From Meiothermus sp. (GTDB lineage: Bacteria; Deinococcota; Deinococci; Deinococcales; Thermaceae): a stretch of DNA of 64,000 nt. This document shows, piece after piece, positions 1 to 64,000 of the stretch. The translations under genes were made by a program, and so were the position numbers. Where the stretch lies: contig NZ_BPIM01000001.1 in assembly GCF_026004115.1 (NCBI RefSeq), forward strand, positions 3,018,501-3,082,500. The letters run 5' to 3'. Under the pieces are notes generated by a model. The model was not told where the DNA came from, made no database searches, and worked only from the letters and a program-made list of their open reading frames with translations. How positions within the stretch are numbered: position 1 is the first letter of the stretch; each line of letters starts with the position of its first letter.

Positions 1-394
1 ACATGCCCGGCAGCTCCCGCAAAAGCTGCTCGCGGCTCAGAAAGCGTGGCACGAGTTCCAGGCCTTGTAAAAAGACATCCTGAATTTGCGCCAGCTGTTT
101 GGCCCGCCGGTGGGCCTTGCGCAGGCTGTGGCCAACCTGGTCGGCCAGGTAAGCCGACAGCAGCAGAATGAAGGCCATCACCAGATAATCCTGGGGGTTG
201 GAGGGGTAAAAGTTTAGCAAAAGCACCGCGCCCAGCGCTGCGACCGTGCCGATCCAGAGGCCGTGCACGCTGGCCGCCGTTGCCGTAAAAAACATGAACC
301 AGGGCAACGCATAAATGCCGGCCAATCCCAGACCATAGACCGCTGCAGCTGCGGCCAATGAGGCAGCAAGAATAGCGGGGTAGGGGATGGTCAT
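1..394 (-). CDS. Membrane-anchored sensor protein, C-terminal part beyond window
   Basis: The start codon is the ATG at 394 (AGGAAAG lies three bases upstream), and the frame stays open to the left edge, so only about 131 residues are visible. They form three to four hydrophobic segments (residues about 5-90) followed by a charged helical stretch rich in Arg, Lys and Gln that looks like a signalling coiled coil leading to a cytoplasmic output domain. This layout (DUF4118-like membrane sensor region, then GAF, kinase or GGDEF output) is typical of bacterial sensor proteins, but the output domain is outside the window, so the exact class is unknown. Confidence 0.6.
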   Translation of the reverse strand, partial: MTIPYPAILAASLAAAAAVYGLGLAGIYALPWFMFFTATAASVHGLWIGTVAALGAVLLLNFYPSNPQDYLVMAFILLLSAYLADQVGHSLRKAHRRAKQLAQIQDVFLQGLELVPRFLSREQLLRELPGM

Positions 395-638
395 CTGCTT
401 TCCTATAATGGCCCCCAGTTTAGCAAATTAAGCGCTTCAAAACAGGCTAGAATAACCATCAGCCTAGCCTGACTGGATTTGACTTGAAATCCGGTCTGCA
501 AGCGGGCGCGCCTTCGGACAAACGCACCACCGGTTTCAATCAGGCCCAGGGATGCCAGAAGGTGGACTCGAGTCCACGTAACGCTTATTGGTGATGGATG
601 GGTAATACTTCACTTTGCTAACAGCTAGTATTTCCTTC
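395..638. other. Intergenic region between divergent genes with a perfect palindrome
   Basis: This 244-base gap separates two divergently transcribed genes and should hold both promoters. Its one clear structure is a perfect 16-bp palindrome at 562-577, GTGGACTCGAGTCCAC, centred on the CTCGAG hexamer that is abundant in this genome. It could be an operator or only a chance expansion of that hexamer. A TAGTAT box lies seven bases before the downstream ATG at 639. Confidence 0.35.
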
Positions 639-2255
639 ATGAGATTTTTTGTATACGTAACGTTTGTTGTAACATTGTGGGCTGGGGCTCTACCCAACGA
701 CATACCCAAAGACCACTGGGCTGCGCCCGCCGTGGCCGAAGTGGTAGCGAGAGGCTGGCTGCAGGGCTACCCAGGGGGTGCATTCAAGGGTGAGCTGAGC
801 CTGGATCGCTACCAGCTGGCCACCACGCTGGCTCGAGTGCTTGCCGACAGCCCTTTACCCGTGCGCGAGAGCGAGGTGCGCTTTAAGGATGTTAAGCCCA
901 ACCATTGGGCCTTGCCGGGTATTCGGCGGATGGTAGGGGAGGGACTTGTGCTGGGCTTCCCTGATCAGACCTATCGGGGAGCGTCGGTTCTTACGCGGTA
1001 CCAGCTTAGCCTGGTGCTCGACAAGCTATTGCAAAGTCTGGGAATCGCCGCTCCGGCCCGGGCGCTTCGTCCGGACGATTTACCGGCCGGTCACTGGGCC
1101 GAAGGAGCGGTGATGCGGATGATCGGATTGGATGTTTTGCCCATGGGCGCAGACGGTTTATTCAGGGGAAACCAGCCGGTCAACCGTTACCAGATGGCCC
1201 GTGCGCTATGGCGTGTCGGGCAGCTTGGGTTGTCGAGCCAGGAGGCGTCTGCCCAGATTGGCGTGGCGTCCGCCTTGCCGAACAACACCCCACAGTCCCC
1301 TAGCTCGAGCGCCCTACCTGCTGGTCAAACCGGGGTTAACTCCAGTGTCCAAGCGAGCCAGCAGACACCGTTGGTTCCGGTGGAGGTTACAACGGCCTCG
1401 GTTCCAGAGGGTACGGCGCTGTCCAGCCTTAGCGCAGCACCTTTGCCAGAGGGATGGGCTTCGGCCATCCTTGAGCAAAGCCTGATTCACCTTGGCCAGG
1501 ATCGGGGGAGTGGCCGGGTCTGGGCAACCCTCAAGCACCAGGGACAGCAGGCCATTGCCCTATTGAGGTTGGATGAAAGCCCCCGCCTCGAGGCCTTCTA
1601 TCCCCTCAACGAGGCCGTGGCCGTGGCCAGCGAGGGTTGGGCCTGGCTCGAGGGGGGTCGGCAGCTTCTGTTCTGGGATGCTAAAGCTCAAAAAACCCGG
1701 CTCTATGGCCCCATTGGGCAGTCCGGGGCGCGCGAGGCCCTGCCGCCGGTGTTTGCCGCCGGGGTGCAGGAAGGCTTGCTGGGCGGAGTAGCCCTGGACG
1801 AAAGCCGCAACTACCTGGCCCTCATGAGCGGGCGGCCCCTCTGTTTGCCCGATTGCGAAAAAGCCGCCTCCTCGCAGGTGCTACGGCTGGTGCTCCTGGG
1901 CCTGAACCCCGATGGGCTTTTCGCAGAATACGCCTACTTACTGGACGACCCCAAAAACCGGGTGGTGGGCCTGGCTTGGCCCAAGCCTCGGTTGTTGCTG
2001 GTACATGAGCACGACGGCCAGAAAAGCCGTATCTATAGCGTGGATTTGAACCAGGCCGACGACCTGGCTTTTACCGAATGGGACACCCCCGAGGCCGGCC
2101 TGGAACTCAGACCCCTGGTCAAGCCCTTAACCAAAAAGCTTATTTTGGAGGTTCCCCTAACCAACCCCCGTGGGCTGGCGTTGCTTAGCTCAACAGAGGC
2201 GGTCATCCTTCAGCAGGGCGTCCTACGCCTGAAGCTAGATAAGCCGCTGTGGTGA
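639..2255 (+). CDS. S-layer homology (SLH) domain envelope protein
   Basis: Secreted envelope protein of 538 residues. A hydrophobic N-terminal segment acts as signal peptide. Three SLH repeats follow at about residues 20-190, each with the D-HWA...G...GYP / RYQ pattern; such repeats bind secondary cell-wall polymer or peptidoglycan in Deinococcota. A Ser/Pro/Gln-rich linker (about 195-265) leads to a 270-residue C-terminal region that resembles repeated beta strands of a propeller, with no recognised family. A TTG 24 bases upstream would also be in frame, but the ATG at 639 is preferred: it puts a signal peptide at the N-terminus and has TAGTAT seven bases upstream, as expected for a leaderless transcript. 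Confidence 0.85.
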   Translation: MRFFVYVTFVVTLWAGALPNDIPKDHWAAPAVAEVVARGWLQGYPGGAFKGELSLDRYQLATTLARVLADSPLPVRESEVRFKDVKPNHWALPGIRRMVGEGLVLGFPDQTYRGASVLTRYQLSLVLDKLLQSLGIAAPARALRPDDLPAGHWAEGAVMRMIGLDVLPMGADGLFRGNQPVNRYQMARALWRVGQLGLSSQEASAQIGVASALPNNTPQSPSSSALPAGQTGVNSSVQASQQTPLVPVEVTTASVPEGTALSSLSAAPLPEGWASAILEQSLIHLGQDRGSGRVWATLKHQGQQAIALLRLDESPRLEAFYPLNEAVAVASEGWAWLEGGRQLLFWDAKAQKTRLYGPIGQSGAREALPPVFAAGVQEGLLGGVALDESRNYLALMSGRPLCLPDCEKAASSQVLRLVLLGLNPDGLFAEYAYLLDDPKNRVVGLAWPKPRLLLVHEHDGQKSRIYSVDLNQADDLAFTEWDTPEAGLELRPLVKPLTKKLILEVPLTNPRGLALLSSTEAVILQQGVLRLKLDKPLW

Positions 2256-2309
2256 GCAAATTGGGGTGAGGTTTTCGCTTCGTTTCGCGAACTGCGCACT
2301 CGAGGGCTT

Positions 2310-2657
2310 TCAGCCGGGTATGGTGAGGCGGGTGGGGTTGGGAGCGAGCTGGGACTCCTCACGCTCGGCCCGCCGCACGACCTCCTCGTTGCCCAAGAAC
2401 TGTACAAGCTGGGCCCTGGTTACCAGTTGGCCAGCGTACATGTACACCAGGCCCCGCCGCTGGTGGGTTACTACAAAGGGTGTGCCGTTGTAATAGCGTA
2501 CCAGGGTGTTGTGACGGCGGGCGTGCCGGGACATCCGCGCCAGGGCCCGTACCCCTTGATCCATCTTGCGGTTTTGCGCTTGTGGATACCAGATCGAAAA
2601 AAGAATCAAAAAGGCCAGCCCGAGCATCAGCAAAACCACAGCAAAGTTGATTTCCAT
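2310..2657 (-). CDS. Small membrane-anchored protein, paralogue of the protein at 13508-13864
   Basis: Unrecognised family, about 115 residues. One N-terminal transmembrane helix (residues about 5-22) is followed by a basic cytoplasmic region with the pattern HNTLVR...VV...QRG..YMYAGQ.VTR..L..FLG. The same pattern occurs in the protein encoded at 13508-13864, so the two are clear paralogues. The ATG at 2657 is taken as start; a GTG nine bases upstream is the alternative. The gene is divergent from the Xer recombinase gene, 121 bases away. Function is unknown; a single-pass adaptor or small structural protein is possible but not supported by anything further. Confidence 0.65.
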   Translation of the reverse strand: MEINFAVVLLMLGLAFLILFSIWYPQAQNRKMDQGVRALARMSRHARRHNTLVRYYNGTPFVVTHQRRGLVYMYAGQLVTRAQLVQFLGNEEVVRRAEREESQLAPNPTRLTIPG

Positions 2658-2766
2658 AAGTATCACCAGTATAAAAACAGGCTTTCACGACCTCGGTGTT
2701 AACTCAAAGAAAGCTAAAGCTAAGATGAAATAAAAAGCGCACTTATAATCCTAAGTACGCATTTGA

Positions 2767-2772
2767 TATACT
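2767..2772 (+). promoter_or_regulatory. -10 box of a probable leaderless promoter for the Xer gene
   Basis: TATACT lies exactly six bases before the ATG at 2779 and there is no Shine-Dalgarno sequence between them. In Deinococcota a TANNNT box at this distance marks transcripts whose first base is the start codon. No convincing -35 box is seen. Confidence 0.5.
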
Positions 2773-2778
2773 GGTGGC

Positions 2779-3798
2779 ATGCTGGTGCCGCTGGCGAACT
2801 GGAACAACCCGGCCAAACGCCGCCTCGAGGCCATCCGGGCCGCCCACGAGCGCAGCCTGGAGGGTTTGCTCGAGTTGCTCGAGGCACACCTGGTTCTCAA
2901 AGGCCGAAAACGCGCCACGCTGAGCCCGCGAACCCTCGAGAACTACCGTCTGGCGGTGCGCGACTTTCTGGCCTGGGCCTGGTCAGATACCCAGTCGCTG
3001 GAAATCCTCAAAGCCACCTCGGACGACCTCGACCGCTACATCGCCGATCTGCAACTGCAGGGCGGCCACCTGCAAAACTCTGAGGGCCAGCGGCTCAAGC
3101 CCGGTTCTATCGCAACCTACGTAGCGGGTGTTCGGGCTTTTTACCGGGCGCTCGAGTGGGCAGGCGCTGCCGTATTGCCACAGGTGCATTCACCCCACGA
3201 CCCCACACCCCCCGAGGAACGTCGGCCAGCCTTACCCCAGGGTCTATATCAAAAACTTTTAGGACACCTTGCGGGTGGTGAGCCACAAACCTACCGGGAT
3301 CGCCTGGCGGTACGGCTCATGGCCGAGGCCGGACTGCGTATTAGTGAACTTGTTAACTTGTGGGTGGAAGATATACACCTCCAGGAGCGACTATTGCTCA
3401 TCCGCAGCGGTAAGGGTGGCAAACAGCGCAGTGTGCCCCTCTCACGCTCAATGGTACAAGAGCTCGAGGGTTGGCTGAAGCTGCGGCTGGCTCACGCCGT
3501 CGCGGGCGAGCGCGCCCTGCTCATCAATCTGGGGGGGCGCAAAGCCAGTGGCCAGGCCATGACCGACAAAACCCTGCGGAAAATTCTGAACCGACACTAC
3601 CGAGCCCTGGGTTTTCCCGAGCGCTACTATGGGGCCCACATGCTGCGCCACACGGCCGGCACCCGCTTTTACAAAAAAAGCCGCGACCTCCACGCCACCG
3701 CCCGACTTCTAGGGCACACCAACATTAACACCAGCGCCATCTACGCCAAGATGGATCTGGAAGGGCTGTTTGAGATTGTCGATGGGCTTGAGGAATAG
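2779..3798 (+). CDS. Tyrosine recombinase of the XerC/XerD family
   Basis: Site-specific DNA recombinase of 339 residues, probably acting in chromosome dimer resolution with the FtsK/dif system, although an integrase-like role cannot be excluded. The N-terminal SAM-like core-binding domain covers about residues 25-135 and the catalytic domain about 150-335. The catalytic set is visible: R187 in GLRISEL, K211 or K213, H287 and R290 in HMLRH, H313 in LLGHTN and the nucleophile Y322. Length is somewhat above the usual 300 because of an N-terminal extension. The stop codon is followed after one base by the ATG of the PsiE-like gene, so the two are probably cotranscribed. No phage genes or attachment sites are seen nearby, which favours the housekeeping role. 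Confidence 0.85.
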   Translation: MLVPLANWNNPAKRRLEAIRAAHERSLEGLLELLEAHLVLKGRKRATLSPRTLENYRLAVRDFLAWAWSDTQSLEILKATSDDLDRYIADLQLQGGHLQNSEGQRLKPGSIATYVAGVRAFYRALEWAGAAVLPQVHSPHDPTPPEERRPALPQGLYQKLLGHLAGGEPQTYRDRLAVRLMAEAGLRISELVNLWVEDIHLQERLLLIRSGKGGKQRSVPLSRSMVQELEGWLKLRLAHAVAGERALLINLGGRKASGQAMTDKTLRKILNRHYRALGFPERYYGAHMLRHTAGTRFYKKSRDLHATARLLGHTNINTSAIYAKMDLEGLFEIVDGLEE

Positions 3799-3799
3799 T

Positions 3800-4246
3800 A
3801 TGAATAGCCAGCTTATAACTCAAAAGAACCTGCTCACCTTTTTTCGGATAACCACCCGCATCATCTTTAATCTGTCCCTCGTTGCGCTACTGTTAGGCCT
3901 TCTGGTAAGCGTTGGCCGCACATTACTGGATCTGGGCCTGGCCTTTACTCAACCGACCGTGCGTCTGGGCCTTAAGGATCTGGTAACCAACATTTTGTCC
4001 CTGGTGGTAGTGCTCGAGCTGGTACGGGCTTTTGTGGATTACTTCGAGTTCGACCGTATCCGGCCAGAAATACTTGTAGAGGTAGCGGTGGTGTTTCTAC
4101 TGCGGGAGATGATGCTGGGCCTTTTCTCCGGAGATATCAAGGGCTGGGATGTACTGGTTTGGAGTGTCGGTATCCTGGCTCTGATTGCAGCCAGGGCCCT
4201 GGCCATTGCTTTCCCTTACAGCAAGGAGAAAAAACATGCGGGTTGA
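3800..4246 (+). CDS. PsiE-like phosphate-starvation-inducible membrane protein
   Basis: Integral membrane protein of 148 residues with four predicted transmembrane segments and the FDRIRPEILVEVAVVFLLRE motif, both typical of the PsiE family (phosphate-starvation-inducible E, function unknown). The start at 3800 is one base after the recombinase stop, indicating translational coupling. No Pho box is visible in front of the pair, so phosphate control is not shown by the sequence. Confidence 0.75.
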   Translation: MNSQLITQKNLLTFFRITTRIIFNLSLVALLLGLLVSVGRTLLDLGLAFTQPTVRLGLKDLVTNILSLVVVLELVRAFVDYFEFDRIRPEILVEVAVVFLLREMMLGLFSGDIKGWDVLVWSVGILALIAARALAIAFPYSKEKKHAG

Positions 4247-4313
4247 GGAGAGTGTGTTGCCGGGAGTTGGACGTAAGTTTACAAGGTGAAGATTGTGCGC
4301 TGCTGGGGCAGTT

Positions 4314-7300
4314 TTAGGCCAGGGCTTCCTCGCGCTTGATGCTGTACACCCGGCTCACGCCCTTCTCGGTCGTCACGCCATACAGGGCATCGCAGGCTTC
4401 CATGGTGCGCTTCTGGTGGGTCACCAGAATAAACTGGGTCTGGCCCTTGAAGTGCTGCAAGAAGCGGCAGAAGCGCTGAATGTTGGCTTCGTCTAGCGGG
4501 GCGTCTACTTCGTCCAGGACGGCTATGGGCAGGCCTCCGCTCCCCTCCCCTACCTCCGAGAGAGCAAACAAAAAGGCCAGGGCGCCCATGGTGCGCTCGC
4601 CCATGGAGAGCAGGTTCAAGTTAACCGTGCGCTTGCCGGCAGGCTTGAGAATCAGCTCGAGACCCTGATGGGTGCGCTCGAGTTCGACCTCGGCGTCCAG
4701 TAAAGCGCTGGCGTAGTGGGCAAATTTTTCCTTGAATGTGGCATATACCTGCTGCATTCGCTCGCGGTATTCGGACTGCACCAGGTGAAGCTCGGCCTCC
4801 AGTTTGCGCACTACCGTTTCTGACTCCTGCAAGGCCACCTCGAGTTTCTGGATGTCCTCGCTCAGAAGGGCATACTCCTGTTCGGCCAGATGGTTGATGG
4901 GGCCCAGGGCTTCCAGGGCCGCCTCGGTTTCCGAAAGGGCGCGGGCCAGGCTGCGCGAGGAGCCCTCCTCCACCCGGTACAAGGAGGCTGCGCCGTCCCG
5001 AAGGGGATCGTCCGGCCCCGGGAGCGGGGGTAGCTCGGCCAACTCTTGCTGAAGGGTCTCGATGGTGGCCTCGCGGCGGGCCTGGGTCAGGTGGAGGGCC
5101 TCGAGGTCGGATAAAAGCTGGTTGGTGCGTGCAATGAGCCGAGTTTCTTCCTCTGACAAGGCCCGGGTACGGCCACGGGCCGCATACAAGGCCCCTTCCA
5201 GGTGGCGCAGGTTCAGGCTGCGCTGGGCCTGCTCGAGTTCGGTTTTGCGGGCCTGAATGGCGGTTAGTTTTTGCCCCAGTTCACCCTGCTCACTGCGCAG
5301 GCGGTGGAGGCGGGTCTCGAGCTCACCCATCTCCTTGTGGGCCTGGTGGTAGCGCTCGAGATCTTCCCGGTAGCGCTGCCACTGGCTTGACACCTCTCGC
5401 TCCTGGGCCATCTGAGCATTCAGGGCTTCGCGCTCGTTACGCAGGGCCTGCAGGCGTTCAGGCTGTGGAGGGGCGGCAGGTGGGGGGGCCTGGGGTGCGG
5501 GGCTATGCGAGAGACGCGAAAAGCTGGCTTGCACCGCCTTGAGTTCAGAGCCAAGCTCGGTCTGGCGCCGCAGAAGGTTGGGCAGATCCAGCCCGGCCAG
5601 TTCGGCCCGCAGGCTTTCGGTCTGGGCCCGGAGGGCCTCCGCCTCGGCGTTCAGGCGCCGGGCCTCGGCCTGGGTCTCCTGGTAGCGTCGGCGCAGGGCG
5701 AGCATCTGCCCGCCCCGTTGCACCCGCCCGCCCGTGATGGCCCCGCTGGTCTCGAGCAGTTCGCCTTCCAGGGTAACGATGCGGGGGTGGTCAGGGTGCG
5801 TTCGCACCAGCGCGAGCGCAGCATCCAGACTCTCCATGACCAGGGTTTCACCCAGCAGCGAGGGCAGGGCCTCGGGGCAGGCCGGTAGCTGTACCAGTCG
5901 GCGGGCCACCCCCACCACGCCCTGTACCTTGCTCCAGTCGCGCTCCCGTTCCCGGAACGCTCGCAACAGGGTACGCGGCAGAAAGGTGGCCCGGCCCCCG
6001 TGTTGTTTGAGGTGTTGCACGGCGGCCTGGGCGGCCTGCTCGTGCTCGGTTAGCACCCATTGCATCCGCCCACCCATGGCCACTTCAATGGCCAGCTCGA
6101 GCCCGGCGGGCACCTGCAACAAATCCGCCACCACCCCGATCAGTCCGGGAATGCCAGCCTCGCGGGCCCGCTTGGGGCCTTCGGCCAGGTCGGAACCCGA
6201 GCGCAGCATGGCCTCGAGGCGACGCGCCTCAGACTCCGCAGCACGGGCTTCGCTCTGGGCCTGGCCTTCTTGCTTGACCCGTTCATTCAACTGAGCACGC
6301 AGCTCATTTTCACGGGCCTGCAACCTCGCAAGCTGGCCCTGCAGGTGTTTCAGTTCGGCCTCGAGACGGCCCCTATCGGCCTCCAGGGCCGATTTTTGCG
6401 CCAGCATCTGCTCGTAGGCCTGTTTCTGGGCTTCGTAGGTGGCCTGGGCTTGCAGGTAGCGTTCGAAGGCTTGTTGCTGGGCCTTGAGCTGGTGTTCCTC
6501 TGTCTGTATCGCGGCTTGCAGTTCCTGCAGGCGTTGGCGGTAGCCCTGCATGACCTCGGGCGTGGGCTCCGGCTCGCTGGGGGCTACAGGCTCCGACAGC
6601 GAGCGCAGCCGGGTCAAGCGGGCCTCACTTTCGCCCAAATCCTGCGCCAGTCGGCGCAACAGCCCCTCGAGCGAGGCCCGCTCCTGATCCGCTAGCCGCA
6701 GTTCCCCGCTCAAGGGCTTCGGCTTGCCGGAGGGCCTCGCTGTGGGCATTCTGGGCGGCTTCCAGGGCCTCCAGGGCCTGGCTTTTCTCGGTCTCCAGTT
6801 CGCGCAAACGCTGGCTGGCCTCGGTGCGCTCCTGTTCCAGCGCCTGGGCCTTCTGCCGCGCAGCTTTGGCCTCCTGGTCGGCCTCGCGAATGCGGGCCGC
6901 CAGCACACTGCGGCGCAGCACCAGGCTGCGGGCGGCCAGGGTAGGCGGCTTTCTGGGCGGCCTCGGCCTGCTGGGCTTTTTCGGCCACCGAAGCTTTGCG
7001 CTCGGCTAGTTCCTGCGCGCGGGTTTGCAGCTCGAGGGTAGCGCTCTCCAGGCGTTCGTGTGCGGTCTTGCTGGCCTGGGTGACGGCCCGCAGACCGGCG
7101 GCTTCTTCCAGGTAGGAAAGCAGCACCTCGGGCCCGGCCTGCAAAATTTGCCCCACCTCACCCTGCCCCACAATGGCGTAGCCGGTGCGGGAAAGCCCCG
7201 TGCCCATCAGGGCTTGCTCCACTTGTCGCAGGGTGCTGCGCGAACCGTTGAGCCGCACATCGCTGCTGCCGTCGCGCTCGAGGCGGCGGCTCAGATTGAC

Positions 7301-7567
7301 CCGCCGTCCGTTGCCCCCCAGCTCCAGCCCCACCTCGGCAAACCCCAGCGGCGCTCTGCCATCTGCGCCGTGGAACAAGAGCGAAAGGGCTTCCTCCCCG
7401 CGCAGTTCGCGCGCGCGCGCCCCCACCACCCAGCGCAGCGCTTCCACCAGGTTGCTCTTACCGGAGCCGTTGGGGCCCACAATGCCATAGATGCCGGGGC
7501 CAAACTCGAGGCTGGTGCGTTCGCCAAAGGACTTGAAACCTTGCAGGATGAGTCGCTCGATCTTCAT
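4314..7567 (-). pseudogene. smc: Chromosome segregation ATPase SMC, with two single-base frameshifts
   Basis: Chromosome condensation ATPase. The N-terminal frame (7567 down to about 6941) holds the Walker A motif GPNGSGKSN and the start of the coiled coil. The last frame (from about 6716 to 4314) holds the hinge (near GIPGLIGVVADLL), the second coiled coil, the signature LLSMGERTMGALAF (LSMGER where most SMCs have LSGGEK) and Walker B VLDEVDAPLD. Between them, 6941-6716 is read in a third frame. Each junction sits in a CCC triplet on the coding strand and is repaired by removing one base; with both removed the gene is 3,252 nt, 1,083 residues plus stop, close to normal SMC length. Either these are sequencing errors or smc is newly inactivated. 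No scpA or scpB is adjacent. Confidence 0.88.
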
Positions 7568-7679
7568 AAGGGTTCGGATACCTGAATAGGTCGCCGGTCA
7601 AAATCTGTTTGGGATACAGGCAGCAGGATGCTTATCGGAGTCTGCCATTGACCATGGACCATCGACTGTTGAACGCTGT

Positions 7680-8213
7680 TCACGGCTTTTGTCGCTTGAA
7701 CGGATCCAGAAGGGACAGGTGCCCCAGGCTTTCAACTTCCTTGCCTTCCAGCAAAAACTTGACCTGCTGCACCTCTTTGAACTCCAGCAAGGTGTTGGTG
7801 ATGCCGTAAATCAGGGCCAGTTCACCCGCAGTGCCGTAGTTCAGCCGCCCATAGGCTGCCGGTAAGTCTACCAGAGCGGTGCTGTCGCGCAAGAAAACGG
7901 TGGGTGCAGGGGTTCCCGCCGGAACCAGGGGTGCGGCCCCTTGCATCTGGGGCCCCCGCACCAGTTCTTCCAGCACGCGCCCCAGGACATATTCTCCCTC
8001 GGCAATCTGTACGGTGCGCTCCTCCACCACCAGGCCGTCCTCGGTGTCTTTGGCAAAGTATAGTTTGATGTTTCGGGGGCCCCGGTTTTCCAGGTCGGAG
8101 GGGAGGTTAAGCGACCTCGAGCCGCTATCGCTCTGGAGCGACCACAAAGCCCAACCCCCCAAAGTTAGCACCACCAGGCCCAGCAAGTTGGTAAAGCTCA
8201 GCATCCGTCTCAC
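7680..8213 (-). CDS. GerMN-domain secreted or membrane-anchored protein
   Basis: Protein of 177 residues with an N-terminal membrane anchor (residues about 7-26) followed by a GerMN domain, including the patterns VLGRVLEELVRGP and TALVDLPAAYGRLNYGTAGELALIYGITNTL. In spore formers GerM works with an amidase in cell-wall remodelling; in non-sporulating Thermaceae the same pair is a likely peptidoglycan-processing unit. The GTG start overlaps the stop of the upstream amidase gene by four bases (GTGA), a strong sign of coupled translation and joint function. Confidence 0.8.
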   Translation of the reverse strand: MRRMLSFTNLLGLVVLTLGGWALWSLQSDSGSRSLNLPSDLENRGPRNIKLYFAKDTEDGLVVEERTVQIAEGEYVLGRVLEELVRGPQMQGAAPLVPAGTPAPTVFLRDSTALVDLPAAYGRLNYGTAGELALIYGITNTLLEFKEVQQVKFLLEGKEVESLGHLSLLDPFKRQKP

Positions 8214-9503
8214 GGCCTGGCACCTCCGGTGGGGCCTGGGTTCGGCGTGGGAGCGGCGGTGCGCGGGGGGGAGGCTTCGGGCAGGCCCAGGTAGGAGAAA
8301 ATGGCCCTGGCCAGCACCTCGGCCACCTGTTCGCGGCCCTGCGGGGTGCGAAGTTGTTCGAAGCCCACCTCGAGCAAGATCGCCGCACCGCCGGCCATCG
8401 AGAGCACGTACATGGCGTCCTGGCTGGTGGTAGCTACTATCCCGGCGGTGGCAAAGCCCTCCGACACCCCCTGGGCAAACCGCGCAGCCGAGCCTGGAGC
8501 CGCCACATAGCGCTCCAGAACCGCCCGCTGGTTGGCGGGGGTGCGGGCCGAGAGCTCACGGCCTTTTTCCAGCAGGCGCAGGGTCTGCACCTCGGGGTGG
8601 CTAAAGACCGTAACCCGGTTTCCCGCCGCTCGCGTGCAAGCTGATAAATACCTGGGCCGAGGTGGCGTACTGGGCCCTGGCCAGGAGCGGCACGGCGCGG
8701 TCTGAGTTGCGGGTCAGGATTACCTCGAGCCTGCCCTGGAGCAACTTCTGCAAACGCTGGCTCACGCTCAAAACCAGATCCTTCTCCCGCAGGCTGCCCA
8801 CCACCACCCCGGTGTCGGTGCCCCCATGCCCGGCATCCAGAACCACCCGGGGCAACCGGGTAAGGCCGCCCCGTTCCACTACGACTTGTTTGGGCAAAAA
8901 CAGCAGTCGGGGAGGGTCGTTGCCTTGCGGCAGGTAAATCTCGGTACCCCAGTCCTCCCGGCTATAGCTAACGGGCGAGTCGGGCGGCGCATCCGGTACC
9001 TCGCGCACTCCGATCATGGCCAGGCGGGGAGGGTTATTGGCCAAAAGCCGTACCTGCACATCTCGATCAAAACGAAGGATGTAGCGTTCGCTCGAGCCCG
9101 CTACGGCCCGCTGCACCTCCAGCAGTCGGGCCGGTCGCAGGGCCAGCACCGGTGCGCCATAGTCGTTGCGGTAGTACAGATCGAGGTTGCGGGCCAGCTC
9201 CCGCACCGGAACCCACAGGCTGCCCTGGTAGCGGTAGGCATTCAGAAAACGCACGGCATCAGCGCCCTGGCTGCTGATGCCAAAAGCCGCCACCCGGCTG
9301 CCCAGGCTCAGGTACACCTTCCCCGAGGCCTCGAGGTAGCCCAGCCCCAGGGCTTCGGCAATCAGCTTTGCGGAGCCAAAGGCTACCGTGCCGCCGCCCG
9401 GATAAATGGCCTGACTCTCCTGAAAACCCACCAGCAGGCGATTTTCGTACTGGGCCAGGGCAAGCCCAAGCAATACCACCCAAACCGTCAATATGCGCCG
9501 CAT
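8210..9503 (-). pseudogene. N-acetylmuramoyl-L-alanine amidase (amidase_3), one frameshift
   Basis: Cell-wall hydrolase that cleaves the amide bond between N-acetylmuramic acid and L-alanine. The signal peptide (residues 1-18) is followed by a copper-amine-oxidase-like/AMIN-type N-terminal region and the amidase_3 catalytic domain, with zinc motifs VVLDAGHGGTDTG and VFISLHAS. After SLHASGGK the frame ends early. Removing one A from the AAA triplet (ttt at 8619-8621 on the plus strand) restores the expected continuation NRVTVFSHPEVQT and the C-terminal catalytic Glu in AAILLEVGF; the repaired gene encodes 430 residues. This is the third one-base insertion within 2 kb (two in smc), so an assembly error should be considered before calling it dead. 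Confidence 0.85.
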
Positions 9504-9589
9504 CCCAGATCCAGTCGCTACAGTTTTACTTGGCCCAGATTAGAAGTGCAAGCCCGTTCAGGGAGCACCGAGCGTCGGGGAGCCAAAGG

Positions 9590-10021
9590 CTACCAGCTTT
9601 CCAGCTCCCGCCGTATGGCTCTTTTTTTGTCGTCGGCTTTCTTCTGATAGTCCCGCTTGCCCCGCGCCAGGGCCAAGAGCAACTTGGCCTTGCCCCGCTC
9701 GTTGAAGTAAATCTTTAGCGGTACCAGGGTCAGCCCTTTCTGCTCGGCCCGGGCTTTGAGCTTGTTGAGCTCGTGGCGCTTGAGCAACAGTTTGCGCAGG
9801 CGGCGAGGGTCGTGATTGGTGTAGCCGCCTTTCTCGTAGGGGGCAATATAAAGGTTTTCCAGAAAGAGCTCGCCATTTTGAAACCGGGCAAAGGTGCCGG
9901 TAAAGTCCACCTGGCCCGCCCGGATGGACTTGACCTCAGTGCCTTTGAGAACCAGGCCCGCCTCGAGGGTCTCCAGGATTTCATAATCGTGGCGTGCTTT
10001 GCGGTTCTCGAGTCCAGCCAT
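9590..10021 (-). CDS. smpB: SsrA-binding protein SmpB (trans-translation)
   Basis: SmpB of 143 residues, the partner of tmRNA in rescuing stalled ribosomes. It shows the family signatures NRKARHDYEILE at the N-terminus, the central beta-barrel with VKSIRAGQVDF and YIAPYEKGGYTNHDPRRLRKLLL, and the basic C-terminal tail GKRDYQKKADDKKRA. The start at 10021 is chosen because GGAG lies about eight bases upstream and the protein then begins MAGLENRKA; an ATG 12 bases further upstream has no ribosome binding site. No tmRNA gene is seen in the window. Confidence 0.95.
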   Translation of the reverse strand: MAGLENRKARHDYEILETLEAGLVLKGTEVKSIRAGQVDFTGTFARFQNGELFLENLYIAPYEKGGYTNHDPRRLRKLLLKRHELNKLKARAEQKGLTLVPLKIYFNERGKAKLLLALARGKRDYQKKADDKKRAIRRELESW

Positions 10022-10067
10022 AAGGCACTCCATTCTACGGCTTCAAAGAGTTCCCTGTGGAGGGAGC

Positions 10068-10139
10068 TTATACCGGATTCAAAAAGACGCTTTGCAACAC
10101 CAAAAACCCCAGAGGTTGTCTTTTTGAATCCTAGAGCAC
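10068..10139. repeat. Dispersed intergenic palindromic repeat, copy 1
   Basis: A 72-bp element running from TTATACCGG to CTAGAGCAC. Inside, GGATTCAAAAAGA and TCTTTTTGAATCC form a long inverted repeat around a variable centre. An inverted second copy lies at 22832-22905, with the same ends and the same arms. The element sits in the 329-base gap between smpB and the first ABC permease; the remainder of that gap (10140-10350) shows no further gene or motif apart from AGGGAG at 10331, a distant ribosome binding site. Confidence 0.75.
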
Positions 10140-10350
10140 TCCCTTTGCCGCCTTCCCCAGCGGGGGAGGCTCGGTGGGGGCATTACACCCAGTCAGGGCG
10201 CCTGCCTACGAGCATTATTTGCAAGGGTTCCCGCTACGACCCAGGTCTTTTGTGGCAGCTCATGCTTGCTTCTTCCTTCCGAGTAGCTTTGCCCTCGACC
10301 ACCTTACCCGTGATGCTGTCCTGACCTTTCAGGGAGTATATTCACCCTCG

Positions 10351-11568
10351 ATGGGCTTGCGTTTGAGTTTATATCTAGGTTTTCTGGTAAGCACTTTGCT
10401 GGTGCGCCTGCTCTGGGACCTGCGCTTTGCGCCCTCCTGGCTCTACGCAGCGCTGGCCTTGCTGGTAGTGGGGTTGGGCCTCTGGATCATGCGGGGCTCG
10501 CCAGCCCTGGTATGGGCTGGAGGGCTGGTTACGCTTGCGGGTCTGGGGGTAGGTTACTTCAATGCAGTGGCATCCCTCATCGCATTAGCCGGGCTTTTCA
10601 TCAGTTATCACGGCTGGCGCAACCACCTGAGCGAGAAAGATCAGGCAGCTTTTTGGGGCTGGGTATTTGTCTGGCCCGCGCTGGCTCTTCTCCTGTTCTG
10701 GCAGGTCTTGCCCGCCTTTTACGCGGTCTGGCTTTCCTTGCTGGACAGGTTCAACTTTCTAGGACCCAGCCGATTCGCAGGGCTGGGCAACTACGAAATT
10801 CTGCTGCGTGACCCGCTTTTCTGGAAGGCCATGGGCAATACTTTCTGGTTTGTGGCTTTCACCGTACCCATAGGTATAGGATTGGCGGCCTTGATAGCTA
10901 TTTTGCTCAACGAGCGGGTGCGATTTCAGGGGCTTTTTCGCACCCTGTACTTTTTGCCCTACATCACGGCCCTCACCGCAGCCGCGGCAGTCTGGGACTG
11001 GATCTACAACCCCGAGTTTGGCTTTCTGAACTACCTGCTGGGTACCCAGGGCCTGGACTGGCTCAACCGGCCCGAGGGCATTTTTAGCTTGCTGCTGGCA
11101 CCTTTGGGCCTGCCGTTGCAGGGCTTTTTTGCCGGGCCCAGCCTGGCTTTTGTGGCCATCATGGTCATGACCATCTGGCACTTTTTGGGCTACCAGATTG
11201 TGGTGCTGCTGGCTGGGTTACAAAACATTCCTCGGGAGTACTACGAGGCTGCCGAGCTAGACGGGGCTTCCTGGTGGCAACAGCAGTGGTTAATCACCTG
11301 GCCCTTGCTCTCCCCTGCAACGTTTTTCCTCTTTACCCTGGGCCTGATTGGCGCGTTTCAGGTCTTTACCCAGGTCTTAATCCTCACCCCCACCGGCGGG
11401 GTGTTGCAAGATACCCTGACGGTCACGCTTTATCTGTACAACAAGGGTTTTCGGGACTCCGACTTTTCGTATGCTTCGGCCATTGCGGTGGTGGTTTTTG
11501 GCGTGATTCTGATCCTGACCCTGATCCAGCAGCGGGTGCTGGAAAGGCGGGTGAACTATGAGGCGTAG
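10351..11568 (+). CDS. Sugar ABC transporter permease, MalF/UgpA type
   Basis: Inner-membrane permease of 405 residues. The C-terminal 300 residues match the binding-protein-dependent transport family with about six transmembrane helices and the EAA loop YYEAAELDGASWWQQQWLIT that contacts the ATPase. In front lies an extra hydrophobic region of about 110 residues with four more predicted helices, like the N-terminal extension of MalF. The ATG at 10351 is chosen because everything before it lacks membrane character. The stop overlaps the start of the partner permease by 11 bases. No binding protein or ATPase gene lies alongside, so both must come from elsewhere in the genome. Confidence 0.85.
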   Translation: MGLRLSLYLGFLVSTLLVRLLWDLRFAPSWLYAALALLVVGLGLWIMRGSPALVWAGGLVTLAGLGVGYFNAVASLIALAGLFISYHGWRNHLSEKDQAAFWGWVFVWPALALLLFWQVLPAFYAVWLSLLDRFNFLGPSRFAGLGNYEILLRDPLFWKAMGNTFWFVAFTVPIGIGLAALIAILLNERVRFQGLFRTLYFLPYITALTAAAAVWDWIYNPEFGFLNYLLGTQGLDWLNRPEGIFSLLLAPLGLPLQGFFAGPSLAFVAIMVMTIWHFLGYQIVVLLAGLQNIPREYYEAAELDGASWWQQQWLITWPLLSPATFFLFTLGLIGAFQVFTQVLILTPTGGVLQDTLTVTLYLYNKGFRDSDFSYASAIAVVVFGVILILTLIQQRVLERRVNYEA

Positions 11569-12769
11569 CTCCCCCCTGGGCCGGTTTTTTATCTACCTGG
11601 TGCTAACTGCGGGGGCTGTGGTGATGGCGTTTCCTTTTTACTGGATGCTGGCCACCAGCCTCAAGAGTCCTCAAGAGGCCCAGCAAGCCCGGCCTATCTG
11701 GATTCCCGAGCGGCTCAAAGTGTCCAACTGGCGAGTGGCCTGGAGCCTGGGTGCAGAGGCAGGCTCGAGCTGGTGGGGTGGTTTTGGCCCCCAGCAAAGC
11801 GTAACCCTGAAGCTCTATGCCCCCCCAGGCCCCGCGCCCCAGGTCATGGTTCCCTCACCCCCCGGGGCATTCTCCGACCCGCGCTCCGAGCAAACCGAGA
11901 TAGAAGTTGCCTATCAAATAGACCACTGGGCCATTCGTTTCACCAATCGGAGCAGCGAGCACTTTCGCACCCTTCCGGCAGTCATCCTGATTTCTAAGGA
12001 ATACCCCAGCTACACCCCCGAACTACCCCCGGACGCCATCCGCAGCAGTGGCGATGATTGGAGGCTCGAGTATGTCAATGTGGCCCCAGGGCTTTTGGGC
12101 TACATCTTCCACAACTACCTCGAGGCCTGGTACGCTGCCCCCTTCGCCCGGTATTTTTTCAACAGCTTTTTCACCGCAGGTTTACAGGTACTGGGTGGGT
12201 TGTTTTTAGCGGTGCTGGCAGCCTTTGCCCTGGCCCGGATTCCTTTTCCAGGCAAGTCGTGGGTGTTTGGCCTGGTTCTGGCTACCCTGATGATCCCCGG
12301 CGAGGTACTGCTAATCCCCAACTATGTGCTGCTGGCGCGGCTCGAGTGGATTGACACCTATTACGCTTTAGTTGTGCCCTGGTTGGCCTCGGTCTTTGGC
12401 ATCTTCTTGTTGCGCCAGTTCTATCTCTCTCTGCCCCAGGACTTGTTCGATGCTGCCCGTATAGACGGGGCCAGCTACTGGACGCAGATATTACACATTG
12501 CGCTGCCCCTTTCGATTCCAGGGCTGATCACCTATGGCATCTTCACCTTCCTGGGGGCCTACAACGCCCTGCTCTGGCCGCTCATCGTGACCAACAGCCC
12601 GGAGATGCGCACCGTTCAGCTGGGCTTGCAGGTGTTCATCGGCGAGGCCGGCAGCGACTACGGCGCACTCATGGCAGCATCTACCGTTTCAATTTTGCCT
12701 ATCATCCTGGGCTATTTTATTGCTCAGAAGCAGTTTATTCAGGGTGTGGCACGCAGTGGTATCAAGTAA
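11558..12769 (+). CDS. Sugar ABC transporter permease, MalG type, with extracytoplasmic insert
   Basis: Permease of 403 residues forming the heterodimer partner of the preceding protein. One transmembrane helix at residues about 10-32 is followed by a soluble insert of roughly 150 residues (about 50-190, beta-rich, Pro-rich) before the remaining five helices; ordinary MalG-type permeases have a much shorter loop. The EAA loop reads DLFDAARIDGASYWTQI. The insert is probably extracytoplasmic and may help dock the binding protein (inference). The gene overlaps the upstream permease, so the two are coexpressed. Confidence 0.85.
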   Translation: MRRSSPLGRFFIYLVLTAGAVVMAFPFYWMLATSLKSPQEAQQARPIWIPERLKVSNWRVAWSLGAEAGSSWWGGFGPQQSVTLKLYAPPGPAPQVMVPSPPGAFSDPRSEQTEIEVAYQIDHWAIRFTNRSSEHFRTLPAVILISKEYPSYTPELPPDAIRSSGDDWRLEYVNVAPGLLGYIFHNYLEAWYAAPFARYFFNSFFTAGLQVLGGLFLAVLAAFALARIPFPGKSWVFGLVLATLMIPGEVLLIPNYVLLARLEWIDTYYALVVPWLASVFGIFLLRQFYLSLPQDLFDAARIDGASYWTQILHIALPLSIPGLITYGIFTFLGAYNALLWPLIVTNSPEMRTVQLGLQVFIGEAGSDYGALMAASTVSILPIILGYFIAQKQFIQGVARSGIK

Positions 12770-12791
12770 AGGAGATTTGCTAGTGAGAATA

Positions 12792-12815
12792 TTCACGATA
12801 CAATATATTCGTGAA
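12792..12815. promoter_or_regulatory. Inverted-repeat motif TTCACGA-N10-TCGTGAA, copy 1
   Basis: A perfect 7-bp dyad with a 10-base spacer, flanked by AT-rich sequence. The same arms with the same spacing occur at 23716-23739. This copy lies between the end of the permease gene and the end of pdxT, which converge. It has neither the GC-rich stem nor the T-run of an intrinsic terminator. It may be a protein-binding site; the protein is unknown. Confidence 0.45.
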
Positions 12816-12846
12816 AATATTATGCAATTGTTTGCAAGCACAGCCC

Positions 12847-13434
12847 CTATTTGGCTACCAGTACATTTAAAGATAGCTGCAGGAAAAGCTGATGGACTCG
12901 AGTATCTTCGCTCAGCTCGGGATGAAATGTACCGGCCAGTAACTTACCGGACTGCACCAGTACAGCTTCATTCTGATGTTTGGCCAGCACCCTCACATCA
13001 TCGCCAACTTTTAGGATGCGCGGCGCCCGAATAAAAAAAGCATGAAAGGGCCGGTCAAGACCCAGAATCTCTAAGTCTTCCTCAAAGCTATCGACCTGAC
13101 GCCCATAGGCATTGCGCTGCACGGCGATGTTCAGGATACCCAGACGGGGCTGATCGGGAAACTCCGGTATCTCCCTGGCTAACCAGATGGCGCCCGCGCA
13201 GGTTCCCCAGACCGCGAGCGAACCCTCCTGGACACGCTCTCGCACCGCGCCCTCGAGGCCATACTCCCGCGCCAGCATACCGATTGTGGTGGACTCCCCC
13301 CCAGGCACAATTAAGCCGGCCAGGCCTTCCAGGTCCCTGGGAAGTCGCACCTCAACCGCCTCGACCCCCAGTTCTTTCAGCATCTGTTTGTGTTCACGAA
13401 AATCACCTTGAATCGCCATCACACCGATTTTCAC
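12847..13434 (-). CDS. pdxT: Pyridoxal 5'-phosphate synthase glutaminase subunit PdxT
   Basis: Glutaminase of 195 residues that supplies ammonia to PdxS for pyridoxal phosphate synthesis. Visible class I amidotransferase features are PGGESTTIG, the nucleophile Cys in VWGTCAGAIWLA, and the His-Glu pair in GTFHPELSED. The GTG at 13434 (giving MKIGVMAIQGDFREH) is chosen because it matches the normal family N-terminus; longer frames run into the upstream terminator. It is on the same strand as pdxS but 865 bases away, with another gene, a terminator and a repeat between them, so it probably has its own promoter. Confidence 0.93.
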   Translation of the reverse strand: MKIGVMAIQGDFREHKQMLKELGVEAVEVRLPRDLEGLAGLIVPGGESTTIGMLAREYGLEGAVRERVQEGSLAVWGTCAGAIWLAREIPEFPDQPRLGILNIAVQRNAYGRQVDSFEEDLEILGLDRPFHAFFIRAPRILKVGDDVRVLAKHQNEAVLVQSGKLLAGTFHPELSEDTRVHQLFLQLSLNVLVAK

Positions 13435-13469
13435 ATCCCCAATCCTATAGCAAGCTGCACGATTCGCCC

Positions 13470-13499
13470 AAAAAGAAAAAGGCCAGGTCAAGCCTGGCC
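13470..13499 (-). terminator. Rho-independent terminator after the small membrane protein gene
   Basis: On the minus strand a perfect 7-bp stem GGCCAGG/CCTGGCC with a five-base loop is followed by TTTTTCTTTTT. It lies nine bases past the stop of the gene at 13508-13864 and just before pdxT, so it separates their transcripts. Confidence 0.9.
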
Positions 13500-13507
13500 C
13501 TGTAAAT

Positions 13508-13864
13508 CTAGGCAGGAAATGTTATCAGGTTGACAGTGGGGCCGTGGCGGCTCTCTTCAGCCTCTGCCTTCAGGAGCTGCTTTTCGTGCTCCTCCCCCAG
13601 GGCTTTCAGCAGGCGCCCTCGAGACACAAATTGGCCCGCCAGCATGTAGTAGAAGCCTTGCTGGCCCAAGACCACCACATAGCGCACCCCAAGATGATTG
13701 CGCACAAAGGTGTTGTGCTTCAGAGCGAATCGATACATCCTGTCCAGCGCTAGCAACTCTCGTTCCTGACGGCGGCGCTTCAAAACTGGCATTAGCCAGG
13801 TAGGAATCAACACGATCAGGGCCGTGACAGCAAAGAAAACCATGCCAAAGGTTTCTGCTTTCAT
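13508..13864 (-). CDS. Small membrane-anchored protein, paralogue of the protein at 2310-2657
   Basis: About 118 residues with an N-terminal transmembrane helix (about residues 5-25) and a basic region carrying KHNTFVRNHLGVRYVVV and YYMLAGQFVSRGRLLKALGE. These align with HNTLVRYYNG and YMYAGQLVTRAQLVQFLGNE of the protein encoded at 2310-2657. No known family was recognised. The ATG at 13864 is taken as start; one 18 bases upstream is possible. TATAGT lies nine bases before the chosen ATG with no ribosome binding site. A strong terminator follows the gene. Its place between pdxS and pdxT looks like a later insertion rather than a functional link to PLP synthesis. Confidence 0.65.
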   Translation of the reverse strand: MKAETFGMVFFAVTALIVLIPTWLMPVLKRRRQERELLALDRMYRFALKHNTFVRNHLGVRYVVVLGQQGFYYMLAGQFVSRGRLLKALGEEHEKQLLKAEAEESRHGPTVNLITFPA

Positions 13865-14298
13865 AGCGTTACAACTATACACTAATACGTTACGTTATTT
13901 GTAACATAGTCGTAACATGAACCCAGTACAAAATACCCTCTAACCTGTGGAGCTACGTACAACAACGTTAGGAATTTGCTCTACCCGAAAAGGAGAGCCC
14001 ACAAGCTGCGCCGCTTTAAAGACCGGCCACTTCTTTCACCGAGACCGTCACCACAAAAATCTAACGTGGGCGCACTTAGAGGGAGTGCATCTTGTCGGAG
14101 CGTAGAGCGCTCTTCACAAAAATCGAGCCTCTCATGATTAGAAGTCCTTTGTCCCAGACAGAACAGTTACCGCCCGGAAACTCAAAACCCAAGCACTCGT
14201 AGGCCGAGCCCGGCCCAGGCTTGGGTGCGTAACATGCGTCTGGGCGCAGGCGCATCCTCGTTTTCGCGGGCGCCAACGCCTGTGGAGGGCACGATAAT
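13865..14298. other. 434-base gap between pdxS and the small membrane protein gene
   Basis: This gap holds the promoter region of the small membrane protein (13865-13920), one copy of a 122-bp dispersed repeat (13957-14078), and about 200 bases (14079-14298) in which I see no gene, terminator or repeat. Confidence 0.6.
13957..14078 (+). repeat. Dispersed 122-bp repeat, copy A
   Basis: This stretch matches the reverse complement of 36657-36777 at all but about five positions. It starts with GTACAACAACGTTAGGAA and ends with GTGGGCGCACTTA. Both copies are in intergenic DNA next to hydrophobic-protein genes. No long inverted repeat at the ends was seen and no protein is encoded convincingly. It may be a non-autonomous mobile sequence or a conserved regulatory or RNA element. 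Confidence 0.8.
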
Positions 14299-15180
14299 CT
14301 ACCAGCCGCGCTTGGCCAGTTTTTCTTCTTCAGACAGGAAATCCAGGTTGATGCCCACCATCGCCTCACCCAGATCTTCAGATACCTCGGCCAGGACTTC
14401 GGGGTTGTTGTAGTGCGTCACCGCCCGCACAATGGCCTTGGCCCGCTTGCGGGGGTCACCCGACTTGAAAATACCCGAGCCCACAAACACCCCGTCCATG
14501 CCCAGTTGCATCATCAAAGCGGCGTCGGCTGGAGTGGCCACACCGCCCGCCGCAAAGTTCACCACCGGCAGCTTGCCGTTTTCGTGAACCCAGAGCACCA
14601 GCTCGTAGGGGGCGCCGTGGTTTTTGGCATAGGTCATGAGCTCTTCGCGGGGCAGGGCCTGAATCTGCCGGATTGCCCCCATCACGCTACGGGCATGTCG
14701 GACAGCCTCCACCACATTGCCGGTGCCAGCCTCGCCCTTGGTGCGAATCATAGCCGCCCCTTCCCCAATCCGCCGCAGGGCCTCGCCAATATCGGTGGCG
14801 CCGCATACAAAAGGCACCTGGAAGGCGTGTTTGTCGATGTGGAACGACTCGTCTGCCGGGGTCAGTACCTCGGACTCGTCGATGAAGTCTACCCCGAGTG
14901 CCTGGAGAATCTGGGCTTCCACGGTGTGCCCAATACGGCACTTGGCCATCACCGGAATCGAGACCGCTCCGATGATCTCCTTGATCAGCTTGGGATCGGA
15001 CATGCGGGCCACGCCCCCCTGCGCGCGTATGTCGGCCGGCACGCGCTCGAGAGCCATAACGGCTACCGCTCCAGCCTCCTGGGCAATTTCGGCTTGCTGG
15101 GCATTGACCACATCCATGATCACGCCGCCCTTGAACATTTCAGCGAATCCGGTTTTGACCCGCAAAGTTCCTTTTTCCAT
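14299..15180 (-). CDS. pdxS: Pyridoxal 5'-phosphate synthase subunit PdxS
   Basis: Synthase subunit of 293 residues that builds pyridoxal 5'-phosphate from ribose 5-phosphate, glyceraldehyde 3-phosphate and ammonia; twelve copies form a (beta/alpha)8-barrel double ring with PdxT. Family motifs are [31 protein letters not shown], the lysine in VMAKCRIGH, and [19 protein letters not shown]. The ATG at 15180 is chosen because GGAGGGAG lies just upstream. The protein is full length. Confidence 0.96.
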
Positions 15181-15451
15181 AACTCCCTCCAGCAACGTAG
15201 CATAAGGCTTTTTCGTTCAGTCTCCTAGGGGTTTGGCTTACAGCCCACAACGCATAGAGACCAATCCTGGATCTGGCTACCTTCGCCAAAAACATGCAAT
15301 CTGGAAAGAAGCAGCAAATATGCATTGCCAGTGTGCTGCGCTTTCTTCACCACGCAGCGGGATGGCAAGATTGTTCGTCTGGTTCACAAAGGGGAATTGT
15401 ATTCTTCCTGAAAAACCGCAAAGCGGATCCTGAGCCGCCTGGAACAAAAGC

Positions 15452-16663
15452 TCAAGGCAGATAGGCCATGGGGTTACGAGCTGCACCGCCGACCCGCACT
15501 TCGAAGTGGAGGTGGGGGCCGGTGCTCCAGCCCGTCGAGCCCACGTAGCCAATCAAATCGCCCCGAGCGACCCACTGGCCCGGACGCACTGCAATGCGCG
15601 ACATGTGGCCGTAAAGGGTCTCCTGAGCCCCACCGTGGTCGAGGATGACATGCAAACCATAGCCGAAGCGGCTCCAGCCAGCCGTATCGACCTGGCCTGC
15701 CCTGGCTGCATAGATAGGGGTACCGGTCGGTGCAGCCAGGTCTATGCCGGTGTGGAAGCGCTGGAACACCCCCCTGCGGCCATAGTAGGTGGTGATGGTG
15801 AAGTTCGTCATCGGCCAGCGGTACCCGGCTGCCGCTACTACGGCATTGGCCCGGCGCAGGCGGGGCTGGCTCTGGACTTGCTGCTGGCGTGCGCGGGCCT
15901 GTTGCTCGAGGCGCCGTTGCTCTTGTTGCTGCTTGCGGCGGGCTTCCTCCCGCTGGCGACGTTCTTCGGCCAGTCGGCGCTCTTCTTCTTCGCGGGCTTT
16001 GCGCTCCGCTTCGCGGATTTGCAGCAATCGGTCGTAGGTGGTCTTGGCCTGTATACCGGGCAGCAGTACCAGATCCCCTGCTTGCACATCGGTGGGCGAG
16101 TTCAGCGCATTGGCCTTGGCTACTTGGGCAACCGAAAGCCCAAAGCGGCTGGCCAGATCCTGGATGGTCTCGCCTGGCTTGAGGCGGACCAGCAGGCCGG
16201 GCTCCCCGGTGGGGATGTAAAGGGTGGAGCCGACCTCGAGGCGATCCAGGCTGGGCAGGCCCGGATTGGCCGAAACCAGACCCAACACCGTCAAATCGAA
16301 GCGATTGGCCACCGACTGCACCGTATCGCCCCGGCGTACGATATAGGTGCGAACACCCGGCGGCAAGCGACTTTCATCGCTGGCCTCTTCGACCAGGGGG
16401 ATGCGCAGCACCTGTCCGGGACGCAAGGCAACACCCTCCAGGCCGCTGCTATACATGATGGCTCTGGCGTCTACCCGGTATCGACGCGCAATCTGGCTCA
16501 GGGTATCGCCGGGCTGAACGGTGTACAGAACCCAACCCTTGCGGGCGGGTGAGTCTACTGCAATTTCGGTTCCTGGCAGGCTGGCCTTGGCTAGGCCTAT
16601 CGGTAAACCGAGTACACCTGTCGCCAGCACACTGCTCAAGAGTTCGGTTATGGCCAAAGTCAA
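15452..16663 (-). CDS. LysM and M23-peptidase cell-wall protein (NlpD/EnvC-like)
   Basis: Secreted murein protein of 403 residues. After a signal-like N-terminus come three LysM peptidoglycan-binding modules (about residues 47-91, 105-150, 160-205), then a Glu/Arg/Gln-rich coiled coil (about 213-265), then a C-terminal M23 domain. The zinc ligands appear intact in HTGIDLAAPTGTPIYAA and GPHLHFEVR, so it may be an active endopeptidase; the coiled coil also resembles EnvC/NlpD proteins, which activate amidases. A role with the amidase/GerMN pair at 7.7-9.5 kb is possible but not shown. No linked genes. Confidence 0.88.
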   Translation of the reverse strand: MTLAITELLSSVLATGVLGLPIGLAKASLPGTEIAVDSPARKGWVLYTVQPGDTLSQIARRYRVDARAIMYSSGLEGVALRPGQVLRIPLVEEASDESRLPPGVRTYIVRRGDTVQSVANRFDLTVLGLVSANPGLPSLDRLEVGSTLYIPTGEPGLLVRLKPGETIQDLASRFGLSVAQVAKANALNSPTDVQAGDLVLLPGIQAKTTYDRLLQIREAERKAREEEERRLAEERRQREEARRKQQQEQRRLEQQARARQQQVQSQPRLRRANAVVAAAGYRWPMTNFTITTYYGRRGVFQRFHTGIDLAAPTGTPIYAARAGQVDTAGWSRFGYGLHVILDHGGAQETLYGHMSRIAVRPGQWVARGDLIGYVGSTGWSTGPHLHFEVRVGGAARNPMAYLP

Positions 16664-16775
16664 CCTCCAAAGCTACCCAGGAGCTGCCCCAAGAGGGCCC
16701 CTGGTTGGAACGACAGGATATATGGGTCTGCTATCCGTAAACCCTGTGTTCCCATTACTTCCGCAGGGAGTATAC

Positions 16776-18122
16776 CTATTTTCCCCCCAAAGTTGCAAGG
16801 AACTCCTTGTTGGTCTTGGTACGAGACAGTCGTCCCAACAACATTTCCATGGCTTCAGCCGGATCCATATCGGCCAACACCTTGCGCAACAGCCACATTT
16901 TCTGTATGACATCCTCGCCTAAAAGCAACTCCTCGCGCCGGGTGCCCGACTTGAGGATGTCAATGGCCGGGAAGATGCGGCGTTCTTCCAGGCGACGGGA
17001 AAGGTGCAGTTCCATATTGCCCGTGCCCTTGAACTCCTCAAAAATCACATCGTCCATGCGGCTGCCGGTTTCGACCAGGGCTGTAGCCAGGATGGTCAGC
17101 GACCCGCCACCCCGAATATTGCGGGCCGCCCCCAAAAAGCGCTTGGGGAAGTGCAGCGCCGCCGAGTCCAACCCACCCGACAAGGTGCGCCCGGTAGGGG
17201 GGGTGACCAGGTTATTGGCCCGGGCCAGACGGGTGATGGAATCCAGCAAGATCAGTACGTGGCCCCCTTCTTCGACGATCCGGCGGCTGCGCTCATGCAC
17301 GAATTCGGCTACCCGGATGTGGTTTTGCGGGGGTTCATCGAAGGTCGAGGCAATCACATCGGCCCCTTCCACCGACTCGCGAAAATCGGTAACCTCCTCG
17401 GGTCGTTCATCGATCAGCAAAACGATCACCTTGATATCGGGTTCGTTCCGCAAGACGGCCCGGGCCACCTTCTTCAAGAGGGTGGTTTTACCGGCTTTAG
17501 GCGGGGCCACAATCAAACCGCGCTGGCCACGCCCAATGGGAGCCAGCAGATCTATAACTCGGTTGGAAGACTCCTCGCCGGTAGTCTCGAGGATGATCTG
17601 GCGGTCGGGGAACTGCGGGATCAGGTCGTCAAACTTGGGGCGCCTGGCAGCGGCCTCGGGGTCGAGGTTGTTAACCGCTTCCACCTTCATGAGGGTGCCG
17701 TAGCGCTCATTTTCACGTGCTGGACGGGCCTTACCCACGATATAGTCGCCCGTACGAAGCTGATATTGCTTAATCAGGCCCGCTGAGACAATTACCGTGC
17801 GGGATTCCATGGTGTAGAGGCTTTCCTGTAAGAAGCCATAGCCATCCTGGCTGATTTCCAGATAGCCTTTGGCAATGGCCAGGCCCTCCTCGGTGGCCTC
17901 CTGCGATAGCAAGAGCATCACCAGCTCATCTTTGGAGAGCTTTTTGTAGTTGGGAATGCCTGCCTCAGCGGCCAGCAGGTGCAGCTCGGGCAGGATGCGG
18001 CTCGAGAGTTCCTGGTAGCTGAGGGGTACCTGGCTCTCGGCCTTGCGGCGGATTTTCTTGCCGGTGCGGGTCACGGTGACCTGGGCTTCGGCGTTGGGAT
18101 CGGCTGTGGTTGTTTTTGGCAT
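16776..18122 (-). CDS. rho: Transcription termination factor Rho
   Basis: RNA-dependent helicase of 448 residues that ends transcription at Rho-dependent sites. The N-terminal Rho-N helical region (about 35-75) and cold-shock-like RNA-binding domain with DGYGFLQ and GDYIVGKARP are followed by the RecA-like ATPase: Walker A APPKAGKTTLL, Walker B HVLILLDSITRLAR, and the Q-loop/R-loop region with TPPTGRTLSGG and GGSLTILATALVETGSRMD. The N-terminus has a basic tail of about 30 residues. It follows the aldolase gene by 37 bases on the same strand and may share its transcript. Confidence 0.96.
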   Translation of the reverse strand: MPKTTTADPNAEAQVTVTRTGKKIRRKAESQVPLSYQELSSRILPELHLLAAEAGIPNYKKLSKDELVMLLLSQEATEEGLAIAKGYLEISQDGYGFLQESLYTMESRTVIVSAGLIKQYQLRTGDYIVGKARPARENERYGTLMKVEAVNNLDPEAAARRPKFDDLIPQFPDRQIILETTGEESSNRVIDLLAPIGRGQRGLIVAPPKAGKTTLLKKVARAVLRNEPDIKVIVLLIDERPEEVTDFRESVEGADVIASTFDEPPQNHIRVAEFVHERSRRIVEEGGHVLILLDSITRLARANNLVTPPTGRTLSGGLDSAALHFPKRFLGAARNIRGGGSLTILATALVETGSRMDDVIFEEFKGTGNMELHLSRRLEERRIFPAIDILKSGTRREELLLGEDVIQKMWLLRKVLADMDPAEAMEMLLGRLSRTKTNKEFLATLGGK

Positions 18123-18159
18123 TGCACTGACTCCAGTTCTAAAAAAAGGCTTATTGGTG

Positions 18160-18810
18160 CTACACCCTGGCGCTGGCCCTGGCCCAGTCCTCCAGGAAAG
18201 CTTTGAGGCCCAAGTCGGTCAGGGGGTGCTTGATGAGTTGCTGAAACACCTTGGCAGGCATGGTAGCGATGTCGGCACCCAGCATGGCGGCCTGGGTCAC
18301 ATGACGGGGGTGGCGAATCGAGGCCGCCAGGATGCGGGTACCGAGGTTTTGTACCTGGAACAGCTCGGCAATCTCGCGGATTAAGTCCATGCCCTCCCAG
18401 GAGATGTCGTCGATACGACCCAGGAAAGGCGAAACACACCAGGCCCCGGCCTTGGCACACAAGAGGGCCTGGTTGGCCGAGAACACCAGGGTCATATTTA
18501 CCCGGATACCCTCGCCAGAGAGGATTTTGCAAGCCTTGAGCCCCTCGCTGGTGGTGGGAAGTTTGACCACCACATGTTCGTCGATAGCCGCCAGGCGGCG
18601 CCCTTCCGCCACCATATCGGCTGACGTAGTCGAAACCACTTCCGCCGAGACCGGCCCCTGCACGATCTCACATATTTCTTTGATGGTGGGCTCGAGCGGA
18701 CGACCTGACTTGGCTATCAAGGAAGGGTTGGTCGTAACGCCCGCCAGCACGCCCCAGGCTGCGATTTCCTTGATTTCATTTACCTCGGCAGTATCCAGAT
18801 ATAAGTCCAT
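18160..18810 (-). CDS. Transaldolase-family protein (fructose-6-phosphate aldolase/transaldolase)
   Basis: Class I aldolase of 216 residues in the small transaldolase (TalC/FSA, TAL subfamily 3) group. The Schiff-base lysine is in VVKLPTTSEGLKACK; other signatures are LDTAEVNEIKEIAAWGVLAGVTTNPSL, FLGRIDD and ILAASIRHPRHV. The enzyme either transfers dihydroxyacetone units in the pentose phosphate pathway or cleaves fructose 6-phosphate; sequence alone does not decide. The start at 18810 gives MDLYLDTAEV, the usual N-terminus; longer frames add unrelated residues. A second, more divergent member is encoded at 41166-41819. The gene lies just upstream of rho. Confidence 0.88.
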   Translation of the reverse strand: MDLYLDTAEVNEIKEIAAWGVLAGVTTNPSLIAKSGRPLEPTIKEICEIVQGPVSAEVVSTTSADMVAEGRRLAAIDEHVVVKLPTTSEGLKACKILSGEGIRVNMTLVFSANQALLCAKAGAWCVSPFLGRIDDISWEGMDLIREIAELFQVQNLGTRILAASIRHPRHVTQAAMLGADIATMPAKVFQQLIKHPLTDLGLKAFLEDWARASARV

Positions 18811-18984
18811 ACCGCATTCACTCCTTCCCGCGTCTGACCACATTTGTGCGGATTTTTCCAGGCGAGTATATCGCTGGTTAAGGATGAGAAGCAAGAGATT
18901 GATTGTTGACGCGGGGATAGCAGCTTGCTACCATGCAGGTTAGCCGGTTGCCAGCAGTGGAATATAGCATAACACTGCACCCGG

Positions 18985-19317
18985 TGTAAAGGGCCCGGGG
19001 ACGAGTACGCCTTCAGCGACCACAAAGCGAGCCTGGGAGGGTGCAAGCCAGGCGGCAACCTGAAAGCCGAAAATCACCCCGGTGTATTTTGGGAAGAACG
19101 AGCGGCCTGCGCTCTAATAGACCCCAACGGGTGCGCCCGAGATAGCGCAGAAGAGGGCCTGAATGAAAGCTTATGGCTGGTAGCCACATGTCCATTTTTG
19201 CTTCACCAGCTATTAGCCAAATAGCAACATTCAGGAAGTGCGGTGGTAACGCGGGAAAGCTCGGCTGAGATTCTCGTCCGCACCTGAGGAACCCGAGGGT
19301 CACAGGTCGGACTTTTT
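18985..19317 (+). promoter_or_regulatory. T-box leader controlling ileS (isoleucine specifier)
   Basis: The 565-base gap before ileS holds a T-box riboswitch that senses uncharged tRNA-Ile. Visible parts: AGTA at the base of stem I (about 19003), the stem I distal elements AGCGAGCC and GGTGCAAGCC (19026-19050), an ATC isoleucine specifier followed by A at 19073-19075 (AAAATCACC), the T-box sequence GGTGGTAACGCGGG at 19242-19255, and an antiterminator stem GTGCGG (19238-19243)/CCGCAC (19278-19283). The 3' half overlaps the terminator at 19276-19317, so uncharged tRNA should favour readthrough. The 5' boundary is approximate. Upstream sequence 18811-18984 contains the promoter region of both divergent genes but no clear box. 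Confidence 0.88.
19276..19317 (+). terminator. Attenuator terminator of the ileS T-box
   Basis: GTCCG(C)ACCTG at 19276-19286 pairs with CAGGTCGGAC at 19303-19312 with one bulged C, followed by TTTTTATT. It shares CCGCAC with the antiterminator, so the two folds exclude each other. The ileS start lies 58 bases further on with AGAAAGGAA as ribosome binding site. Confidence 0.85.
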
Positions 19318-19375
19318 ATTCATTACCCGAGATTCGGCCCTTGACCAGGGGTGGCACCTCAGAAAGGAACCGACC

Positions 19376-22300
19376 ATGGTGGAGGAGAAAAAGCTATTCC
19401 AGGAGATTAAGGAAACCAACTTTCCCCAACTAGAAGAAAACATTCTCGCCTTCTGGCGCGACAACCACATTTTCGCCAAATCCGACCAGAAGTCCGCACC
19501 CAAGGGCGAATTTGTCTTTTACGAAGGCCCCCCAACGGCCAATGGCAAACCGGCCATGCACCACGTGCTGGCCCGTAGTTTCAAGGACATCTTTCCGCGC
19601 TACAAAACCATGCAAGGCTACCACGTCACCCGCAAGGGGGGCTGGGATACCCATGGCCTGCCGGTAGAAATTGCGGTGGAGAAAAAGCTAGGCGTGTTGG
19701 GCCGCAAAACCCTGAACCGTGATGAGATCGCGGAGTTTACCAGGCAGTGCCGCGAGTGGGTTTTTGCCAACATTGAGGACTGGAACTACTTTACCGAGCG
19801 AATGGGCATGTGGGTAGACCTGGAAAACGCCTACGTGACCTATCACAACAGCTACATCGAGTCGGTGTGGAATCTCCTGAAGCGCATGTGGGATAAAGGG
19901 ATGGTGGTGCAGGACTACAAGGTAGTGCCGCTTTCACCGCGCATTTCCTCGACCCTCTCGCAAAACGAAATTGCCGATGGCTACCGCGAGGTGGACGACC
20001 CCAGCGTGTATGTGCGCTTCCCTCTAAAGCTGGAAACTACCCCCAAAGTGGTGAGCGATAAACTTCAGGCGCAAGGGGTGCGGCTCCTGGATCTGGATAA
20101 CCTGGCCATTCTGGTATGGACGACAACGCCCTGGACGCTGCCTTCCAACACCATGGCTGCGGTAAATCCTGAGATGGACTACGCAGTGGTGCGCTCCCCT
20201 TCGGTGGGGCATCTGATTTTTGCAGTCGAGGCGGTGGAGCGGCTTCGCGAATTGCATAAAGAAGACCTCGAGGTGCTCGCCCTCCTCAAGGGGAAAGACC
20301 TGGAGTGGTGGGAGTACACCCCCCCTTTCCCCGAAGTGTGTGTGGAGCTGGGGGTTGTGAAGGCGCAGGGGGAAAAGCGGCCCGATGGCAAGCCGGTCAT
20401 GCACTTTGTGGCCCTGGCCGACTTTGTGAGCGCCGAGGACGGTTCGGGGGTGGCCCACGAGGCCCCGGTCTACGGCGCAGAAGACCTCGAGCTTTCCCGT
20501 CAGTATGGTACGCCCCTCCTCTTCGGCACCAACGAGTACGGGATCATGCAGGTCACGGACGAGCGCGGCAAGTTTTTCAAGGAGGCCGACAAAGGACTCA
20601 TTCGCATCATGAAGGAGCGGGGGGTCATGTACCACGCAGGCCAGATTCGCCACCGCTATCCCTTCCACGACCGCACCGGCGACCCCATCCTGTACTTTGC
20701 CAAGCCAAGCTGGTACATCAAGACCTCCAATTTCCGCCAGGCGCTCTACAACAACAACGAAAAGATCAACTGGATTCCCGAACACATCAAACACGGGCGA
20801 TTCGGCAACTGGCTCAAGGACAACGTGGACTGGGCCATCAGCCGCGAGCGCTACTGGGGCACGCCGCTGCCCTTCTGGGTCTCGGAGGACGGCTCGGAGT
20901 ACGTCTGCGTGGGAAGTGTAAAAGAGCTTTCGGAGCTGGTTGGGCGCGACCTTTCGAACCTCGACCTGCACCGCCCCTACGTGGACGAAATCACCTTTGT
21001 AAAAAACGGCAAAACCTTCCGCCGGGTGCCGGAGGTGCTCGATGTGTGGTTCGACTCCGGGGCCATGCCCTATGCCCAGTGGCATTTGCTGCTGGACCAA
21101 GAGGGCCAACCCCTCCCCGGCACCGAGGAGAACTATCGGCTCTGGCAGCGGCACTTTCCCGCCGATTACATCTGCGAGGCTATTGACCAGACTCGGGGCT
21201 GGTTCTACTCGCTGCACGCCATCTCTACCTTGCTCTATGACCAGCCCTGCTTCAAGAACGTCATCTGCTTAGGGCACCTGGTAGACGAGAAGGGTCACAA
21301 AATGTCCAAGAGCAAGGGCAATGTGGTGGAGCCCCTGCCTATGTTCGACAAGTACGGGGCCGACGCGGTGCGCTGGTACCTTTTTACCGGCTCCGAGCCC
21401 GGCGAGCAGAAGCGCTTCTCCGAGCGGCTGGTACAGGAGGCCCAGCGGGGCTTCCTGGGTACGCTGTGGAACGTCTACAGCTTCTTTGTGCTGTATGCGA
21501 ACCTGGACAAGCCCGACCTGCGCAACCGCCCCCCGGTGGAGGCGCGGCCCGAGATGGATCGCTGGCTGGTGGCCCGCCAGCAGCAGCTTATCGAGCGGGT
21601 AACGGCAACGTTGGATGTTTACGATGCCAGAGGTGCGGGAAAGGAACTCGAGCAGTTTGTCGAGGAACTTTCCAACTGGTACGTGCGCCGCAACCGCCGC
21701 CGCTTCTGGAAAAACGAGGATGCCGCCGACCGGGAGTCGGCCTACGCTACGCTATGGGAAGCTCTGGTGGTGGTGGCCCAGATGGCTGCACCTTTCACTC
21801 CCTTTGTGGCCGAGGCCCTGTGGCAAAACCTGGTGCGTTCGGTTCTGCCTGAAGCCCCTGAATCGGTACACCTGTCGGATTGGCCCAAAGCCGACTCCAG
21901 GCTCCTGGACGAGACCCTGCTCACCCAGATGGGCGCGGTGGTAAAGGTGGTGGGGCTGGCCCGAAGTGCGCGGGCCATCAGCGGCATCAAGACCCGGATG
22001 CCCCTGCCCAGGGTACTGGTAACAGCCCCCACCGAGGCCGAACTAGCCGGACTGCGCCATTTTGCCGACGAAATTGCCGAAGAACTCAACGTCAAGCAGG
22101 TCGAGGTACTGGCCCTGGGGGAGGAGCTGCTCACCTACCGGGTACTGCCGAACCTGCCGGTGATGGGTAAGAAGTACGGCAAACTGGTTCCAGCGATTCG
22201 GGCTGCCCTGGCCGAACTTGACAGCAGGATGGTGGCGAAAACCATCAAGGCTGGGCATGGCGTCCGCCTCGAGTTGGGCACCCTGGATGGCTCTGTCATC

Positions 22301-22666
22301 AGCCTTGCCCCAGAAGAGCTGCTGCTGGAGGCCCTCTCGCCCGAAGGCTACTCAGCCCAGGAGCAGGATGGCTATCTGGCCGCGCTCGAGGTCAGGCTAG
22401 ACGAGCAACTGCTGCTCGAGGGCCTGAGCCGCGACCTGATCCGCCTGGTGCAGCAGGCCCGCAAGGAAATGGGCCTGAATGTATCGGATCGCATTCACCT
22501 GACCTATGCTGCCGAGGGCAAATACGCCGAGTCGCTGGTGCAGTTTGGCCCCAGACTCCAGGAGGAAACCCTGGCCCTCTCGCTTGTCCAGGCTGAGCCG
22601 GTTGGCTTTATTACGGAACTATCCGATGAAGAGGGTACCGTCAAATTTGGGCTCAGCAAGGCCTGA
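19376..22666 (+). CDS. ileS: Isoleucyl-tRNA synthetase
   Basis: Class I aminoacyl-tRNA synthetase of 1,096 residues that charges tRNA-Ile. The HIGH region appears as GPPTANGKPAMHHVLAR (residues about 50-66), a variant at the HIGH tetrad itself; KMSKSKGN is at about residue 642. The editing CP1 domain (about 190-400, with IAILVWTTTPWTLPSNT-like sequence) and the anticodon-binding C-terminal domain are present. The WDTHGLPVE and long C-terminal extension place it in the type 2, eukaryote-like group, which often confers resistance to mupirocin (family knowledge). Control is by the T-box upstream, which carries an ATC specifier, in agreement with the enzyme. Confidence 0.96.
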   Translation: MVEEKKLFQEIKETNFPQLEENILAFWRDNHIFAKSDQKSAPKGEFVFYEGPPTANGKPAMHHVLARSFKDIFPRYKTMQGYHVTRKGGWDTHGLPVEIAVEKKLGVLGRKTLNRDEIAEFTRQCREWVFANIEDWNYFTERMGMWVDLENAYVTYHNSYIESVWNLLKRMWDKGMVVQDYKVVPLSPRISSTLSQNEIADGYREVDDPSVYVRFPLKLETTPKVVSDKLQAQGVRLLDLDNLAILVWTTTPWTLPSNTMAAVNPEMDYAVVRSPSVGHLIFAVEAVERLRELHKEDLEVLALLKGKDLEWWEYTPPFPEVCVELGVVKAQGEKRPDGKPVMHFVALADFVSAEDGSGVAHEAPVYGAEDLELSRQYGTPLLFGTNEYGIMQVTDERGKFFKEADKGLIRIMKERGVMYHAGQIRHRYPFHDRTGDPILYFAKPSWYIKTSNFRQALYNNNEKINWIPEHIKHGRFGNWLKDNVDWAISRERYWGTPLPFWVSEDGSEYVCVGSVKELSELVGRDLSNLDLHRPYVDEITFVKNGKTFRRVPEVLDVWFDSGAMPYAQWHLLLDQEGQPLPGTEENYRLWQRHFPADYICEAIDQTRGWFYSLHAISTLLYDQPCFKNVICLGHLVDEKGHKMSKSKGNVVEPLPMFDKYGADAVRWYLFTGSEPGEQKRFSERLVQEAQRGFLGTLWNVYSFFVLYANLDKPDLRNRPPVEARPEMDRWLVARQQQLIERVTATLDVYDARGAGKELEQFVEELSNWYVRRNRRRFWKNEDAADRESAYATLWEALVVVAQMAAPFTPFVAEALWQNLVRSVLPEAPESVHLSDWPKADSRLLDETLLTQMGAVVKVVGLARSARAISGIKTRMPLPRVLVTAPTEAELAGLRHFADEIAEELNVKQVEVLALGEELLTYRVLPNLPVMGKKYGKLVPAIRAALAELDSRMVAKTIKAGHGVRLELGTLDGSVISLAPEELLLEALSPEGYSAQEQDGYLAALEVRLDEQLLLEGLSRDLIRLVQQARKEMGLNVSDRIHLTYAAEGKYAESLVQFGPRLQEETLALSLVQAEPVGFITELSDEEGTVKFGLSKA

Positions 22667-22680
22667 ATAATACCAGATTC

Positions 22681-22714
22681 GGTTAGTTCGGCGCCGGATG
22701 GCGCCGAACTAACC
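22681..22714 (+). terminator. Perfect 15-bp hairpin after ileS
   Basis: GGTTAGTTCGGCGCC and its exact complement enclose the loop GGAT, 15 bases after the ileS stop. No T-run follows, so it may be a transcript-stabilising hairpin or a Rho-dependent terminator structure rather than an intrinsic terminator. Confidence 0.6.
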
Positions 22715-22719
22715 GGGCC

Positions 22720-22791
22720 GAAGTTATCCGCGTAGCGGAGGGCGTAAGCCCCTTGGAAGTTATCCGCGTAGCGGAGGGCGTAAGTCCCTTT
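22720..22791 (+). repeat. Tandem 36-bp repeat, two copies
   Basis: GAAGTTATCCGCGTAGCGGA begins each of two adjacent 36-base units (22720-22755 and 22756-22791) that differ at two positions. Each unit contains the small hairpin TCCGC-GTA-GCGGA. The block lies in the 248-base gap between ileS and a convergent gene, together with the hairpin at 22681-22714 and the repeat at 22832-22905. It resembles a REP-type cluster. Confidence 0.75.
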
Positions 22792-22831
22792 GGAAGGAAG
22801 ACGCTTTTTTCGCCGACCGTTCGGGAGGGGT

Positions 22832-22905
22832 GTGCTCTAGGATTCAAAAAGATAGCCTCTGGGGGATCTTTGGTTTGGATGATTATCTTTTTGAATCCGG
22901 TATAA
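22832..22905. repeat. Dispersed intergenic palindromic repeat, copy 2
   Basis: This 74-bp element is the inverted counterpart of 10068-10139. In reverse complement it runs from TTATACCGG to CTAGAGCAC, with arms GGATTCAAAAAGA and TCTTTTTGAATCC around a centre that is less conserved than the ends. Conserved ends and arms with a variable centre suggest selection for the fold, or a miniature mobile element. Confidence 0.75.
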
Positions 22906-22914
22906 CCTGACTGA

Positions 22915-23658
22915 TCAGCGGGTAGGCTTGAAGAAGTCGGCCTCAGTAAAGGTCAAATTGATCTCCACCTCCATCAGCTCGCCCCTGGCGGTCAGCGCCC
23001 CATCGATATAGTTTTCCCACTTTTGCGGCAGGCGCACGCCCTGCACAGTCTGGTAGTTGGAAAAGAAAGTAATGCTCTCCCCTACGCCAGGAATGGTCAG
23101 GCGCTCACCCAGAAGTAAACCATCGGCGCCGAATAGATAGGTGCTCACCCAGCCCTGGGTACTGACGGTCAGCAGGCGGCCGGTCTGGTTGCGCAGGCTG
23201 CCCTGTGACACACTGGCCCGCTCGCGGTTGCTGCTACCGTATTTGAGGCCCAGCCAGCCGGTGTAGAGGCTCGAGCGCAGGATCTCCCGCTCTCTTGCAG
23301 GCAGAGGCCTGAGCGACGTCTCCCGACTCCAAAAAAAGCTCTCCTGGGGGCTGTATTGCTGCAAGGCCAGCGGAATAGGGTTTGGGTTATTGAGGCTCTG
23401 GGGGTCGTAGATCTCCAGGCGCACCCGGCTGTTGGCAAAATCCACGAGTAGCAAGGTCACGATGCGGCTCTCCTCCTTGCCATCGGGGGTGTAGTAGATG
23501 TTGGTGGTCACTTCGCGGTAGGTTTTGAGGTTGGTCAGGGCCGATCCGCCCAGCACTGTGCGGCCCCGCTCCAGAAGCTGAGCCGCCTCGAGCGAAACCT
23601 GGGCCAGGGCCAGGCTGCCAAACAAAATCAACAGCCAGCTAAAGGCAAATCGATGCAT
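22915..23658 (-). CDS. Secreted outer-membrane-lipoprotein-sorting-like protein
   Basis: Exported protein of 247 residues with a clear signal peptide ending at about ALA-Q (residue 18). The rest is beta-rich, with YREVTTNIYYTPDGKEES and a C-terminal LPQKWENYIDGALTARGE region similar to the LolA-like fold of outer-membrane lipoprotein sorting proteins and other lipid-carrier domains. I would not assign a LolA function. The ATG at 23658 begins the signal peptide; a TAAGTT box lies seven bases upstream. It is divergent from the peptidase gene, with an operator-like dyad between them. Confidence 0.7.
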   Translation of the reverse strand: MHRFAFSWLLILFGSLALAQVSLEAAQLLERGRTVLGGSALTNLKTYREVTTNIYYTPDGKEESRIVTLLLVDFANSRVRLEIYDPQSLNNPNPIPLALQQYSPQESFFWSRETSLRPLPAREREILRSSLYTGWLGLKYGSSNRERASVSQGSLRNQTGRLLTVSTQGWVSTYLFGADGLLLGERLTIPGVGESITFFSNYQTVQGVRLPQKWENYIDGALTARGELMEVEINLTFTEADFFKPTR

Positions 23659-23715
23659 ACGAATGAACTTAGCACGTAAATAGTTCAAATTCCATGCGCC
23701 ATATTTGTTACTATT

Positions 23716-23739
23716 TTCACGATAATACGTGTTCGTGAA
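23716..23739. promoter_or_regulatory. Inverted-repeat motif TTCACGA-N10-TCGTGAA, copy 2
   Basis: Same 7-bp arms and 10-base spacer as 12792-12815; only the arms and the flanking A/T runs are conserved. It lies in the 125-base divergent promoter region between the secreted protein gene (start 23658) and the peptidase gene (start 23784), a natural place for an operator controlling one or both. Confidence 0.55.
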
Positions 23740-23783
23740 AAAAATATCGGCCCGCATTTGAAGCGTGGGGTAAAGTTCTGGTC

Positions 23784-24827
23784 GTGGACTTCAACCTGCT
23801 GCTAGACAAATACAACCTCAATGCGCTTTTTATCTCTAGTCCCCACAATGTTCGCTACCTATCGGGCTTTGTTGAAGGCAAGGATGCCAAGATTGTTATT
23901 ACCCACAGCGGCGCCACCCTGATCACCGACGGTCGTTACATTCTGGAAGCCGGCCAACAACGCCTTCCCCATCGCATCCTGCTGAAACGCACAGAGATGA
24001 ACCGGCTGCTTGGCGAGTTCTTTCAGGGTCGGATCGGCATCGAGGCCGAACACCTGAGCGTGGCCACCCTGGAAAGCTTTAAGAAGGACTTTCCAGACCT
24101 CGAGTTCGTCTCTACCTACGGAATTATCGAAGACCAGCGCAAGCGTAAAACCCCTGAGGAAATTGCTCATATTCGCAAAGCTGCCGAACTGGCCGACCGG
24201 GGTTTTGAGCATATCTTGCCTTTCATTAAACCTGGTGTGCGCGAGATCGAAGTGGCGCTGGAGCTCGAGTTCTTCCTGCGCAAGAACGGCTCCGAAGGAC
24301 TGGCCTTTGGTACGACCGTGGCCTCGGGGGAGCGTGGCGCCAGGCCACACGGGGGGGCCAGCGAACGCAAAATAGAGCCGGGGGAGCTGGTCACACTGGA
24401 TTTTGGCTGTGTGGTGGGCGGCTACTGCTCCGACATGACCCGCACTGTGGCGGTGGGCAAGGTTTCGCCAGAGCTCCAGCGCATTTATCAGGCTGTACTC
24501 GAGGCCCAAACACTTGCGCTCGAGGCCGTTGCCCCGGGTAAGAAGGGCCAGGAGCTTGATGCGCTGGCCCGAGCGCACCTCACCAGCCGGGGCTACGGCG
24601 AATACTTCACCCACGGGCTGGGGCACGGGGTGGGCCTGTTTATTCACGAGGCGCCCGGTCTGGGCCAGACCTCGGAGGATGTACTCGAGGCCGGTAACAT
24701 AATCACCATCGAACCGGGGGTCTATATCCCCCAGGTGGGCGGTTGCCGCATTGAAGACCTGGTATTGGTCAGCGCACAGGGGCACGAAATCCTTTCCAAA
24801 AGCCCCAAACACTTGATCGAGCTATGA
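23784..24827 (+). CDS. Xaa-Pro aminopeptidase (M24B, PepQ/PepP-like)
   Basis: Metallopeptidase of 347 residues that removes N-terminal residues next to proline. The N-terminal creatinase-like domain (about 1-125) precedes the pita-bread domain. The metal ligands are visible: Asp in LDFGCVVGGYCSDMTRT (two), His in HGLGHGVGLFIHE, Glu in ITIEPGVY and Glu in CRIEDLVLV. The start is a GTG at 23784, preceded by TAAAGT seven bases upstream and no ribosome binding site, as in leaderless mRNAs. Its stop overlaps the start of the next gene by four bases (ATGA). Confidence 0.9.
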   Translation: MDFNLLLDKYNLNALFISSPHNVRYLSGFVEGKDAKIVITHSGATLITDGRYILEAGQQRLPHRILLKRTEMNRLLGEFFQGRIGIEAEHLSVATLESFKKDFPDLEFVSTYGIIEDQRKRKTPEEIAHIRKAAELADRGFEHILPFIKPGVREIEVALELEFFLRKNGSEGLAFGTTVASGERGARPHGGASERKIEPGELVTLDFGCVVGGYCSDMTRTVAVGKVSPELQRIYQAVLEAQTLALEAVAPGKKGQELDALARAHLTSRGYGEYFTHGLGHGVGLFIHEAPGLGQTSEDVLEAGNIITIEPGVYIPQVGGCRIEDLVLVSAQGHEILSKSPKHLIEL

Positions 24828-25435
24828 GACGCTGGCTTGCCCTGTTGTTGTTTTGCGGACTGACCTGGGGACAGGGGTATGTGGTCCAGCCCGGCGATAC
24901 GCTGGAGCGAATTGCCCGTTTGTTCCAGGTGAGTGTAGCCGAGCTGATGATGCTCAACGGCCTGATCGAAGACCCCCTGCCCGTCGGGCTGGAGCTGGAA
25001 ATTCCTGCATCGAACTGGGACCCAATGAACCTGGAGGTGCTCCCCCTGCCCGACCCCGTTCAAGAAACAGCGCCGGCTCTGTGGGTCTTCATCCGTCCGC
25101 CCCTGGCCCCGGAGGAACCCAAAGCGCCCGGTTCTGCGGCCGGTTCGATTCAGCAGGGCTGGGCCTCCTGGTACGGGCCCCGGTTTCATGGCCGCCGTAC
25201 CGCCAACGGGGAGCGATTCAACAAGTTTCATCTGACCGCTGCCCATCGCACCCTGCCCTTCAACACCCGAGTTCGAGTGACCAACCTGCAAAATGGTCGA
25301 AGCATCGTAGTGCGCATCAACGACCGGGGCCCTTATATTCGCGGCCGGATCATAGACCTCTCTTATGCTGCTGCACGACAGCTAGGAATGCATCTGCGCG
25401 GGGTTATTCAGGTAAAGGTGGAGATCCTCAGGTGA
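24824..25435 (+). CDS. LysM plus RlpA-like (double-psi beta-barrel) secreted protein
   Basis: Secreted cell-wall protein of 203 residues. A signal peptide (residues 1-16) is followed by a LysM module (about 18-62, YVVQPGDTLERIARLF), a Pro-rich linker, and a C-terminal RlpA-like domain (about 110-200) with GWASWYGPRFHGRRTANGE, AHRTLPFNTRVRVTNL and the catalytic-type Asp in VRINDRGPY. RlpA proteins are lytic transglycosylases in some bacteria. It overlaps the genes on both sides by four bases, so all three are translated from one mRNA. Confidence 0.88.
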   Translation: MRRWLALLLFCGLTWGQGYVVQPGDTLERIARLFQVSVAELMMLNGLIEDPLPVGLELEIPASNWDPMNLEVLPLPDPVQETAPALWVFIRPPLAPEEPKAPGSAAGSIQQGWASWYGPRFHGRRTANGERFNKFHLTAAHRTLPFNTRVRVTNLQNGRSIVVRINDRGPYIRGRIIDLSYAAARQLGMHLRGVIQVKVEILR

Positions 25436-26244
25436 AATACGGTTTTCATGTGTCCATTGCCGGCAAGCTGGGCGTTGCCGGGGCCGCCGAGGAGGCCCAC
25501 CTGCTCGGCCTGAGCGCTATTCAGATTTTTGCCAAAAGCCCGCGCAGTTGGAAAACCCGCAGCTTGAAAGCAGGCGAGGTCGAGGGCTTTAGAGCCCGTA
25601 AGGAGAACCTGGGCGGCTTGCCCACGGTCATTCACGCTTCTTATTTAGTGAACCTGGCCGCCGAGGGCGAACTATGGGAAAAAAGTGTGTTCAGCCTCGC
25701 CGACGACCTGGCCAAAGCCCAGATGCTGGGCATCGAGTATGTGGTGGTGCATCCGGGTTCGGGGCCCGCCGAAAAAGCCAGGACAGGTGCTTTGAAAGCC
25801 CGCGAACTGGCTGGACTCGGTAGAAACGGGCCCTGGCTGTTGCTCGAGAACACCGCGGGGGGGGGCGAAAAGCTGGGGGCTAACCTGCACACCCTGGCCG
25901 AGCTGGTCGAGGGTACTTCGCTCGGGGTTTGTTTCGACACCTGCCATGCCTTTGCCGCCGGCTACAACCTTGCAGAAGCCCTGGAGGCGCTCGAGCAGAC
26001 CATTGGCCTGCAGCGGGTACCGGTAATCCATCTCAACGATTCGGTGGGCGAACGGGGTTCACAGATTGACCACCACGCCAACCTGATGGAAGGCAAGATT
26101 GGCGAGGAGCTTATGGACTTTGTACTCGACCTCCGCCTTAAGGACAAGATTTTCATCATGGAAACCCCGCGTGGCACCCTCGAGGATGCCCACAACCTGC
26201 GGGTTTTGCGCGGATGGCTGGGTTTGTCAGAGTCGCTCTCTTGA
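25432..26244 (+). CDS. nfo: Endonuclease IV (AP endonuclease)
   Basis: DNA repair enzyme of 270 residues that cuts at abasic sites. The TIM-barrel motifs are present: YGFHVSIAGKLGVA, the zinc ligands in YVVVHPGS, LLLENTAGGG, VCFDTCHAFAAGYN, VIHLNDS and the C-terminal IMETPRG. The start is a GTG at 25432 that overlaps the stop of the RlpA-like gene (GTGA). The frame extends upstream without stops but this is antisense-like shadow within the previous gene; the family N-terminus starts at this GTG. Confidence 0.94.
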   Translation: MKYGFHVSIAGKLGVAGAAEEAHLLGLSAIQIFAKSPRSWKTRSLKAGEVEGFRARKENLGGLPTVIHASYLVNLAAEGELWEKSVFSLADDLAKAQMLGIEYVVVHPGSGPAEKARTGALKARELAGLGRNGPWLLLENTAGGGEKLGANLHTLAELVEGTSLGVCFDTCHAFAAGYNLAEALEALEQTIGLQRVPVIHLNDSVGERGSQIDHHANLMEGKIGEELMDFVLDLRLKDKIFIMETPRGTLEDAHNLRVLRGWLGLSESLS

Positions 26245-26290
26245 ACCGCCCCTAGACGATGGGGTATCGGCTATCAGCTTCTTGAGCACG

Positions 26291-26944
26291 CTACAAACCA
26301 AACAGGCCGAAGAACTGGGTGCGCACCGTGCTCAGAAAGGTGCTCAGTGGTTGGCGGAACACCGTTAGCAACAGTAACATAGCCACAATTGCGTAGGTCG
26401 GGTTCATCTCCAGTCGCCAGATGTAGGGGTGCCAGCGCAAGGGTAAAAAACTCTGCAAAATTTTGGAACCGTCCAGGGGTGGGATGGGCAAAAGGTTGAA
26501 GACGGCCAGGGTCAGGTTGATGCTGGCCGCCACCACCGCTGCCTGAATCAGCACCCTAATGAAACCTTGTGGATTTTGCAAATAACCCGCATCGAGCATC
26601 CAGCGCAGGAGAAACGCCAGGGTGGTGGCGATGAGCAAATTAATCACGATGCCTGCTATGGAGACCAAAAAGAGCCCCACCCGGTAGTGGCGAAAGTTGG
26701 GGGGATAGATCGGAACCGGCCTGGCCCAACCAAACCCCACCAGCAGAATCATGACCGAACCAATCAGGTCGAGGTGCTTGAGCGGGTTGAGGCTCACGCG
26801 GCCTTGCTCTTTGGCGGTAGTATCGCCCATCCAGAGCGCGCTGATGGCATGACCCCATTCGTGCAGGGCCAAGGAAAGCATCAGCACCAGCGCCACCAGC
26901 ACAAAAGCCAGGGGGTCGCTTTGCAGCAGCGGTAGCAGGCCCAT
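26291..26944 (-). CDS. Site-2 protease family (M50) membrane metalloprotease
   Basis: Membrane-embedded zinc protease of 217 residues with about five transmembrane helices. The catalytic motif HEWGH is at about residue 28-32 and the third ligand motif NLLPIPPLDGSK at about 160. This is the short rhomboid-like M50B group without PDZ domain; substrates are unknown. The ATG follows directly on the TAG stop of the gene at 26945-27571, so the two are translated as a coupled pair. Confidence 0.9.
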   Translation of the reverse strand: MGLLPLLQSDPLAFVLVALVLMLSLALHEWGHAISALWMGDTTAKEQGRVSLNPLKHLDLIGSVMILLVGFGWARPVPIYPPNFRHYRVGLFLVSIAGIVINLLIATTLAFLLRWMLDAGYLQNPQGFIRVLIQAAVVAASINLTLAVFNLLPIPPLDGSKILQSFLPLRWHPYIWRLEMNPTYAIVAMLLLLTVFRQPLSTFLSTVRTQFFGLFGL

Positions 26945-27571
26945 CTACAACCCGATGGCCGCAAAAAGGCCATTGAGCAAACCGCTCAGGCCTGCCCGGA
27001 TGGCGGGTAGAATGCCACTCAGGTTCAAAACCAGAAAAATCAGGAAGAAGCCCACAAAGCCATAGCTCTGAAGCTGATCCATGAAGCGGCGAGCCTCGGC
27101 GCTGCCGATGGCATAGACCACCCTGGCACCATCCAGCGGTGGTACCGGGAACAAGAACACCGCCGCGTGGCCGACCATGAGGGAACCGGCTACCTGCATA
27201 CCCAGGGCGATGCTCGAGGTGGCCGGGCCCACCCCTTCCAAAAGCCTGCCAATGAGGATATAGAAAAAAGCTGCCATAAAAAACCCCAGCGGCCCCATCA
27301 GTGCGGTCTGGGCACCCTTGGGGCCAAAGAGCCGCCAGGGCACCAAGCGGGGAAACCCAAAGCCAATCAAGGCCAGGAAAATGAGCCCCAGGCCATCCAG
27401 GTGCACCCTGGGCTCCACCGTCAGAAAACCGTAGCGCCGGGGGTCGCCATCTTTGTAGCGGTCGGCCAGATATGCTTGAAACAGGTTGTGCACGACCAGG
27501 CCAAAAGCACCTGCTGCAAACGCAACCAGATAAGCCAGGGGGTCTCTACCAAGAAGTTCGAAGAAAAACAT
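26945..27571 (-). CDS. M50-like membrane protein lacking the catalytic motif
   Basis: Paralogue of the neighbouring protease, 208 residues with the same helix layout. The third-ligand motif is kept as FLFPVPPLDGAR, but where the active enzyme has HEWGH this protein has VVHNLFQAY: the first His remains, the catalytic Glu is Asn and the second His is Gln. It is therefore predicted to be proteolytically dead. Its stop codon abuts the ATG of the active paralogue, which suggests a heterodimer in which this subunit regulates or presents substrate (inference). Confidence 0.8.
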   Translation of the reverse strand: MFFFELLGRDPLAYLVAFAAGAFGLVVHNLFQAYLADRYKDGDPRRYGFLTVEPRVHLDGLGLIFLALIGFGFPRLVPWRLFGPKGAQTALMGPLGFFMAAFFYILIGRLLEGVGPATSSIALGMQVAGSLMVGHAAVFLFPVPPLDGARVVYAIGSAEARRFMDQLQSYGFVGFFLIFLVLNLSGILPAIRAGLSGLLNGLFAAIGL

Positions 27572-27625
27572 GTCGTTACCAGTTTACGGGTTTTAGGCCC
27601 AAAGATTGACTGTCCAGACCCAGTG

Positions 27626-28975
27626 GGGTGTGTCCTAGATTTAGGCAACTAGGCTGCAGTAGGGAAAGCGCCGTGTCGGACGGCGTGGAAAGGTGTGACG
27701 GGGCTGTAGGAGAAGAACCGCGAGCGGACCAGGGCCTTAGCGCTCGCTCCGGATTCGCTCCAGTGGGCCCCGGTGATCTTGAGTCTTTGGCCGATGACGT
27801 GCTTGTTGGCGCCTTCGATCTGACCTGAGCCGATGACCTCAATACCTTCCCGCTCGAAGCGGGGATAGTCGGTGTGGTCGAGGTGGGCCTGCTTTTGCAA
27901 GAAGCGGAGGGCTTGATGGGCCTCTGGGTTGATGGGCTGATCGCGGAGGTTGAGGTTGAGCCAGCGCTGGATACTTATCTCTCCCCGAAGCAGAGCCTGT
28001 CGCTGTTCTTGACGGTGAGCCTCGGAATAACCGAGTCCCGTCATCAGGGTGTCGAGGTAGGTGCTGGCGTGGTAGACATCCAAGATGTGTCGGTGAACCC
28101 CCAGTTCGCCAAAGAGTTCGGCGATCCAGGCCGCCCCGTCACTGAGGCCAATCAGGGAGTCGGATTGGCGAACGCCCGCATGGCGGAGCAGGCCATGCAC
28201 CTGGGGGGCGAACGCTGTGGCGGTGGTTAGGGCACTCACGTAGTACCGCTGGCTTGGGCAGCGCATCGGGTACACTACCGCACTTTTGACCTCCCGCCAC
28301 TCGATGCCGCCCTCCACCTGGGCCGCCACCAGACAGCCATCCACCTCCACACACCAGCGCCGGCCCCGTTCCCCCTCCCGCCCCCTCAAGGGCTGCTGCG
28401 CCAGTTGGGTTAGCCTTTCACGACTCAGCTCTTGCTCGTGCTGCTCCAGCCGAATCCCCAGCACCTGCAACGAACTCTTGCCCACCTTCACCCCCCACTC
28501 CCCCAACCACGCCTCAGCCTCTCGGTAGGACATCCGTAGGGTCGTCCCATGTATACGCCGGAGGCACTCCGGCAAGTAGCCGCTCTCATCCAGGCTCTCG
28601 TCGCGATACCCCTGGCCCTGATGACCACACCCGCAGCGATACCGATACCGCTGCACCTCCACCTCTCCCCACAGGCTCCCTACCTTCACCCGATGGCTTC
28701 GGCTACCCCTCAGCTCCTTCCCGCATCCTCCGCACGTTTTTTTTTGACCCCTTTGCCCTCTCCTCCGCTTCCTGTACCCCGCTCTCCCTTTTCCACCATC
28801 TCCTGCATCATCAGCCGCTGGATCTGTTTGCCAAACTCAATCACCAGCAACTCCTGCTCGGCTATACTCTTCCCCTCTCCCAGCCGCTCGTACTCATCCA
28901 CCAACTGATGCATCCGTTCCCGTATTTCGCTCATTCCAACAGTTTAGGCTGTTTGCCTATTTTTAGGACACACCC
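27626..28975 (-). mobile_element. ISKra4-family insertion sequence, complete
   Basis: A 1,350-bp element with terminal inverted repeats of about 23 bp beginning GGGTGTGTCCTA and ending in AGGCAA on both sides. It is bounded by a 9-bp direct duplication GACCCAGTG (27617-27625 and 28976-28984). The intact ends, duplication and transposase frames indicate a recent insertion. It separates the M50 pair from accC and disrupts no recognisable gene. Confidence 0.93.
27649..28934 (-). CDS. ISKra4-family transposase made by -1 frameshifting
   Basis: The first frame (28934 to 28710) gives 74 residues with helical N-terminal region; the second frame continues to 27649. They join at a run of nine A on the coding strand (plus-strand T9 at 28737-28745), where a -1 shift carries KKK into KTCGGCGKEL. 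This completes a zinc-finger-like CGGC...CGCG region that neither frame encodes alone. The catalytic domain shows DGCLVA, LSDGAAWI, LDVYHAS and the C-terminal Glu in GSGQIEGANK...GQRLK, typical of ISKra4. The A9 run is a classic slippery site, so the fused product of about 428 residues is probably the active enzyme. Confidence 0.88.
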
Positions 28976-29048
28976 GACCCAGTGGGTGGGGCGGGTGTTC
29001 GTAACCCACTGTTGTTGAAGACCATAGCCAGTGCGTCCAACAGGCCAC

Positions 29049-30392
29049 TCATTCCGACATACGGGTAGTCACAAAGTTGGTGTAAATGGCCCCCCGCTTG
29101 TAGAAGGCATTGTCCATGACCTTGAGATGGAAGGGCACGGTGGTCTTGACCCCAGGCCCCTCGATGACGGTCTCGGCTAGCGCCCGGCGCATCCGGGCAA
29201 TGGCCTCCTCCCGATTCTCGCCATGCACAATGAGTTTAGCCACCAGCGAGTCGTAGTTGGGCGGGATGCTGTAGCCAGCATACAGGTGGGAATCCACCCG
29301 CACACCGGTGCCGCCAGGGAAGTGCAGGGTTTCGATCTTGCCTATGCTGGGGCGGAAGTCCTTCTCGTAGTCCTCTGCATTCAGGCGACACTCGATGGCG
29401 TGACCCCTGAGCTGGATATCGCTTTGCTGCAGAGTAAAAGGCTCACCCGCAGCTATTTTTATCTGGAGCTTGACCAGATCGAGACCCGAAATCATCTCGG
29501 AGACACAGTGTTCGACCTGTATGCGGGTGTTCATCTCCATGAAGTAGAAATTACCGTCGGGATCTACGATAAACTCGAGCGTTCCCGCACCCTGGTAGTT
29601 GACATATTTGGCCAGGCGCACACCCGCTGCCAGAATCTCCTGGCGCAAGGACTCCTCGAGGCGGCTGGGCGCTTCCTCGATAAGCTTCTGATTGCGGCGC
29701 TGGATCGAGCAGTCGCGTTCGCCCACGTGCACCACATGGCCCTTCCCATCCCCCATTACCTGCACTTCCACATGCCGAAACAGTTCGATGTATTTCTCCA
29801 GGATGAGGGAAGGATCCGAGAAGTAGTTCTGGGCCTCGACCTGGGCCTGGGCAAAGGCAGTTTTCATCTCCTCGGAAGAACGCACTACTTTCTGGCCACG
29901 CCCTCCGCCCCCCGCGCTGGCTTTTAGCAGCACCGGGTAGCCGATCTTTTCTGCGGCTTCAAGGGCCTCTTCCACCGATTGCAAAACCCCCGTACCCGGA
30001 ACGGTGGGCACGTTGGATTTGGCGGCAATCTCCCGTCCCCCCGCTTTGGAGCCCAGGCTATGCATGGACTCCGGGGTAGGGCCGATGAAGACGATCCCGT
30101 GGTCGCGGCACATCTCGGCAAACTGAGGGTTTTCCGCCAGGAAACCATAGCCGGGGTGAATAGCTTCGGCCCCAGAGATAATCGCTGCAGACAATAAATT
30201 GGGAATATTTAGGTAGCTCTGGGCCGAAGGGGGCGGCCCAATGCAGATGGCCTCGTCGGCCAGCAAAACAGGCAGCGACTGGCTATCGGCTTCGCTGTGG
30301 GCCACCACCACCTTAATCCCCAACTCCCGCGCAGCCCGCAATACCCGCAGGGCAATCTCACCTCGGTTGGCAACCATTATTTTCTTAAACAT
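29049..30392 (-). CDS. accC: Biotin carboxylase subunit of acetyl-CoA carboxylase
   Basis: ATP-grasp enzyme of 447 residues that carboxylates biotin on AccB, the first step of fatty-acid synthesis. Motifs: MFKKIMVANRGEIALRVLRA, HPGYGFLAEN, the glycine-rich ATP loop KASAGGGGRGQ, HVEVQVMGD, ERDCSIQRRNQKLIEEAPS and the catalytic FYFMEMNTRIQVEH. It lies 53 bases downstream of accB on the same strand, the usual accBC order. Confidence 0.96.
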   Translation of the reverse strand: MFKKIMVANRGEIALRVLRAARELGIKVVVAHSEADSQSLPVLLADEAICIGPPPSAQSYLNIPNLLSAAIISGAEAIHPGYGFLAENPQFAEMCRDHGIVFIGPTPESMHSLGSKAGGREIAAKSNVPTVPGTGVLQSVEEALEAAEKIGYPVLLKASAGGGGRGQKVVRSSEEMKTAFAQAQVEAQNYFSDPSLILEKYIELFRHVEVQVMGDGKGHVVHVGERDCSIQRRNQKLIEEAPSRLEESLRQEILAAGVRLAKYVNYQGAGTLEFIVDPDGNFYFMEMNTRIQVEHCVSEMISGLDLVKLQIKIAAGEPFTLQQSDIQLRGHAIECRLNAEDYEKDFRPSIGKIETLHFPGGTGVRVDSHLYAGYSIPPNYDSLVAKLIVHGENREEAIARMRRALAETVIEGPGVKTTVPFHLKVMDNAFYKRGAIYTNFVTTRMSE

Positions 30393-30445
30393 AAAGGGCT
30401 CTCCAGACGCACTGGTAGCGCATTGCGGTAGTTAGCCATCAGCAC

Positions 30446-30967
30446 TTATGCCGGCTCGATCAAAAATAGGACTTGGCCGTACTCAATAGGCTCCCCATTG
30501 GCAACCAGAATTTTCCTCACCACACCTGATACTTCGCTTTCGATTTCGTTCATGAGCTTCATGGCCTCGATGATGCATAAAACCTGGCCTTTTTTAACGG
30601 TGTCCCCTTCCTTGACAAAGGGTTCAGCATCGGGGGAGGGCGCACGGTAAAACGTACCCACGATGGGCGCCTTGACTTCGATGTATTTGCTGGTGTCTTC
30701 CTTGGGCGTTTCGACCCTGGGAGCTGGCGTTGGGGCCGGTGCCGCCGCAGGGGTTGGGGCTGGGGTGGCAACCGGCGCATGGCTCACAGCTTGCGCTGCC
30801 GGAGCCACCGCTGGCGGCTGGATCACCACAGGCGCTGGGGCAGCCACATATTGCACCTCACCACCACGCTTGACGGTGAGTTTGTAATCGGGGGTCTCGA
30901 GGGTCAACTCGGACACCTCATGTTCTTGCAGGGCTTGGAGGATGGACTTCAGTTCCTTTGCGTTCAT
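30446..30967 (-). CDS. accB: Biotin carboxyl carrier protein of acetyl-CoA carboxylase
   Basis: Carrier protein of 173 residues. An N-terminal helical region is followed by an Ala/Pro-rich linker (about 45-90) and the biotinyl domain, with the biotin-accepting lysine in [13 protein letters not shown]. Upstream of accC in the same operon; efp lies 318 bases upstream on the same strand, a common Thermaceae order. Confidence 0.95.
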
Positions 30968-31285
30968 GACTGCCTCCGAAACAGCACTGAGCTATAGCTT
31001 CATAGACTGCCTATAGAAGTATAAGCCCCAGAGGTTGGTTTTACTGATTGCAGGCAGGTATATATGGCCGTGCGCTCCAACAAAAAAATGCCCGCCGGCA
31101 AGGAAGGATTAAGGGCTTCAACTAAGCTATCTGGCCCTGGCTTGGCTTTCTATAGAGCCTGAACGGGCTGGTTTAGTCCAACATAACAGCAGTATGGCGT
31201 TTTTGGCCGTGCTAGGTACATAACAACGTGCTAAGCACGCCGCTATGGTTAAGAGTGCGATAAGAGTGCGGGTTCGAGACCCGAC
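30968..31285 (-). other. 318-base gap between efp and accB
   Basis: Read on the minus strand, the gap starts after the efp stop and contains a possible weak terminator near 31084-31103 (TGCC-GGCG-GGCA followed by seven T). The part next to accB is expected to contain its promoter. No gene is seen. The plus-strand motif GGGTTCGAGACCC near 31268 looks like a tRNA T-arm but no tRNA can be built around it. Confidence 0.4.
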
Positions 31286-31840
31286 TCAGGCACGACCGAG
31301 GTATTCCCCGGTACGGGTATCCACCCGAATAACCTGTTCATTTTCGACAAACAGCGGTACCTGCACCACTGCTCCAGTCTCGAGGGTAGCGGGTTTGGTA
31401 CCCCCCGAAACCGTATCTCCTCGCACTCCAGGGGGCGTATCGATAATTTTAAGCTCAACCGAAGCAGGCAAGGTAATGTCCAAAGGACGGCCGTTGTACA
31501 TGGCTCCCTGCACCGTCATGCCTTCTTTTAGGAACTTAGTGGCCTCGGAAATATCCCGTGAGACATGGAACTGCTCGTAGGTTTCCAGATCCATGAATAC
31601 CAGTTCATCCCCTTCCGGATAAAGGTACTGAAGATCTTTGGTCTCAACGTAGATGTCCTCGAGTTTCTCACCCGAGTTGAATGAGCGCTCTACGGTTGCG
31701 CCGGTCTCGAGGTTTTTGAACTTGGCGACCACTTTGGCGCCGCCCCGTCCAATTTTCTGGTGCTGATAGTCCACGCACTGCCAGAGTGCTCCATCCATCT
31801 TGACTTTAGTTCCATTCCGCAGGTCGGTAACGCTAATCAT
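31286..31840 (-). CDS. efp: Elongation factor P
   Basis: Translation factor of 184 residues that relieves ribosome stalling at consecutive prolines. Domain I has the modification-loop region HQKIGRGGAKVVAKFKN, with Arg at the tip (GRGG), followed by EYLYPEGD-like and the C-terminal OB domain LPASVELKIIDTPPGVRGDT. Arg rather than Lys at the tip is family variation linked to different modification systems. The ATG at 31840 is preceded by GAGGAGGG. Confidence 0.95.
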   Translation of the reverse strand: MISVTDLRNGTKVKMDGALWQCVDYQHQKIGRGGAKVVAKFKNLETGATVERSFNSGEKLEDIYVETKDLQYLYPEGDELVFMDLETYEQFHVSRDISEATKFLKEGMTVQGAMYNGRPLDITLPASVELKIIDTPPGVRGDTVSGGTKPATLETGAVVQVPLFVENEQVIRVDTRTGEYLGRA

Positions 31841-32088
31841 TTGCCCTCCTCGTACCCAAACCAAGAGTGTACAGGATGAAGCTAGCAAAGAAAAGGTGAA
31901 CCGACTTATAAGCATCCCATCACAGGGAAAAAGGCCATTCCTGAGTTAAGCTATCGCAGCGAGGCCGGATCGCTGGTATCACGCAGGGCATCCCCTAGTG
32001 GGAATTATCGCCTTCCCCACCATTACGCCTAACACGGTGATGTTTCCCAGGCCCAACAAGCCCCGCTGCGACACTATTCGTGTATCAG

Positions 32089-32532
32089 CTATCCCGCTGC
32101 GCCCCGAACGATCAGAACAGGCGTGGAGCAGTTGTGCAGCACTTTATCGGTGACGCTGCCCATCATCACGCGATCAATGCCTTTTCGTCCGTGAGTTGCC
32201 ATCACGACCAGATCATGTTCCTTGGCTGCCTCGAGAATGGCCGGCACGGGGTGTTCCTCGACAATTACCGCTCGGGTATGAACCCCCTTCGTTTCAGCTT
32301 TGGCTGAAATGCGGCTCAGAACTTTTTGGGCTTCAGCTTTATAGTCATTCATCAGCTTCTCGAAGTATTCGGGTGGCTGGGTGGCGTAATTCTGGAAGGG
32401 TTCGTACGGGCTTTCAATGGCATAAAGTATCGTCACCTCTCCCCCCGACAGTTTGGCTAGATCCAATCCTTGCTCTAGGGCACCCTGGCTAAACTCGCTG
32501 CCATCCGTGGGGATCAGGATTTTTTTGAACAT
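32089..32532 (-). CDS. Universal stress protein (UspA family)
   Basis: Cytoplasmic nucleotide-binding stress protein of 147 residues. The ATP-binding pattern is visible: ILIPTDGSEFSQ at the N-terminus and VVMATHGRKGIDRVMMGSV.DKVL.....PVLIV near the C-terminus. AGGAGG precedes the ATG. It is 127 bases downstream of phoU on the same strand; whether it belongs to that operon is not clear. About 250 bases upstream of the efp start side (31841-32088) hold no gene. Confidence 0.92.
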   Translation of the reverse strand: MFKKILIPTDGSEFSQGALEQGLDLAKLSGGEVTILYAIESPYEPFQNYATQPPEYFEKLMNDYKAEAQKVLSRISAKAETKGVHTRAVIVEEHPVPAILEAAKEHDLVVMATHGRKGIDRVMMGSVTDKVLHNCSTPVLIVRGAAG

Positions 32533-32658
32533 AAGAGCCTCCTTGGGGCGTATAGGTCAGTGCAGCACAGGGCTTTCGCTCTGGTCAATACCCTAAACCT
32601 GTACCCCAGGGGCTTGTGTCCCTCAAGAAAGATGCGCAGCCAACGGCAAGCCGGTTTT

Positions 32659-33327
32659 CTAAAATACGTCTTCGGGCTTTTTCTCCATTTTGCCGGTGAG
32701 CCAGTAAATAATGCGCTCCGAGATATTCTCGAGGTGATCCCCCAGGCGCTCGTAGCTACGGGCCACCCGGCCCAGGGTGAGGGCTTTGGTGATGGTGCGG
32801 GGGTCTTCCATCATGTAGGTCAAGAGTTCGCGCGAGACCTCCTCGTAGAGGCCATCAATCTCGTCGTCGCGGCGGAATATTTCTTTGGCAGCTTCAATGT
32901 CACGCTCGGCAATCGCCTTAGAAACCAGATCGAGCATCAGGGTCAGGCGGCGGCCCATATCAGGCAGGGTGATGTAGTTTTTGAGCGGGGGCTCTTTGGC
33001 CAGCACAATCACGTCTTCGGCCACGTGTGCGGCGTAGTCGGCGGCCCGCTCGAGGTCGGTCAGGGCTTTGATGATGGTAAAGGCAAAGCGCAAGTCCGAA
33101 GCCACCAACCCCTGGCGGGCCATAAGGGTGATGGTCTGGGCCTCGATTTCCAGCTCCAGGGCGTCCACCTCGGCATCCTGGGCAATAATTTCCTGGGCCA
33201 GCCGGGGGTCTTGATCGGCCAGCGCCTTGGCGCTTTTATCCACCATCTCGCGTACCAGCGAGATCATACGAATGGTCTGTTCGGTCAGGTGGTTCAGTTC
33301 ACGATCCAGGGTTTCGCGCATAGCCAT
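32659..33327 (-). CDS. phoU: Phosphate signalling/transport regulator PhoU
   Basis: All-helical regulator of 222 residues with two PhoU repeats (about 15-105 and 120-210), each with the metal-binding E/DxxxD signatures such as DLERAADYAAHVAEDV and YERLGDHLENISERI. PhoU damps the PhoR-PhoB system when phosphate is sufficient. It is the last gene of the apparent PhoB-PhoR-PhoU set, 16 bases after the kinase gene. GGAGG precedes the start. Confidence 0.94.
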   Translation of the reverse strand: MAMRETLDRELNHLTEQTIRMISLVREMVDKSAKALADQDPRLAQEIIAQDAEVDALELEIEAQTITLMARQGLVASDLRFAFTIIKALTDLERAADYAAHVAEDVIVLAKEPPLKNYITLPDMGRRLTLMLDLVSKAIAERDIEAAKEIFRRDDEIDGLYEEVSRELLTYMMEDPRTITKALTLGRVARSYERLGDHLENISERIIYWLTGKMEKKPEDVF

Positions 33328-33343
33328 ACTCCGTACCTCCAGT

Positions 33344-34303
33344 TTAAACAGGTGTTTGGGTTGTCAGACGATTATAGGCAGTACCGGTATGGAGGGGGAA
33401 TGTCAGGCCGAAAGCATTACCGTTCTCCAGGGCGCGTCCATAAGCGGTGCCGCCCCACCCCGCCGCCAGCCGCCGCACCAGGGCCAGCCCCAGGCCTGTG
33501 CCGCGCACATTGGCTGCATGTACCCCGCGCTGGCCGGCCTGGAAGAGCTTCTCAAACTCTTCCAGGGGCTGACCCTGATTGCGGACCTCGAGCCACACCC
33601 CATCGGCGTTTTGCCCGCTGACAACCACAATTTCAGCACCGGTTCCATACTTCAGGGCGTTATCCAGCAGGTTGAGCAGGGCCTGGTACACCGCGTCGGG
33701 GTTGGCCCGGATGGTATGGGGGGTTTGCCACTGAATCCAGGCCGACTTTTCGGCCAGTTGGGGGGCCAGGAAGCGCTCGAGGCGGCCTTGCAACTCTTCC
33801 AGGGCAAAGGTGCGTTCCTGCGAGGGGCGGCGGGTCAGGGGCAGGTCTTCCACCAGGCGCCGCAGGCGCTGGGTTTCCTGGTAGAGCATCTGCAAGGCTT
33901 CTTGTGCGTCCGGGCCTTTCAGGCCGCCTTGCAAGGCTTCCAGCAAGGAGAGCATCCCGGCCACGGGGGTGCGGAACTCGTGGGCCAGCATCCGGCTGGA
34001 CTCCTCGAGGGCCTCGACCCGGTTTTTTTCCTCGGTTTGATCCCACAAAAGCAGGATGCCGGGCACGGCTTTGACCCACACGGTACGATTACGGGTCTCG
34101 ATAATGTTCTCGCCTCCAATGCGGCAGAGCGCCTCGAGTTTGTGGTCGCGTAAGGCCAGCAGCAACGGGCGGCCCAGCACCCTGTCGCGTTCGACGCCCA
34201 GCAGCTCAGCTGCCACAGGGTTCAGATACAGCACCCGGTCTTCTGCAAAGACCATCACCCCTTCGCGGGCTGCTTCCCAGGCATCTTTCAAGAGGGTATC
34301 CAT
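33344..34303 (-). CDS. PhoR-type sensor histidine kinase
   Basis: Kinase of about 319 residues with no transmembrane segment. A PAS domain (about 5-95) precedes the dimerisation box with the phospho-acceptor His in MLAHEFRTPVAGM (about residue 111), the N box LLNLLDNALKYG and the G box GTGLGLALVRRLAAGWGG. Phosphate-type kinases are often membrane bound, so this soluble form must sense phosphate status through a partner such as PhoU (inference). A TTG start at 34360, three bases after the regulator stop, is possible and would add 19 residues. Confidence 0.88.
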   Translation of the reverse strand: MDTLLKDAWEAAREGVMVFAEDRVLYLNPVAAELLGVERDRVLGRPLLLALRDHKLEALCRIGGENIIETRNRTVWVKAVPGILLLWDQTEEKNRVEALEESSRMLAHEFRTPVAGMLSLLEALQGGLKGPDAQEALQMLYQETQRLRRLVEDLPLTRRPSQERTFALEELQGRLERFLAPQLAEKSAWIQWQTPHTIRANPDAVYQALLNLLDNALKYGTGAEIVVVSGQNADGVWLEVRNQGQPLEEFEKLFQAGQRGVHAANVRGTGLGLALVRRLAAGWGGTAYGRALENGNAFGLTFPLHTGTAYNRLTTQTPV

Positions 34304-34363
34304 GAGGCTAGGGGCTTGGTTGAGCCGGGCCGGGCCAGGGCTGGTTGCTGAGCATTCCAACCC

Positions 34364-35032
34364 TCACTCTCTGAAGCGGTACCCTACACCGCGCAGGGTT
34401 TCCAGGAAGCGGGGAGCCTTAGGGTCTTCACTCAATTTATCCCGTAGCTGCGCTACATGCTGATCTACGGTGCGGGCCGTACCCAAGAACTCCTGACCCC
34501 AGACCCGCTCCAGGAGTTCTTCGCGGGTGTAGACCCGGCCCGGGTGTCGGGCTAGAAAAGCCAGCAGTTCGAACTCCCGGCGGGTGAGCTCGAGGGCGTG
34601 TCCGTCCAGGAAAGCCTGATGCCGCTCCAGATCCAGGCTCAGCGCGCCTCGTTCCAGCCGCCCACTTTTACCCACACGGCGTAACAGGGCCTGCACCCGT
34701 GCAATAAGCTCGGGGGTAGAGAATGGTTTTGTCAGGTAATCATCAGCCCCACGGGTCAGTCCCTCTACCCGGTCTCCTTCGCTGGCCCTGGCCGTGAGCA
34801 TCAGCACCGGTAGGTTTTCGTAGCGCCCATCGCGGCGCAAGCGATCCAGGAGCCGCACCCCAGGCTCATCCGGAAGCATCCAGTCGAGGATGACCAGGTC
34901 GGCACCGGCGAGCTTCTCCCAGGCTTCGCCGGCGGTAGGCGCCTCCAGAACCTGATGCCCGGCCTTGGATAACGAAAGCCGCAACCCCATCCGGACAGAG
35001 GGTTCGTCCTCGACCAAGAGCAATTTCGACAT
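34364..35032 (-). CDS. PhoB-type (OmpR family) response regulator
   Basis: Two-domain regulator of 222 residues. The receiver domain (about 3-115) has the acidic pair in VEDEPS, the phospho-acceptor Asp in LVILDWMLPDEPG and the Lys in YLTKPF. The C-terminal winged helix (about 130-220) has LTRREFELLAFLARHPG and RTVDQHVAQLRDKL. Together with the kinase and phoU it forms a phosphate-control unit. The ATG at 35032 has TAAACT seven bases upstream, in leaderless style, and a Pho-box-like repeat just further upstream. Confidence 0.92.
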   Translation of the reverse strand: MSKLLLVEDEPSVRMGLRLSLSKAGHQVLEAPTAGEAWEKLAGADLVILDWMLPDEPGVRLLDRLRRDGRYENLPVLMLTARASEGDRVEGLTRGADDYLTKPFSTPELIARVQALLRRVGKSGRLERGALSLDLERHQAFLDGHALELTRREFELLAFLARHPGRVYTREELLERVWGQEFLGTARTVDQHVAQLRDKLSEDPKAPRFLETLRGVGYRFRE

Positions 35033-35054
35033 CTCTAATAGTTTAGTCTCACCC

Positions 35055-35071
35055 CTGTCAAGCAAATGTCA
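35055..35071 (+). promoter_or_regulatory. Pho-box-like direct repeat upstream of the PhoB-type gene
   Basis: CTGTCAAGCAAATGTCA holds two TGTCA units exactly 11 bases apart, the spacing of the classical PhoB box (CTGTCAT-N4-CTGTCAT). It starts 23 bases before the response regulator start, so the system may regulate itself. The downstream-facing strand also reads TTGACA, so part could be a -35 box. Confidence 0.5.
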
Positions 35072-35112
35072 TGCCAGGTACCCACAAGCCCACACCTGCA
35101 AAGGGTAACGCC

Positions 35113-35559
35113 CTACAACCCCCTGTACAACACCCAGGCAAGCAGGAACCCCCGCGTCGTCCAGGCCAGGGTTCGAATCCAGTTGGTCGTCACCAGCAGA
35201 GCATGGGCTTGGGCGTCAAAACCTGCGGCCAGTTTTGCATGCAGCGGCACCGATACCAGCATGGTGGTAAGCCAGATTACCCCCACCAAAGCCAGGCCCA
35301 ACCACCCCACCCAGACGGGCAGGCTCGAGGGCCACAAGGTCAGGATAGCAACGGCAGTGAGCAGCTCGAGCAGCATCAGGGGCCCGACCACCAGGGTAAT
35401 CAGGTTGGCGTGGGCGTTTTGGTAGCCGGCAAACTCCGCCGACCCGACCCTGTTAAAAAGCGGATAATGGACCACCTGCACCATCCAGATGAGCCCCACC
35501 AAAAACCAGGTAGCAGCGAAGTGCAGTACCAACACGACCTTGAACAGCCCGTCGGTCAT
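35113..35559 (-). CDS. Four-helix integral membrane protein of unknown function
   Basis: Membrane protein of 148 residues with four hydrophobic segments (about 8-30, 50-72, 80-105, 125-145). No catalytic motif is seen. The pattern resembles small DUF1772-like membrane proteins but I cannot confirm this. The ATG at 35559 is taken; a second in frame 18 bases upstream is possible. It is on the same strand as the two-component genes, upstream of them. Confidence 0.6.
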   Translation of the reverse strand: MTDGLFKVVLVLHFAATWFLVGLIWMVQVVHYPLFNRVGSAEFAGYQNAHANLITLVVGPLMLLELLTAVAILTLWPSSLPVWVGWLGLALVGVIWLTTMLVSVPLHAKLAAGFDAQAHALLVTTNWIRTLAWTTRGFLLAWVLYRGL

Positions 35560-35685
35560 GGTTGGTGCCTCATCCATTTGAGCTTATAGCCCAAACTGAT
35601 TAGTTGACTGTACATCACAGACCAAAGCTTTGCGGGTCTGCCGGTATGGTTCTCAGTGGGATGTTCGGGTAAGCTACGCCGTGGT

Positions 35686-36579
35686 ATGGAAGCCCTGCTC
35701 AACACGGTAGTCCCCGTCGCCTTTATCGTTCTGATGGGCTATCTGGTCGGCAAGCGCATAGACTTCGACCTGCAAACGCTCTCCAAACTTTCCATTTACG
35801 TGCTGGTTCCAGTGTTAATTTTCGATGCCATGCTCAGGGCTAAACTGACCGGAGCCAGTGTGATCGGGATTACGGCAGCATTTTTCCTGGCCTCCGTGGC
35901 GCTGTATTTCCTGGGGCTGGGGCTCAGCAAATGGCTGCACCTCGACCAGGGCTCGAGCAAGACCCTAATTGCCTCCGCCACTTTTCCCAACTCGGGCAAC
36001 ATGGGGCTTTCCCTCACCTTTTTTGCCCTGGGGCAGCCCGGTCTGGATCGGGCCATTGTATTCTTCATTGCCAGCAGCGTGCTGATGTTTGGGCTGGGAC
36101 CCGCCTTCTTGCGGGGGGGCGGGTTTGTGCAAAGCCTCTGGTTCACCCTGAGGCTGCCGCTGTTCTGGGCCCTGGCTGGGGGCTTGCTGGTGCGCGGGCT
36201 GGGTATCCCGCTGCCCCTGGGGCTCGACGAAGGGGTACATCTTCTGGGCCAGGCCTGCATTCCGGTAATGCTGCTCACACTGGGTATTCAGATTGCCAAA
36301 TCCAAACCCGAGTGGGGACAGTTTGAGCTTCAGGCCAGCAGCCTGCGGCTTTTAGCAGCCCCTGCGCTGGCTGGGCTGGCCGGGTGGGCTCTGGGCCTGG
36401 AGCGTCTGGACATTCAGGTGCTGGTACTGCAAAGCGCCATGCCCATTGCGGTGAATGCTTTTCTGATGGCGGGGGAGTTTGGTGGGGATGGTCTCCGGGC
36501 GGCCAGGGCGGTGGTGGCCTCTTCGGTCTTATCTTTCCTCACGATTCCGGTGGTGCTCCTGTGGATTGGCCTGGGTTAG
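35686..36579 (+). CDS. AEC family transporter (auxin efflux carrier-like permease)
   Basis: Membrane carrier of 297 residues with about ten transmembrane helices. The family-typical SATFPNSGNMGLSL segment in the middle and AMPIAVNAFLMAGEFGGD near the C-terminus are present. Members export or import small organic acids such as malate; the substrate here is unknown. The ATG at 35686 starts the first helix. It stands alone, divergent from the membrane protein at 35113-35559. Confidence 0.88.
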   Translation: MEALLNTVVPVAFIVLMGYLVGKRIDFDLQTLSKLSIYVLVPVLIFDAMLRAKLTGASVIGITAAFFLASVALYFLGLGLSKWLHLDQGSSKTLIASATFPNSGNMGLSLTFFALGQPGLDRAIVFFIASSVLMFGLGPAFLRGGGFVQSLWFTLRLPLFWALAGGLLVRGLGIPLPLGLDEGVHLLGQACIPVMLLTLGIQIAKSKPEWGQFELQASSLRLLAAPALAGLAGWALGLERLDIQVLVLQSAMPIAVNAFLMAGEFGGDGLRAARAVVASSVLSFLTIPVVLLWIGLG

Positions 36580-36656
36580 GCCCACGGAAACAACCCTCAC
36601 CACACCAGCTTTACGCGTGTAGCCAACTTTCAGTAATGCACAAGGTGCGGGATGTT

Positions 36657-36777
36657 AAGTGCGCCCACATTAGATTTTTGTGGTGACGGTCTCGGCGAAA
36701 GAAGTGGCCGGTCTTCAAAGCGGCGCAGCTTATGGGCTCCCCTTTTCGGGTAGAGCAAATTCCTAACGTTGTTGTAC
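36657..36777 (-). repeat. Dispersed 122-bp repeat, copy B
   Basis: Reverse complement of the copy at 13957-14078 with about five differences. It sits in the 342-base gap (36580-36921) between the AEC carrier gene and the lipoprotein gene; the rest of that gap shows no gene or terminator. Confidence 0.8.
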
Positions 36778-36921
36778 TTAGGAAGTAGGTAGTGCATTTC
36801 AAAGCCCTAATACCAACTTCAGCCAGATACCCAACTCTCAGCGACGCGCAAGGTGGGAGTGAACGACAGGAGGTAGGTTGCGGTTTTCAAACGCCTGTCC
36901 CCTGACCCCTATTCCCTAGGT

Positions 36922-37317
36922 TCAGGAACCGGGTGGAGACGCAGGCGGCGCTGGAAGCAAGGGGGTGCCGACCTCGAGCTGCAAGACCGGGCTTTTCTGC
37001 ACCAGCACCATGAGCCGGTAATAGCCATCGTCCAGACGATCAAAGCGGGCCTCGAAAGTGCCCGGTTGTTCGACCCAGATGGAGCGCTCCTGGAAGAGCT
37101 GATCGCCCTTGTACCAGCGCAGCTCGAGGTAGCCCGGCTCGGCCATGCGCCGCACAGTCAGCTTGGCGACCGCTCCACGTTCGATGGTTTCCAGGGTTCC
37201 ACTCAGGCTGGTGCGGTCCGGTAGCGTAGCCCGACCAGGATCCAGCGGAAGGAAGGTATAGCGGCAGCCTGGCAGCAGCAGCCAGCCCAGCAAAAGAATC
37301 CAGCGCAGGTAGTTCAT
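36922..37317 (-). CDS. Putative lipoprotein
   Basis: Lipoprotein of 131 residues with a signal peptide ending in the lipobox LLPGC (lipidated Cys at about residue 18). The rest is beta-rich with a DGYYRLMVLVQ motif and a Pro-rich tail; no family was recognised. GGGAAGGA precedes the ATG. Its start overlaps the end of rsmE by four bases, so the two are coupled. Confidence 0.7.
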   Translation of the reverse strand: MNYLRWILLLGWLLLPGCRYTFLPLDPGRATLPDRTSLSGTLETIERGAVAKLTVRRMAEPGYLELRWYKGDQLFQERSIWVEQPGTFEARFDRLDDGYYRLMVLVQKSPVLQLEVGTPLLPAPPASPPGS

Positions 37318-38012
37318 AATCCTTCCCCTGCCGTAACCAGGCTCAAAAGAGCAATGGGGGCGGTCTCGGCCCGCAGGATACGGGGCCCTAATGTGACGGG
37401 CGTGAAGCCTTGCTGTTCAAGGAATTCAACTTCAGCCTCGCTTAAGCCCCCCTCGGGGCCGGTGAGGAGGGCCGTGGGCTTTTCGGGGTTATAGGTGTCC
37501 CGCACCCGGCGCGAGACCCTGGGATGGGCCACAAAGCCCTGGTCGATGGTCGGAACTTCGTTGAGGGGTAGCATGGGCGTGACTTCGGGTACGACGCTGC
37601 GCTCACACTGTTTGGCGGCCTCGAGCACAACCCGACGCAGGCGCAGTAGCTTGTTTTCGCTTAGTTCTCTTACCACGCAGTGCTGGGTCAGGATGGGCAC
37701 AATCCGGCTGGCCCCCAGCTCGGTAGCCGCCCGTACCACCTCAGCTAAGTGGTCACCTTTGAGTAGAGCCACAAACAAGGTTATGGTCTGTGGCGGCTCT
37801 TTGCGGGCCGGCCAGGTTTCTACGACTTGCAGGCGTACAAAGCCCTGCTCGAGCTGTAAAACTCGAGCACGGCCCTCCAGGCCTTTCCCATCAAACACAC
37901 TTAAGAAATCGCCTTCCCTGGCCCGCAGCACCTCCAGCAGGTGGTGTGCTTCCCGCCCGGATAGCTCAACCTCGGATCGGATAACCTCAACAAAAGCACG
38001 GTGTGGGCGCAT
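37314..38012 (-). CDS. rsmE: 16S rRNA (uracil-1498-N3)-methyltransferase RsmE
   Basis: SPOUT-class methyltransferase of 232 residues that modifies U1498 of 16S rRNA. The N-terminal PUA-like domain (about 1-70, with HHLLEVLRAREGD) is followed by the knotted SAM domain with LLKGDHLAEVVRAATELGASRIVPI, CERSVVPEV, LLTGPEGGLSEAEVE and LGPRILRAETAP. The gene follows prmA by 23 bases, forming a ribosome-modification operon. Confidence 0.94.
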   Translation of the reverse strand: MRPHRAFVEVIRSEVELSGREAHHLLEVLRAREGDFLSVFDGKGLEGRARVLQLEQGFVRLQVVETWPARKEPPQTITLFVALLKGDHLAEVVRAATELGASRIVPILTQHCVVRELSENKLLRLRRVVLEAAKQCERSVVPEVTPMLPLNEVPTIDQGFVAHPRVSRRVRDTYNPEKPTALLTGPEGGLSEAEVEFLEQQGFTPVTLGPRILRAETAPIALLSLVTAGEGL

Positions 38013-38035
38013 GTACTAAGCCTTTTGAAGGGGAA

Positions 38036-38797
38036 TCAGCGTGCGGCGTAGATCAGACAAACCCACTCGCCCTCCTGTCGCCGGGCCAGAAGCGCGAAAG
38101 CGCTGGCCTCGAGAGCCTCCCGAACCAGGGCCTCCCGCTCAACCAATATGCCGCTCAAGACAAGGGTTCCGCAGATACCGAAAAGCCCCCGGTATTTTGG
38201 GGCAAAATAGGCGTGAAGCTCGGCATAGAGGTTGGCCACCGCCAGGTCAAAGGGGCCTTCTACATCGTCCAGGCTGCCCAGCTCGAAGGATACCTTAACC
38301 TGGTTCAGCTTTGCATTTTCGCTGGCCTGGGGAATCACCGCCGGGTCTATGTCGATGCCCACCGCTTGGGCCCCCAGCATGGCCGCCCCAATAGCCAGGA
38401 TACCCGAGCCCGTCCCAAGGTCGAGGACGCGCATATCCGGCTCCACACGCTCAGCCAGGGCTTCCAGGGCCATGCGGGTGGTCTCGTGATGACCGGTGCC
38501 AAAGGCCATGCCCGGCTCAATGATGATCCGCTGTTCCTCGCCGCCCCACTCGTGCCACGGGGCCAGCACCACAAAAGGCCCTGCTACCACCGGTTTTAAG
38601 TCCCGCTTGTAGGCCTCCAGCCAGTCGGTGTCTGGGAGCTCGAGCCACTCTCCCGGAAAGGGCAGCTCCCTGCGTTCGGGAAAATAGGCCCATACTTCAC
38701 CGGGCTTTTCCTCGAGGCCCCGGGCCCCCAGGTCGAACAGGGCAGCTGAATAAATGTCCACAGTTTCAAAGTCACCGCGCAGACGAAAAACGTGCAT
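38036..38797 (-). CDS. prmA: Ribosomal protein L11 methyltransferase
   Basis: SAM-dependent enzyme of 253 residues that trimethylates L11. Motifs: PGMAFGTGHHETTRMALEAL, VLDLGTGSGILAIGAAMLGA (SAM site), VGIDIDP, and NLYAELH in place of the usual NILA. It is shorter than the E. coli enzyme, as in Thermus. TAAAAT lies five bases before the ATG with no Shine-Dalgarno, as for other leaderless candidates here. rsmE follows immediately. Confidence 0.92.
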   Translation of the reverse strand: MHVFRLRGDFETVDIYSAALFDLGARGLEEKPGEVWAYFPERRELPFPGEWLELPDTDWLEAYKRDLKPVVAGPFVVLAPWHEWGGEEQRIIIEPGMAFGTGHHETTRMALEALAERVEPDMRVLDLGTGSGILAIGAAMLGAQAVGIDIDPAVIPQASENAKLNQVKVSFELGSLDDVEGPFDLAVANLYAELHAYFAPKYRGLFGICGTLVLSGILVEREALVREALEASAFALLARRQEGEWVCLIYAAR

Positions 38798-38922
38798 ACC
38801 GTATTTTATCGCTTTAGATGCCAGGCTGCCCCCTGATTTGTAGGCCGATTGACGGGGGGGTAGCGATGCCTCGATCTAACATGAGTGCCTGACTGTTTAT
38901 GCGCCAGGCAGCAAACCCCGTA

Positions 38923-39840
38923 TTACTGACCCTTGCTGAGGGTGAGGCGAATCCTGCCCGAAATTGAACCACCGGGTTCCAGTACCTGCACGCCCGTATC
39001 GCTCCACCCCTGTGCCAGCAGGTTAAAGCCATTGGTAGCATGTGTCGCCGGTTCCAAAGCCACGCTCCCGTCCGGTGCAGTGAATACCACCAGATGCGAA
39101 TAAATGGGGTCTGCGCGGAGCTCCAGCTGCCAGCCCGAACCAGGCCATTCTAGGTGCAGTACCCCCGTCCAGCCGACAAAAACGTGATCCAGGGCAGCCA
39201 TGCCCAGTGCTCTGGGCTGCGAGAAGTCGAGCTGTGGAGGGATGGCCTCCGCAGGTCGGTTAGGAATGCCGGTAGCATCGGTCAGGTAGACTCGCTCGGC
39301 CTCGAAGGAGAGCTGGGCTTCGGCAGAGTTGCCCAGGTGGCGCATGAAGTAGGGGTGATGTCCAAAGCCCGCCGGCATCGGCCCGGTACCCACGTTTTGC
39401 AAAGCGGTCAGGATTTCGACGCCGTCGTCCAGCAGGTAGTACTGCATTTGTGCGGTGAAGGGAAAAGGAAAATTGATGTCTGGGAAAGCTCGAGCGTCAA
39501 AATCGCACTGCAAGATGTGCTCGTCAAAACGCTGCACCTTCCAGGCCCGTCCGTGAACTTCTCCGTGAATGGTTTGCCGTCCATCGATCCAGTTTGGGCG
39601 AAGCGTGTAGGTTCTCCCCGCAAACTGAAAGCGCCCATCCCGGATGCGGTTGGAATAGGGGGCCAGCAAGTAGCTCGAGGTATCGGGTGAGTGCCTTTGT
39701 ACCAGGGCTGCCGGCGAAGTAGGGCGCAAAACGGGTAACCAGAAGCCCTGTTCATAGAGCTCGAGGCCCACCACACTGGCCCCGAGTTCTGGCGCAACCG
39801 TAAGACGCAAAAGAGGGTTCTGCAAGATCTGAAGGTTCAT
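38923..39840 (-). CDS. Aldose 1-epimerase (mutarotase)
   Basis: Sugar mutarotase of 305 residues that interconverts alpha and beta anomers. Visible features: the substrate Arg in YSNRIRDGRF, the His in TIHGEVHGRAW, FGHHPYF with the catalytic His, and the C-terminal catalytic Glu in VALEPATHATNGFN. The ATG at 39840 is preceded by TTGAGG. It is divergent from the lacI-type gene, separated by 301 bases with promoter and operators, so it is probably part of the same sugar regulon; it would supply the correct anomer to the aldose dehydrogenase. Confidence 0.9.
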   Translation of the reverse strand: MNLQILQNPLLRLTVAPELGASVVGLELYEQGFWLPVLRPTSPAALVQRHSPDTSSYLLAPYSNRIRDGRFQFAGRTYTLRPNWIDGRQTIHGEVHGRAWKVQRFDEHILQCDFDARAFPDINFPFPFTAQMQYYLLDDGVEILTALQNVGTGPMPAGFGHHPYFMRHLGNSAEAQLSFEAERVYLTDATGIPNRPAEAIPPQLDFSQPRALGMAALDHVFVGWTGVLHLEWPGSGWQLELRADPIYSHLVVFTAPDGSVALEPATHATNGFNLLAQGWSDTGVQVLEPGGSISGRIRLTLSKGQ

Positions 39841-40003
39841 CAGCCTCAAGCGTACAAAATCGGGCCGGGTTTGGGGCGAATCATCGAAGGCTTCGATTTA
39901 CTCGGACAAACACAAGTGAGACTTTGTGAGTAAAAATAGGGGAACCATTCCAGCAAAGAGGAGATTCCTCAAAGAGCTAAGTTGAGTCGGCGAATTTCAA
40001 ATC

Positions 40004-40032
40004 TTGACAGATCGGCCAGCGGTGCGTTAAGA
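40004..40032 (+). promoter_or_regulatory. Sigma-70-type promoter of the lacI-type gene
   Basis: TTGACA (40004-40009), 17 bases, TTAAGA (40027-40032). Operator 1 begins five bases past the -10 box, over the expected transcription start. The rest of the divergent gap (39841-40003) shows no second clear promoter for the epimerase. Confidence 0.6.
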
Positions 40033-40036
40033 TTTC

Positions 40037-40050
40037 TGAAATCGTTGTCA
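40037..40050 (+). promoter_or_regulatory. LacI-type operator 1
   Basis: TGAAATCGTTGTCA is an imperfect 14-bp palindrome with a central CG, the form bound by LacI/GalR regulators. It matches operator 2 in reverse complement at 13 of 14 positions. Confidence 0.6.
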
Positions 40051-40112
40051 AAAAAATAAGTAACTAAGTTCTCCTTTCCCTTAGTGGACGTATTTTCTTG
40101 GTTTTCTAGAAG

Positions 40113-40126
40113 TGACAACGATTGCA
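40113..40126 (-). promoter_or_regulatory. LacI-type operator 2
   Basis: TGACAACGATTGCA, 76 bases from operator 1 and 16 bases before the regulator start codon. Two sites about seven helical turns apart would allow a loop that represses the regulator gene and possibly the divergent epimerase gene. Confidence 0.6.
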
Positions 40127-40141
40127 GGCCTCGATATAAAT

Positions 40142-41164
40142 ATGATCAAAATTGCAGATGTAGCTAATATCGCTAAAGTTTCACCGTCCACCGTTTCGCG
40201 GGCGCTAACCAAACCCGATTTGGTTGCACGCGAAACCCGTGAACGGGTTTTGCAGGCAGCGCAACAACTGGGGTACCAGCCTAACAAGTTGGCCAGGGGT
40301 TTACGAAAGCAAAAGAACCACTTACTGGGTTTGATTGTGGGGGATATTCTGGCACCTTTCCATGCCACCTTGGCAAAGGGTGTTCAGGACGCCGCAGAGA
40401 AACACGGCTATATGGTGTTTCTATTCAATTCTGACGAGCAACCCGAAAAGGAGGCTCGCTACCTACAAGAGCTGCAAAGTCACTTACCTGAAGGACTGCT
40501 CTTAGTACCCACCGCCCAGACTCGTCAGCACCTACACGGCTTTCCTAGCATGCGCAACCTGCCCATCATCGAACTGGATCGTACTAGTGGCACCCCAGGG
40601 GTACACGCGGTGTTGGTCGAGAATATCCTGGGCGCCCGTGAAGCAGTGGAGCACCTAATTCAACTCGGACACCGCAGAATCGGGATGGTAGCTGGTGAGC
40701 CGGTCATCACAACCGCGCAGGAACGGCTCGAAGGTTATCGCCAGGCGCTCGAGCAGGCCGGAATTACGTTCGATGAGCGGCTTGTTGCCATCGGGTACCA
40801 CAAGGAGGAGGGTGGATATGCCGCTGCCCTGGAACTCCTTCGACGCCCTCCCGCCGATCGGCCCACGGCCCTTTTTGTGGGAAATAGCGAGATGGCTGCC
40901 GGAACAGTACAGGCTATCCGCGATCTGGACTTGCGCATACCCGATCAGGTTTCGCTAGTTTCCTTCGACGATACCCGCTGGGCCCAGCTGATGAAACCCG
41001 CTCTGACGGTGGTGGCTCAGCCCGCCTACGAGATCGGTTTTTTAGCTTGTGAGACCCTAGTGTCATTACTGCGACAGAAGAAGTCGCTCGACAGCCAAAC
41101 CTTACGACTGAAAACCCGCTTGCTGATCCGGCAGTCAACCACCCGGCCAAACGAGGAAGGTTAA
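40142..41164 (+). CDS. LacI/GalR family transcriptional regulator
   Basis: Sugar-responsive regulator of 340 residues. The N-terminal helix-turn-helix reads IKIADVANIAKVSPSTVSRAL with the hinge helix LGYQPNKLARGLR; the periplasmic-binding-like sensor domain (about 60-335) has GLIVGDIL and LVSFDDTRWAQLM. The ATG at 40142 starts the normal family N-terminus; a GTG 30 bases upstream would overlap operator 2. It heads a row of sugar genes in the same direction and is probably their repressor. One base separates its stop from the next start. Confidence 0.9.
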   Translation: MIKIADVANIAKVSPSTVSRALTKPDLVARETRERVLQAAQQLGYQPNKLARGLRKQKNHLLGLIVGDILAPFHATLAKGVQDAAEKHGYMVFLFNSDEQPEKEARYLQELQSHLPEGLLLVPTAQTRQHLHGFPSMRNLPIIELDRTSGTPGVHAVLVENILGAREAVEHLIQLGHRRIGMVAGEPVITTAQERLEGYRQALEQAGITFDERLVAIGYHKEEGGYAAALELLRRPPADRPTALFVGNSEMAAGTVQAIRDLDLRIPDQVSLVSFDDTRWAQLMKPALTVVAQPAYEIGFLACETLVSLLRQKKSLDSQTLRLKTRLLIRQSTTRPNEEG

Positions 41165-41165
41165 G

Positions 41166-41819
41166 ATGCGACTTTTCCTGGATTCTGCAAACCTGAGCCA
41201 GCTGCAACCCTTGCTTAGGACAGGTGTTTTTTATGGCGTGACCACCAATCCCTTGATTCTAAGGGAAAGCGGCCTCTCTATCGCCGAGCTACCCTCCTTC
41301 ACCCAGGCAGTGCTCCAGGCAGGAGCAAGGGCCGTATTTCTACAGGCCTGGGGTCGTCAAACCGAAGTCCTTTATCAGTGTGGCCGGTTTCTTGCCAGCA
41401 TCGACGGGCGGGTGGTTGTGAAACTTACTGCGACCCAGGAGGGCTTGAGCGCAGCCAGTCGGTTAGCCGCTGAGGGAGTACACACCTGCATCACGGCTGT
41501 CTACACCCCATTTCAAGCTCTGCTGGCCTCTGCGGTGGGTGCAACCTTCGTGGCGCCCTACCTGGGTCGCATCAACGACTCAGGGCGCGACGGGTACGCA
41601 ATTATCGCGAAAATGGCTGAGTCCTTGAAGCACACAAGTTCCAGAACTGAAATACTGGCCGCCTCTATCCGAAGCACCGCCGACCTGGTGACACTTGCAC
41701 AGGAGGGTGTGCGGTGCATAACCTTTTCGGTACCAATTGCCGAAAGGCTTTTTCAAGAGCCTATGACCCTCGAGGCCGCCGAAGCTTTTGAGCAGGCCAT
41801 ACAGGAAGTGAGCTTATGA
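41166..41819 (+). CDS. Transaldolase-family aldolase, second copy
   Basis: Small transaldolase/FSA-type protein of 217 residues. LFLDSANLSQLQPLLRTGVFYGVTTNPLIL, the Schiff-base Lys in VVKLTATQEGLSAA, APYLGRINDSGRDG and ILAASIRSTADLV mark the family. It is clearly divergent from the copy at 18160-18810. Position between the lacI-type regulator and a sugar kinase suggests a catabolic aldolase acting on a sugar phosphate such as fructose 6-phosphate (inference). The stop overlaps the kinase start by four bases. Confidence 0.85.
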   Translation: MRLFLDSANLSQLQPLLRTGVFYGVTTNPLILRESGLSIAELPSFTQAVLQAGARAVFLQAWGRQTEVLYQCGRFLASIDGRVVVKLTATQEGLSAASRLAAEGVHTCITAVYTPFQALLASAVGATFVAPYLGRINDSGRDGYAIIAKMAESLKHTSSRTEILAASIRSTADLVTLAQEGVRCITFSVPIAERLFQEPMTLEAAEAFEQAIQEVSL

Positions 41820-42736
41820 TCGTGGTAGCCGGTGAGGCCTTGATTGATCTCAAGCCCGTGGAGAGTCGGAACGGCTTTTTACTCAGCCCCCACCCCGGCG
41901 GCTCGCCCTACAATGTAGCGCTCAGCCTGGGGCGGCTGGGTGCCCCGGTGGCCTTTTTGGGTCGTTTCTCCACCGACTTCTTTGGGCAGTTGCTGCGGGC
42001 ACATCTCCAGAAGAGCCGGGTTGACCTCAGCTACACTGCACAAGGCCCCGAACTCACTACCCTGGCCGTGGTAACTCCGGGCGCACAGGGGGAGTCCTTT
42101 TCCTTTTACGCCCATCGAACGGCCGATACGCTGCTGAATCCAAAGGATCTGCCCCACACACTTCCCGATGGAGCGCCCTTGCATTTCGGCTCAATTTCGC
42201 TTGTGCTCGAGCCCACCGCCAGCACCCTCGAGACCCTGATGCGACGAGAGGCCGGTCGGCGCCTGATCTCGCTCGATCCCAACGTAAGACCTTTTCTGAT
42301 TCAGAATAAAGAAGCCTATAAAGCACGCCTTCGGAGTTGGCTTTCTCAAAGCAACCTGGTCAAAGTCAGCCAGGCCGACCTGGACTGGCTATATCCGGGT
42401 TTATCTATAGAGCAAATTGCCCGGGAATGGCTCGAGCTAGGCCCCGAGTGGGTGGTAGTAACCCTGGGCTCCGCTGGGGCAGCGGCCTTTTCGCGGACGT
42501 GTGAAGCGCGGGTTGAAGCCCCCCAAATAACCGTTGTCGACACCGTGGGTGCCGGGGATGCCTTCATGGCAGGTCTACTGGCGGGTCTAAACCACTCTGG
42601 TTTCACTTCCAGTACGAAACTGGCTTCGCTTGACCTCGAGCAGATTGCCGGTCTGCTCTCGTTTGCGACAAAGGTGGCTACCCTAACCTGCACCCGGGCT
42701 GGGGCAGACCCCCCTTGGCAGGAGGAGGTGATATAA
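41816..42736 (+). CDS. PfkB family sugar kinase (fructokinase-like)
   Basis: Ribokinase-fold kinase of 306 residues. The N-terminal GEALIDL, HPGGSPYNVALSLGRLGAPVAFLGRFSTDFFG and the C-terminal anion-hole and catalytic motif DTVGAGDAFMAGLL with the base Asp are present. The first half is closest to bacterial fructokinases. Coupled by overlap with the aldolase, it could make a ketose phosphate for the latter. How these two relate to the fucose enzymes downstream is not evident; they may serve a second sugar under the same regulator. Confidence 0.85.
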   Translation: MIVVAGEALIDLKPVESRNGFLLSPHPGGSPYNVALSLGRLGAPVAFLGRFSTDFFGQLLRAHLQKSRVDLSYTAQGPELTTLAVVTPGAQGESFSFYAHRTADTLLNPKDLPHTLPDGAPLHFGSISLVLEPTASTLETLMRREAGRRLISLDPNVRPFLIQNKEAYKARLRSWLSQSNLVKVSQADLDWLYPGLSIEQIAREWLELGPEWVVVTLGSAGAAAFSRTCEARVEAPQITVVDTVGAGDAFMAGLLAGLNHSGFTSSTKLASLDLEQIAGLLSFATKVATLTCTRAGADPPWQEEVI

Positions 42737-42804
42737 ACCCAGGGTGGCGAGGCCCTGTAGCCAGCGCGCCAACGATGAGCCGTAGAGCCACGCCAGCCTT
42801 GGGT
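42737..42804 (+). other. Long imperfect hairpin between kinase and binding-protein genes
   Basis: ACCCAGGGTGGCG right after the kinase stop pairs with CGCCAGCCTTGGGT at 42791-42804, enclosing about 40 bases. No T-run follows. It may be a processing or attenuation structure that separates the upstream genes from the strongly expressed binding-protein gene. The remaining 64 bases carry GGAGGT seven bases before the ATG. Confidence 0.45.
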
Positions 42805-42868
42805 ACCCCGCGCACATAAGGAAACGATTCGGCCTAAGTCAAATCTCTCCTCAGCGGAGGTAGTCAGC

Positions 42869-44341
42869 ATGATACCAAATCTTGCACGGTTGTTTTTTTT
42901 AGTCTTGTTTCTAGTTCCGGCCCTGGCCCAGACCGGGCGCTTTCAGGGTGTCAGCATCAATGTGCTGACTTTTACCGGTCCCCAAATTGCCGAGCCCCTT
43001 CGTCGCCATGCAGCCGCCTTTGAGCGGGCTACCGGGGCCAAAGTTAACGTGACCGTGGTGCCTTTCTCCGACCTGTACCAGCAAATTCTGACCGACGCAA
43101 CCACCGGCACCAACAGCTACGATGCTTGGATCTTCGCACCCCAGTGGATGGCCGACTTTGCTCCCGCAGGTATTATGGAAGATCTGACTGCACGGGTGCG
43201 GGCCGATACCGCCATCCAGTGGAGCGACATCGGGGTGTTCTTCCGTGAGTTCAGCGCTTTGTACGGAGGCAAAATTCTGACCATCCCGCTGGACGGCGAC
43301 TTCCAGATGGTCTACTACCGCACCGATGTGCTGCGTCAACTCGGTCTGCAGCCCCCCCAGACCTGGGACGACTACCTCAACATCGCCCAGCGCGCCAATG
43401 GACGGGACATGAACGGGGATGGCCGCCCCGACTTTGGAAGCTGTATCGCCAAGAAGCGCAACGCCCAGAGCTACTGGATGTTTATGAGCATCCTGGGAGG
43501 GTATGTCCAGACCCAGGGTACGCGCCAGGGCGCTTTCTTCGACACCCGAAATATGCAGCCGCTGGTGAAAAATCAGGCTTTTGCTGAGGCCTTACGCGTG
43601 TACAAAGAGACCACCCGTTTTGGCCCACCCGATGAGCTCAACCTGGATGTGGGCGATACCCGTGGGCTCTTCACCAGTGGGCGCTGTGCCCTCTCGATTG
43701 ACTGGGGGGATATAGGCCCGTTGTCCATCGATCCTCAAACCTCCAAGGTCAAGGATCTGGTGGGGGCCGTAATTTTGCCGGGTAGCCGCAGGATACTGGA
43801 TCGGAACACCGGCAACCTGGTTAACTGCAACGCACAGCTCTGCCCACACGCCATCAATGGGGTCAACCGTGCCCCTTACGCAGCTTTTGGGGGCTGGTCG
43901 GGCGGCATCAACGCCAAAGCAGCGGCGGCCAAGAAGGATGCGGCGTACGCACTTTTCAGCTACATGAGCCAGCCTGCTCAGTCGAACAAGGACGTGACCA
44001 TTGGCATTACCGGCTTTAACCCCTACCGGGTCTCGCAGTTCCGCGACATTCAGACCTGGGTGGCGGCTGGCTTTAGCGAGGCCGGGGCCCGCAACTACCT
44101 GACCGCTATCCAGCAGAGCCTCAACAGCCCCAACATGGTGCTAGATCTACGAATTCCCAAGGCCCAGCAGTACCAACAGGTGGTGCTGGACCGAGTGCTC
44201 TCGGAATACCTGGCCGGTCAGCTTACCATTGCACAAGCCCAGGAACAAATCCATAACGGCTGGGAGGAAATCACCAACGCCGAAGGGCGACAGAAGCAGC
44301 TACAGGCCTACCTGGCCTCGCTGGGGATTGCCGGAAGATAG
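42869..44341 (+). CDS. Sugar ABC transporter substrate-binding protein
   Basis: Secreted solute-binding protein of 490 residues in the family 1 (maltose/multiple-sugar) group. A signal peptide (residues 1-21, ending ALA-Q) is followed by the two-lobe fold with INVLTFTGPQIAEPLRRHAAAFERATG and the family region near ALSIDWGDIGP. It is longer than the common 420 residues. No lipobox Cys is present, so it is probably free or held by its signal. It opens the 13-kb run of fucose-route genes; L-fucose or a fucose-containing oligosaccharide is the likely ligand (inference). Confidence 0.88.
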   Translation: MIPNLARLFFLVLFLVPALAQTGRFQGVSINVLTFTGPQIAEPLRRHAAAFERATGAKVNVTVVPFSDLYQQILTDATTGTNSYDAWIFAPQWMADFAPAGIMEDLTARVRADTAIQWSDIGVFFREFSALYGGKILTIPLDGDFQMVYYRTDVLRQLGLQPPQTWDDYLNIAQRANGRDMNGDGRPDFGSCIAKKRNAQSYWMFMSILGGYVQTQGTRQGAFFDTRNMQPLVKNQAFAEALRVYKETTRFGPPDELNLDVGDTRGLFTSGRCALSIDWGDIGPLSIDPQTSKVKDLVGAVILPGSRRILDRNTGNLVNCNAQLCPHAINGVNRAPYAAFGGWSGGINAKAAAAKKDAAYALFSYMSQPAQSNKDVTIGITGFNPYRVSQFRDIQTWVAAGFSEAGARNYLTAIQQSLNSPNMVLDLRIPKAQQYQQVVLDRVLSEYLAGQLTIAQAQEQIHNGWEEITNAEGRQKQLQAYLASLGIAGR

Positions 44342-44349
44342 ACCGTATG

Positions 44350-44373
44350 GGGTGGGGGCGGCCGCCCCCACCC
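44350..44373 (+). other. Perfect 24-bp GC-rich palindrome after the binding-protein gene
   Basis: GGGTGGGGGCGG followed by its exact complement, nine bases past the stop of the binding protein and 17 before the permease gene. Such hairpins commonly protect the upstream mRNA so that binding protein is made in excess of permease. There is no T-run. Confidence 0.65.
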
Positions 44374-44390
44374 GCCACTGGATATAAGAG

Positions 44391-45524
44391 ATGAAAAAAG
44401 TAGAAAACAAGCTGCAGCAAGCTGGTCTTTGGATCCGGTTTGTGGGCTGGCTCGAGCGTCGTGCGGCAACGGTTTTTTTGCTTCCTTCGGTACTGGTAAT
44501 CCTGGCCTTTGTCTTATTTCCGCTGGTGGGTTCGCTGTATAGCTCCCTAGCCCGCCTGCGGTTTAGTGAGGGAGGCCTCGAGCTAACTTTTGTAGGGCTG
44601 GCCAACTACCGCAAGCTTCTTTTGGGCAGCGAACAGGGGCACTTTTTGGGACAGCCGGGAGCTGGCCTTTGGGCGCTGGTGGTGATGGGACTCTTGGCCC
44701 TCGTCCTGGGGGTGGTAATGTACCACCGCTGGCGGGCAGGACGGTCAGTCTGGATATGGTTAGGGCAACCCTTGCTGGGTGGCTTGCTGTTGCTGGCCTT
44801 TACCTGGCTTTTCCTGAGCCGCCTGTGGCCCGGAACCCGTATGGGCACCCTGCAAACCACCCTTTTTTACGTAATGGCCGGTACCGCCTTGCAGTATTTG
44901 CTCGGCCTGGGACTGGCCTTGCTTTGTGCAGAACGCCTGCCGGGTACCCGCTTTTTCCGGGTGCTGTTCATCCTGCCTCTGGCCATCACCCCCATTGGAG
45001 TGGCTTATATGTTCCGCATGCTCACCGATACCGGTAAAGGTCCCTTGGTTCCCCTTTGGGAGGCCATGGGATTGTCGGGGTTCTCCTGGGTCAACGACCC
45101 CTGGGGTGCTCGGCTGGCCGTTTTGATCGGAGACGTGTGGCAGTGGACCCCCTTTGCTTTCATTGTGTTGCTGGCTGCGCTACAAAGCGTACCCCAGGAA
45201 CAGGTCGAGGCCGCCGCGGTAGATGGGGCCAGCCGTTGGCAGGTTTTTCGTCACATCATCTTTCCCTATTTGCTACCGGCCAGCGCTACCCTGGTATTGA
45301 TTCGGTTGATTGAGGGATTCAAGATTGTGGATCTACCCAACATCCTCACCAATGGCGGCCCCGGTACCGCCACCGAGTCCATTACCCTCCACGCCTACTT
45401 TGCCTGGCGCACTTTGGATATCGGTACGGCTGCAGCCCTGGGCTTTCTGCTGATGCTTCTGGTGAGCCTGATTACCAGCCTGTACGCTGCTTGGATACTA
45501 CCCAGGGCCAGGGGGCAGGTATGA
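44391..45524 (+). CDS. Sugar ABC transporter permease (first)
   Basis: Permease of 377 residues. Beyond the usual six helices it has a wide insert (about residues 85-150) with two extra hydrophobic segments after the GLANYRKLLLGSEQG region. The EAA loop is EQVEAAAVDGASRWQVFRHI. A GAG ribosome binding site precedes the ATG. The stop overlaps the start of the second permease by four bases. Confidence 0.88.
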   Translation: MKKVENKLQQAGLWIRFVGWLERRAATVFLLPSVLVILAFVLFPLVGSLYSSLARLRFSEGGLELTFVGLANYRKLLLGSEQGHFLGQPGAGLWALVVMGLLALVLGVVMYHRWRAGRSVWIWLGQPLLGGLLLLAFTWLFLSRLWPGTRMGTLQTTLFYVMAGTALQYLLGLGLALLCAERLPGTRFFRVLFILPLAITPIGVAYMFRMLTDTGKGPLVPLWEAMGLSGFSWVNDPWGARLAVLIGDVWQWTPFAFIVLLAALQSVPQEQVEAAAVDGASRWQVFRHIIFPYLLPASATLVLIRLIEGFKIVDLPNILTNGGPGTATESITLHAYFAWRTLDIGTAAALGFLLMLLVSLITSLYAAWILPRARGQV

Positions 45525-46537
45525 GGCGGGGTCGTTCTCCCCTGGCGCCTTCCCTTTGGCAGGTAGGCCTCACCTACCTGGCCTTGGGGCTGGCCTCGGT
45601 ATTCGTGTTGTTTCCTTTGTACTGGCTGCTGATCACCTCCTTTAAACTGCCTGTGGATGTCAACAGCGGCCCTGTCTATCTACCCTGGGTAGACTTCAAA
45701 CCGAGCCTGCACGCTTGGGAGTACGTGCTGGGTACCTTGGGATCCGATGTACGTCGGGCCTACGTCAACACTGCGGTGGTAGCCTTATGCAGTGCACTGA
45801 TGGCCCTCTTTTTAGGCACCAACGCGGCCTACGCTCTTACGCGGTTCCAATACCACCCACGGGTAGGCGCTATTGTTTTGTTTGTGGCTTGCCTGGCGCT
45901 GGTGGTGGGCCTGGTGGCCTCAGGGATGCCCTGGCAGCCAGCGGTGGGACTGGGCTTAGTGGGACTCATCCTTGGTCTACAAACCCTGGGCAGGCGCTTT
46001 AAGAAACACCTCGGGAACGAGGAAATTGCCCTATGGCTAATTTCCAACCGCATCCTGCCCCCGGTGGTGGTGGTCATCCCCATCTACCTGCTCTTCCAGC
46101 AGTTGGGCCTGCTGGACACCCGCACCGCCCTGATCATCAGCTATACCGTCATCAATCTGCCCATCGCCGTCTGGTTGATGCGTGACTACTTTCAAAACAT
46201 CCCCCACGACATCGAAGAGTGCGCCCAGATAGATGGCGCCAGCCGTTACCGAATCTTCTGGACTATTGTGCTTCCGCTCGCCGCTCCGGGGTTGGTGGCT
46301 ACTTTTTTGCTACTGCTGGTTTTTGCCTGGAACGAGTACCTGCTGGCCTTATTTCTCTCTAAGGCCAACAGCCAGACCATGCCGCTTATGGTGGCGGCCA
46401 TGAGCGGTACCCGTGGAACCGAATGGTGGTACATGTCGGTGATCATCATGTTGATGATTTTGCCGGTAGTGATTTTGGCATTCGTGCTGGAGCGCTATAT
46501 CGAGCGAGGCCTGATCGTAGGGGCGGTGAAAGGATGA
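45521..46537 (+). CDS. Sugar ABC transporter permease (second)
   Basis: Permease of 338 residues, MalG-like, with six or more helices and an insert of about 60 hydrophobic residues (about 105-165) that mirrors the one in its partner. The EAA loop is DIEECAQIDGASRYRIFWTI. The ATG at 45521 overlaps the previous stop; a start 30 bases upstream would lie deep in the previous gene. No ATPase gene is in the cluster, so a shared MsmK/MsiK-type ATPase elsewhere is expected. Confidence 0.88.
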   Translation: MRRGRSPLAPSLWQVGLTYLALGLASVFVLFPLYWLLITSFKLPVDVNSGPVYLPWVDFKPSLHAWEYVLGTLGSDVRRAYVNTAVVALCSALMALFLGTNAAYALTRFQYHPRVGAIVLFVACLALVVGLVASGMPWQPAVGLGLVGLILGLQTLGRRFKKHLGNEEIALWLISNRILPPVVVVIPIYLLFQQLGLLDTRTALIISYTVINLPIAVWLMRDYFQNIPHDIEECAQIDGASRYRIFWTIVLPLAAPGLVATFLLLLVFAWNEYLLALFLSKANSQTMPLMVAAMSGTRGTEWWYMSVIIMLMILPVVILAFVLERYIERGLIVGAVKG

Positions 46538-47673
46538 AACCCCGCATACGCGCCCTGGTGGTGGGCGGCCCGATGTACGACGGCCTGTACCAGACCATCG
46601 AGCTTTTTGCCCAGCACGAAGGTGTGGATATCGAGGTCGTCCGAGCGGCCAACCATCCCGACCTCAACCAGCGCATTGCCCAAGCCTTTGCTCAGGGCGC
46701 AGGTTTCGACTTAATCTCTACCCACTCGAAGTATGCGCCCGCGCAAAAGCAGTGGTTGCAACCGTTGGACGAACTTCTGAGCCAAGAAGAGCTATCTGCC
46801 TTTGATACCAGGGCCCTGGAGCTAGCCCGCATCGAGGGGGTGCTTTTCGGTCTACCGCGCAATCTGGATGTCAAGCTGCTACACTACCGCACCGACCGGG
46901 TAGCAGAAGTCCCCCCGACCTGGGAGGCTTTGGTGCTGACGGCTAAATCTCAACCGAAATACGGATTCGTTTTTCCTGGAAAGGGCTCGGGGCTGTTCGG
47001 GCATTTTTTTGAGCTGTGCGGTAGTGCCGGTCACTACCTGTACGAAGCCGACCCGCCCTATCCTCATGCGCAGCACCCGGCAGGGCTTTGGGCCCTGAAC
47101 ATCCTGGCTGCCTTAAGCCAGAGCGCCCCCAAAGAAACCACCGAGTGGGAATTCGATGCGGTAACCGCCTGCTTTGCCGCGGGAGAAGCCAGCCTAACCA
47201 CCGACTGGCCGGGTAGCTTTCACCGTTACAAAAAAAGCCCCATTCGCGACCTGCTGGGCCTGGCGTTGTACCCCAAGGGGCCCGTGCGGCGGGCTACCTA
47301 TGCCGGCAGCCACACCTTTGCCCTGGCCCGATCCAGCACCGAGCGTCCCCTGGCGCTGGCTTTGCTAAGACACCTGACCTCGAGAGAGGCCCAGCTGTTT
47401 GAGGCCCGGCAGGGTACCCTGCCTGCGCGAAGGGATGCCCTGGAAGCCATCCGTCAGGAAACCCCCCCCAACACGCTCGAGGCCAGCCGCTGGTATCTTC
47501 TAGAGCAAGCCCTTCACTACGCCTGGTTCCCCCCCAAGCATCCCCGCTACGCAGCAGTGGAGGCCGTGGTAGCCGCAAACTTGCAGTCCTTCTTGCGGGG
47601 AGAACAATCGGCAAAGGCCACCCTGGAACGCATGGATCGTGAGGGTCGGCAGGCTGCGGAGGGGGTCGGATGA
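46534..47673 (+). CDS. Solute-binding-protein homologue without signal peptide
   Basis: Protein of 379 residues with the family 1 extracellular solute-binding fold: LFAQHEGVDIEVVRAANHPDLNQRIAQAF near the N-terminus, FDLISTHSKYAP, and WPGSFHRYKKSP further on. The N-terminus MKPRIRALVVGGPMYDG is short, charged and not a signal peptide, and no hydrophobic segment exists in the reading frame upstream except inside the permease gene. It overlaps the permease stop by four bases and the E2 gene start by four bases. It is therefore probably cytoplasmic, unlike the binding protein at 42869. A cytoplasmic sugar or sugar-acid sensor or carrier role is an inference. Confidence 0.8.
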   Translation: MKPRIRALVVGGPMYDGLYQTIELFAQHEGVDIEVVRAANHPDLNQRIAQAFAQGAGFDLISTHSKYAPAQKQWLQPLDELLSQEELSAFDTRALELARIEGVLFGLPRNLDVKLLHYRTDRVAEVPPTWEALVLTAKSQPKYGFVFPGKGSGLFGHFFELCGSAGHYLYEADPPYPHAQHPAGLWALNILAALSQSAPKETTEWEFDAVTACFAAGEASLTTDWPGSFHRYKKSPIRDLLGLALYPKGPVRRATYAGSHTFALARSSTERPLALALLRHLTSREAQLFEARQGTLPARRDALEAIRQETPPNTLEASRWYLLEQALHYAWFPPKHPRYAAVEAVVAANLQSFLRGEQSAKATLERMDREGRQAAEGVG

Positions 47674-48821
47674 TGGTGGAGGTGCGGATGCCCAAGCCCG
47701 GCAACGCGGTAGAAAGCTGCTTGTTGTTGGCCTGGAAAAAAGAGGTGGGCGAGGCGGTACGGGCCGGTGAGGTGCTATGCGAGATCGAGACCGACAAGGC
47801 TGTAATGGAGGTGGAAAGCCCTGCCGACGGAGTTCTGCTGCAGCGCCTGGCCGAGGCTGGACAGGAGGTGCCGGTGCAAACCCCCATCGCCATCGTGGGC
47901 AAACCAGGGGCCGGTGCACCCACCCACCCCCTGCCCCCGGCCTCCGATAGAAGGAAGCCCGGTATCTCCCCACGTGCTCGGCGCTTGGCACCTCAGGAGA
48001 TCCTCGAGAGCGTCAGCATCGGCGGAAGCGGGCCGGGCGGTCGAATCATCGAGCGCGACGTTTGCAAAGCCCTGGAGCATTCCCCTCCATCCGCTTCAGG
48101 GCCCGGCTTCGCTTCGTTGGCGCCCCCCGAGCCCTGGCAAGCCGTACCCCTGCAGGGTGTACGCAAGCGGGTGGCTGAGCGTATGCTGCATTCGCTCCAG
48201 CAAAGTGCGCAGCTTACCCTGCAAGCCTATGTAGAGGTGGAGGGTTTGCTCAAGCTGCGAGCGGAGCTCAAGCACCACAGCGATCCCCGCTTTAGAGAAG
48301 TGAATCTCAATCACCTGCTGCTTTATGCGCTGGCCCGCACCCTGCCACAGTTCCCCGAACTTAACGCTTGCTTGGTGGGCGATACCCTGTATCAGTACCG
48401 GGCTGTGCACCTGGGTTTTGCGGTGGATACCCCACGGGGTCTTCTGGTTCCGGTTCTTCAGCACGCCGAGCGGTTGGGCTTGCTGGAGTTAGCCCAAAAA
48501 GTCCGGCAACTGAGCGAGGAGGCTCGCCAGGGGAAGGCAGCACCGCAAGCGTTGCAAGGGGGCACCTTTAGCGTTAGCAACCTGGGTTCCCTGGGCATCG
48601 AGGTTTTTACCCCTATTCTGAATTCACCCCAGGTAGCCATCCTGGGCGTCGGCGCGGTGGGTTTGCGCCCTGTGCAGGACGGGCCAGAAGTGGTCTTCCG
48701 GCCCCATCTGCCGCTTTCGCTTACCTTTGATCATCGCGCGACCGACGGTGCACCCGCTGCTCGTTTCTTGCAAGCTTTGGGCCAGCGGCTTACCGATCCA
48801 TTGTGCCTGCTGGCCCTTTGA
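47670..48821 (+). CDS. 2-oxo acid dehydrogenase E2 component (lipoyl acyltransferase)
   Basis: Dihydrolipoamide acyltransferase of 383 residues. One lipoyl domain (about 1-80) has the lipoylated Lys in [17 protein letters not shown]; a peripheral subunit-binding domain is at about 98-135 ([13 protein letters not shown]...[11 protein letters not shown]); the catalytic domain follows (about 155-383) with [19 protein letters not shown] and the active-site [15 protein letters not shown] (HxxxDG). The gene overlaps its upstream neighbour and leads into the fused E1 gene 10 bases downstream. The acyl substrate is not evident from sequence. Confidence 0.9.
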
Positions 48822-48831
48822 TGAGGAGACT

Positions 48832-51288
48832 ATGCCTAAATCGCTTTCCCTTGACCCCGACCACCTACGAAAGGCGGGCTGGCTCGAGGCCCCCCACTTG
48901 CCGCTTAACCAGTACCGATCCGACCCCCAAGCCGAGAGGGCTCGCTATGGGGCCTCTACCTTACGTCGCGTCTACCGGGATATGCTCTATATTCGCGGCT
49001 TTGAAAGTATGCTGGATGCTTTCAAAACCAAAGGTGTGTACCAGGGCATCGAGTACAACCACAAGGGTCCGGCCCACCTCTCCATTGGACAGGAAGCTGC
49101 CGCAGTGGGGCTATGCCTGCCCCTAGGCCCGGAGGATTTCATCTTTGGTTCCCACCGCAGCCACGGTGAAATACTGGCCAAAGGTTTGGGCGCCATAGAG
49201 CAGCTTGGTGAAGCCGAACTGGCCAGCATTTTGGAAGGCTATCAAGACGGGCGCATCCTGCGGGTGGTCGAGCAGTTTGGTCACCAAAGCCTAAAAGAAC
49301 GGGCCCTAGAGTACCTGCTATACGGCTTGCTGGCCGAGATATTTGGCCGCGATACCGGCTTCAACCGGGGTATGGGCGGCTCCATGCATGCCTTCTTTCC
49401 GCCTTTTGGCATCCTACCCAACAACGCCATAGTGGGAGGTTCGGCTGCCATTGCAGTAGGAGCTGCCTTGCACAAGCGGCTACAGCGCAAGCCGGGCATC
49501 TGCGTGGCCAGTCTTGGCGATGGGGCGCTGGGTTCGGGCCCCACCTGGGAAGCCATGGTGTTTGCGAGCATGGATCAGTTTCACACCCTGTGGCCGCAGG
49601 AAATTGGCGGCGCACCCCCGGTACTGTTCAACTTCATGAACAACTTCTATGCCATGGGGGGGCAGACTCAGGGAGAGACCATGGGGTTTGGGGTACTGGC
49701 TCGGGTGGGCTTGGGGGTCAACCCCCAGGCCCTGCACGCCGAGCGGGTCGATGGTTACAACCCGCTGGCTGTGGCGGAAGCCGTGGAACGGAAAAAAAAC
49801 CTGCTACTAGAAGGCCGAGGCCCAGCCCTGTTGGATACCTTGACCTACCGCTATAGCGGGCACTCCCCCTCGGACGCTTCGTCGTACCGAGAAAAAGCCG
49901 AGATTGAGGCCTGGCAGGCCCAGGACACCCTCCTGCACTATGGGCGTTATTTGCTCGAGCAAGGCCTCATGACTCAGAGCGAGCAGGAAGCTTTGTACCA
50001 AGAAGTACAGGAGCGGCTGCACCGCGTGGCTTTATGGGCCACCTCCGACGATGTTTCACCTCGGCTTCCTCCCCACTCCGAACGCATAGCCGAGTGGATG
50101 TTTTCCCGCAAAGAGGAAAAGGCCTACGCAGAAGGCCCGCCATGGGTGCAAAAACCCCTACAAGAAACCCGCTATGGCGTATTGCAGTCAAAATACCGCT
50201 TTGGTCTGGATGAAGAAGGCCGCCCCTTGCCCAAGCTAAAGTGCCTGACCTACGCCGAAGCCCTCACCGAAGCGCTCTATGAGGCCTTCTATAGCGATCC
50301 CAGCTTAATCGCTTACGGCGAGGAAAACCGAGACTGGGGTGGTGCTTTTGGGGTTTACCGGGGTCTGACCGAGGCCTTGCCCTATCCCCGGCTTTTCAAT
50401 GCACCCATCTCCGAGGCGGCCATTGTGGGGACCGCTGTGGGCTATGCCCTCTCGGGCGGTCGGGTGGTGGTAGAGCTGATGTACTGCGACTTCATGGGCC
50501 GGGCCGGAGATGAGATCTTTAACCAGATGGCCAAATGGCAGGCCATGTCGGGGGGAATCCTGGAGATGCCCCTGGTGTTGCGTGTCTCGGTAGGTTCGAA
50601 GTACGGCGCCCAGCACTCTCAGGACTGGTCGAGCCTGGTAGCCCACATCCCGGGCCTTCAGGTGATGTATCCGGCCACACCCTACGACGCCAAAGGTATG
50701 CTGACTGTGGCCTTGCAGGGCAGCGATCCGGTGGTCTTTTTTGAAAGCCAGCGGCTATACGGCGAACCCGAGGTGCTTGTACCAGGGGGTGTGCCCAAAG
50801 AATCCTACCGTATCCCTTTGGGTCAGCCGGCGCTGCGGCGTACAGGCAAGGATCTGACGCTGATCAGCCTAGGACCTGCTTTATATCGGGCGCTCGAGGC
50901 GGCTCGGCAGCTCCAGGAGTATGGCCTCGAGGCCGAAGTTATAGATCTACGCTTTCTAAACCCCCTCGACTACACCTCCCTGGTCGAGTCGGTGCGCAAA
51001 ACGGGGCGGGCCATTCTGGTTTCCGAAGCCTGCGAACGCGGCTCGTTTTTGCATACGGTGGCCTCCAATCTGAGCCAAATGGCTTTTGATTATCTGGACG
51101 GGCCCATTGTGGTGCTGGGGGCTCGCAACTGGATCACCCCGGCCGCCGAGCTAGAAGACCTCTTCTTCCCCGGCCCAGATTGGATTTTGGACGCCGTTCA
51201 CGAGCGTATTTTGCCGTTACCGGGCTACCGGCCCCGCACCCAGCAGGCCACATCGCTTATCCTCGAGCGCAACCGGCTGGGGGTTTGA
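48832..51288 (+). CDS. Thiamine-dependent 2-oxo acid dehydrogenase E1, alpha and beta fused
   Basis: Fused E1 of 818 residues. The alpha half (about 1-420) has [27 protein letters not shown] and the thiamine-diphosphate motif [14 protein letters not shown]...[11 protein letters not shown]. The beta half (about 465-818) has [53 protein letters not shown] and [13 protein letters not shown]. Alpha and beta are normally separate genes; the fusion ensures equal amounts. It decarboxylates a 2-oxo acid and passes the acyl group to the E2 encoded upstream; E3 is absent and must be shared. Pyruvate, the product of the fucose route, is an obvious but unproven substrate. The ATG at 48832 has TGAGGAGA upstream. 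Confidence 0.88.
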
Positions 51289-51300
51289 GGGAGGTACGTT

Positions 51301-52614
51301 ATGCGAATAAAAGACCTTAAAACCCTCGATCTGCGCTTTCCTACCTCACACTCCCTGGATGGTTCGGATGCCATGAACCCCGACCCCGACTACTCGGCGG
51401 CTTATGTGATCCTCCAGACCGACAGCGGTCTGGAAGGGCATGGGCTAACCTTCACCATAGGTCGGGGCAACGACCTGGTCTGCGCGGCTATCGAGCTGCT
51501 ACGGCCCTTGGTGGTGGGTTTCTCACTGGGGGAATTTACTCAGAATATGGGGGCCTTCTACCGGCATATTACCGGTGATTCCCAGCTTCGCTGGCTGGGA
51601 CCGGAAAAAGGGGTTATTCACCTGGCCACCGCTGCTGTGATTAACGCGGTTTGGGATTTGTGGGCCCGGGCCGAGGGCAAACCCCTGTGGAAGCTGGTGG
51701 TGGACATGCGCCCAGAGGAGCTGGTGCGTTGCATTGACTTCCGTTACCTGACCGATGCTATAACGCCCGAAGAAGCGCAGGAGCTCCTGGAGCGCATGGC
51801 ACCAGGAAAGACCCAGCGCGAAGCCCATCTCTTGCGGAAAGGCTACCCCGCTTACACCACCAGTGTGGGCTGGCTGGGCTACCCCGATGATAAAATTCGC
51901 GCTTTGTGTCGCAAGGCCCTGCAGGGAGGCTTCACTGCCTTCAAGCTCAAAGTTGGGCGCGACCTACAGGATGATCTGCGCCGTTGCCACATCGTCCGGG
52001 AAGAGATTGGCTGGGATAAACACCTGATGGTAGATGCCAATCAGGTGTGGGATGTGCCTCAGGCCTTGGCCTGGGTGCAGCAGTTGCTGCCTTTCCGCCT
52101 TCTGTGGATTGAGGAACCCACCAGCCCCGACGATATCCTGGGCCATGCCGCCTTGCAGAAAGCCTTGCAAGGCAGCGGTACGCAGGTGGCGACCGGCGAA
52201 CATGTGCAAAACCGGGTGGTCTTCAAGCAGCTTTTGCAAAGCGGGGCCATTGGCTTCTGCCAGATTGATGCGGCGCGGGTAGGCGGAGTCAACGAAAACC
52301 TGGCCATTCTGCTTCTGGCCGCTAAATTTGGGGTGCCGGTCTGCCCCCATGCGGGTGGGGTGGGGCTGTGCGAGTACGTACAGCACCTTTCCAGCATCGA
52401 CTACATCGCTATCTCGGGTTCGCTCGAGCACCGCTACCTGGAGTACGTGGATCACCTGCACGAGCACTTCGTGGAGCCCGTCCAAGTGCATCAGGGCCAC
52501 TACCAGCTCCCCCAGCGGCCCGGCTATAGCATCGAGATCTGGCCCGCCTCGCGCGAAACCTTCCGGTACCCCGACGGCAGCTACTGGGCAAGCCATCTGG
52601 GAGGGCAGGTATGA
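51301..52614 (+). CDS. L-fuconate dehydratase (enolase superfamily)
   Basis: Dehydratase of 437 residues that converts L-fuconate to 2-keto-3-deoxy-L-fuconate. The mandelate racemase subgroup features are present: [10 protein letters not shown], the KxK pair in FKLKVGRD, the metal ligands in [20 protein letters not shown] and ATGEHVQNR, and the catalytic His in [11 protein letters not shown]. The N-terminus [33 protein letters not shown] and the length are those of the L-fuconate dehydratase group rather than other sugar acid dehydratases. It starts 12 bases after the E1 gene and overlaps the next by four. Confidence 0.92.
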
Positions 52615-53633
52615 TCAAGGCCACCCGCACCCGCCTTCACGGCAAAACCGGCCTAGAGCTGACCCGGCTGGGCTTGGGAACCGCCCCCTTGGGCGGCCTG
52701 TTTGCCCCGGTAAGCGAGGGCGAGGCCCGCGCCACCCTGGAGGCAGCCTGGCAGGCGGGTTTGCGCTACTTCGATACCGCACCCCAGTACGGCAACGGGG
52801 TGGCCGAGCAGCGCACGGGGGCTTTTTTGCAGGATAAGCCCCGAACCGACTTTGTACTCTCGACCAAGGTAGGACGGCTATTGCGCCCGGGGCCGCTCCA
52901 CAAAAGCCAGCTGGATCCCCAGGGCGAACCCTTCTTCAAGGGGGTTCCTCAGCTGGCCCAGGTCTATGACTACAGCTACAGGGGCACCATGGTCTCCCTC
53001 GAGGAGAGCTTGCAAAGGCTGGGCCTGAGCCGGGTAGATATTCTTTACATCCACGACCCCGATGCCGACAACCGCACCGTGAGCGAGGTGATGCAGGGAG
53101 CCTACCGAGCCTTGGTCGAGCTGCGCCAGCAAGAGGTGGTGCGGGCCATTGGAGCGGGCATGAACCACACCGATTGGTTACTGGAGTTTGCTCGAGCGGG
53201 TGACTTCGATCTGCTATTGGTAGCAGGCCGCTACACCCTGCTTGAGCAGGGGGCTTTGTGCGAACTGCTGCCGCTGTGTCTTCAGAAGGGTATCGGGGTG
53301 GTGGCGGGCGGGGTATACAATAGCGGCCTCCTAGCCCGCCCAGCCCCTGGGGCCACCTACAATTACACAGCTGCCCCGCCTGAACTGATAATGCGCGCCC
53401 AGGCCTTGCAGAAAGTCTGCCAGCGTCATGGGGTGCCCCTCAAAGCAGCAGCCATCCAGTTTCCCCTGGGCCATCCAGCAGTGGTCTCGGTGCTGACCGG
53501 GGCTCGCTCGGGGCAAGAACTGGAAGAAAACCTGCAAATGTTCGAGACCCCACTGCCTGCAAGCCTCTGGGAAGACCTGATCGCCGAAGGGCTGCTGGGC
53601 CAGGATGTGCCCATACCCGTACAGGAGGCCTAG
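52611..53633 (+). CDS. Aldo/keto reductase, probable L-fucose (D-threo-aldose) 1-dehydrogenase
   Basis: NAD(P)-dependent oxidoreductase of 340 residues. The catalytic tetrad can be traced: Asp in YFDTAPQYG, the Tyr in the same motif, Lys in [12 protein letters not shown] and the His in ILYIHDPD. The [12 protein letters not shown] start and STKVGRLL pattern match the D-threo-aldose/L-fucose dehydrogenase group. It oxidises L-fucose to L-fucono-lactone, the first step of the route. The ATG overlaps the dehydratase stop (ATGA), and its own stop touches the next start. Confidence 0.88.
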
Positions 53634-54374
53634 ATGCAACGACTTAAAGGCAAGACCGCTCTCATCACCGCCGCTGGGCAGGGCATCGGAAGGGCTACGG
53701 CGGAACGCTTCATTGCTGAAGGCGCTAGCGTGATCGCAACCGACCGAGACCCCGAGTTGCTGCGGGGTCTGGCCTGTGCGCAAGCTCGCCTGGATGTACT
53801 CGACCTGGGCCAGATTGAAGCGGTGGTAGCAGGGCTTCCACGGGTAGATATTCTGTTCAACTGCGCCGGCTATGTTCACCAAGGCACCATCCTGGAATGC
53901 AGCGACTCGGACTGGGAGTTCAGCTTTAACCTCAATGTGCGTTCCATGTTCTGGACCATGCGGGCCGTTATTCCCAAGATGCTCTCCCAGGGCAGCGGCT
54001 CCATCATCAACATCGCCAGCGCTGCCTCCTCTATTAAGGGGGTGCCCAACCGTTTCGTTTACAGCGCTACCAAAGCCGCCGTGATCGGTATGACCAAAGC
54101 GGTGGCCGCCGACTACGTGACCCGGGGTATCCGGGCCAATGTGATCTGTCCCGGTACGGTGGACTCTCCTTCCTGGCGGGCTCGTGTGGTTGAACAAGCC
54201 CAGCGCACGGGCCAAAGCGAGGAGGAAGTACGACAGGCCTTTATCGCGCGCCAGCCCATGGGCCGGTTGGGCCGGCCCGAGGAGGTCGCTGCGCTCGCCG
54301 CCTACCTAGCCTCCGACGAGGCAGCTTTCACCACTGGGGCAGTACACTTGATCGATGGCGGCTGGACTATGTGA
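53634..54374 (+). CDS. SDR family dehydrogenase, probable 2-keto-3-deoxy-L-fuconate dehydrogenase
   Basis: Short-chain dehydrogenase of 246 residues. The nucleotide site TAAGQGIGRATAERF, the NNAG-like FNCAGYVHQGTI, the catalytic Ser in NIASAASSIKG and YSATKAAVIGMTKAVA (Tyr-x3-Lys) are present. The acidic residue after the second strand (ATDRDPEL) points to NAD. In the known bacterial route this enzyme oxidises 2-keto-3-deoxy-L-fuconate to the 2,4-diketo acid. Its ATG follows directly on the stop of the aldo/keto reductase gene. Confidence 0.88.
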   Translation: MQRLKGKTALITAAGQGIGRATAERFIAEGASVIATDRDPELLRGLACAQARLDVLDLGQIEAVVAGLPRVDILFNCAGYVHQGTILECSDSDWEFSFNLNVRSMFWTMRAVIPKMLSQGSGSIINIASAASSIKGVPNRFVYSATKAAVIGMTKAVAADYVTRGIRANVICPGTVDSPSWRARVVEQAQRTGQSEEEVRQAFIARQPMGRLGRPEEVAALAAYLASDEAAFTTGAVHLIDGGWTM

Positions 54375-54391
54375 TTGCCAGGAGTTTTGCT

Positions 54392-55234
54392 ATGAAGCTT
54401 GTCCGGTATGGAAGCAAAGGCAAGGAAAAACCGGGGGTGCTGGATGCCGAAGGGCATATACGCGATCTTTCGGAGGTGGTGCCCGATATCAACGGTTTGG
54501 TTTTGAGCAAGCATCTGCCCCGCCTGGCCCGGCTGAACCCCAGCCGACTGCCCCTGGTGCGGGGCCGTCCCCGGCTGGGGCCATGTGTGGGTCAGGTAGG
54601 TAAGTTCATCTGCATAGGCCTCAACTATAAAGACCACGCCGACGAGACGGGCGCGGTCTATCCGCTCGAGCCGGTGGTTTTTCTAAAAGCCACCAGCGCC
54701 ATCTCGGGGCCCTTTGACCCCATCGTAATCCCCAGAGGTTCAACCAAGACCGACTGGGAGGTAGAGCTGGGGGTGGTGATTGGACGCCCAGCCAAATACG
54801 TTTCCGAGTCCGAAGCCCTGCAGTATGTGGCAGGCTACTGTGTGGTCAACGATGTCTCGGAACGCTCTTTTCAGCTCGAGCGCGGCGGCCAGTGGGACAA
54901 GGGCAAGGGCTGCGACAGCTTTGGCCCCATCGGCCCCTATCTGGTGACCCGGGATGAAGTACCCGACCCGCAAAATCTGCGGCTATGGCTCGAGGTAGAC
55001 GGGCGACGTTATCAGGACGGCCATACCCAGAACATGATCTTCAGCGTGGCTCAACTGGTCAGTTATGTTAGTCACTTCATGAGCCTCCAGCCGGGCGACG
55101 TCATCTCGACCGGTACCCCAGCAGGGGTGGGCCTGGGGCAAAAACCCGAGCCGATTTACCTGTGCCCAGGGCAGGTCGTGCGGCTGGGCATCGAAAGGCT
55201 GGGCGAGCAGCAGCAAAAAGTAGTCGCCGAGTAG
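54392..55234 (+). CDS. Fumarylacetoacetate hydrolase family, probable 2,4-diketo-3-deoxy-L-fuconate hydrolase
   Basis: Hydrolase of 280 residues. The metal-binding acidic residues lie in KTDWEVELGVVIG, and FICIGLNYKDHADETG, CDSFGPIGPYLV, QNMIFSVAQLVSYVS and DVISTGTPAGVGLG are family signatures. Members in fucose and arabinose clusters cleave 2,4-diketo-3-deoxy acids, here to pyruvate and L-lactate. The ATG at 54392 is chosen because AGGAG lies about seven bases upstream; it is 17 bases past the SDR stop. Confidence 0.88.
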   Translation: MKLVRYGSKGKEKPGVLDAEGHIRDLSEVVPDINGLVLSKHLPRLARLNPSRLPLVRGRPRLGPCVGQVGKFICIGLNYKDHADETGAVYPLEPVVFLKATSAISGPFDPIVIPRGSTKTDWEVELGVVIGRPAKYVSESEALQYVAGYCVVNDVSERSFQLERGGQWDKGKGCDSFGPIGPYLVTRDEVPDPQNLRLWLEVDGRRYQDGHTQNMIFSVAQLVSYVSHFMSLQPGDVISTGTPAGVGLGQKPEPIYLCPGQVVRLGIERLGEQQQKVVAE

Positions 55235-55243
55235 AGGTGGGTT

Positions 55244-56077
55244 GTGATTGTTGATGCGCACCAACACTTTATCTTTCCCAGCCGGCTGCACTACCCTTGG
55301 CTGCAGGACCCCGCTCTGGCCCCATTGTGCCGCGACTTCACCCCGGATGACCTGCGGCCCCTACTTCGGGCATCGGGGGTAGATTGCACCATTGTGGTAC
55401 AGGCCAGAAGCAGCCTCGAGGAAACCAAAGAGCTGCTGCAAATCGCCGCAAGCACAGATTACGTAGTAGGAGTGGTGGGATGGGTTGACCTGACCGATCC
55501 AGCGGTGGGCCGGGTGTTGGACGAGCTCATGGCCCTGCCGGAGGGCCGCTATCTGGTTGGGATACGCCACCAGGTACACGACGAACCTGACCCCAACTGG
55601 TTACTTCGGCCCGAGGTGGGGCGTGGTTTGGCGGCGCTCGAGCAGCGCGGGCTGACCTACGACCTACTGGTTCGTATTCGCGAACTGCCAGCCGCCCTGG
55701 CCTGTGTGCAAAATTATCCTCGTCTGCGTTTTGTTTTAGATCATCTAGCTAAACCCAATATCGCCCGGGGACAGTGGGGCGATTGGCTCAGAGCGCTCGA
55801 GCCTTTGGCTGCGCAACCCAACGTCTGGGTCAAGCTTTCTGGGCTGGCTACTGAAGCCGACTGGAAGCACTGGAAGCAGGAGCAATTGGCTCCTTACATC
55901 CGGGAGGCTCTAGCGTTATTTGGCCCCTCGCGCTGTTTGTTCGGTAGCGACTGGCCTGTGTGTACGTTGGCAGCCAGTTATGCTCAGGTTAAGGAAGCCT
56001 TGGAGTGGGCTTTACGAGAAACCAGCCTGGCTTTGTTAGGCGAAAATGCTCTACGGATATACAAAATCAAAACCTAG
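55244..56077 (+). CDS. Amidohydrolase family, probable L-fucono-lactonase
   Basis: Metal-dependent TIM-barrel hydrolase of 277 residues (COG3618 sugar-lactonase group). The motif IVDAHQHFIFPSRLHYPWL at the N-terminus, VVQARSSLEET, GIRHQVHDEPDPNWL, VLDHLAKPNI and FGSDWPVCTL are conserved. It would open L-fucono-lactone to L-fuconate, step two of the route. The GTG start at 55244 is supported by GAGGTGGG upstream. It is the last gene of the run; an IS element follows 70 bases further on. Confidence 0.88.
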   Translation: MIVDAHQHFIFPSRLHYPWLQDPALAPLCRDFTPDDLRPLLRASGVDCTIVVQARSSLEETKELLQIAASTDYVVGVVGWVDLTDPAVGRVLDELMALPEGRYLVGIRHQVHDEPDPNWLLRPEVGRGLAALEQRGLTYDLLVRIRELPAALACVQNYPRLRFVLDHLAKPNIARGQWGDWLRALEPLAAQPNVWVKLSGLATEADWKHWKQEQLAPYIREALALFGPSRCLFGSDWPVCTLAASYAQVKEALEWALRETSLALLGENALRIYKIKT

Positions 56078-56146
56078 AAACCGCAACTTTAAGACAATAT
56101 CCTCTAAACCTCTAGCGCAATACACGCTGTGCTGGGTCGACCTGTA

Positions 56147-57104
56147 AGAGGCTGTCGTAAAAGTCTACTATGCTTGAAGGGTGGCTTCTACACGTAGATT
56201 TTACCCCAGCGACTTGACCGATGAGGAGTGGGCCATCCTGGAGCCCTTGATCCCTGCCCCTAAAACCGGCGGCCGACCCGCTAAGGTGCCCAGAAGGGAG
56301 ATCGTCCATGCCATACGCTACGTCCTGGAAAACGGCATCAAGTGGCGGGCCATGCCCCATGACTTACCTCACTGGTCTACGGTCTACCACTACTTCCGCA
56401 AGTGGCTGAAGGAGGGGGTGTGGGAGAAGGCGGTCCAGGCCCTGGCCCGGTGGGATCAGGAGCGGGAGGGGCGGTACGCCTCTCCCAGCGCCCTGGTGAT
56501 GGATAGCCAGTCGGTGAAGACGAGTGAAAAGGGGGGCCCCGGGGACACGACGGGGCGAAGAAGGTCAAGGGGAGAAAGCGGCAGATTCTGACGGTTACGG
56601 GGGGCCGATGGCTGAAGGTGTATGTGCACCCGGCCAACGAGCATGACAAGTGGGGTGGGCAGGCGTTGCTTTTGGGGATGGACCCCTCCATGTGGCCCCG
56701 GGTGCGCAAGCTCTTTGTGGACTGGGGGTACTGGGGCCTCAAGGGGCTGGCTTCCTCCCTGGGCTGGAGCTGGAGGGGGTGGCCCGTCCATATGCGGGGG
56801 TGCGGGGGGTCTGGGTGCGGGAGGGGGAGCCGCTTCCGGAGGTAGAGCGTGTGAAGGGGTTTAGGCCGTTGCCCAGGCGGTGGGTGGTGGAGCGGACCTT
56901 TGCCTGGATGGGGCGGAACCGACGGCTGGGAAAAGATTACGAGTACCATCCTGAGGTAACGGAAGCCTGGATGTATTTAGGCATGATACGCTTGCTGGTG
57001 AAGCGGCTGGCAAAGGCCGCATAAGCTGGAGGAGGGAACTTTTACAACAGTTTCTACGTGTAGAAGCCACCCTTAAAGCATAGTAGACTTTTACGACAGC
57101 CTCT
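56147..57104 (+). mobile_element. IS5-family insertion sequence with ~51-bp inverted repeats
   Basis: A 958-bp element. The ends begin AGAGGCTGTCGTAAAAGTCT and continue as inverted repeats for about 51 bases with one mismatch, unusually long for IS5. A TA duplication flanks it (56145-56146 and 57105-57106), in line with IS427-type elements. The right side joins directly to an EAL-domain gene missing its front part, so the element or a deletion next to it removed the 5' end. Confidence 0.9.
56181..57024 (+). pseudogene. IS5-family transposase: one programmed-type and one disabling frameshift
   Basis: The first frame (56181-56591) has the DUF4096-type N-terminus LTDEEWAILEPLIP...GGRPAK and the first catalytic Asp in VMDSQSVKT. 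A -1 shift at the slippery heptamer A_AAG_GGG (56528-56534), followed by a GC-rich palindrome, leads into KGGPRGHDGAKKVKGRKRQI of the second frame, as in IS427-type elements that use programmed frameshifting. A further one-base loss near 56765-56780 is needed to reach the last frame with [20 protein letters not shown] (catalytic Glu). This second shift has no slippery context and probably inactivates the enzyme. Confidence 0.85.
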
Positions 57105-57106
57105 TA

Positions 57107-57688
57107 GATCGCTATGTGCTCAACAATGCTATCCAGTGGCTCTCGATCCCCGGCAACGAGGAAACCAGCGTCTCGGTCAATCTCTCCACCAAGAGCTTCA
57201 ACGATCCTGAGCTACCCCTCTTTGTCAAGGAGGCACTCGCCAAGAGCCACGTCAAGCCCTCCAACCTCATCCTCGAGGTCACCGAGAGCGCCCTGGCCGA
57301 GCCGGAGCGAGCCCTGCCGGTAATGCAAGAACTCAAGCACCTGGGCCTGCGCATCGCCCTCGATGACTTTGGCACCGGCTATTCCTCCATGGCCTACCTG
57401 GCCCAATATCCCTTTGACCGACTCAAGATTGATGGGGTGTTCTTGCGCCTGGTGGGCAAGTCGGTCCATAGCGAAGCTCTGCTCAAGGCCCTGGTTCAGC
57501 TGGGTCGAGCCCTGGGCCTGGAGGTACAGGTGGAAGGCGTCGAGGATGGCCGTATGCTGGATTTTCTGCGCGAGATTGGCTGCGATTTTGCCCAAGGGTA
57601 TTTTGTGGGGTCGCCTTCCTTGGTCGAGCAGTTCGTGCGCACCCGGGTGAACCTCGACCACGAAGGTCAGGGCCTCCAGGGGCGATAG
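57107..57688 (+). pseudogene. EAL-domain (cyclic-di-GMP phosphodiesterase) gene, 5' part missing
   Basis: About 193 residues of an EAL domain: LDRYVLNNAIQWL, VNLSTKSF, EVTESAL, ALDDFGTGYSSMAYL, DRLKIDG and QVEGVED. The front part with the EAL signature and any sensor or GGDEF domain is absent; the frame begins at the IS border. No matching 5' fragment lies on the other side of the IS, so the front was deleted rather than displaced. The protein lacks essential metal ligands and cannot be active. Confidence 0.85.
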
Positions 57689-57897
57689 ACTGCCGCCCTC
57701 CCTCAATAGCGGCACCTCGCAGGCCTCGCCCTCTCCCTACTTGCGGGGTTGGGGCCTTTGGCTAGGGGGCTTTCCCCAGCCGAAATGCGGGCTAGCGCGA
57801 GGGCCATGCATGGTGTCCAAAGACCAACCCAGACCCTCCAGAGCTGTGGAAGCTTTTTTCCGCTGCTGGTTGTAATCTGTTGTAATCTGATATTGAG

Positions 57898-58269
57898 ATG
57901 CCCATATCAACAACTGCTGACCCCAACCTGTGCGAAGTACAGATCACCAATCCGAAGGCGGTTGCCAAGGCCCGCCAGGGCTTGCCTCAGGAAAACCACC
58001 TGATTGGAGCTTCAGAGCTGCTCAAGGCCATCGCGAATCCTACCCGGATGCGTATCCTGGCCGCATTGCAGGCGGCACAGGAGCTCTGCGTGTGTGACAT
58101 CGCCGCCGTGGTGGCCATGAGCGAGTCGGCGGTTTCCCACCAACTGCGGGTTCTGCGCTCGGTCAAACTGGTTGCCTCACGCAAGGAGAGCCGCCAGGTG
58201 TTTTACCGGCTGGCCGACGACCATGTGACCTCGATTCTGTCGTGTGCCCTGGAACACGCCCAGGAATAA
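57898..58269 (+). CDS. ArsR/SmtB family metalloregulator, CadC-like
   Basis: Metal-sensing repressor of 123 residues. The winged helix shows ELCVCDIAAVVAMSESAVSH, where ELCVCD carries the two Cys of the CadC/ArsR alpha3 metal site, plus a further Cys near the N-terminus (PNLCEV) as in Cd/Pb-sensing CadC. It lies 266 bases upstream of the P-type ATPase gene in the same direction. Two direct repeats TTGTAATCTG lie just upstream of its start and could be part of its control; TAATCT is nine bases before the ATG. The 209 bases before it (57689-57897) hold no other gene. Confidence 0.9.
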   Translation: MPISTTADPNLCEVQITNPKAVAKARQGLPQENHLIGASELLKAIANPTRMRILAALQAAQELCVCDIAAVVAMSESAVSHQLRVLRSVKLVASRKESRQVFYRLADDHVTSILSCALEHAQE

Positions 58270-58459
58270 ACCCTTAGGCAATCGCAAGGAATGGGCCAAG
58301 GCTGGTTCCTGCCCCTGGCGGAACCCCGGGTCGTGAGCGACCAGCACGGCCTTGCTGCTGGAAGGCTGAGAACCCGGCCTAGAGGCTTGCTGCGGCGATC
58401 AAGGACATCCCCGAGACCCACATATAGAACCCCACGCCATCCCCAAGAAGCTTGAATAC

Positions 58460-58487
58460 TTGTTCAAGTATGGCTATACTTGAACAA
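58460..58487. promoter_or_regulatory. Palindromic metalloregulator operator before the P-type ATPase gene
   Basis: TTGTTCAAGTAT and its exact complement are separated by GGCT: a perfect 12-4-12 palindrome. Each half carries TTCAAG/CTTGAA and the outer TTGTTC/GAACAA. A second, weaker dyad ATGAA-N6-TTCAT follows at 58491-58506. ArsR/SmtB proteins bind imperfect 12-2-12 repeats with TGAACA/TGTTCA halves, so these are likely sites for the regulator encoded upstream. Confidence 0.75.
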
Positions 58488-58535
58488 TAAATGAATGGTT
58501 GTTCATATATTGAATTGCCATTATCAGGAGGAGAC

Positions 58536-60761
58536 ATGAGCACCAAGACCAACGAACCCGCCCCCGAGCTTTGCTACCTGGTCGAGGGCATGGACTGTGC
58601 CGACTGTGCTAACAAGATCGAGGCCCTGGTCAACAAGACCCCTGGAGCCAGCAACCCCCGTATGGCCTTCACCACCCAGATCCTCAAGCTCAACCTGGAT
58701 GAGTCGGTCACTTCCAAGGAGAATCTCGAGGCCAAAATCCGCTCGCTGGGGTACAAGCCCACCCTGCGGGTCTCGGCTCCACATGGCGCACAAGGCCACG
58801 TCCACCCAGAGGGGGAAGGCCACGGCCAGGCTAAAGGCCAGGTCGGCGAACACGCCCACGAACTCGAGGACAAGCCCTGGTACGCCACACGCCAGGGGCG
58901 CGAGGTGCTGACTACGGGTGTGCTGCTCTTGGTAGCCTTCGGCTTTGGCTTTATCGAACCCCAACTCTCGCGGGTGGGCTATATCGCCGCCACCTTGATC
59001 GGGGTCTGGCCTCTGGCTAGAAAGGCCTGGGCAGGAATCCGGGTGGGCAATCCCTTTGGCATCAACTTGCTGGTCACGATTGCTGCTGTTGGCGCGATTG
59101 TGATTGATGAGTCCCCCGAAGCTGCGGTGGTGGTGTTTTTGTTTGCGGTGGGCGAGTTTCTGGAGGGGATCGCCGCAGGGAGGGCCAGGGCGGGGATCAA
59201 GGCTCTAGCCAACCTGGCTCCCAAGACGGCCTTTGTGATCCACGAAAAAGATCACGGCGACGGGAATAAAGCCCACGCCCACGAAGTCCCTGCCAGCAGC
59301 CTCGTGGTCGGGCAGGTGGTACAGGTGCAACCGGGGGGGCGGGTTCCCGCCGACGGCACCATCTTGAGCGGTCAATCCGCCCTCGATGACTCCCCCGTGA
59401 CCGGCGAATCGGTTCCGGTGGTCAAAGGCCCCGGTGACACCGTGTTTGCCGGTTCCATCAACACCGACGGGGTGCTCACGGTACGGGTGGATAAAGACCC
59501 CTCCGATAACACCATCGCCCGCATCATCCACATGGTGGAGGAGGCCCAAGAAAGCAAAGCCCCTACCGCCCGCTTTATTGACCGCTTTAGCCGCTACTAC
59601 ACCCCTGGGGTTTTGGCGGTAGCCATCTTGATCGCGGTGGTTCCCCCCCTATCCTTGGGCGGGGCCTGGCACGAGTGGCTCTATAAGGCCCTGGCAATCC
59701 TGCTGATTGGCTGCCCCTGTGCCCTGGTGCTCTCGGTTCCAGCAGCCATCACCTCGGCTATTTCCGCAGGGGCACGGCGGGGCCTGCTAATCAAGGGGGG
59801 CGCGGTGCTGGAGAACCTTGCTCAGGTCAAGACCATCGCCTTTGACAAGACCGGAACCCTCACCGCTGGCCAGCCTAAAGTGACCGATGTAGTTCCAATT
59901 ACGGTATCTGAAACCGAGTTGCTGGGTCTATCGGCGGCAGTGGAGCAAGGTTCTTCGCATCCTTTAGCTAGGGCCATCGTCGAAAAAGCCTCACAGACTG
60001 GTGTCTCCGTGCCTCCTTCGAGCGATCAGCAGGCCATCCAGGGCAAGGGGGTTCAGGCCAGCGTGCAAGGGAGAACCCTGGTGGTGGGCTCGCCCAAGTA
60101 TGCGGCTGCCCTGGCACCCCTGTCCTTCGAGGTGACCGGGCAAATCGAGGACCTGGAGCAGCAGGGCAAGACCGTGGTGCTGCTGATGAACCCTCCCACC
60201 CCTCTGGGCTTGATCGCCATCCGCGACGAACCCCGCCTGGACGCGCGAGAAGCCTTGAGCAAACTCAAGCAACTGGGCGTGGAGGCGGTGATGCTGACCG
60301 GGGATAACACCCGCACCGGCCAGGCCATCGCCGAGGGGTTGGGCTTGGCGGTCAAGGCCGAGCTGATGCCGGAGGATAAACTCCGCATCATCGGTGAACT
60401 CAAGCAAGCCGAAACGGGGCACCGGAAAGTGGCCATGGTCGGCGATGGCATCAACGATGCCCCTGCGCTGGCTCAGGCCGATGTGGGCATAGCGATGGGC
60501 GGTGGTACAGACGTAGCGCTGGAAACCGCCGATGCTGCGCTGCTCAGGAACTCAGTGACGGGCGTGAGCGACCTGATCCGGCTCTCGCGGGGCGCCATGG
60601 GGGTGATCTGGCAGAACATCGCCTTTGCCCTGGGGCTTAAGGCCGTCTTCCTGGTCGCCACCCTCTTGGGCATTACCGGGCTGTGGCCCGCCATCCTGGC
60701 CGATACCGGTGCTACCGCGCTGGTCACCCTCAACTCGCTGCGGCTGCTGCGGTTCCGCTAG
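58536..60761 (+). CDS. P1B-type heavy-metal ATPase (Zn/Cd/Pb, CadA/ZntA-like)
   Basis: Metal efflux pump of 741 residues. The N-terminal metal-binding domain has GMDCADC (residues 18-24); it is followed by a His-rich stretch (HVHPEGEGHG...GEHAHE, about 85-110) that may bind zinc. Six to eight membrane helices enclose the CPC motif in IGCPCALVLS (about 390-396). DKTGTLTAGQP with the phosphorylated Asp, SSHPLA, MLTGDNTRT and MVGDGINDAPALAQADVGIAMG complete the P-type core. The ATG at 58536 is preceded by AGGAGGAG. CPC plus CadC-type regulator favours Zn/Cd/Pb over copper. The TAG stop lies in the CTAG target of the next IS. Confidence 0.92.
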   Translation: MSTKTNEPAPELCYLVEGMDCADCANKIEALVNKTPGASNPRMAFTTQILKLNLDESVTSKENLEAKIRSLGYKPTLRVSAPHGAQGHVHPEGEGHGQAKGQVGEHAHELEDKPWYATRQGREVLTTGVLLLVAFGFGFIEPQLSRVGYIAATLIGVWPLARKAWAGIRVGNPFGINLLVTIAAVGAIVIDESPEAAVVVFLFAVGEFLEGIAAGRARAGIKALANLAPKTAFVIHEKDHGDGNKAHAHEVPASSLVVGQVVQVQPGGRVPADGTILSGQSALDDSPVTGESVPVVKGPGDTVFAGSINTDGVLTVRVDKDPSDNTIARIIHMVEEAQESKAPTARFIDRFSRYYTPGVLAVAILIAVVPPLSLGGAWHEWLYKALAILLIGCPCALVLSVPAAITSAISAGARRGLLIKGGAVLENLAQVKTIAFDKTGTLTAGQPKVTDVVPITVSETELLGLSAAVEQGSSHPLARAIVEKASQTGVSVPPSSDQQAIQGKGVQASVQGRTLVVGSPKYAAALAPLSFEVTGQIEDLEQQGKTVVLLMNPPTPLGLIAIRDEPRLDAREALSKLKQLGVEAVMLTGDNTRTGQAIAEGLGLAVKAELMPEDKLRIIGELKQAETGHRKVAMVGDGINDAPALAQADVGIAMGGGTDVALETADAALLRNSVTGVSDLIRLSRGAMGVIWQNIAFALGLKAVFLVATLLGITGLWPAILADTGATALVTLNSLRLLRFR

Positions 60762-61606
60762 AGCCTGCTAAGAAGCCAAACATAAACCATCCAGGACTTT
60801 AGGCAAGAGCAGAATGGAGAAAGCCAGCCAGTGAAACCCCTTGAGGGTCTCGGCCAGACGTTCGTAGTCACGAGCCATCCAGGCAAAACGCCGCTCGACC
60901 ACCCAGCGCCTGGGCAGCAGAACAAAGCCCTTCCTGGCCTCGGCAAGTTTGACCACACACAGGGCAATACCCTCCCGCGCAGCGGCTTGCAGAGCCTCGG
61001 ACCCCGTGTAGCCCTGATCCACGAAGGCGATCTCCCCCCGTTCCTGGGTGACCGCTTGCACCGCTTTGGACAGTTCGGCTACCTGGGCCCGCTCCTGCTC
61101 ATCTGCAGGGGTGACCAAGAGCGCCAGTAGATGCCCCAGCGTATCCACCGCCATATGCACCTTGCTCCCTTTGCGCCGTTTGGCCCCGTCGTACCCGGCC
61201 CTCCCCCCGCTCTCAGGGCTCGACTGTAAGGTACGGCCATCATAAATAGCCGCACTGGGCTGGGCCTCACGACCCGCTAACAGCCGGAGGGTTTCCCGCA
61301 GGTCATGCACCAGATCCTCGAAGACCCCCCGCTGCATCCAGCGCTGAGCCTGCTGGCTGACGATATGGGGGGGCGGGAAGTCGTGGGGCAGGTAGTCCCA
61401 CTGGGCACCGGTTTTTACCAACCAGCGTAAGGCATTGAATACCTCCCTCAGATCGTACTTGCGCTGGGCTGCATCTCAAGGCAGCAGGGTCAGATAGGGC
61501 ATCACGAAGGCCCACTCTTCATCGCTTACGTCGGAGGGGTAGGGTCTGCGTTTCATGCTCTAAACATAACAGACTGCCTCTGTTTGGGTTGTCTTCTTAC
61601 CAGCTT
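60762..61606 (-). mobile_element. IS5-family insertion sequence with CTAG target duplication
   Basis: An 845-bp element bounded by CTAG at 60758-60761 and 61607-61610, the usual IS5 duplication. The ends AGCCTGCTAAGAAGCC and AAGCTGGTAAGAAGAC (read inward) are imperfect inverted repeats of about 16 bp. The left CTAG supplies the stop codon of the P-type ATPase gene, so the insertion left that protein complete. Confidence 0.85.
60768..61556 (-). pseudogene. IS5-family transposase with an in-frame stop codon
   Basis: Read from the ATG at 61556 the protein begins with YPSDVSDEEWAFVMPYL and meets TGA at 61478-61476 after 26 residues, where CGA (Arg) would be expected before [18 protein letters not shown]. 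Beyond the stop the frame is intact to the end, with [31 protein letters not shown] and [14 protein letters not shown] (DDE residues). A single C-to-T change explains the defect. Translation could restart at the internal TTG at 61421, but the product would lack the N-terminal DNA-binding part. Confidence 0.88.
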
Positions 61607-61610
61607 CTAG

Positions 61611-61843
61611 ATGAGTCCCCGTACGAGTACCGCCATGACCGCGATCTCAACGCGGCGCTCAACCTCAAACGGCTGGCAACCGCAACTGCCCTACCCGTGG
61701 CGAGTCCGTCCGGTAATGGCGGCACTGCTGCAGAGAAGGTCTCTGCAGCAGGCGGGAAAGTCACGCCTGTCAGATACGAAGAGGGTCAGCAAGACCCGTC
61801 GGGGCAGGAAAAGAACTGTGCGCACCTTCGCGCACGTTCTTGA
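61611..61843 (+). pseudogene. TnpB (IS200/IS605 OrfB) C-terminal fragment
   Basis: About 77 residues with EYRHDRDLNAALNLKRLA, the last RuvC motif of TnpB (Asp in DRDLNAA), followed by a Gly/Ala-rich tail. The zinc-ribbon and the remaining nuclease domain are missing; the fragment starts next to the IS5-family element. It cannot be active. The sequence past its stop would be the right end of the IS200/IS605 element, where guide (omega) RNA lies in intact relatives. Confidence 0.75.
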
Positions 61844-62191
61844 TAGCAGAAGATGCCGCCCGCAGCCGCAAGGGGGCAGCGGGGCTGATGTACCTACGGG
61901 ATGTGATCCTGAACCTCTTGCATCTCAAAAGTGGCCGGTGTTGCGCTCGGTTAGAAGGTGCTCGGCTGATCCTAAGGCTCTACTGAGGCTAGTCCGAGGG
62001 TGGTGATAAAAGCCTGCGGGGAGAAGGCAAGGAGTTTATGTGGATTTGGTATAAGAACTACCGGGCCTTCCTCAGCTGCGTGAACCCCATCCTCTGCGCT
62101 GCCAACCTGCTCCAATCCCGTACCCTCCTCAAGATTGCGGAGGTGGGTTAGGCTAAGGTAGCAAATGACGGCATTACATAACGTTTGAATT
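61844..62191. other. 348-base remnant region after the TnpB fragment
   Basis: The first half (61844-62035) is GC-rich and probably the right end of the old IS200/IS605 element. The second half holds one small open frame (62038-62151). The bases next to 62192 show no terminator. Confidence 0.45.
62038..62151 (+). CDS. Possible 37-residue protein or gene fragment
   Basis: AAGGAG lies four bases before an ATG that opens a 37-residue frame beginning MWIWYKNYRAFL, with Trp, Tyr and two Cys. No family was recognised. It may be a small protein or the front of a gene cut by earlier transposition; evidence is only the ribosome binding site and amino-acid composition. Confidence 0.25.
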   Translation: MWIWYKNYRAFLSCVNPILCAANLLQSRTLLKIAEVG

Positions 62192-62995
62192 CTACGATTT
62201 TTGCGCTATTTTATCTTGAATCTGTTTCGCCAGCGCTTCCAGGTAGGCAAAAAAACCGGGGCCATAATGGGCCAGCTCATCGCCCCCGGTAACCACCAGT
62301 GGAAAGGGCCAGTTGCGCTCAGCCATGAGGCGCTGCGCTTTCTCGATGGGGCGCGAGCGGTGGGGTTTAGGCTCATAGATAACCAGGTGGGGGGCCTGGC
62401 GGGCTACCTCGGCCAGATTGGGCGAGAAATAGCTCTGAGGGTGCGCGTCAAAAATGTTTTGTAAGCCCAGGTGCCGCAGGGCTTCCCCCACATAGCTGCC
62501 CCGCCCTACCGTGATGGGGCCGCCGAGGTCGAACTCGAGGTACACCCGGTAAGCGGGCAGGCTCTGGTAAAGGGCCTGATAGCGCTGTGACAGATGCGCC
62601 ACAAGTCGGGTGGCTTGCTCGGCTACCGCCAGCAAAGCCCCCATCAGCACAATGTTTTCTAGAATGCCGTGGGGGCTATGGGGCAGGGGCACCGGAAAGA
62701 TGGGGTAACCCCGCCCATGAAGCTCCTGGAGCAGGTCGCGCTGCACCCCGGTGCTGATGAGCACCAGGTCGGGCTTCAGGCTGTTCAAGAACTCCCAGCG
62801 CAAGCGGGTGTAGCTCGAGACCACCGGCAGTGCCAGCGTAGCCGCAGGGCGGTAGCAGAAAGCACTGCGCCCCACCAACCGCTCATGCAGGCCCAGCGCG
62901 AAAAGCGTCTCGGTAACGTTGGGGGCCAGCGACACAATGCGCTGGGGGTCGTCGGGCAGCTCGAGGGGGCCCAGCCAGTCGTGCACCAGCTTCAC
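62192..62995 (-). CDS. Cobalamin-type (BtuF-like) helical-backbone binding protein without signal peptide
   Basis: Periplasmic-binding-type II fold protein of 267 residues. RIVSLAPNVTETLFALGLHERLVGRS, LNSLKPDLVLIS, PLPHSPHGILENI and the central helix followed by VYLEFDLGGPITVGRGSYVGEALRHLG are typical of vitamin B12/iron-siderophore binding proteins. It starts MKLVHDWLGPLELP with no signal peptide, and the GTG start overlaps the coaE stop by four bases (GTGA), leaving no room for one. A cytoplasmic role or an anomalous export route must be considered. Confidence 0.8.
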   Translation of the reverse strand: MKLVHDWLGPLELPDDPQRIVSLAPNVTETLFALGLHERLVGRSAFCYRPAATLALPVVSSYTRLRWEFLNSLKPDLVLISTGVQRDLLQELHGRGYPIFPVPLPHSPHGILENIVLMGALLAVAEQATRLVAHLSQRYQALYQSLPAYRVYLEFDLGGPITVGRGSYVGEALRHLGLQNIFDAHPQSYFSPNLAEVARQAPHLVIYEPKPHRSRPIEKAQRLMAERNWPFPLVVTGGDELAHYGPGFFAYLEALAKQIQDKIAQKS

Positions 62996-63570
62996 TTCAC
63001 CACCTCGCGGTACCAGGCATCTACCCGCTCTCGCAGCATCTGCAGGTCGGCGTCGTTCCAGATAACCCAGGTAGCCCGCCGCACCTTCTCTTCCTGGGGA
63101 ATCTGGCTCTGGTCACGAGCGGTGAATTCGTCCTTGCTCAGGCCGCTACGGGCCATCACCCGGGCCATGCGCAGTTCGTTGGGGGCGGCCACCACCAGCA
63201 CCCCGGCAAAGTCTCCTTCGCGGCCCGTTTCAAACAGCAAGGGAATATCGTGAACCACCAACCGCTGCCCCTTCGCTTTGGCCTTTTCGGTCTCCTCGCG
63301 CATGCGGCGGCGCACGTAGGGGTGCAGGAGGGCCTCGAGCTGCTTGCGGGCTTCGGGATCGTTGAACACCCGCCGGGCCAGCGCCGCTCTGTCGAGTTCA
63401 TCGCCCCGGCAGGCCTCCGGGAAGGCCCGGCAAATTTCTGCTTTGAGAACCACTGCGCCCTCTCGAGCGTACTCGTCCGCATCGAGCACCAGCACACCCA
63501 GCTCGCGCAAACGTTGGGCCACCGTGCTCTTGCCGCTGCCTATGCTCCCCGTCAGGCCAACCAAGCGCAT
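62992..63570 (-). CDS. coaE: Dephospho-CoA kinase
   Basis: Enzyme of 192 residues that carries out the last step of coenzyme A synthesis. Motifs: Walker A LTGSIGSGKSTVAQRL, DADEYAREG, HPYVRRRMREE, VVHDIPLLFETG and ARSGLSKDEFTARDQSQIP. The ATG at 63570 is taken; a TTG directly before it would add one residue. TATGCT lies eight bases upstream with no ribosome binding site. It is coupled to the binding-protein gene downstream. Confidence 0.93.
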   Translation of the reverse strand: MRLVGLTGSIGSGKSTVAQRLRELGVLVLDADEYAREGAVVLKAEICRAFPEACRGDELDRAALARRVFNDPEARKQLEALLHPYVRRRMREETEKAKAKGQRLVVHDIPLLFETGREGDFAGVLVVAAPNELRMARVMARSGLSKDEFTARDQSQIPQEEKVRRATWVIWNDADLQMLRERVDAWYREVVK

Positions 63571-63658
63571 CAAGGCCTAGCATACCCTTCCTCTTCATGT
63601 AACGCTGCCCGGTGATTTTTTCACCGCAGCGGACACGAGACGCTGGCAGACTGTGGCC

Positions 63659-64000
63659 ATGCGTTGGCTGCTTTCAACCGCTGTAACCCTTCTGGCGGCC
63701 TGCTCCAGTAGTCCCGGGCTCGAGTACACCCCACCCGATTTTCAGACTGCACTGGATGCGGTCAACGCGGCTCGAGCCGCTGCCCGCACCTGCACCCATG
63801 GCAGCAACACCCAATCGTATGCCGCCGCCCCAGCCCTCTCCTGGAACGGTCTGCTGGGGGAGGTAGCCCGTCAGCGTGCAGAATACATTCAGCGAACCGG
63901 AGAGTTCAGCCACCAAGAAGGCTCCAGTTCCACCTTTGCAGTAGTCACCCGCAGCCAGCAAAACGGCTACCGCTTCAAGGAAATCCGCGAGAACCTGGCC
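63659..64000 (+). CDS. CAP/SCP-domain lipoprotein, cut by the right edge
   Basis: The first 114 residues are visible. A lipoprotein signal peptide ends at LLAACSS (lipidated Cys at residue 15). The CAP domain follows with ALDAVNAARAAARTC, PALSWNGLLGEVARQRAEYI, SHQEGSS and the IRENLA motif near the edge. CAP-domain proteins of bacteria are secreted and of largely unknown function. The remainder lies outside the window. Confidence 0.85.
   Translation, partial: MRWLLSTAVTLLAACSSSPGLEYTPPDFQTALDAVNAARAAARTCTHGSNTQSYAAAPALSWNGLLGEVARQRAEYIQRTGEFSHQEGSSSTFAVVTRSQQNGYRFKEIRENLA

Follow-up and report, generated by a model that had tools for sequence, protein, structure and literature searches.

The locus and its genes

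The window, a stretch of 64,000 nucleotides, comes from a 3.35 Mb genome of the Meiothermus genus group. It contains an operon running from a LacI regulator gene at 40112 to an amidohydrolase gene ending at 56077, with one further gene divergent from the regulator gene. The features are as follows (SBP, solute-binding protein):

38926-39849, minus strand: aldose 1-epimerase-like gene (PF01263), in divergent orientation to the LacI gene of the operon
40112-41164, plus strand: LacI-family regulator, head of the operon
42869-44341, plus strand: secreted SBP of 490 aa with an N-terminal signal (SBP_bac_1)
44391-45524, plus strand: CUT1 permease 1 (BPD_transp_1)
45491-46537, plus strand: CUT1 permease 2 (BPD_transp_1)
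46534-47673, plus strand: signal-less CUT1 SBP homologue of 379 aa, the subject of this study
47670-48821, plus strand: E2 acyltransferase of a 2-oxoacid dehydrogenase, with lipoyl and catalytic domains
48727-51288, plus strand: 2-oxoacid dehydrogenase E1 (alpha-beta fusion), with its true start probably 3' of the listed TTG
51301-52614, plus strand: L-fuconate dehydratase-like enzyme (MR_MLE), here named FucD
52611-53633, plus strand: aldo/keto reductase (AKR), probable L-fucose 1-dehydrogenase
53634-54374, plus strand: SDR, probable 2-keto-3-deoxy-L-fuconate 4-dehydrogenase
54371-55234, plus strand: FAA_hydrolase family, probable 2,4-diketo-3-deoxy-L-fuconate hydrolase
55244-56077, plus strand: Amidohydro_2, probable L-fuconolactonase

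The roles of the aldo/keto reductase and the SDR are assigned by analogy with the published non-phosphorylating L-fucose pathway (PMC11199699), in which the counterpart of FucD is called FucC. FucD of the window is of the same type as proteins annotated as L-fuconate dehydratase at two other loci (L013, L015). The published pathway starts with the mutarotase FucM (PMC11199699); all of its steps except this one are present in the window operon, which holds no recognised mutarotase gene. The fucose ABC operon (40112-56077) showed no ATPase gene; a shared ATPase of the MsmX/UgpC type is presumably encoded elsewhere.

The protein under study starts with MKPRIRALVVGGPMYD. Its ATG shares four nucleotides (ATGA, 46534-46537) with the stop of the upstream permease gene, and its own stop overlaps the start of the E2 gene. 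The Pfam search yields SBP_bac_8 (2.5e-18) and SBP_bac_1 (5.9e-14) over most of the length and only SBP families, with no DNA-binding or partner domain. A profile of the 17-member family matches solved CUT1 binding proteins, with 1e-47 for MalE3 and 2.1e-42 for the trehalose/maltose-binding protein. The protein thus belongs, over its full length, to the fold family of CUT1 SBPs such as MalE3, the trehalose/maltose-binding protein 1EU8, and SmoF. The original prediction, made from the window sequence, had described an ABC binding-protein fold, a start overlapping the permease stop, and a normal secreted binding protein in the same operon; the first is borne out by the Pfam and CUT1 profile matches, the second by the shared ATGA and the permease reading frame ending at 46537, and the third by the signal-bearing product of 42869-44341. 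An AlphaFold2 model built from five sequences was too poor for use (pLDDT 55, pTM 0.44). A reading as a defence protein was ruled out, there being no PADLOC match.

Absence of an export signal

The protein has at least 16 relatives, found in Meiothermus sp., M. luteus, one Thermaceae MAG, a genome from another Deinococcota family (L050), and twelve Chloroflexota genomes. An in-frame stop is located 2-19 codons 5' of the start in 11 of the 17 family sequences; so short a distance leaves no space for a signal peptide in these 11 genes. The conserved GGPxYD motif is preceded by 8-16 residues in all 17 signal-less sequences; the distance is 44-72 residues in eight secreted relatives with their ordinary signals or lipoboxes. 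In the window, the frame is open for 57 codons upstream of the ATG; these codons are the permease gene read in another frame, and their translation lacks a hydrophobic core. A misplaced start codon was ruled out by the upstream stops of the homologues and their consistent starts. Homologues were also checked for a conserved signal peptide, and no Sec, Tat, or lipoprotein signal was seen across the whole clade. The predicted synthesis in the cytoplasm is therefore upheld, and the protein is almost certainly cytoplasmic.

Phylogenetic position

The 17 signal-less sequences form one clade (support 98/98), adjoining the secreted SBPs of L-fucose-type operons from Alphaproteobacteria and Chloroflexota. 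Identity of the Meiothermus protein to secreted fucose-operon SBPs from plasmids is 26-34%. It descends from a sugar-binding protein like those that serve L-fucose ABC importers. The secreted SBP of the window operon is not its closest relative and falls elsewhere in the tree, hence the signal-less protein is not a recent copy of it, and a recent duplication within the operon was ruled out. No relative was found in the viral contigs searched.

Genomic context and transporters

Some signal-less genes neighbour a CUT1 system and some a CUT2 system, others have no transporter beside them, and they are regularly found near genes of L-fucose-type oxidative catabolism. At two loci (L050, L055) the neighbour is a CUT2 (ribose-type) transporter with an SBP of its own (Peripla_BP_4), while at two others (L041, L044) no transporter gene is present within the stretch read around the signal-less gene. 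Conversely, three Thermaceae genomes (G006, G004, G002) have an orthologous importer without the signal-less protein, the secreted SBPs being 74-77% and the permeases 62-76% identical. Unlike CUT1 SBPs, then, the protein has no signal peptide or lipobox and is not bound to one permease type; a dedicated, conserved tie to a cognate CUT1 permease pair is not seen. The linkage of the clade is with L-fucose-type oxidative catabolism and not with a transporter.

Exchange with the mutarotase RhaM

In the operons of the same three Thermaceae genomes, the slot between permease 2 and FucD is occupied by a 107-aa RhaM (L-rhamnose/L-fucose mutarotase, PF05336; match of 1.4e-30 at L075), separated by 3-7 nt from both neighbouring genes. 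The gene order at L006 and L007 is LacI-TAL-PfkB-SBP-perm1-perm2-[signal-less gene]-FucD-AKR-SDR (TAL, TAL_FSA), and at L073 it is LacI-TAL-PfkB-SBP-perm1-perm2-[RhaM]-FucD-AKR-SDR, a difference of one gene. The same one-gene exchange is seen between L008 and L074/L075.

FucD is encoded in 15 of 111 Deinococcota genomes. Genome-wide, RhaM is present in none of the five of these that carry the signal-less gene (G000, G008, G012, G015, G453) and in nine of the other ten (Fisher p = 0.002); the tenth (G467) is a genome 64% complete, with FucD at a contig edge. A stricter table, in which RhaM counts only when it lies in the fucose operon and FucD only from 60% identity upwards, gives 0/5 versus 5/6 (p = 0.015). 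The FucD tree calls for three or more switches from one state to the other; as it is poorly resolved and the species are related, both p-values are indicative only. FucU was not found in the five Deinococcota carriers, save for an RbsD-like gene in a ribose operon of G012. RhaM is present in all ten secreted-SBP fucose-type loci examined.

At six related Chloroflexota loci (L039-L044), an SDR and/or an SGL-family lactonase gene stands beside the signal-less gene, which fits, as such enzymes would follow a mutarotase; neither RhaM nor FucU was found in these six genomes. Taken by position, the signal-less gene holds the RhaM slot and the two genes exclude each other, with exceptions outside Deinococcota. 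The two proteins share the operon slot, the pathway, and the compartment, but are unrelated: RhaM/FucM has 107 aa and belongs to PF05336, while the 379-aa protein matches only SBP families. The signal-less protein very probably displaces RhaM in these operons. This exchange, which the original prediction had not noted, points to a catabolic function at the mutarotase position.

The exceptions are of several kinds. In five of the twelve Chloroflexota carriers, RhaM is encoded on another contig; in two genomes (G382, G544) it is clearly part of a rhamnose operon, adjoining rhamnose-type kinase and aldolase genes, and is 33-38% identical to the fucose-type RhaM. G382 also has a FucU-family gene (PF05025 search) on the same contig as its divergent signal-less gene (L046), at a distance of about 11 kb; the L046 locus has no FucD. 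The FucD operon of G454 contains neither the signal-less gene nor RhaM, so the mutarotase step can be dispensable. In the window, the aldose 1-epimerase-like gene at 38926-39849 (minus strand) possibly acts on fucose as an alternative mutarotase; such a gene was not seen upstream of the operon at L006 or L008.

Residues of the binding pocket

The protein was aligned via HMMs to E. coli MBP (sequence identical to 1ANF), a distant alignment. It places H64-S65-K66 on H64-D65-R66 of MBP, D112 on E111, G12-P13 on D14-K15, and the loop 147-155 on 149-156. Residues D14, K15, D65, R66, E111, and E153-Y155 of MBP are established ligand contacts. Pocket-equivalent residues common to the signal-less clade and the secreted fucose-operon SBPs include G12, Y15, H64, R109, D112, W225, and H260. 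Fixed differences of the clade at or near the pocket (secreted residue in brackets) include N45 (D), K66 (S), Q71 (Y), S152 (E), and Y256 (W). By this mapping, the ligand-binding cleft appears to be kept and retuned in the clade; the charge shift could reflect catalysis by a lysine or binding of an acidic ligand. On the same grounds, the protein may bind a sugar or sugar acid within the cell, as the original prediction had suggested.

Proposed role and alternatives

The best explanation, which we put forward tentatively, is that the fucose mutarotase underwent non-orthologous replacement, with an SBP-fold mutarotase as the most likely substitute. That the protein itself is a mutarotase, an activity suggested by gene position, is plausible and somewhat short of probable. 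L-fucose delivered by the importer would be bound in the closed cleft, where the protein would speed ring opening and closure, and the 1-dehydrogenase (aldo/keto reductase) would thereby be given the anomer that it uses; candidates for the acid/base residues are invariant pocket-equivalent ones such as H64, K66, and D112. Proteins of the SBP fold have turned into enzymes before (PMC7683729), although that precedent concerns another SBP family and another reaction, and catalysis by the protein described here is inferred. The complete scenario is slightly more tentative still: an importer SBP may have lost its export signal and become a cytoplasmic SBP-fold mutarotase displacing RhaM in the L-fucose catabolism of Deinococcota and Chloroflexota.

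Less likely, though to be taken seriously, is a non-catalytic cytoplasmic binder that buffers or presents L-fucose or an intermediate (fuconolactone, fuconate, or a keto acid), or that senses a ligand; RhaM would then have been lost in a separate event, by coincidence. The SBP fold normally only binds, the residues held in common with the secreted relatives are those of the binding cleft, and the G454 operon manages with neither protein. However, the one-for-one exchange in the RhaM slot and the genome-wide exclusion would be left unexplained, and a sensor would have to act with no DNA-binding or partner domain.

Somewhat more doubtful still is that the protein serves an acidic intermediate as enzyme or partner and is not a mutarotase; it could, for example, cooperate with the 2-oxoacid dehydrogenase (E1/E2) or have a lactone or keto acid as its target. 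Replacements of D by N45, S by K66, and E by S152, at or near MBP contact positions, remove negative or add positive charge, and E1 genes stand beside the signal-less gene in the window, at L009, and at L046. Most members have no E1 nearby, however (among them L006, L007, L008, L050, L045, and L039-L044), and the MBP positions come from a distant HMM alignment, with no usable structure model.

Regulation of the permease or ATPase from the cytoplasmic face, which the original prediction had also proposed, is very improbable. It would agree with the overlap of the signal-less gene with a permease gene in Meiothermus, and with a CUT2 permease gene at L050. Yet orthologous transporters, 62-77% identical, work without the protein (L073-L075), and members of the clade accompany unrelated CUT1 and CUT2 systems or have no transporter gene in the stretch read, which together make a role on one transporter unlikely. 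Export after all, through a wrong start codon or an unconventional route, is hardly conceivable: the 57 open codons upstream in the window would allow it, but they encode no hydrophobic stretch, the start position is consistent across species, and 11 of the 17 homologues have the in-frame stops described above.

If the protein is indeed a mutarotase, its fold would be new for a mutarotase and the conversion of an SBP into an enzyme would be of a second kind, one in which the SBP was recruited as an enzyme for the sugar that its relatives import, and the secreted relatives are at hand for comparison. The exchange within the operon translates into a concrete and cheap enzyme assay. The clade also shows a possible error of the automatic label "extracellular solute-binding protein", with which such a protein is assumed to be part of the adjoining importer. 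In the open literature, as distinct from subscription papers, we found no report of cytoplasmic SBPs of this kind, of CaiB-linked SBPs (below), or of SBP-fold mutarotases.

Additional observations

A second and seemingly unrelated family of signal-less SBP homologues, starting with MTWSHPRGYxPM, is encoded at L014 (4743-5891), L017 (4813-5949), and L051 (8487-9656, minus strand). At L014 and L017 the start of the gene lies within the stop codon of a CaiB/BaiF CoA-transferase gene. Like the protein from Meiothermus, these homologues have no signal peptide and show a start-to-stop overlap with a catabolic gene; however, they form a separate clade (100/100 in the best tree) with about 19% identity to it, although a joint clade is not rejected (p-AU 0.065). 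They occur together with RhaM and hence are not its replacements. Relatives were found in 145 plasmid records (Sinorhizobium, Azospirillum, Streptomyces, Variovorax, and others). With this larger family in view, cytoplasmic SBPs of catabolic operons look like a class that has escaped notice.

The E1 genes of 2-oxoacid dehydrogenases adjoin the signal-less gene at three distant loci: in the window (47670-51288, including the E2 gene), at L009 (5372-7534), and at L046 (6958-8897, flipped). E1 is an alpha-beta fusion in the window and at L009, and is split at L046; the E1 genes are absent from the sister operons L006-L008.

A conserved 550-aa protein (L008, 10554-12206; also L074, L075, and L109), 69-77% identical between loci, is encoded in L-fucose operons of Thermaceae and Chloroflexota. 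It has no Pfam match at 1e-5, and the label "FucI", assigned by eye at L008, L074, and L075, was dropped on that ground.

Finally, the Chloroflexota locus L009 combines the signal-less gene, genes for two SDRs, and E1 with a gene for an 882-aa protein (1171-3819), by eye a candidate GH95-like glycosidase, which would fit the release of L-fucose from glycans.
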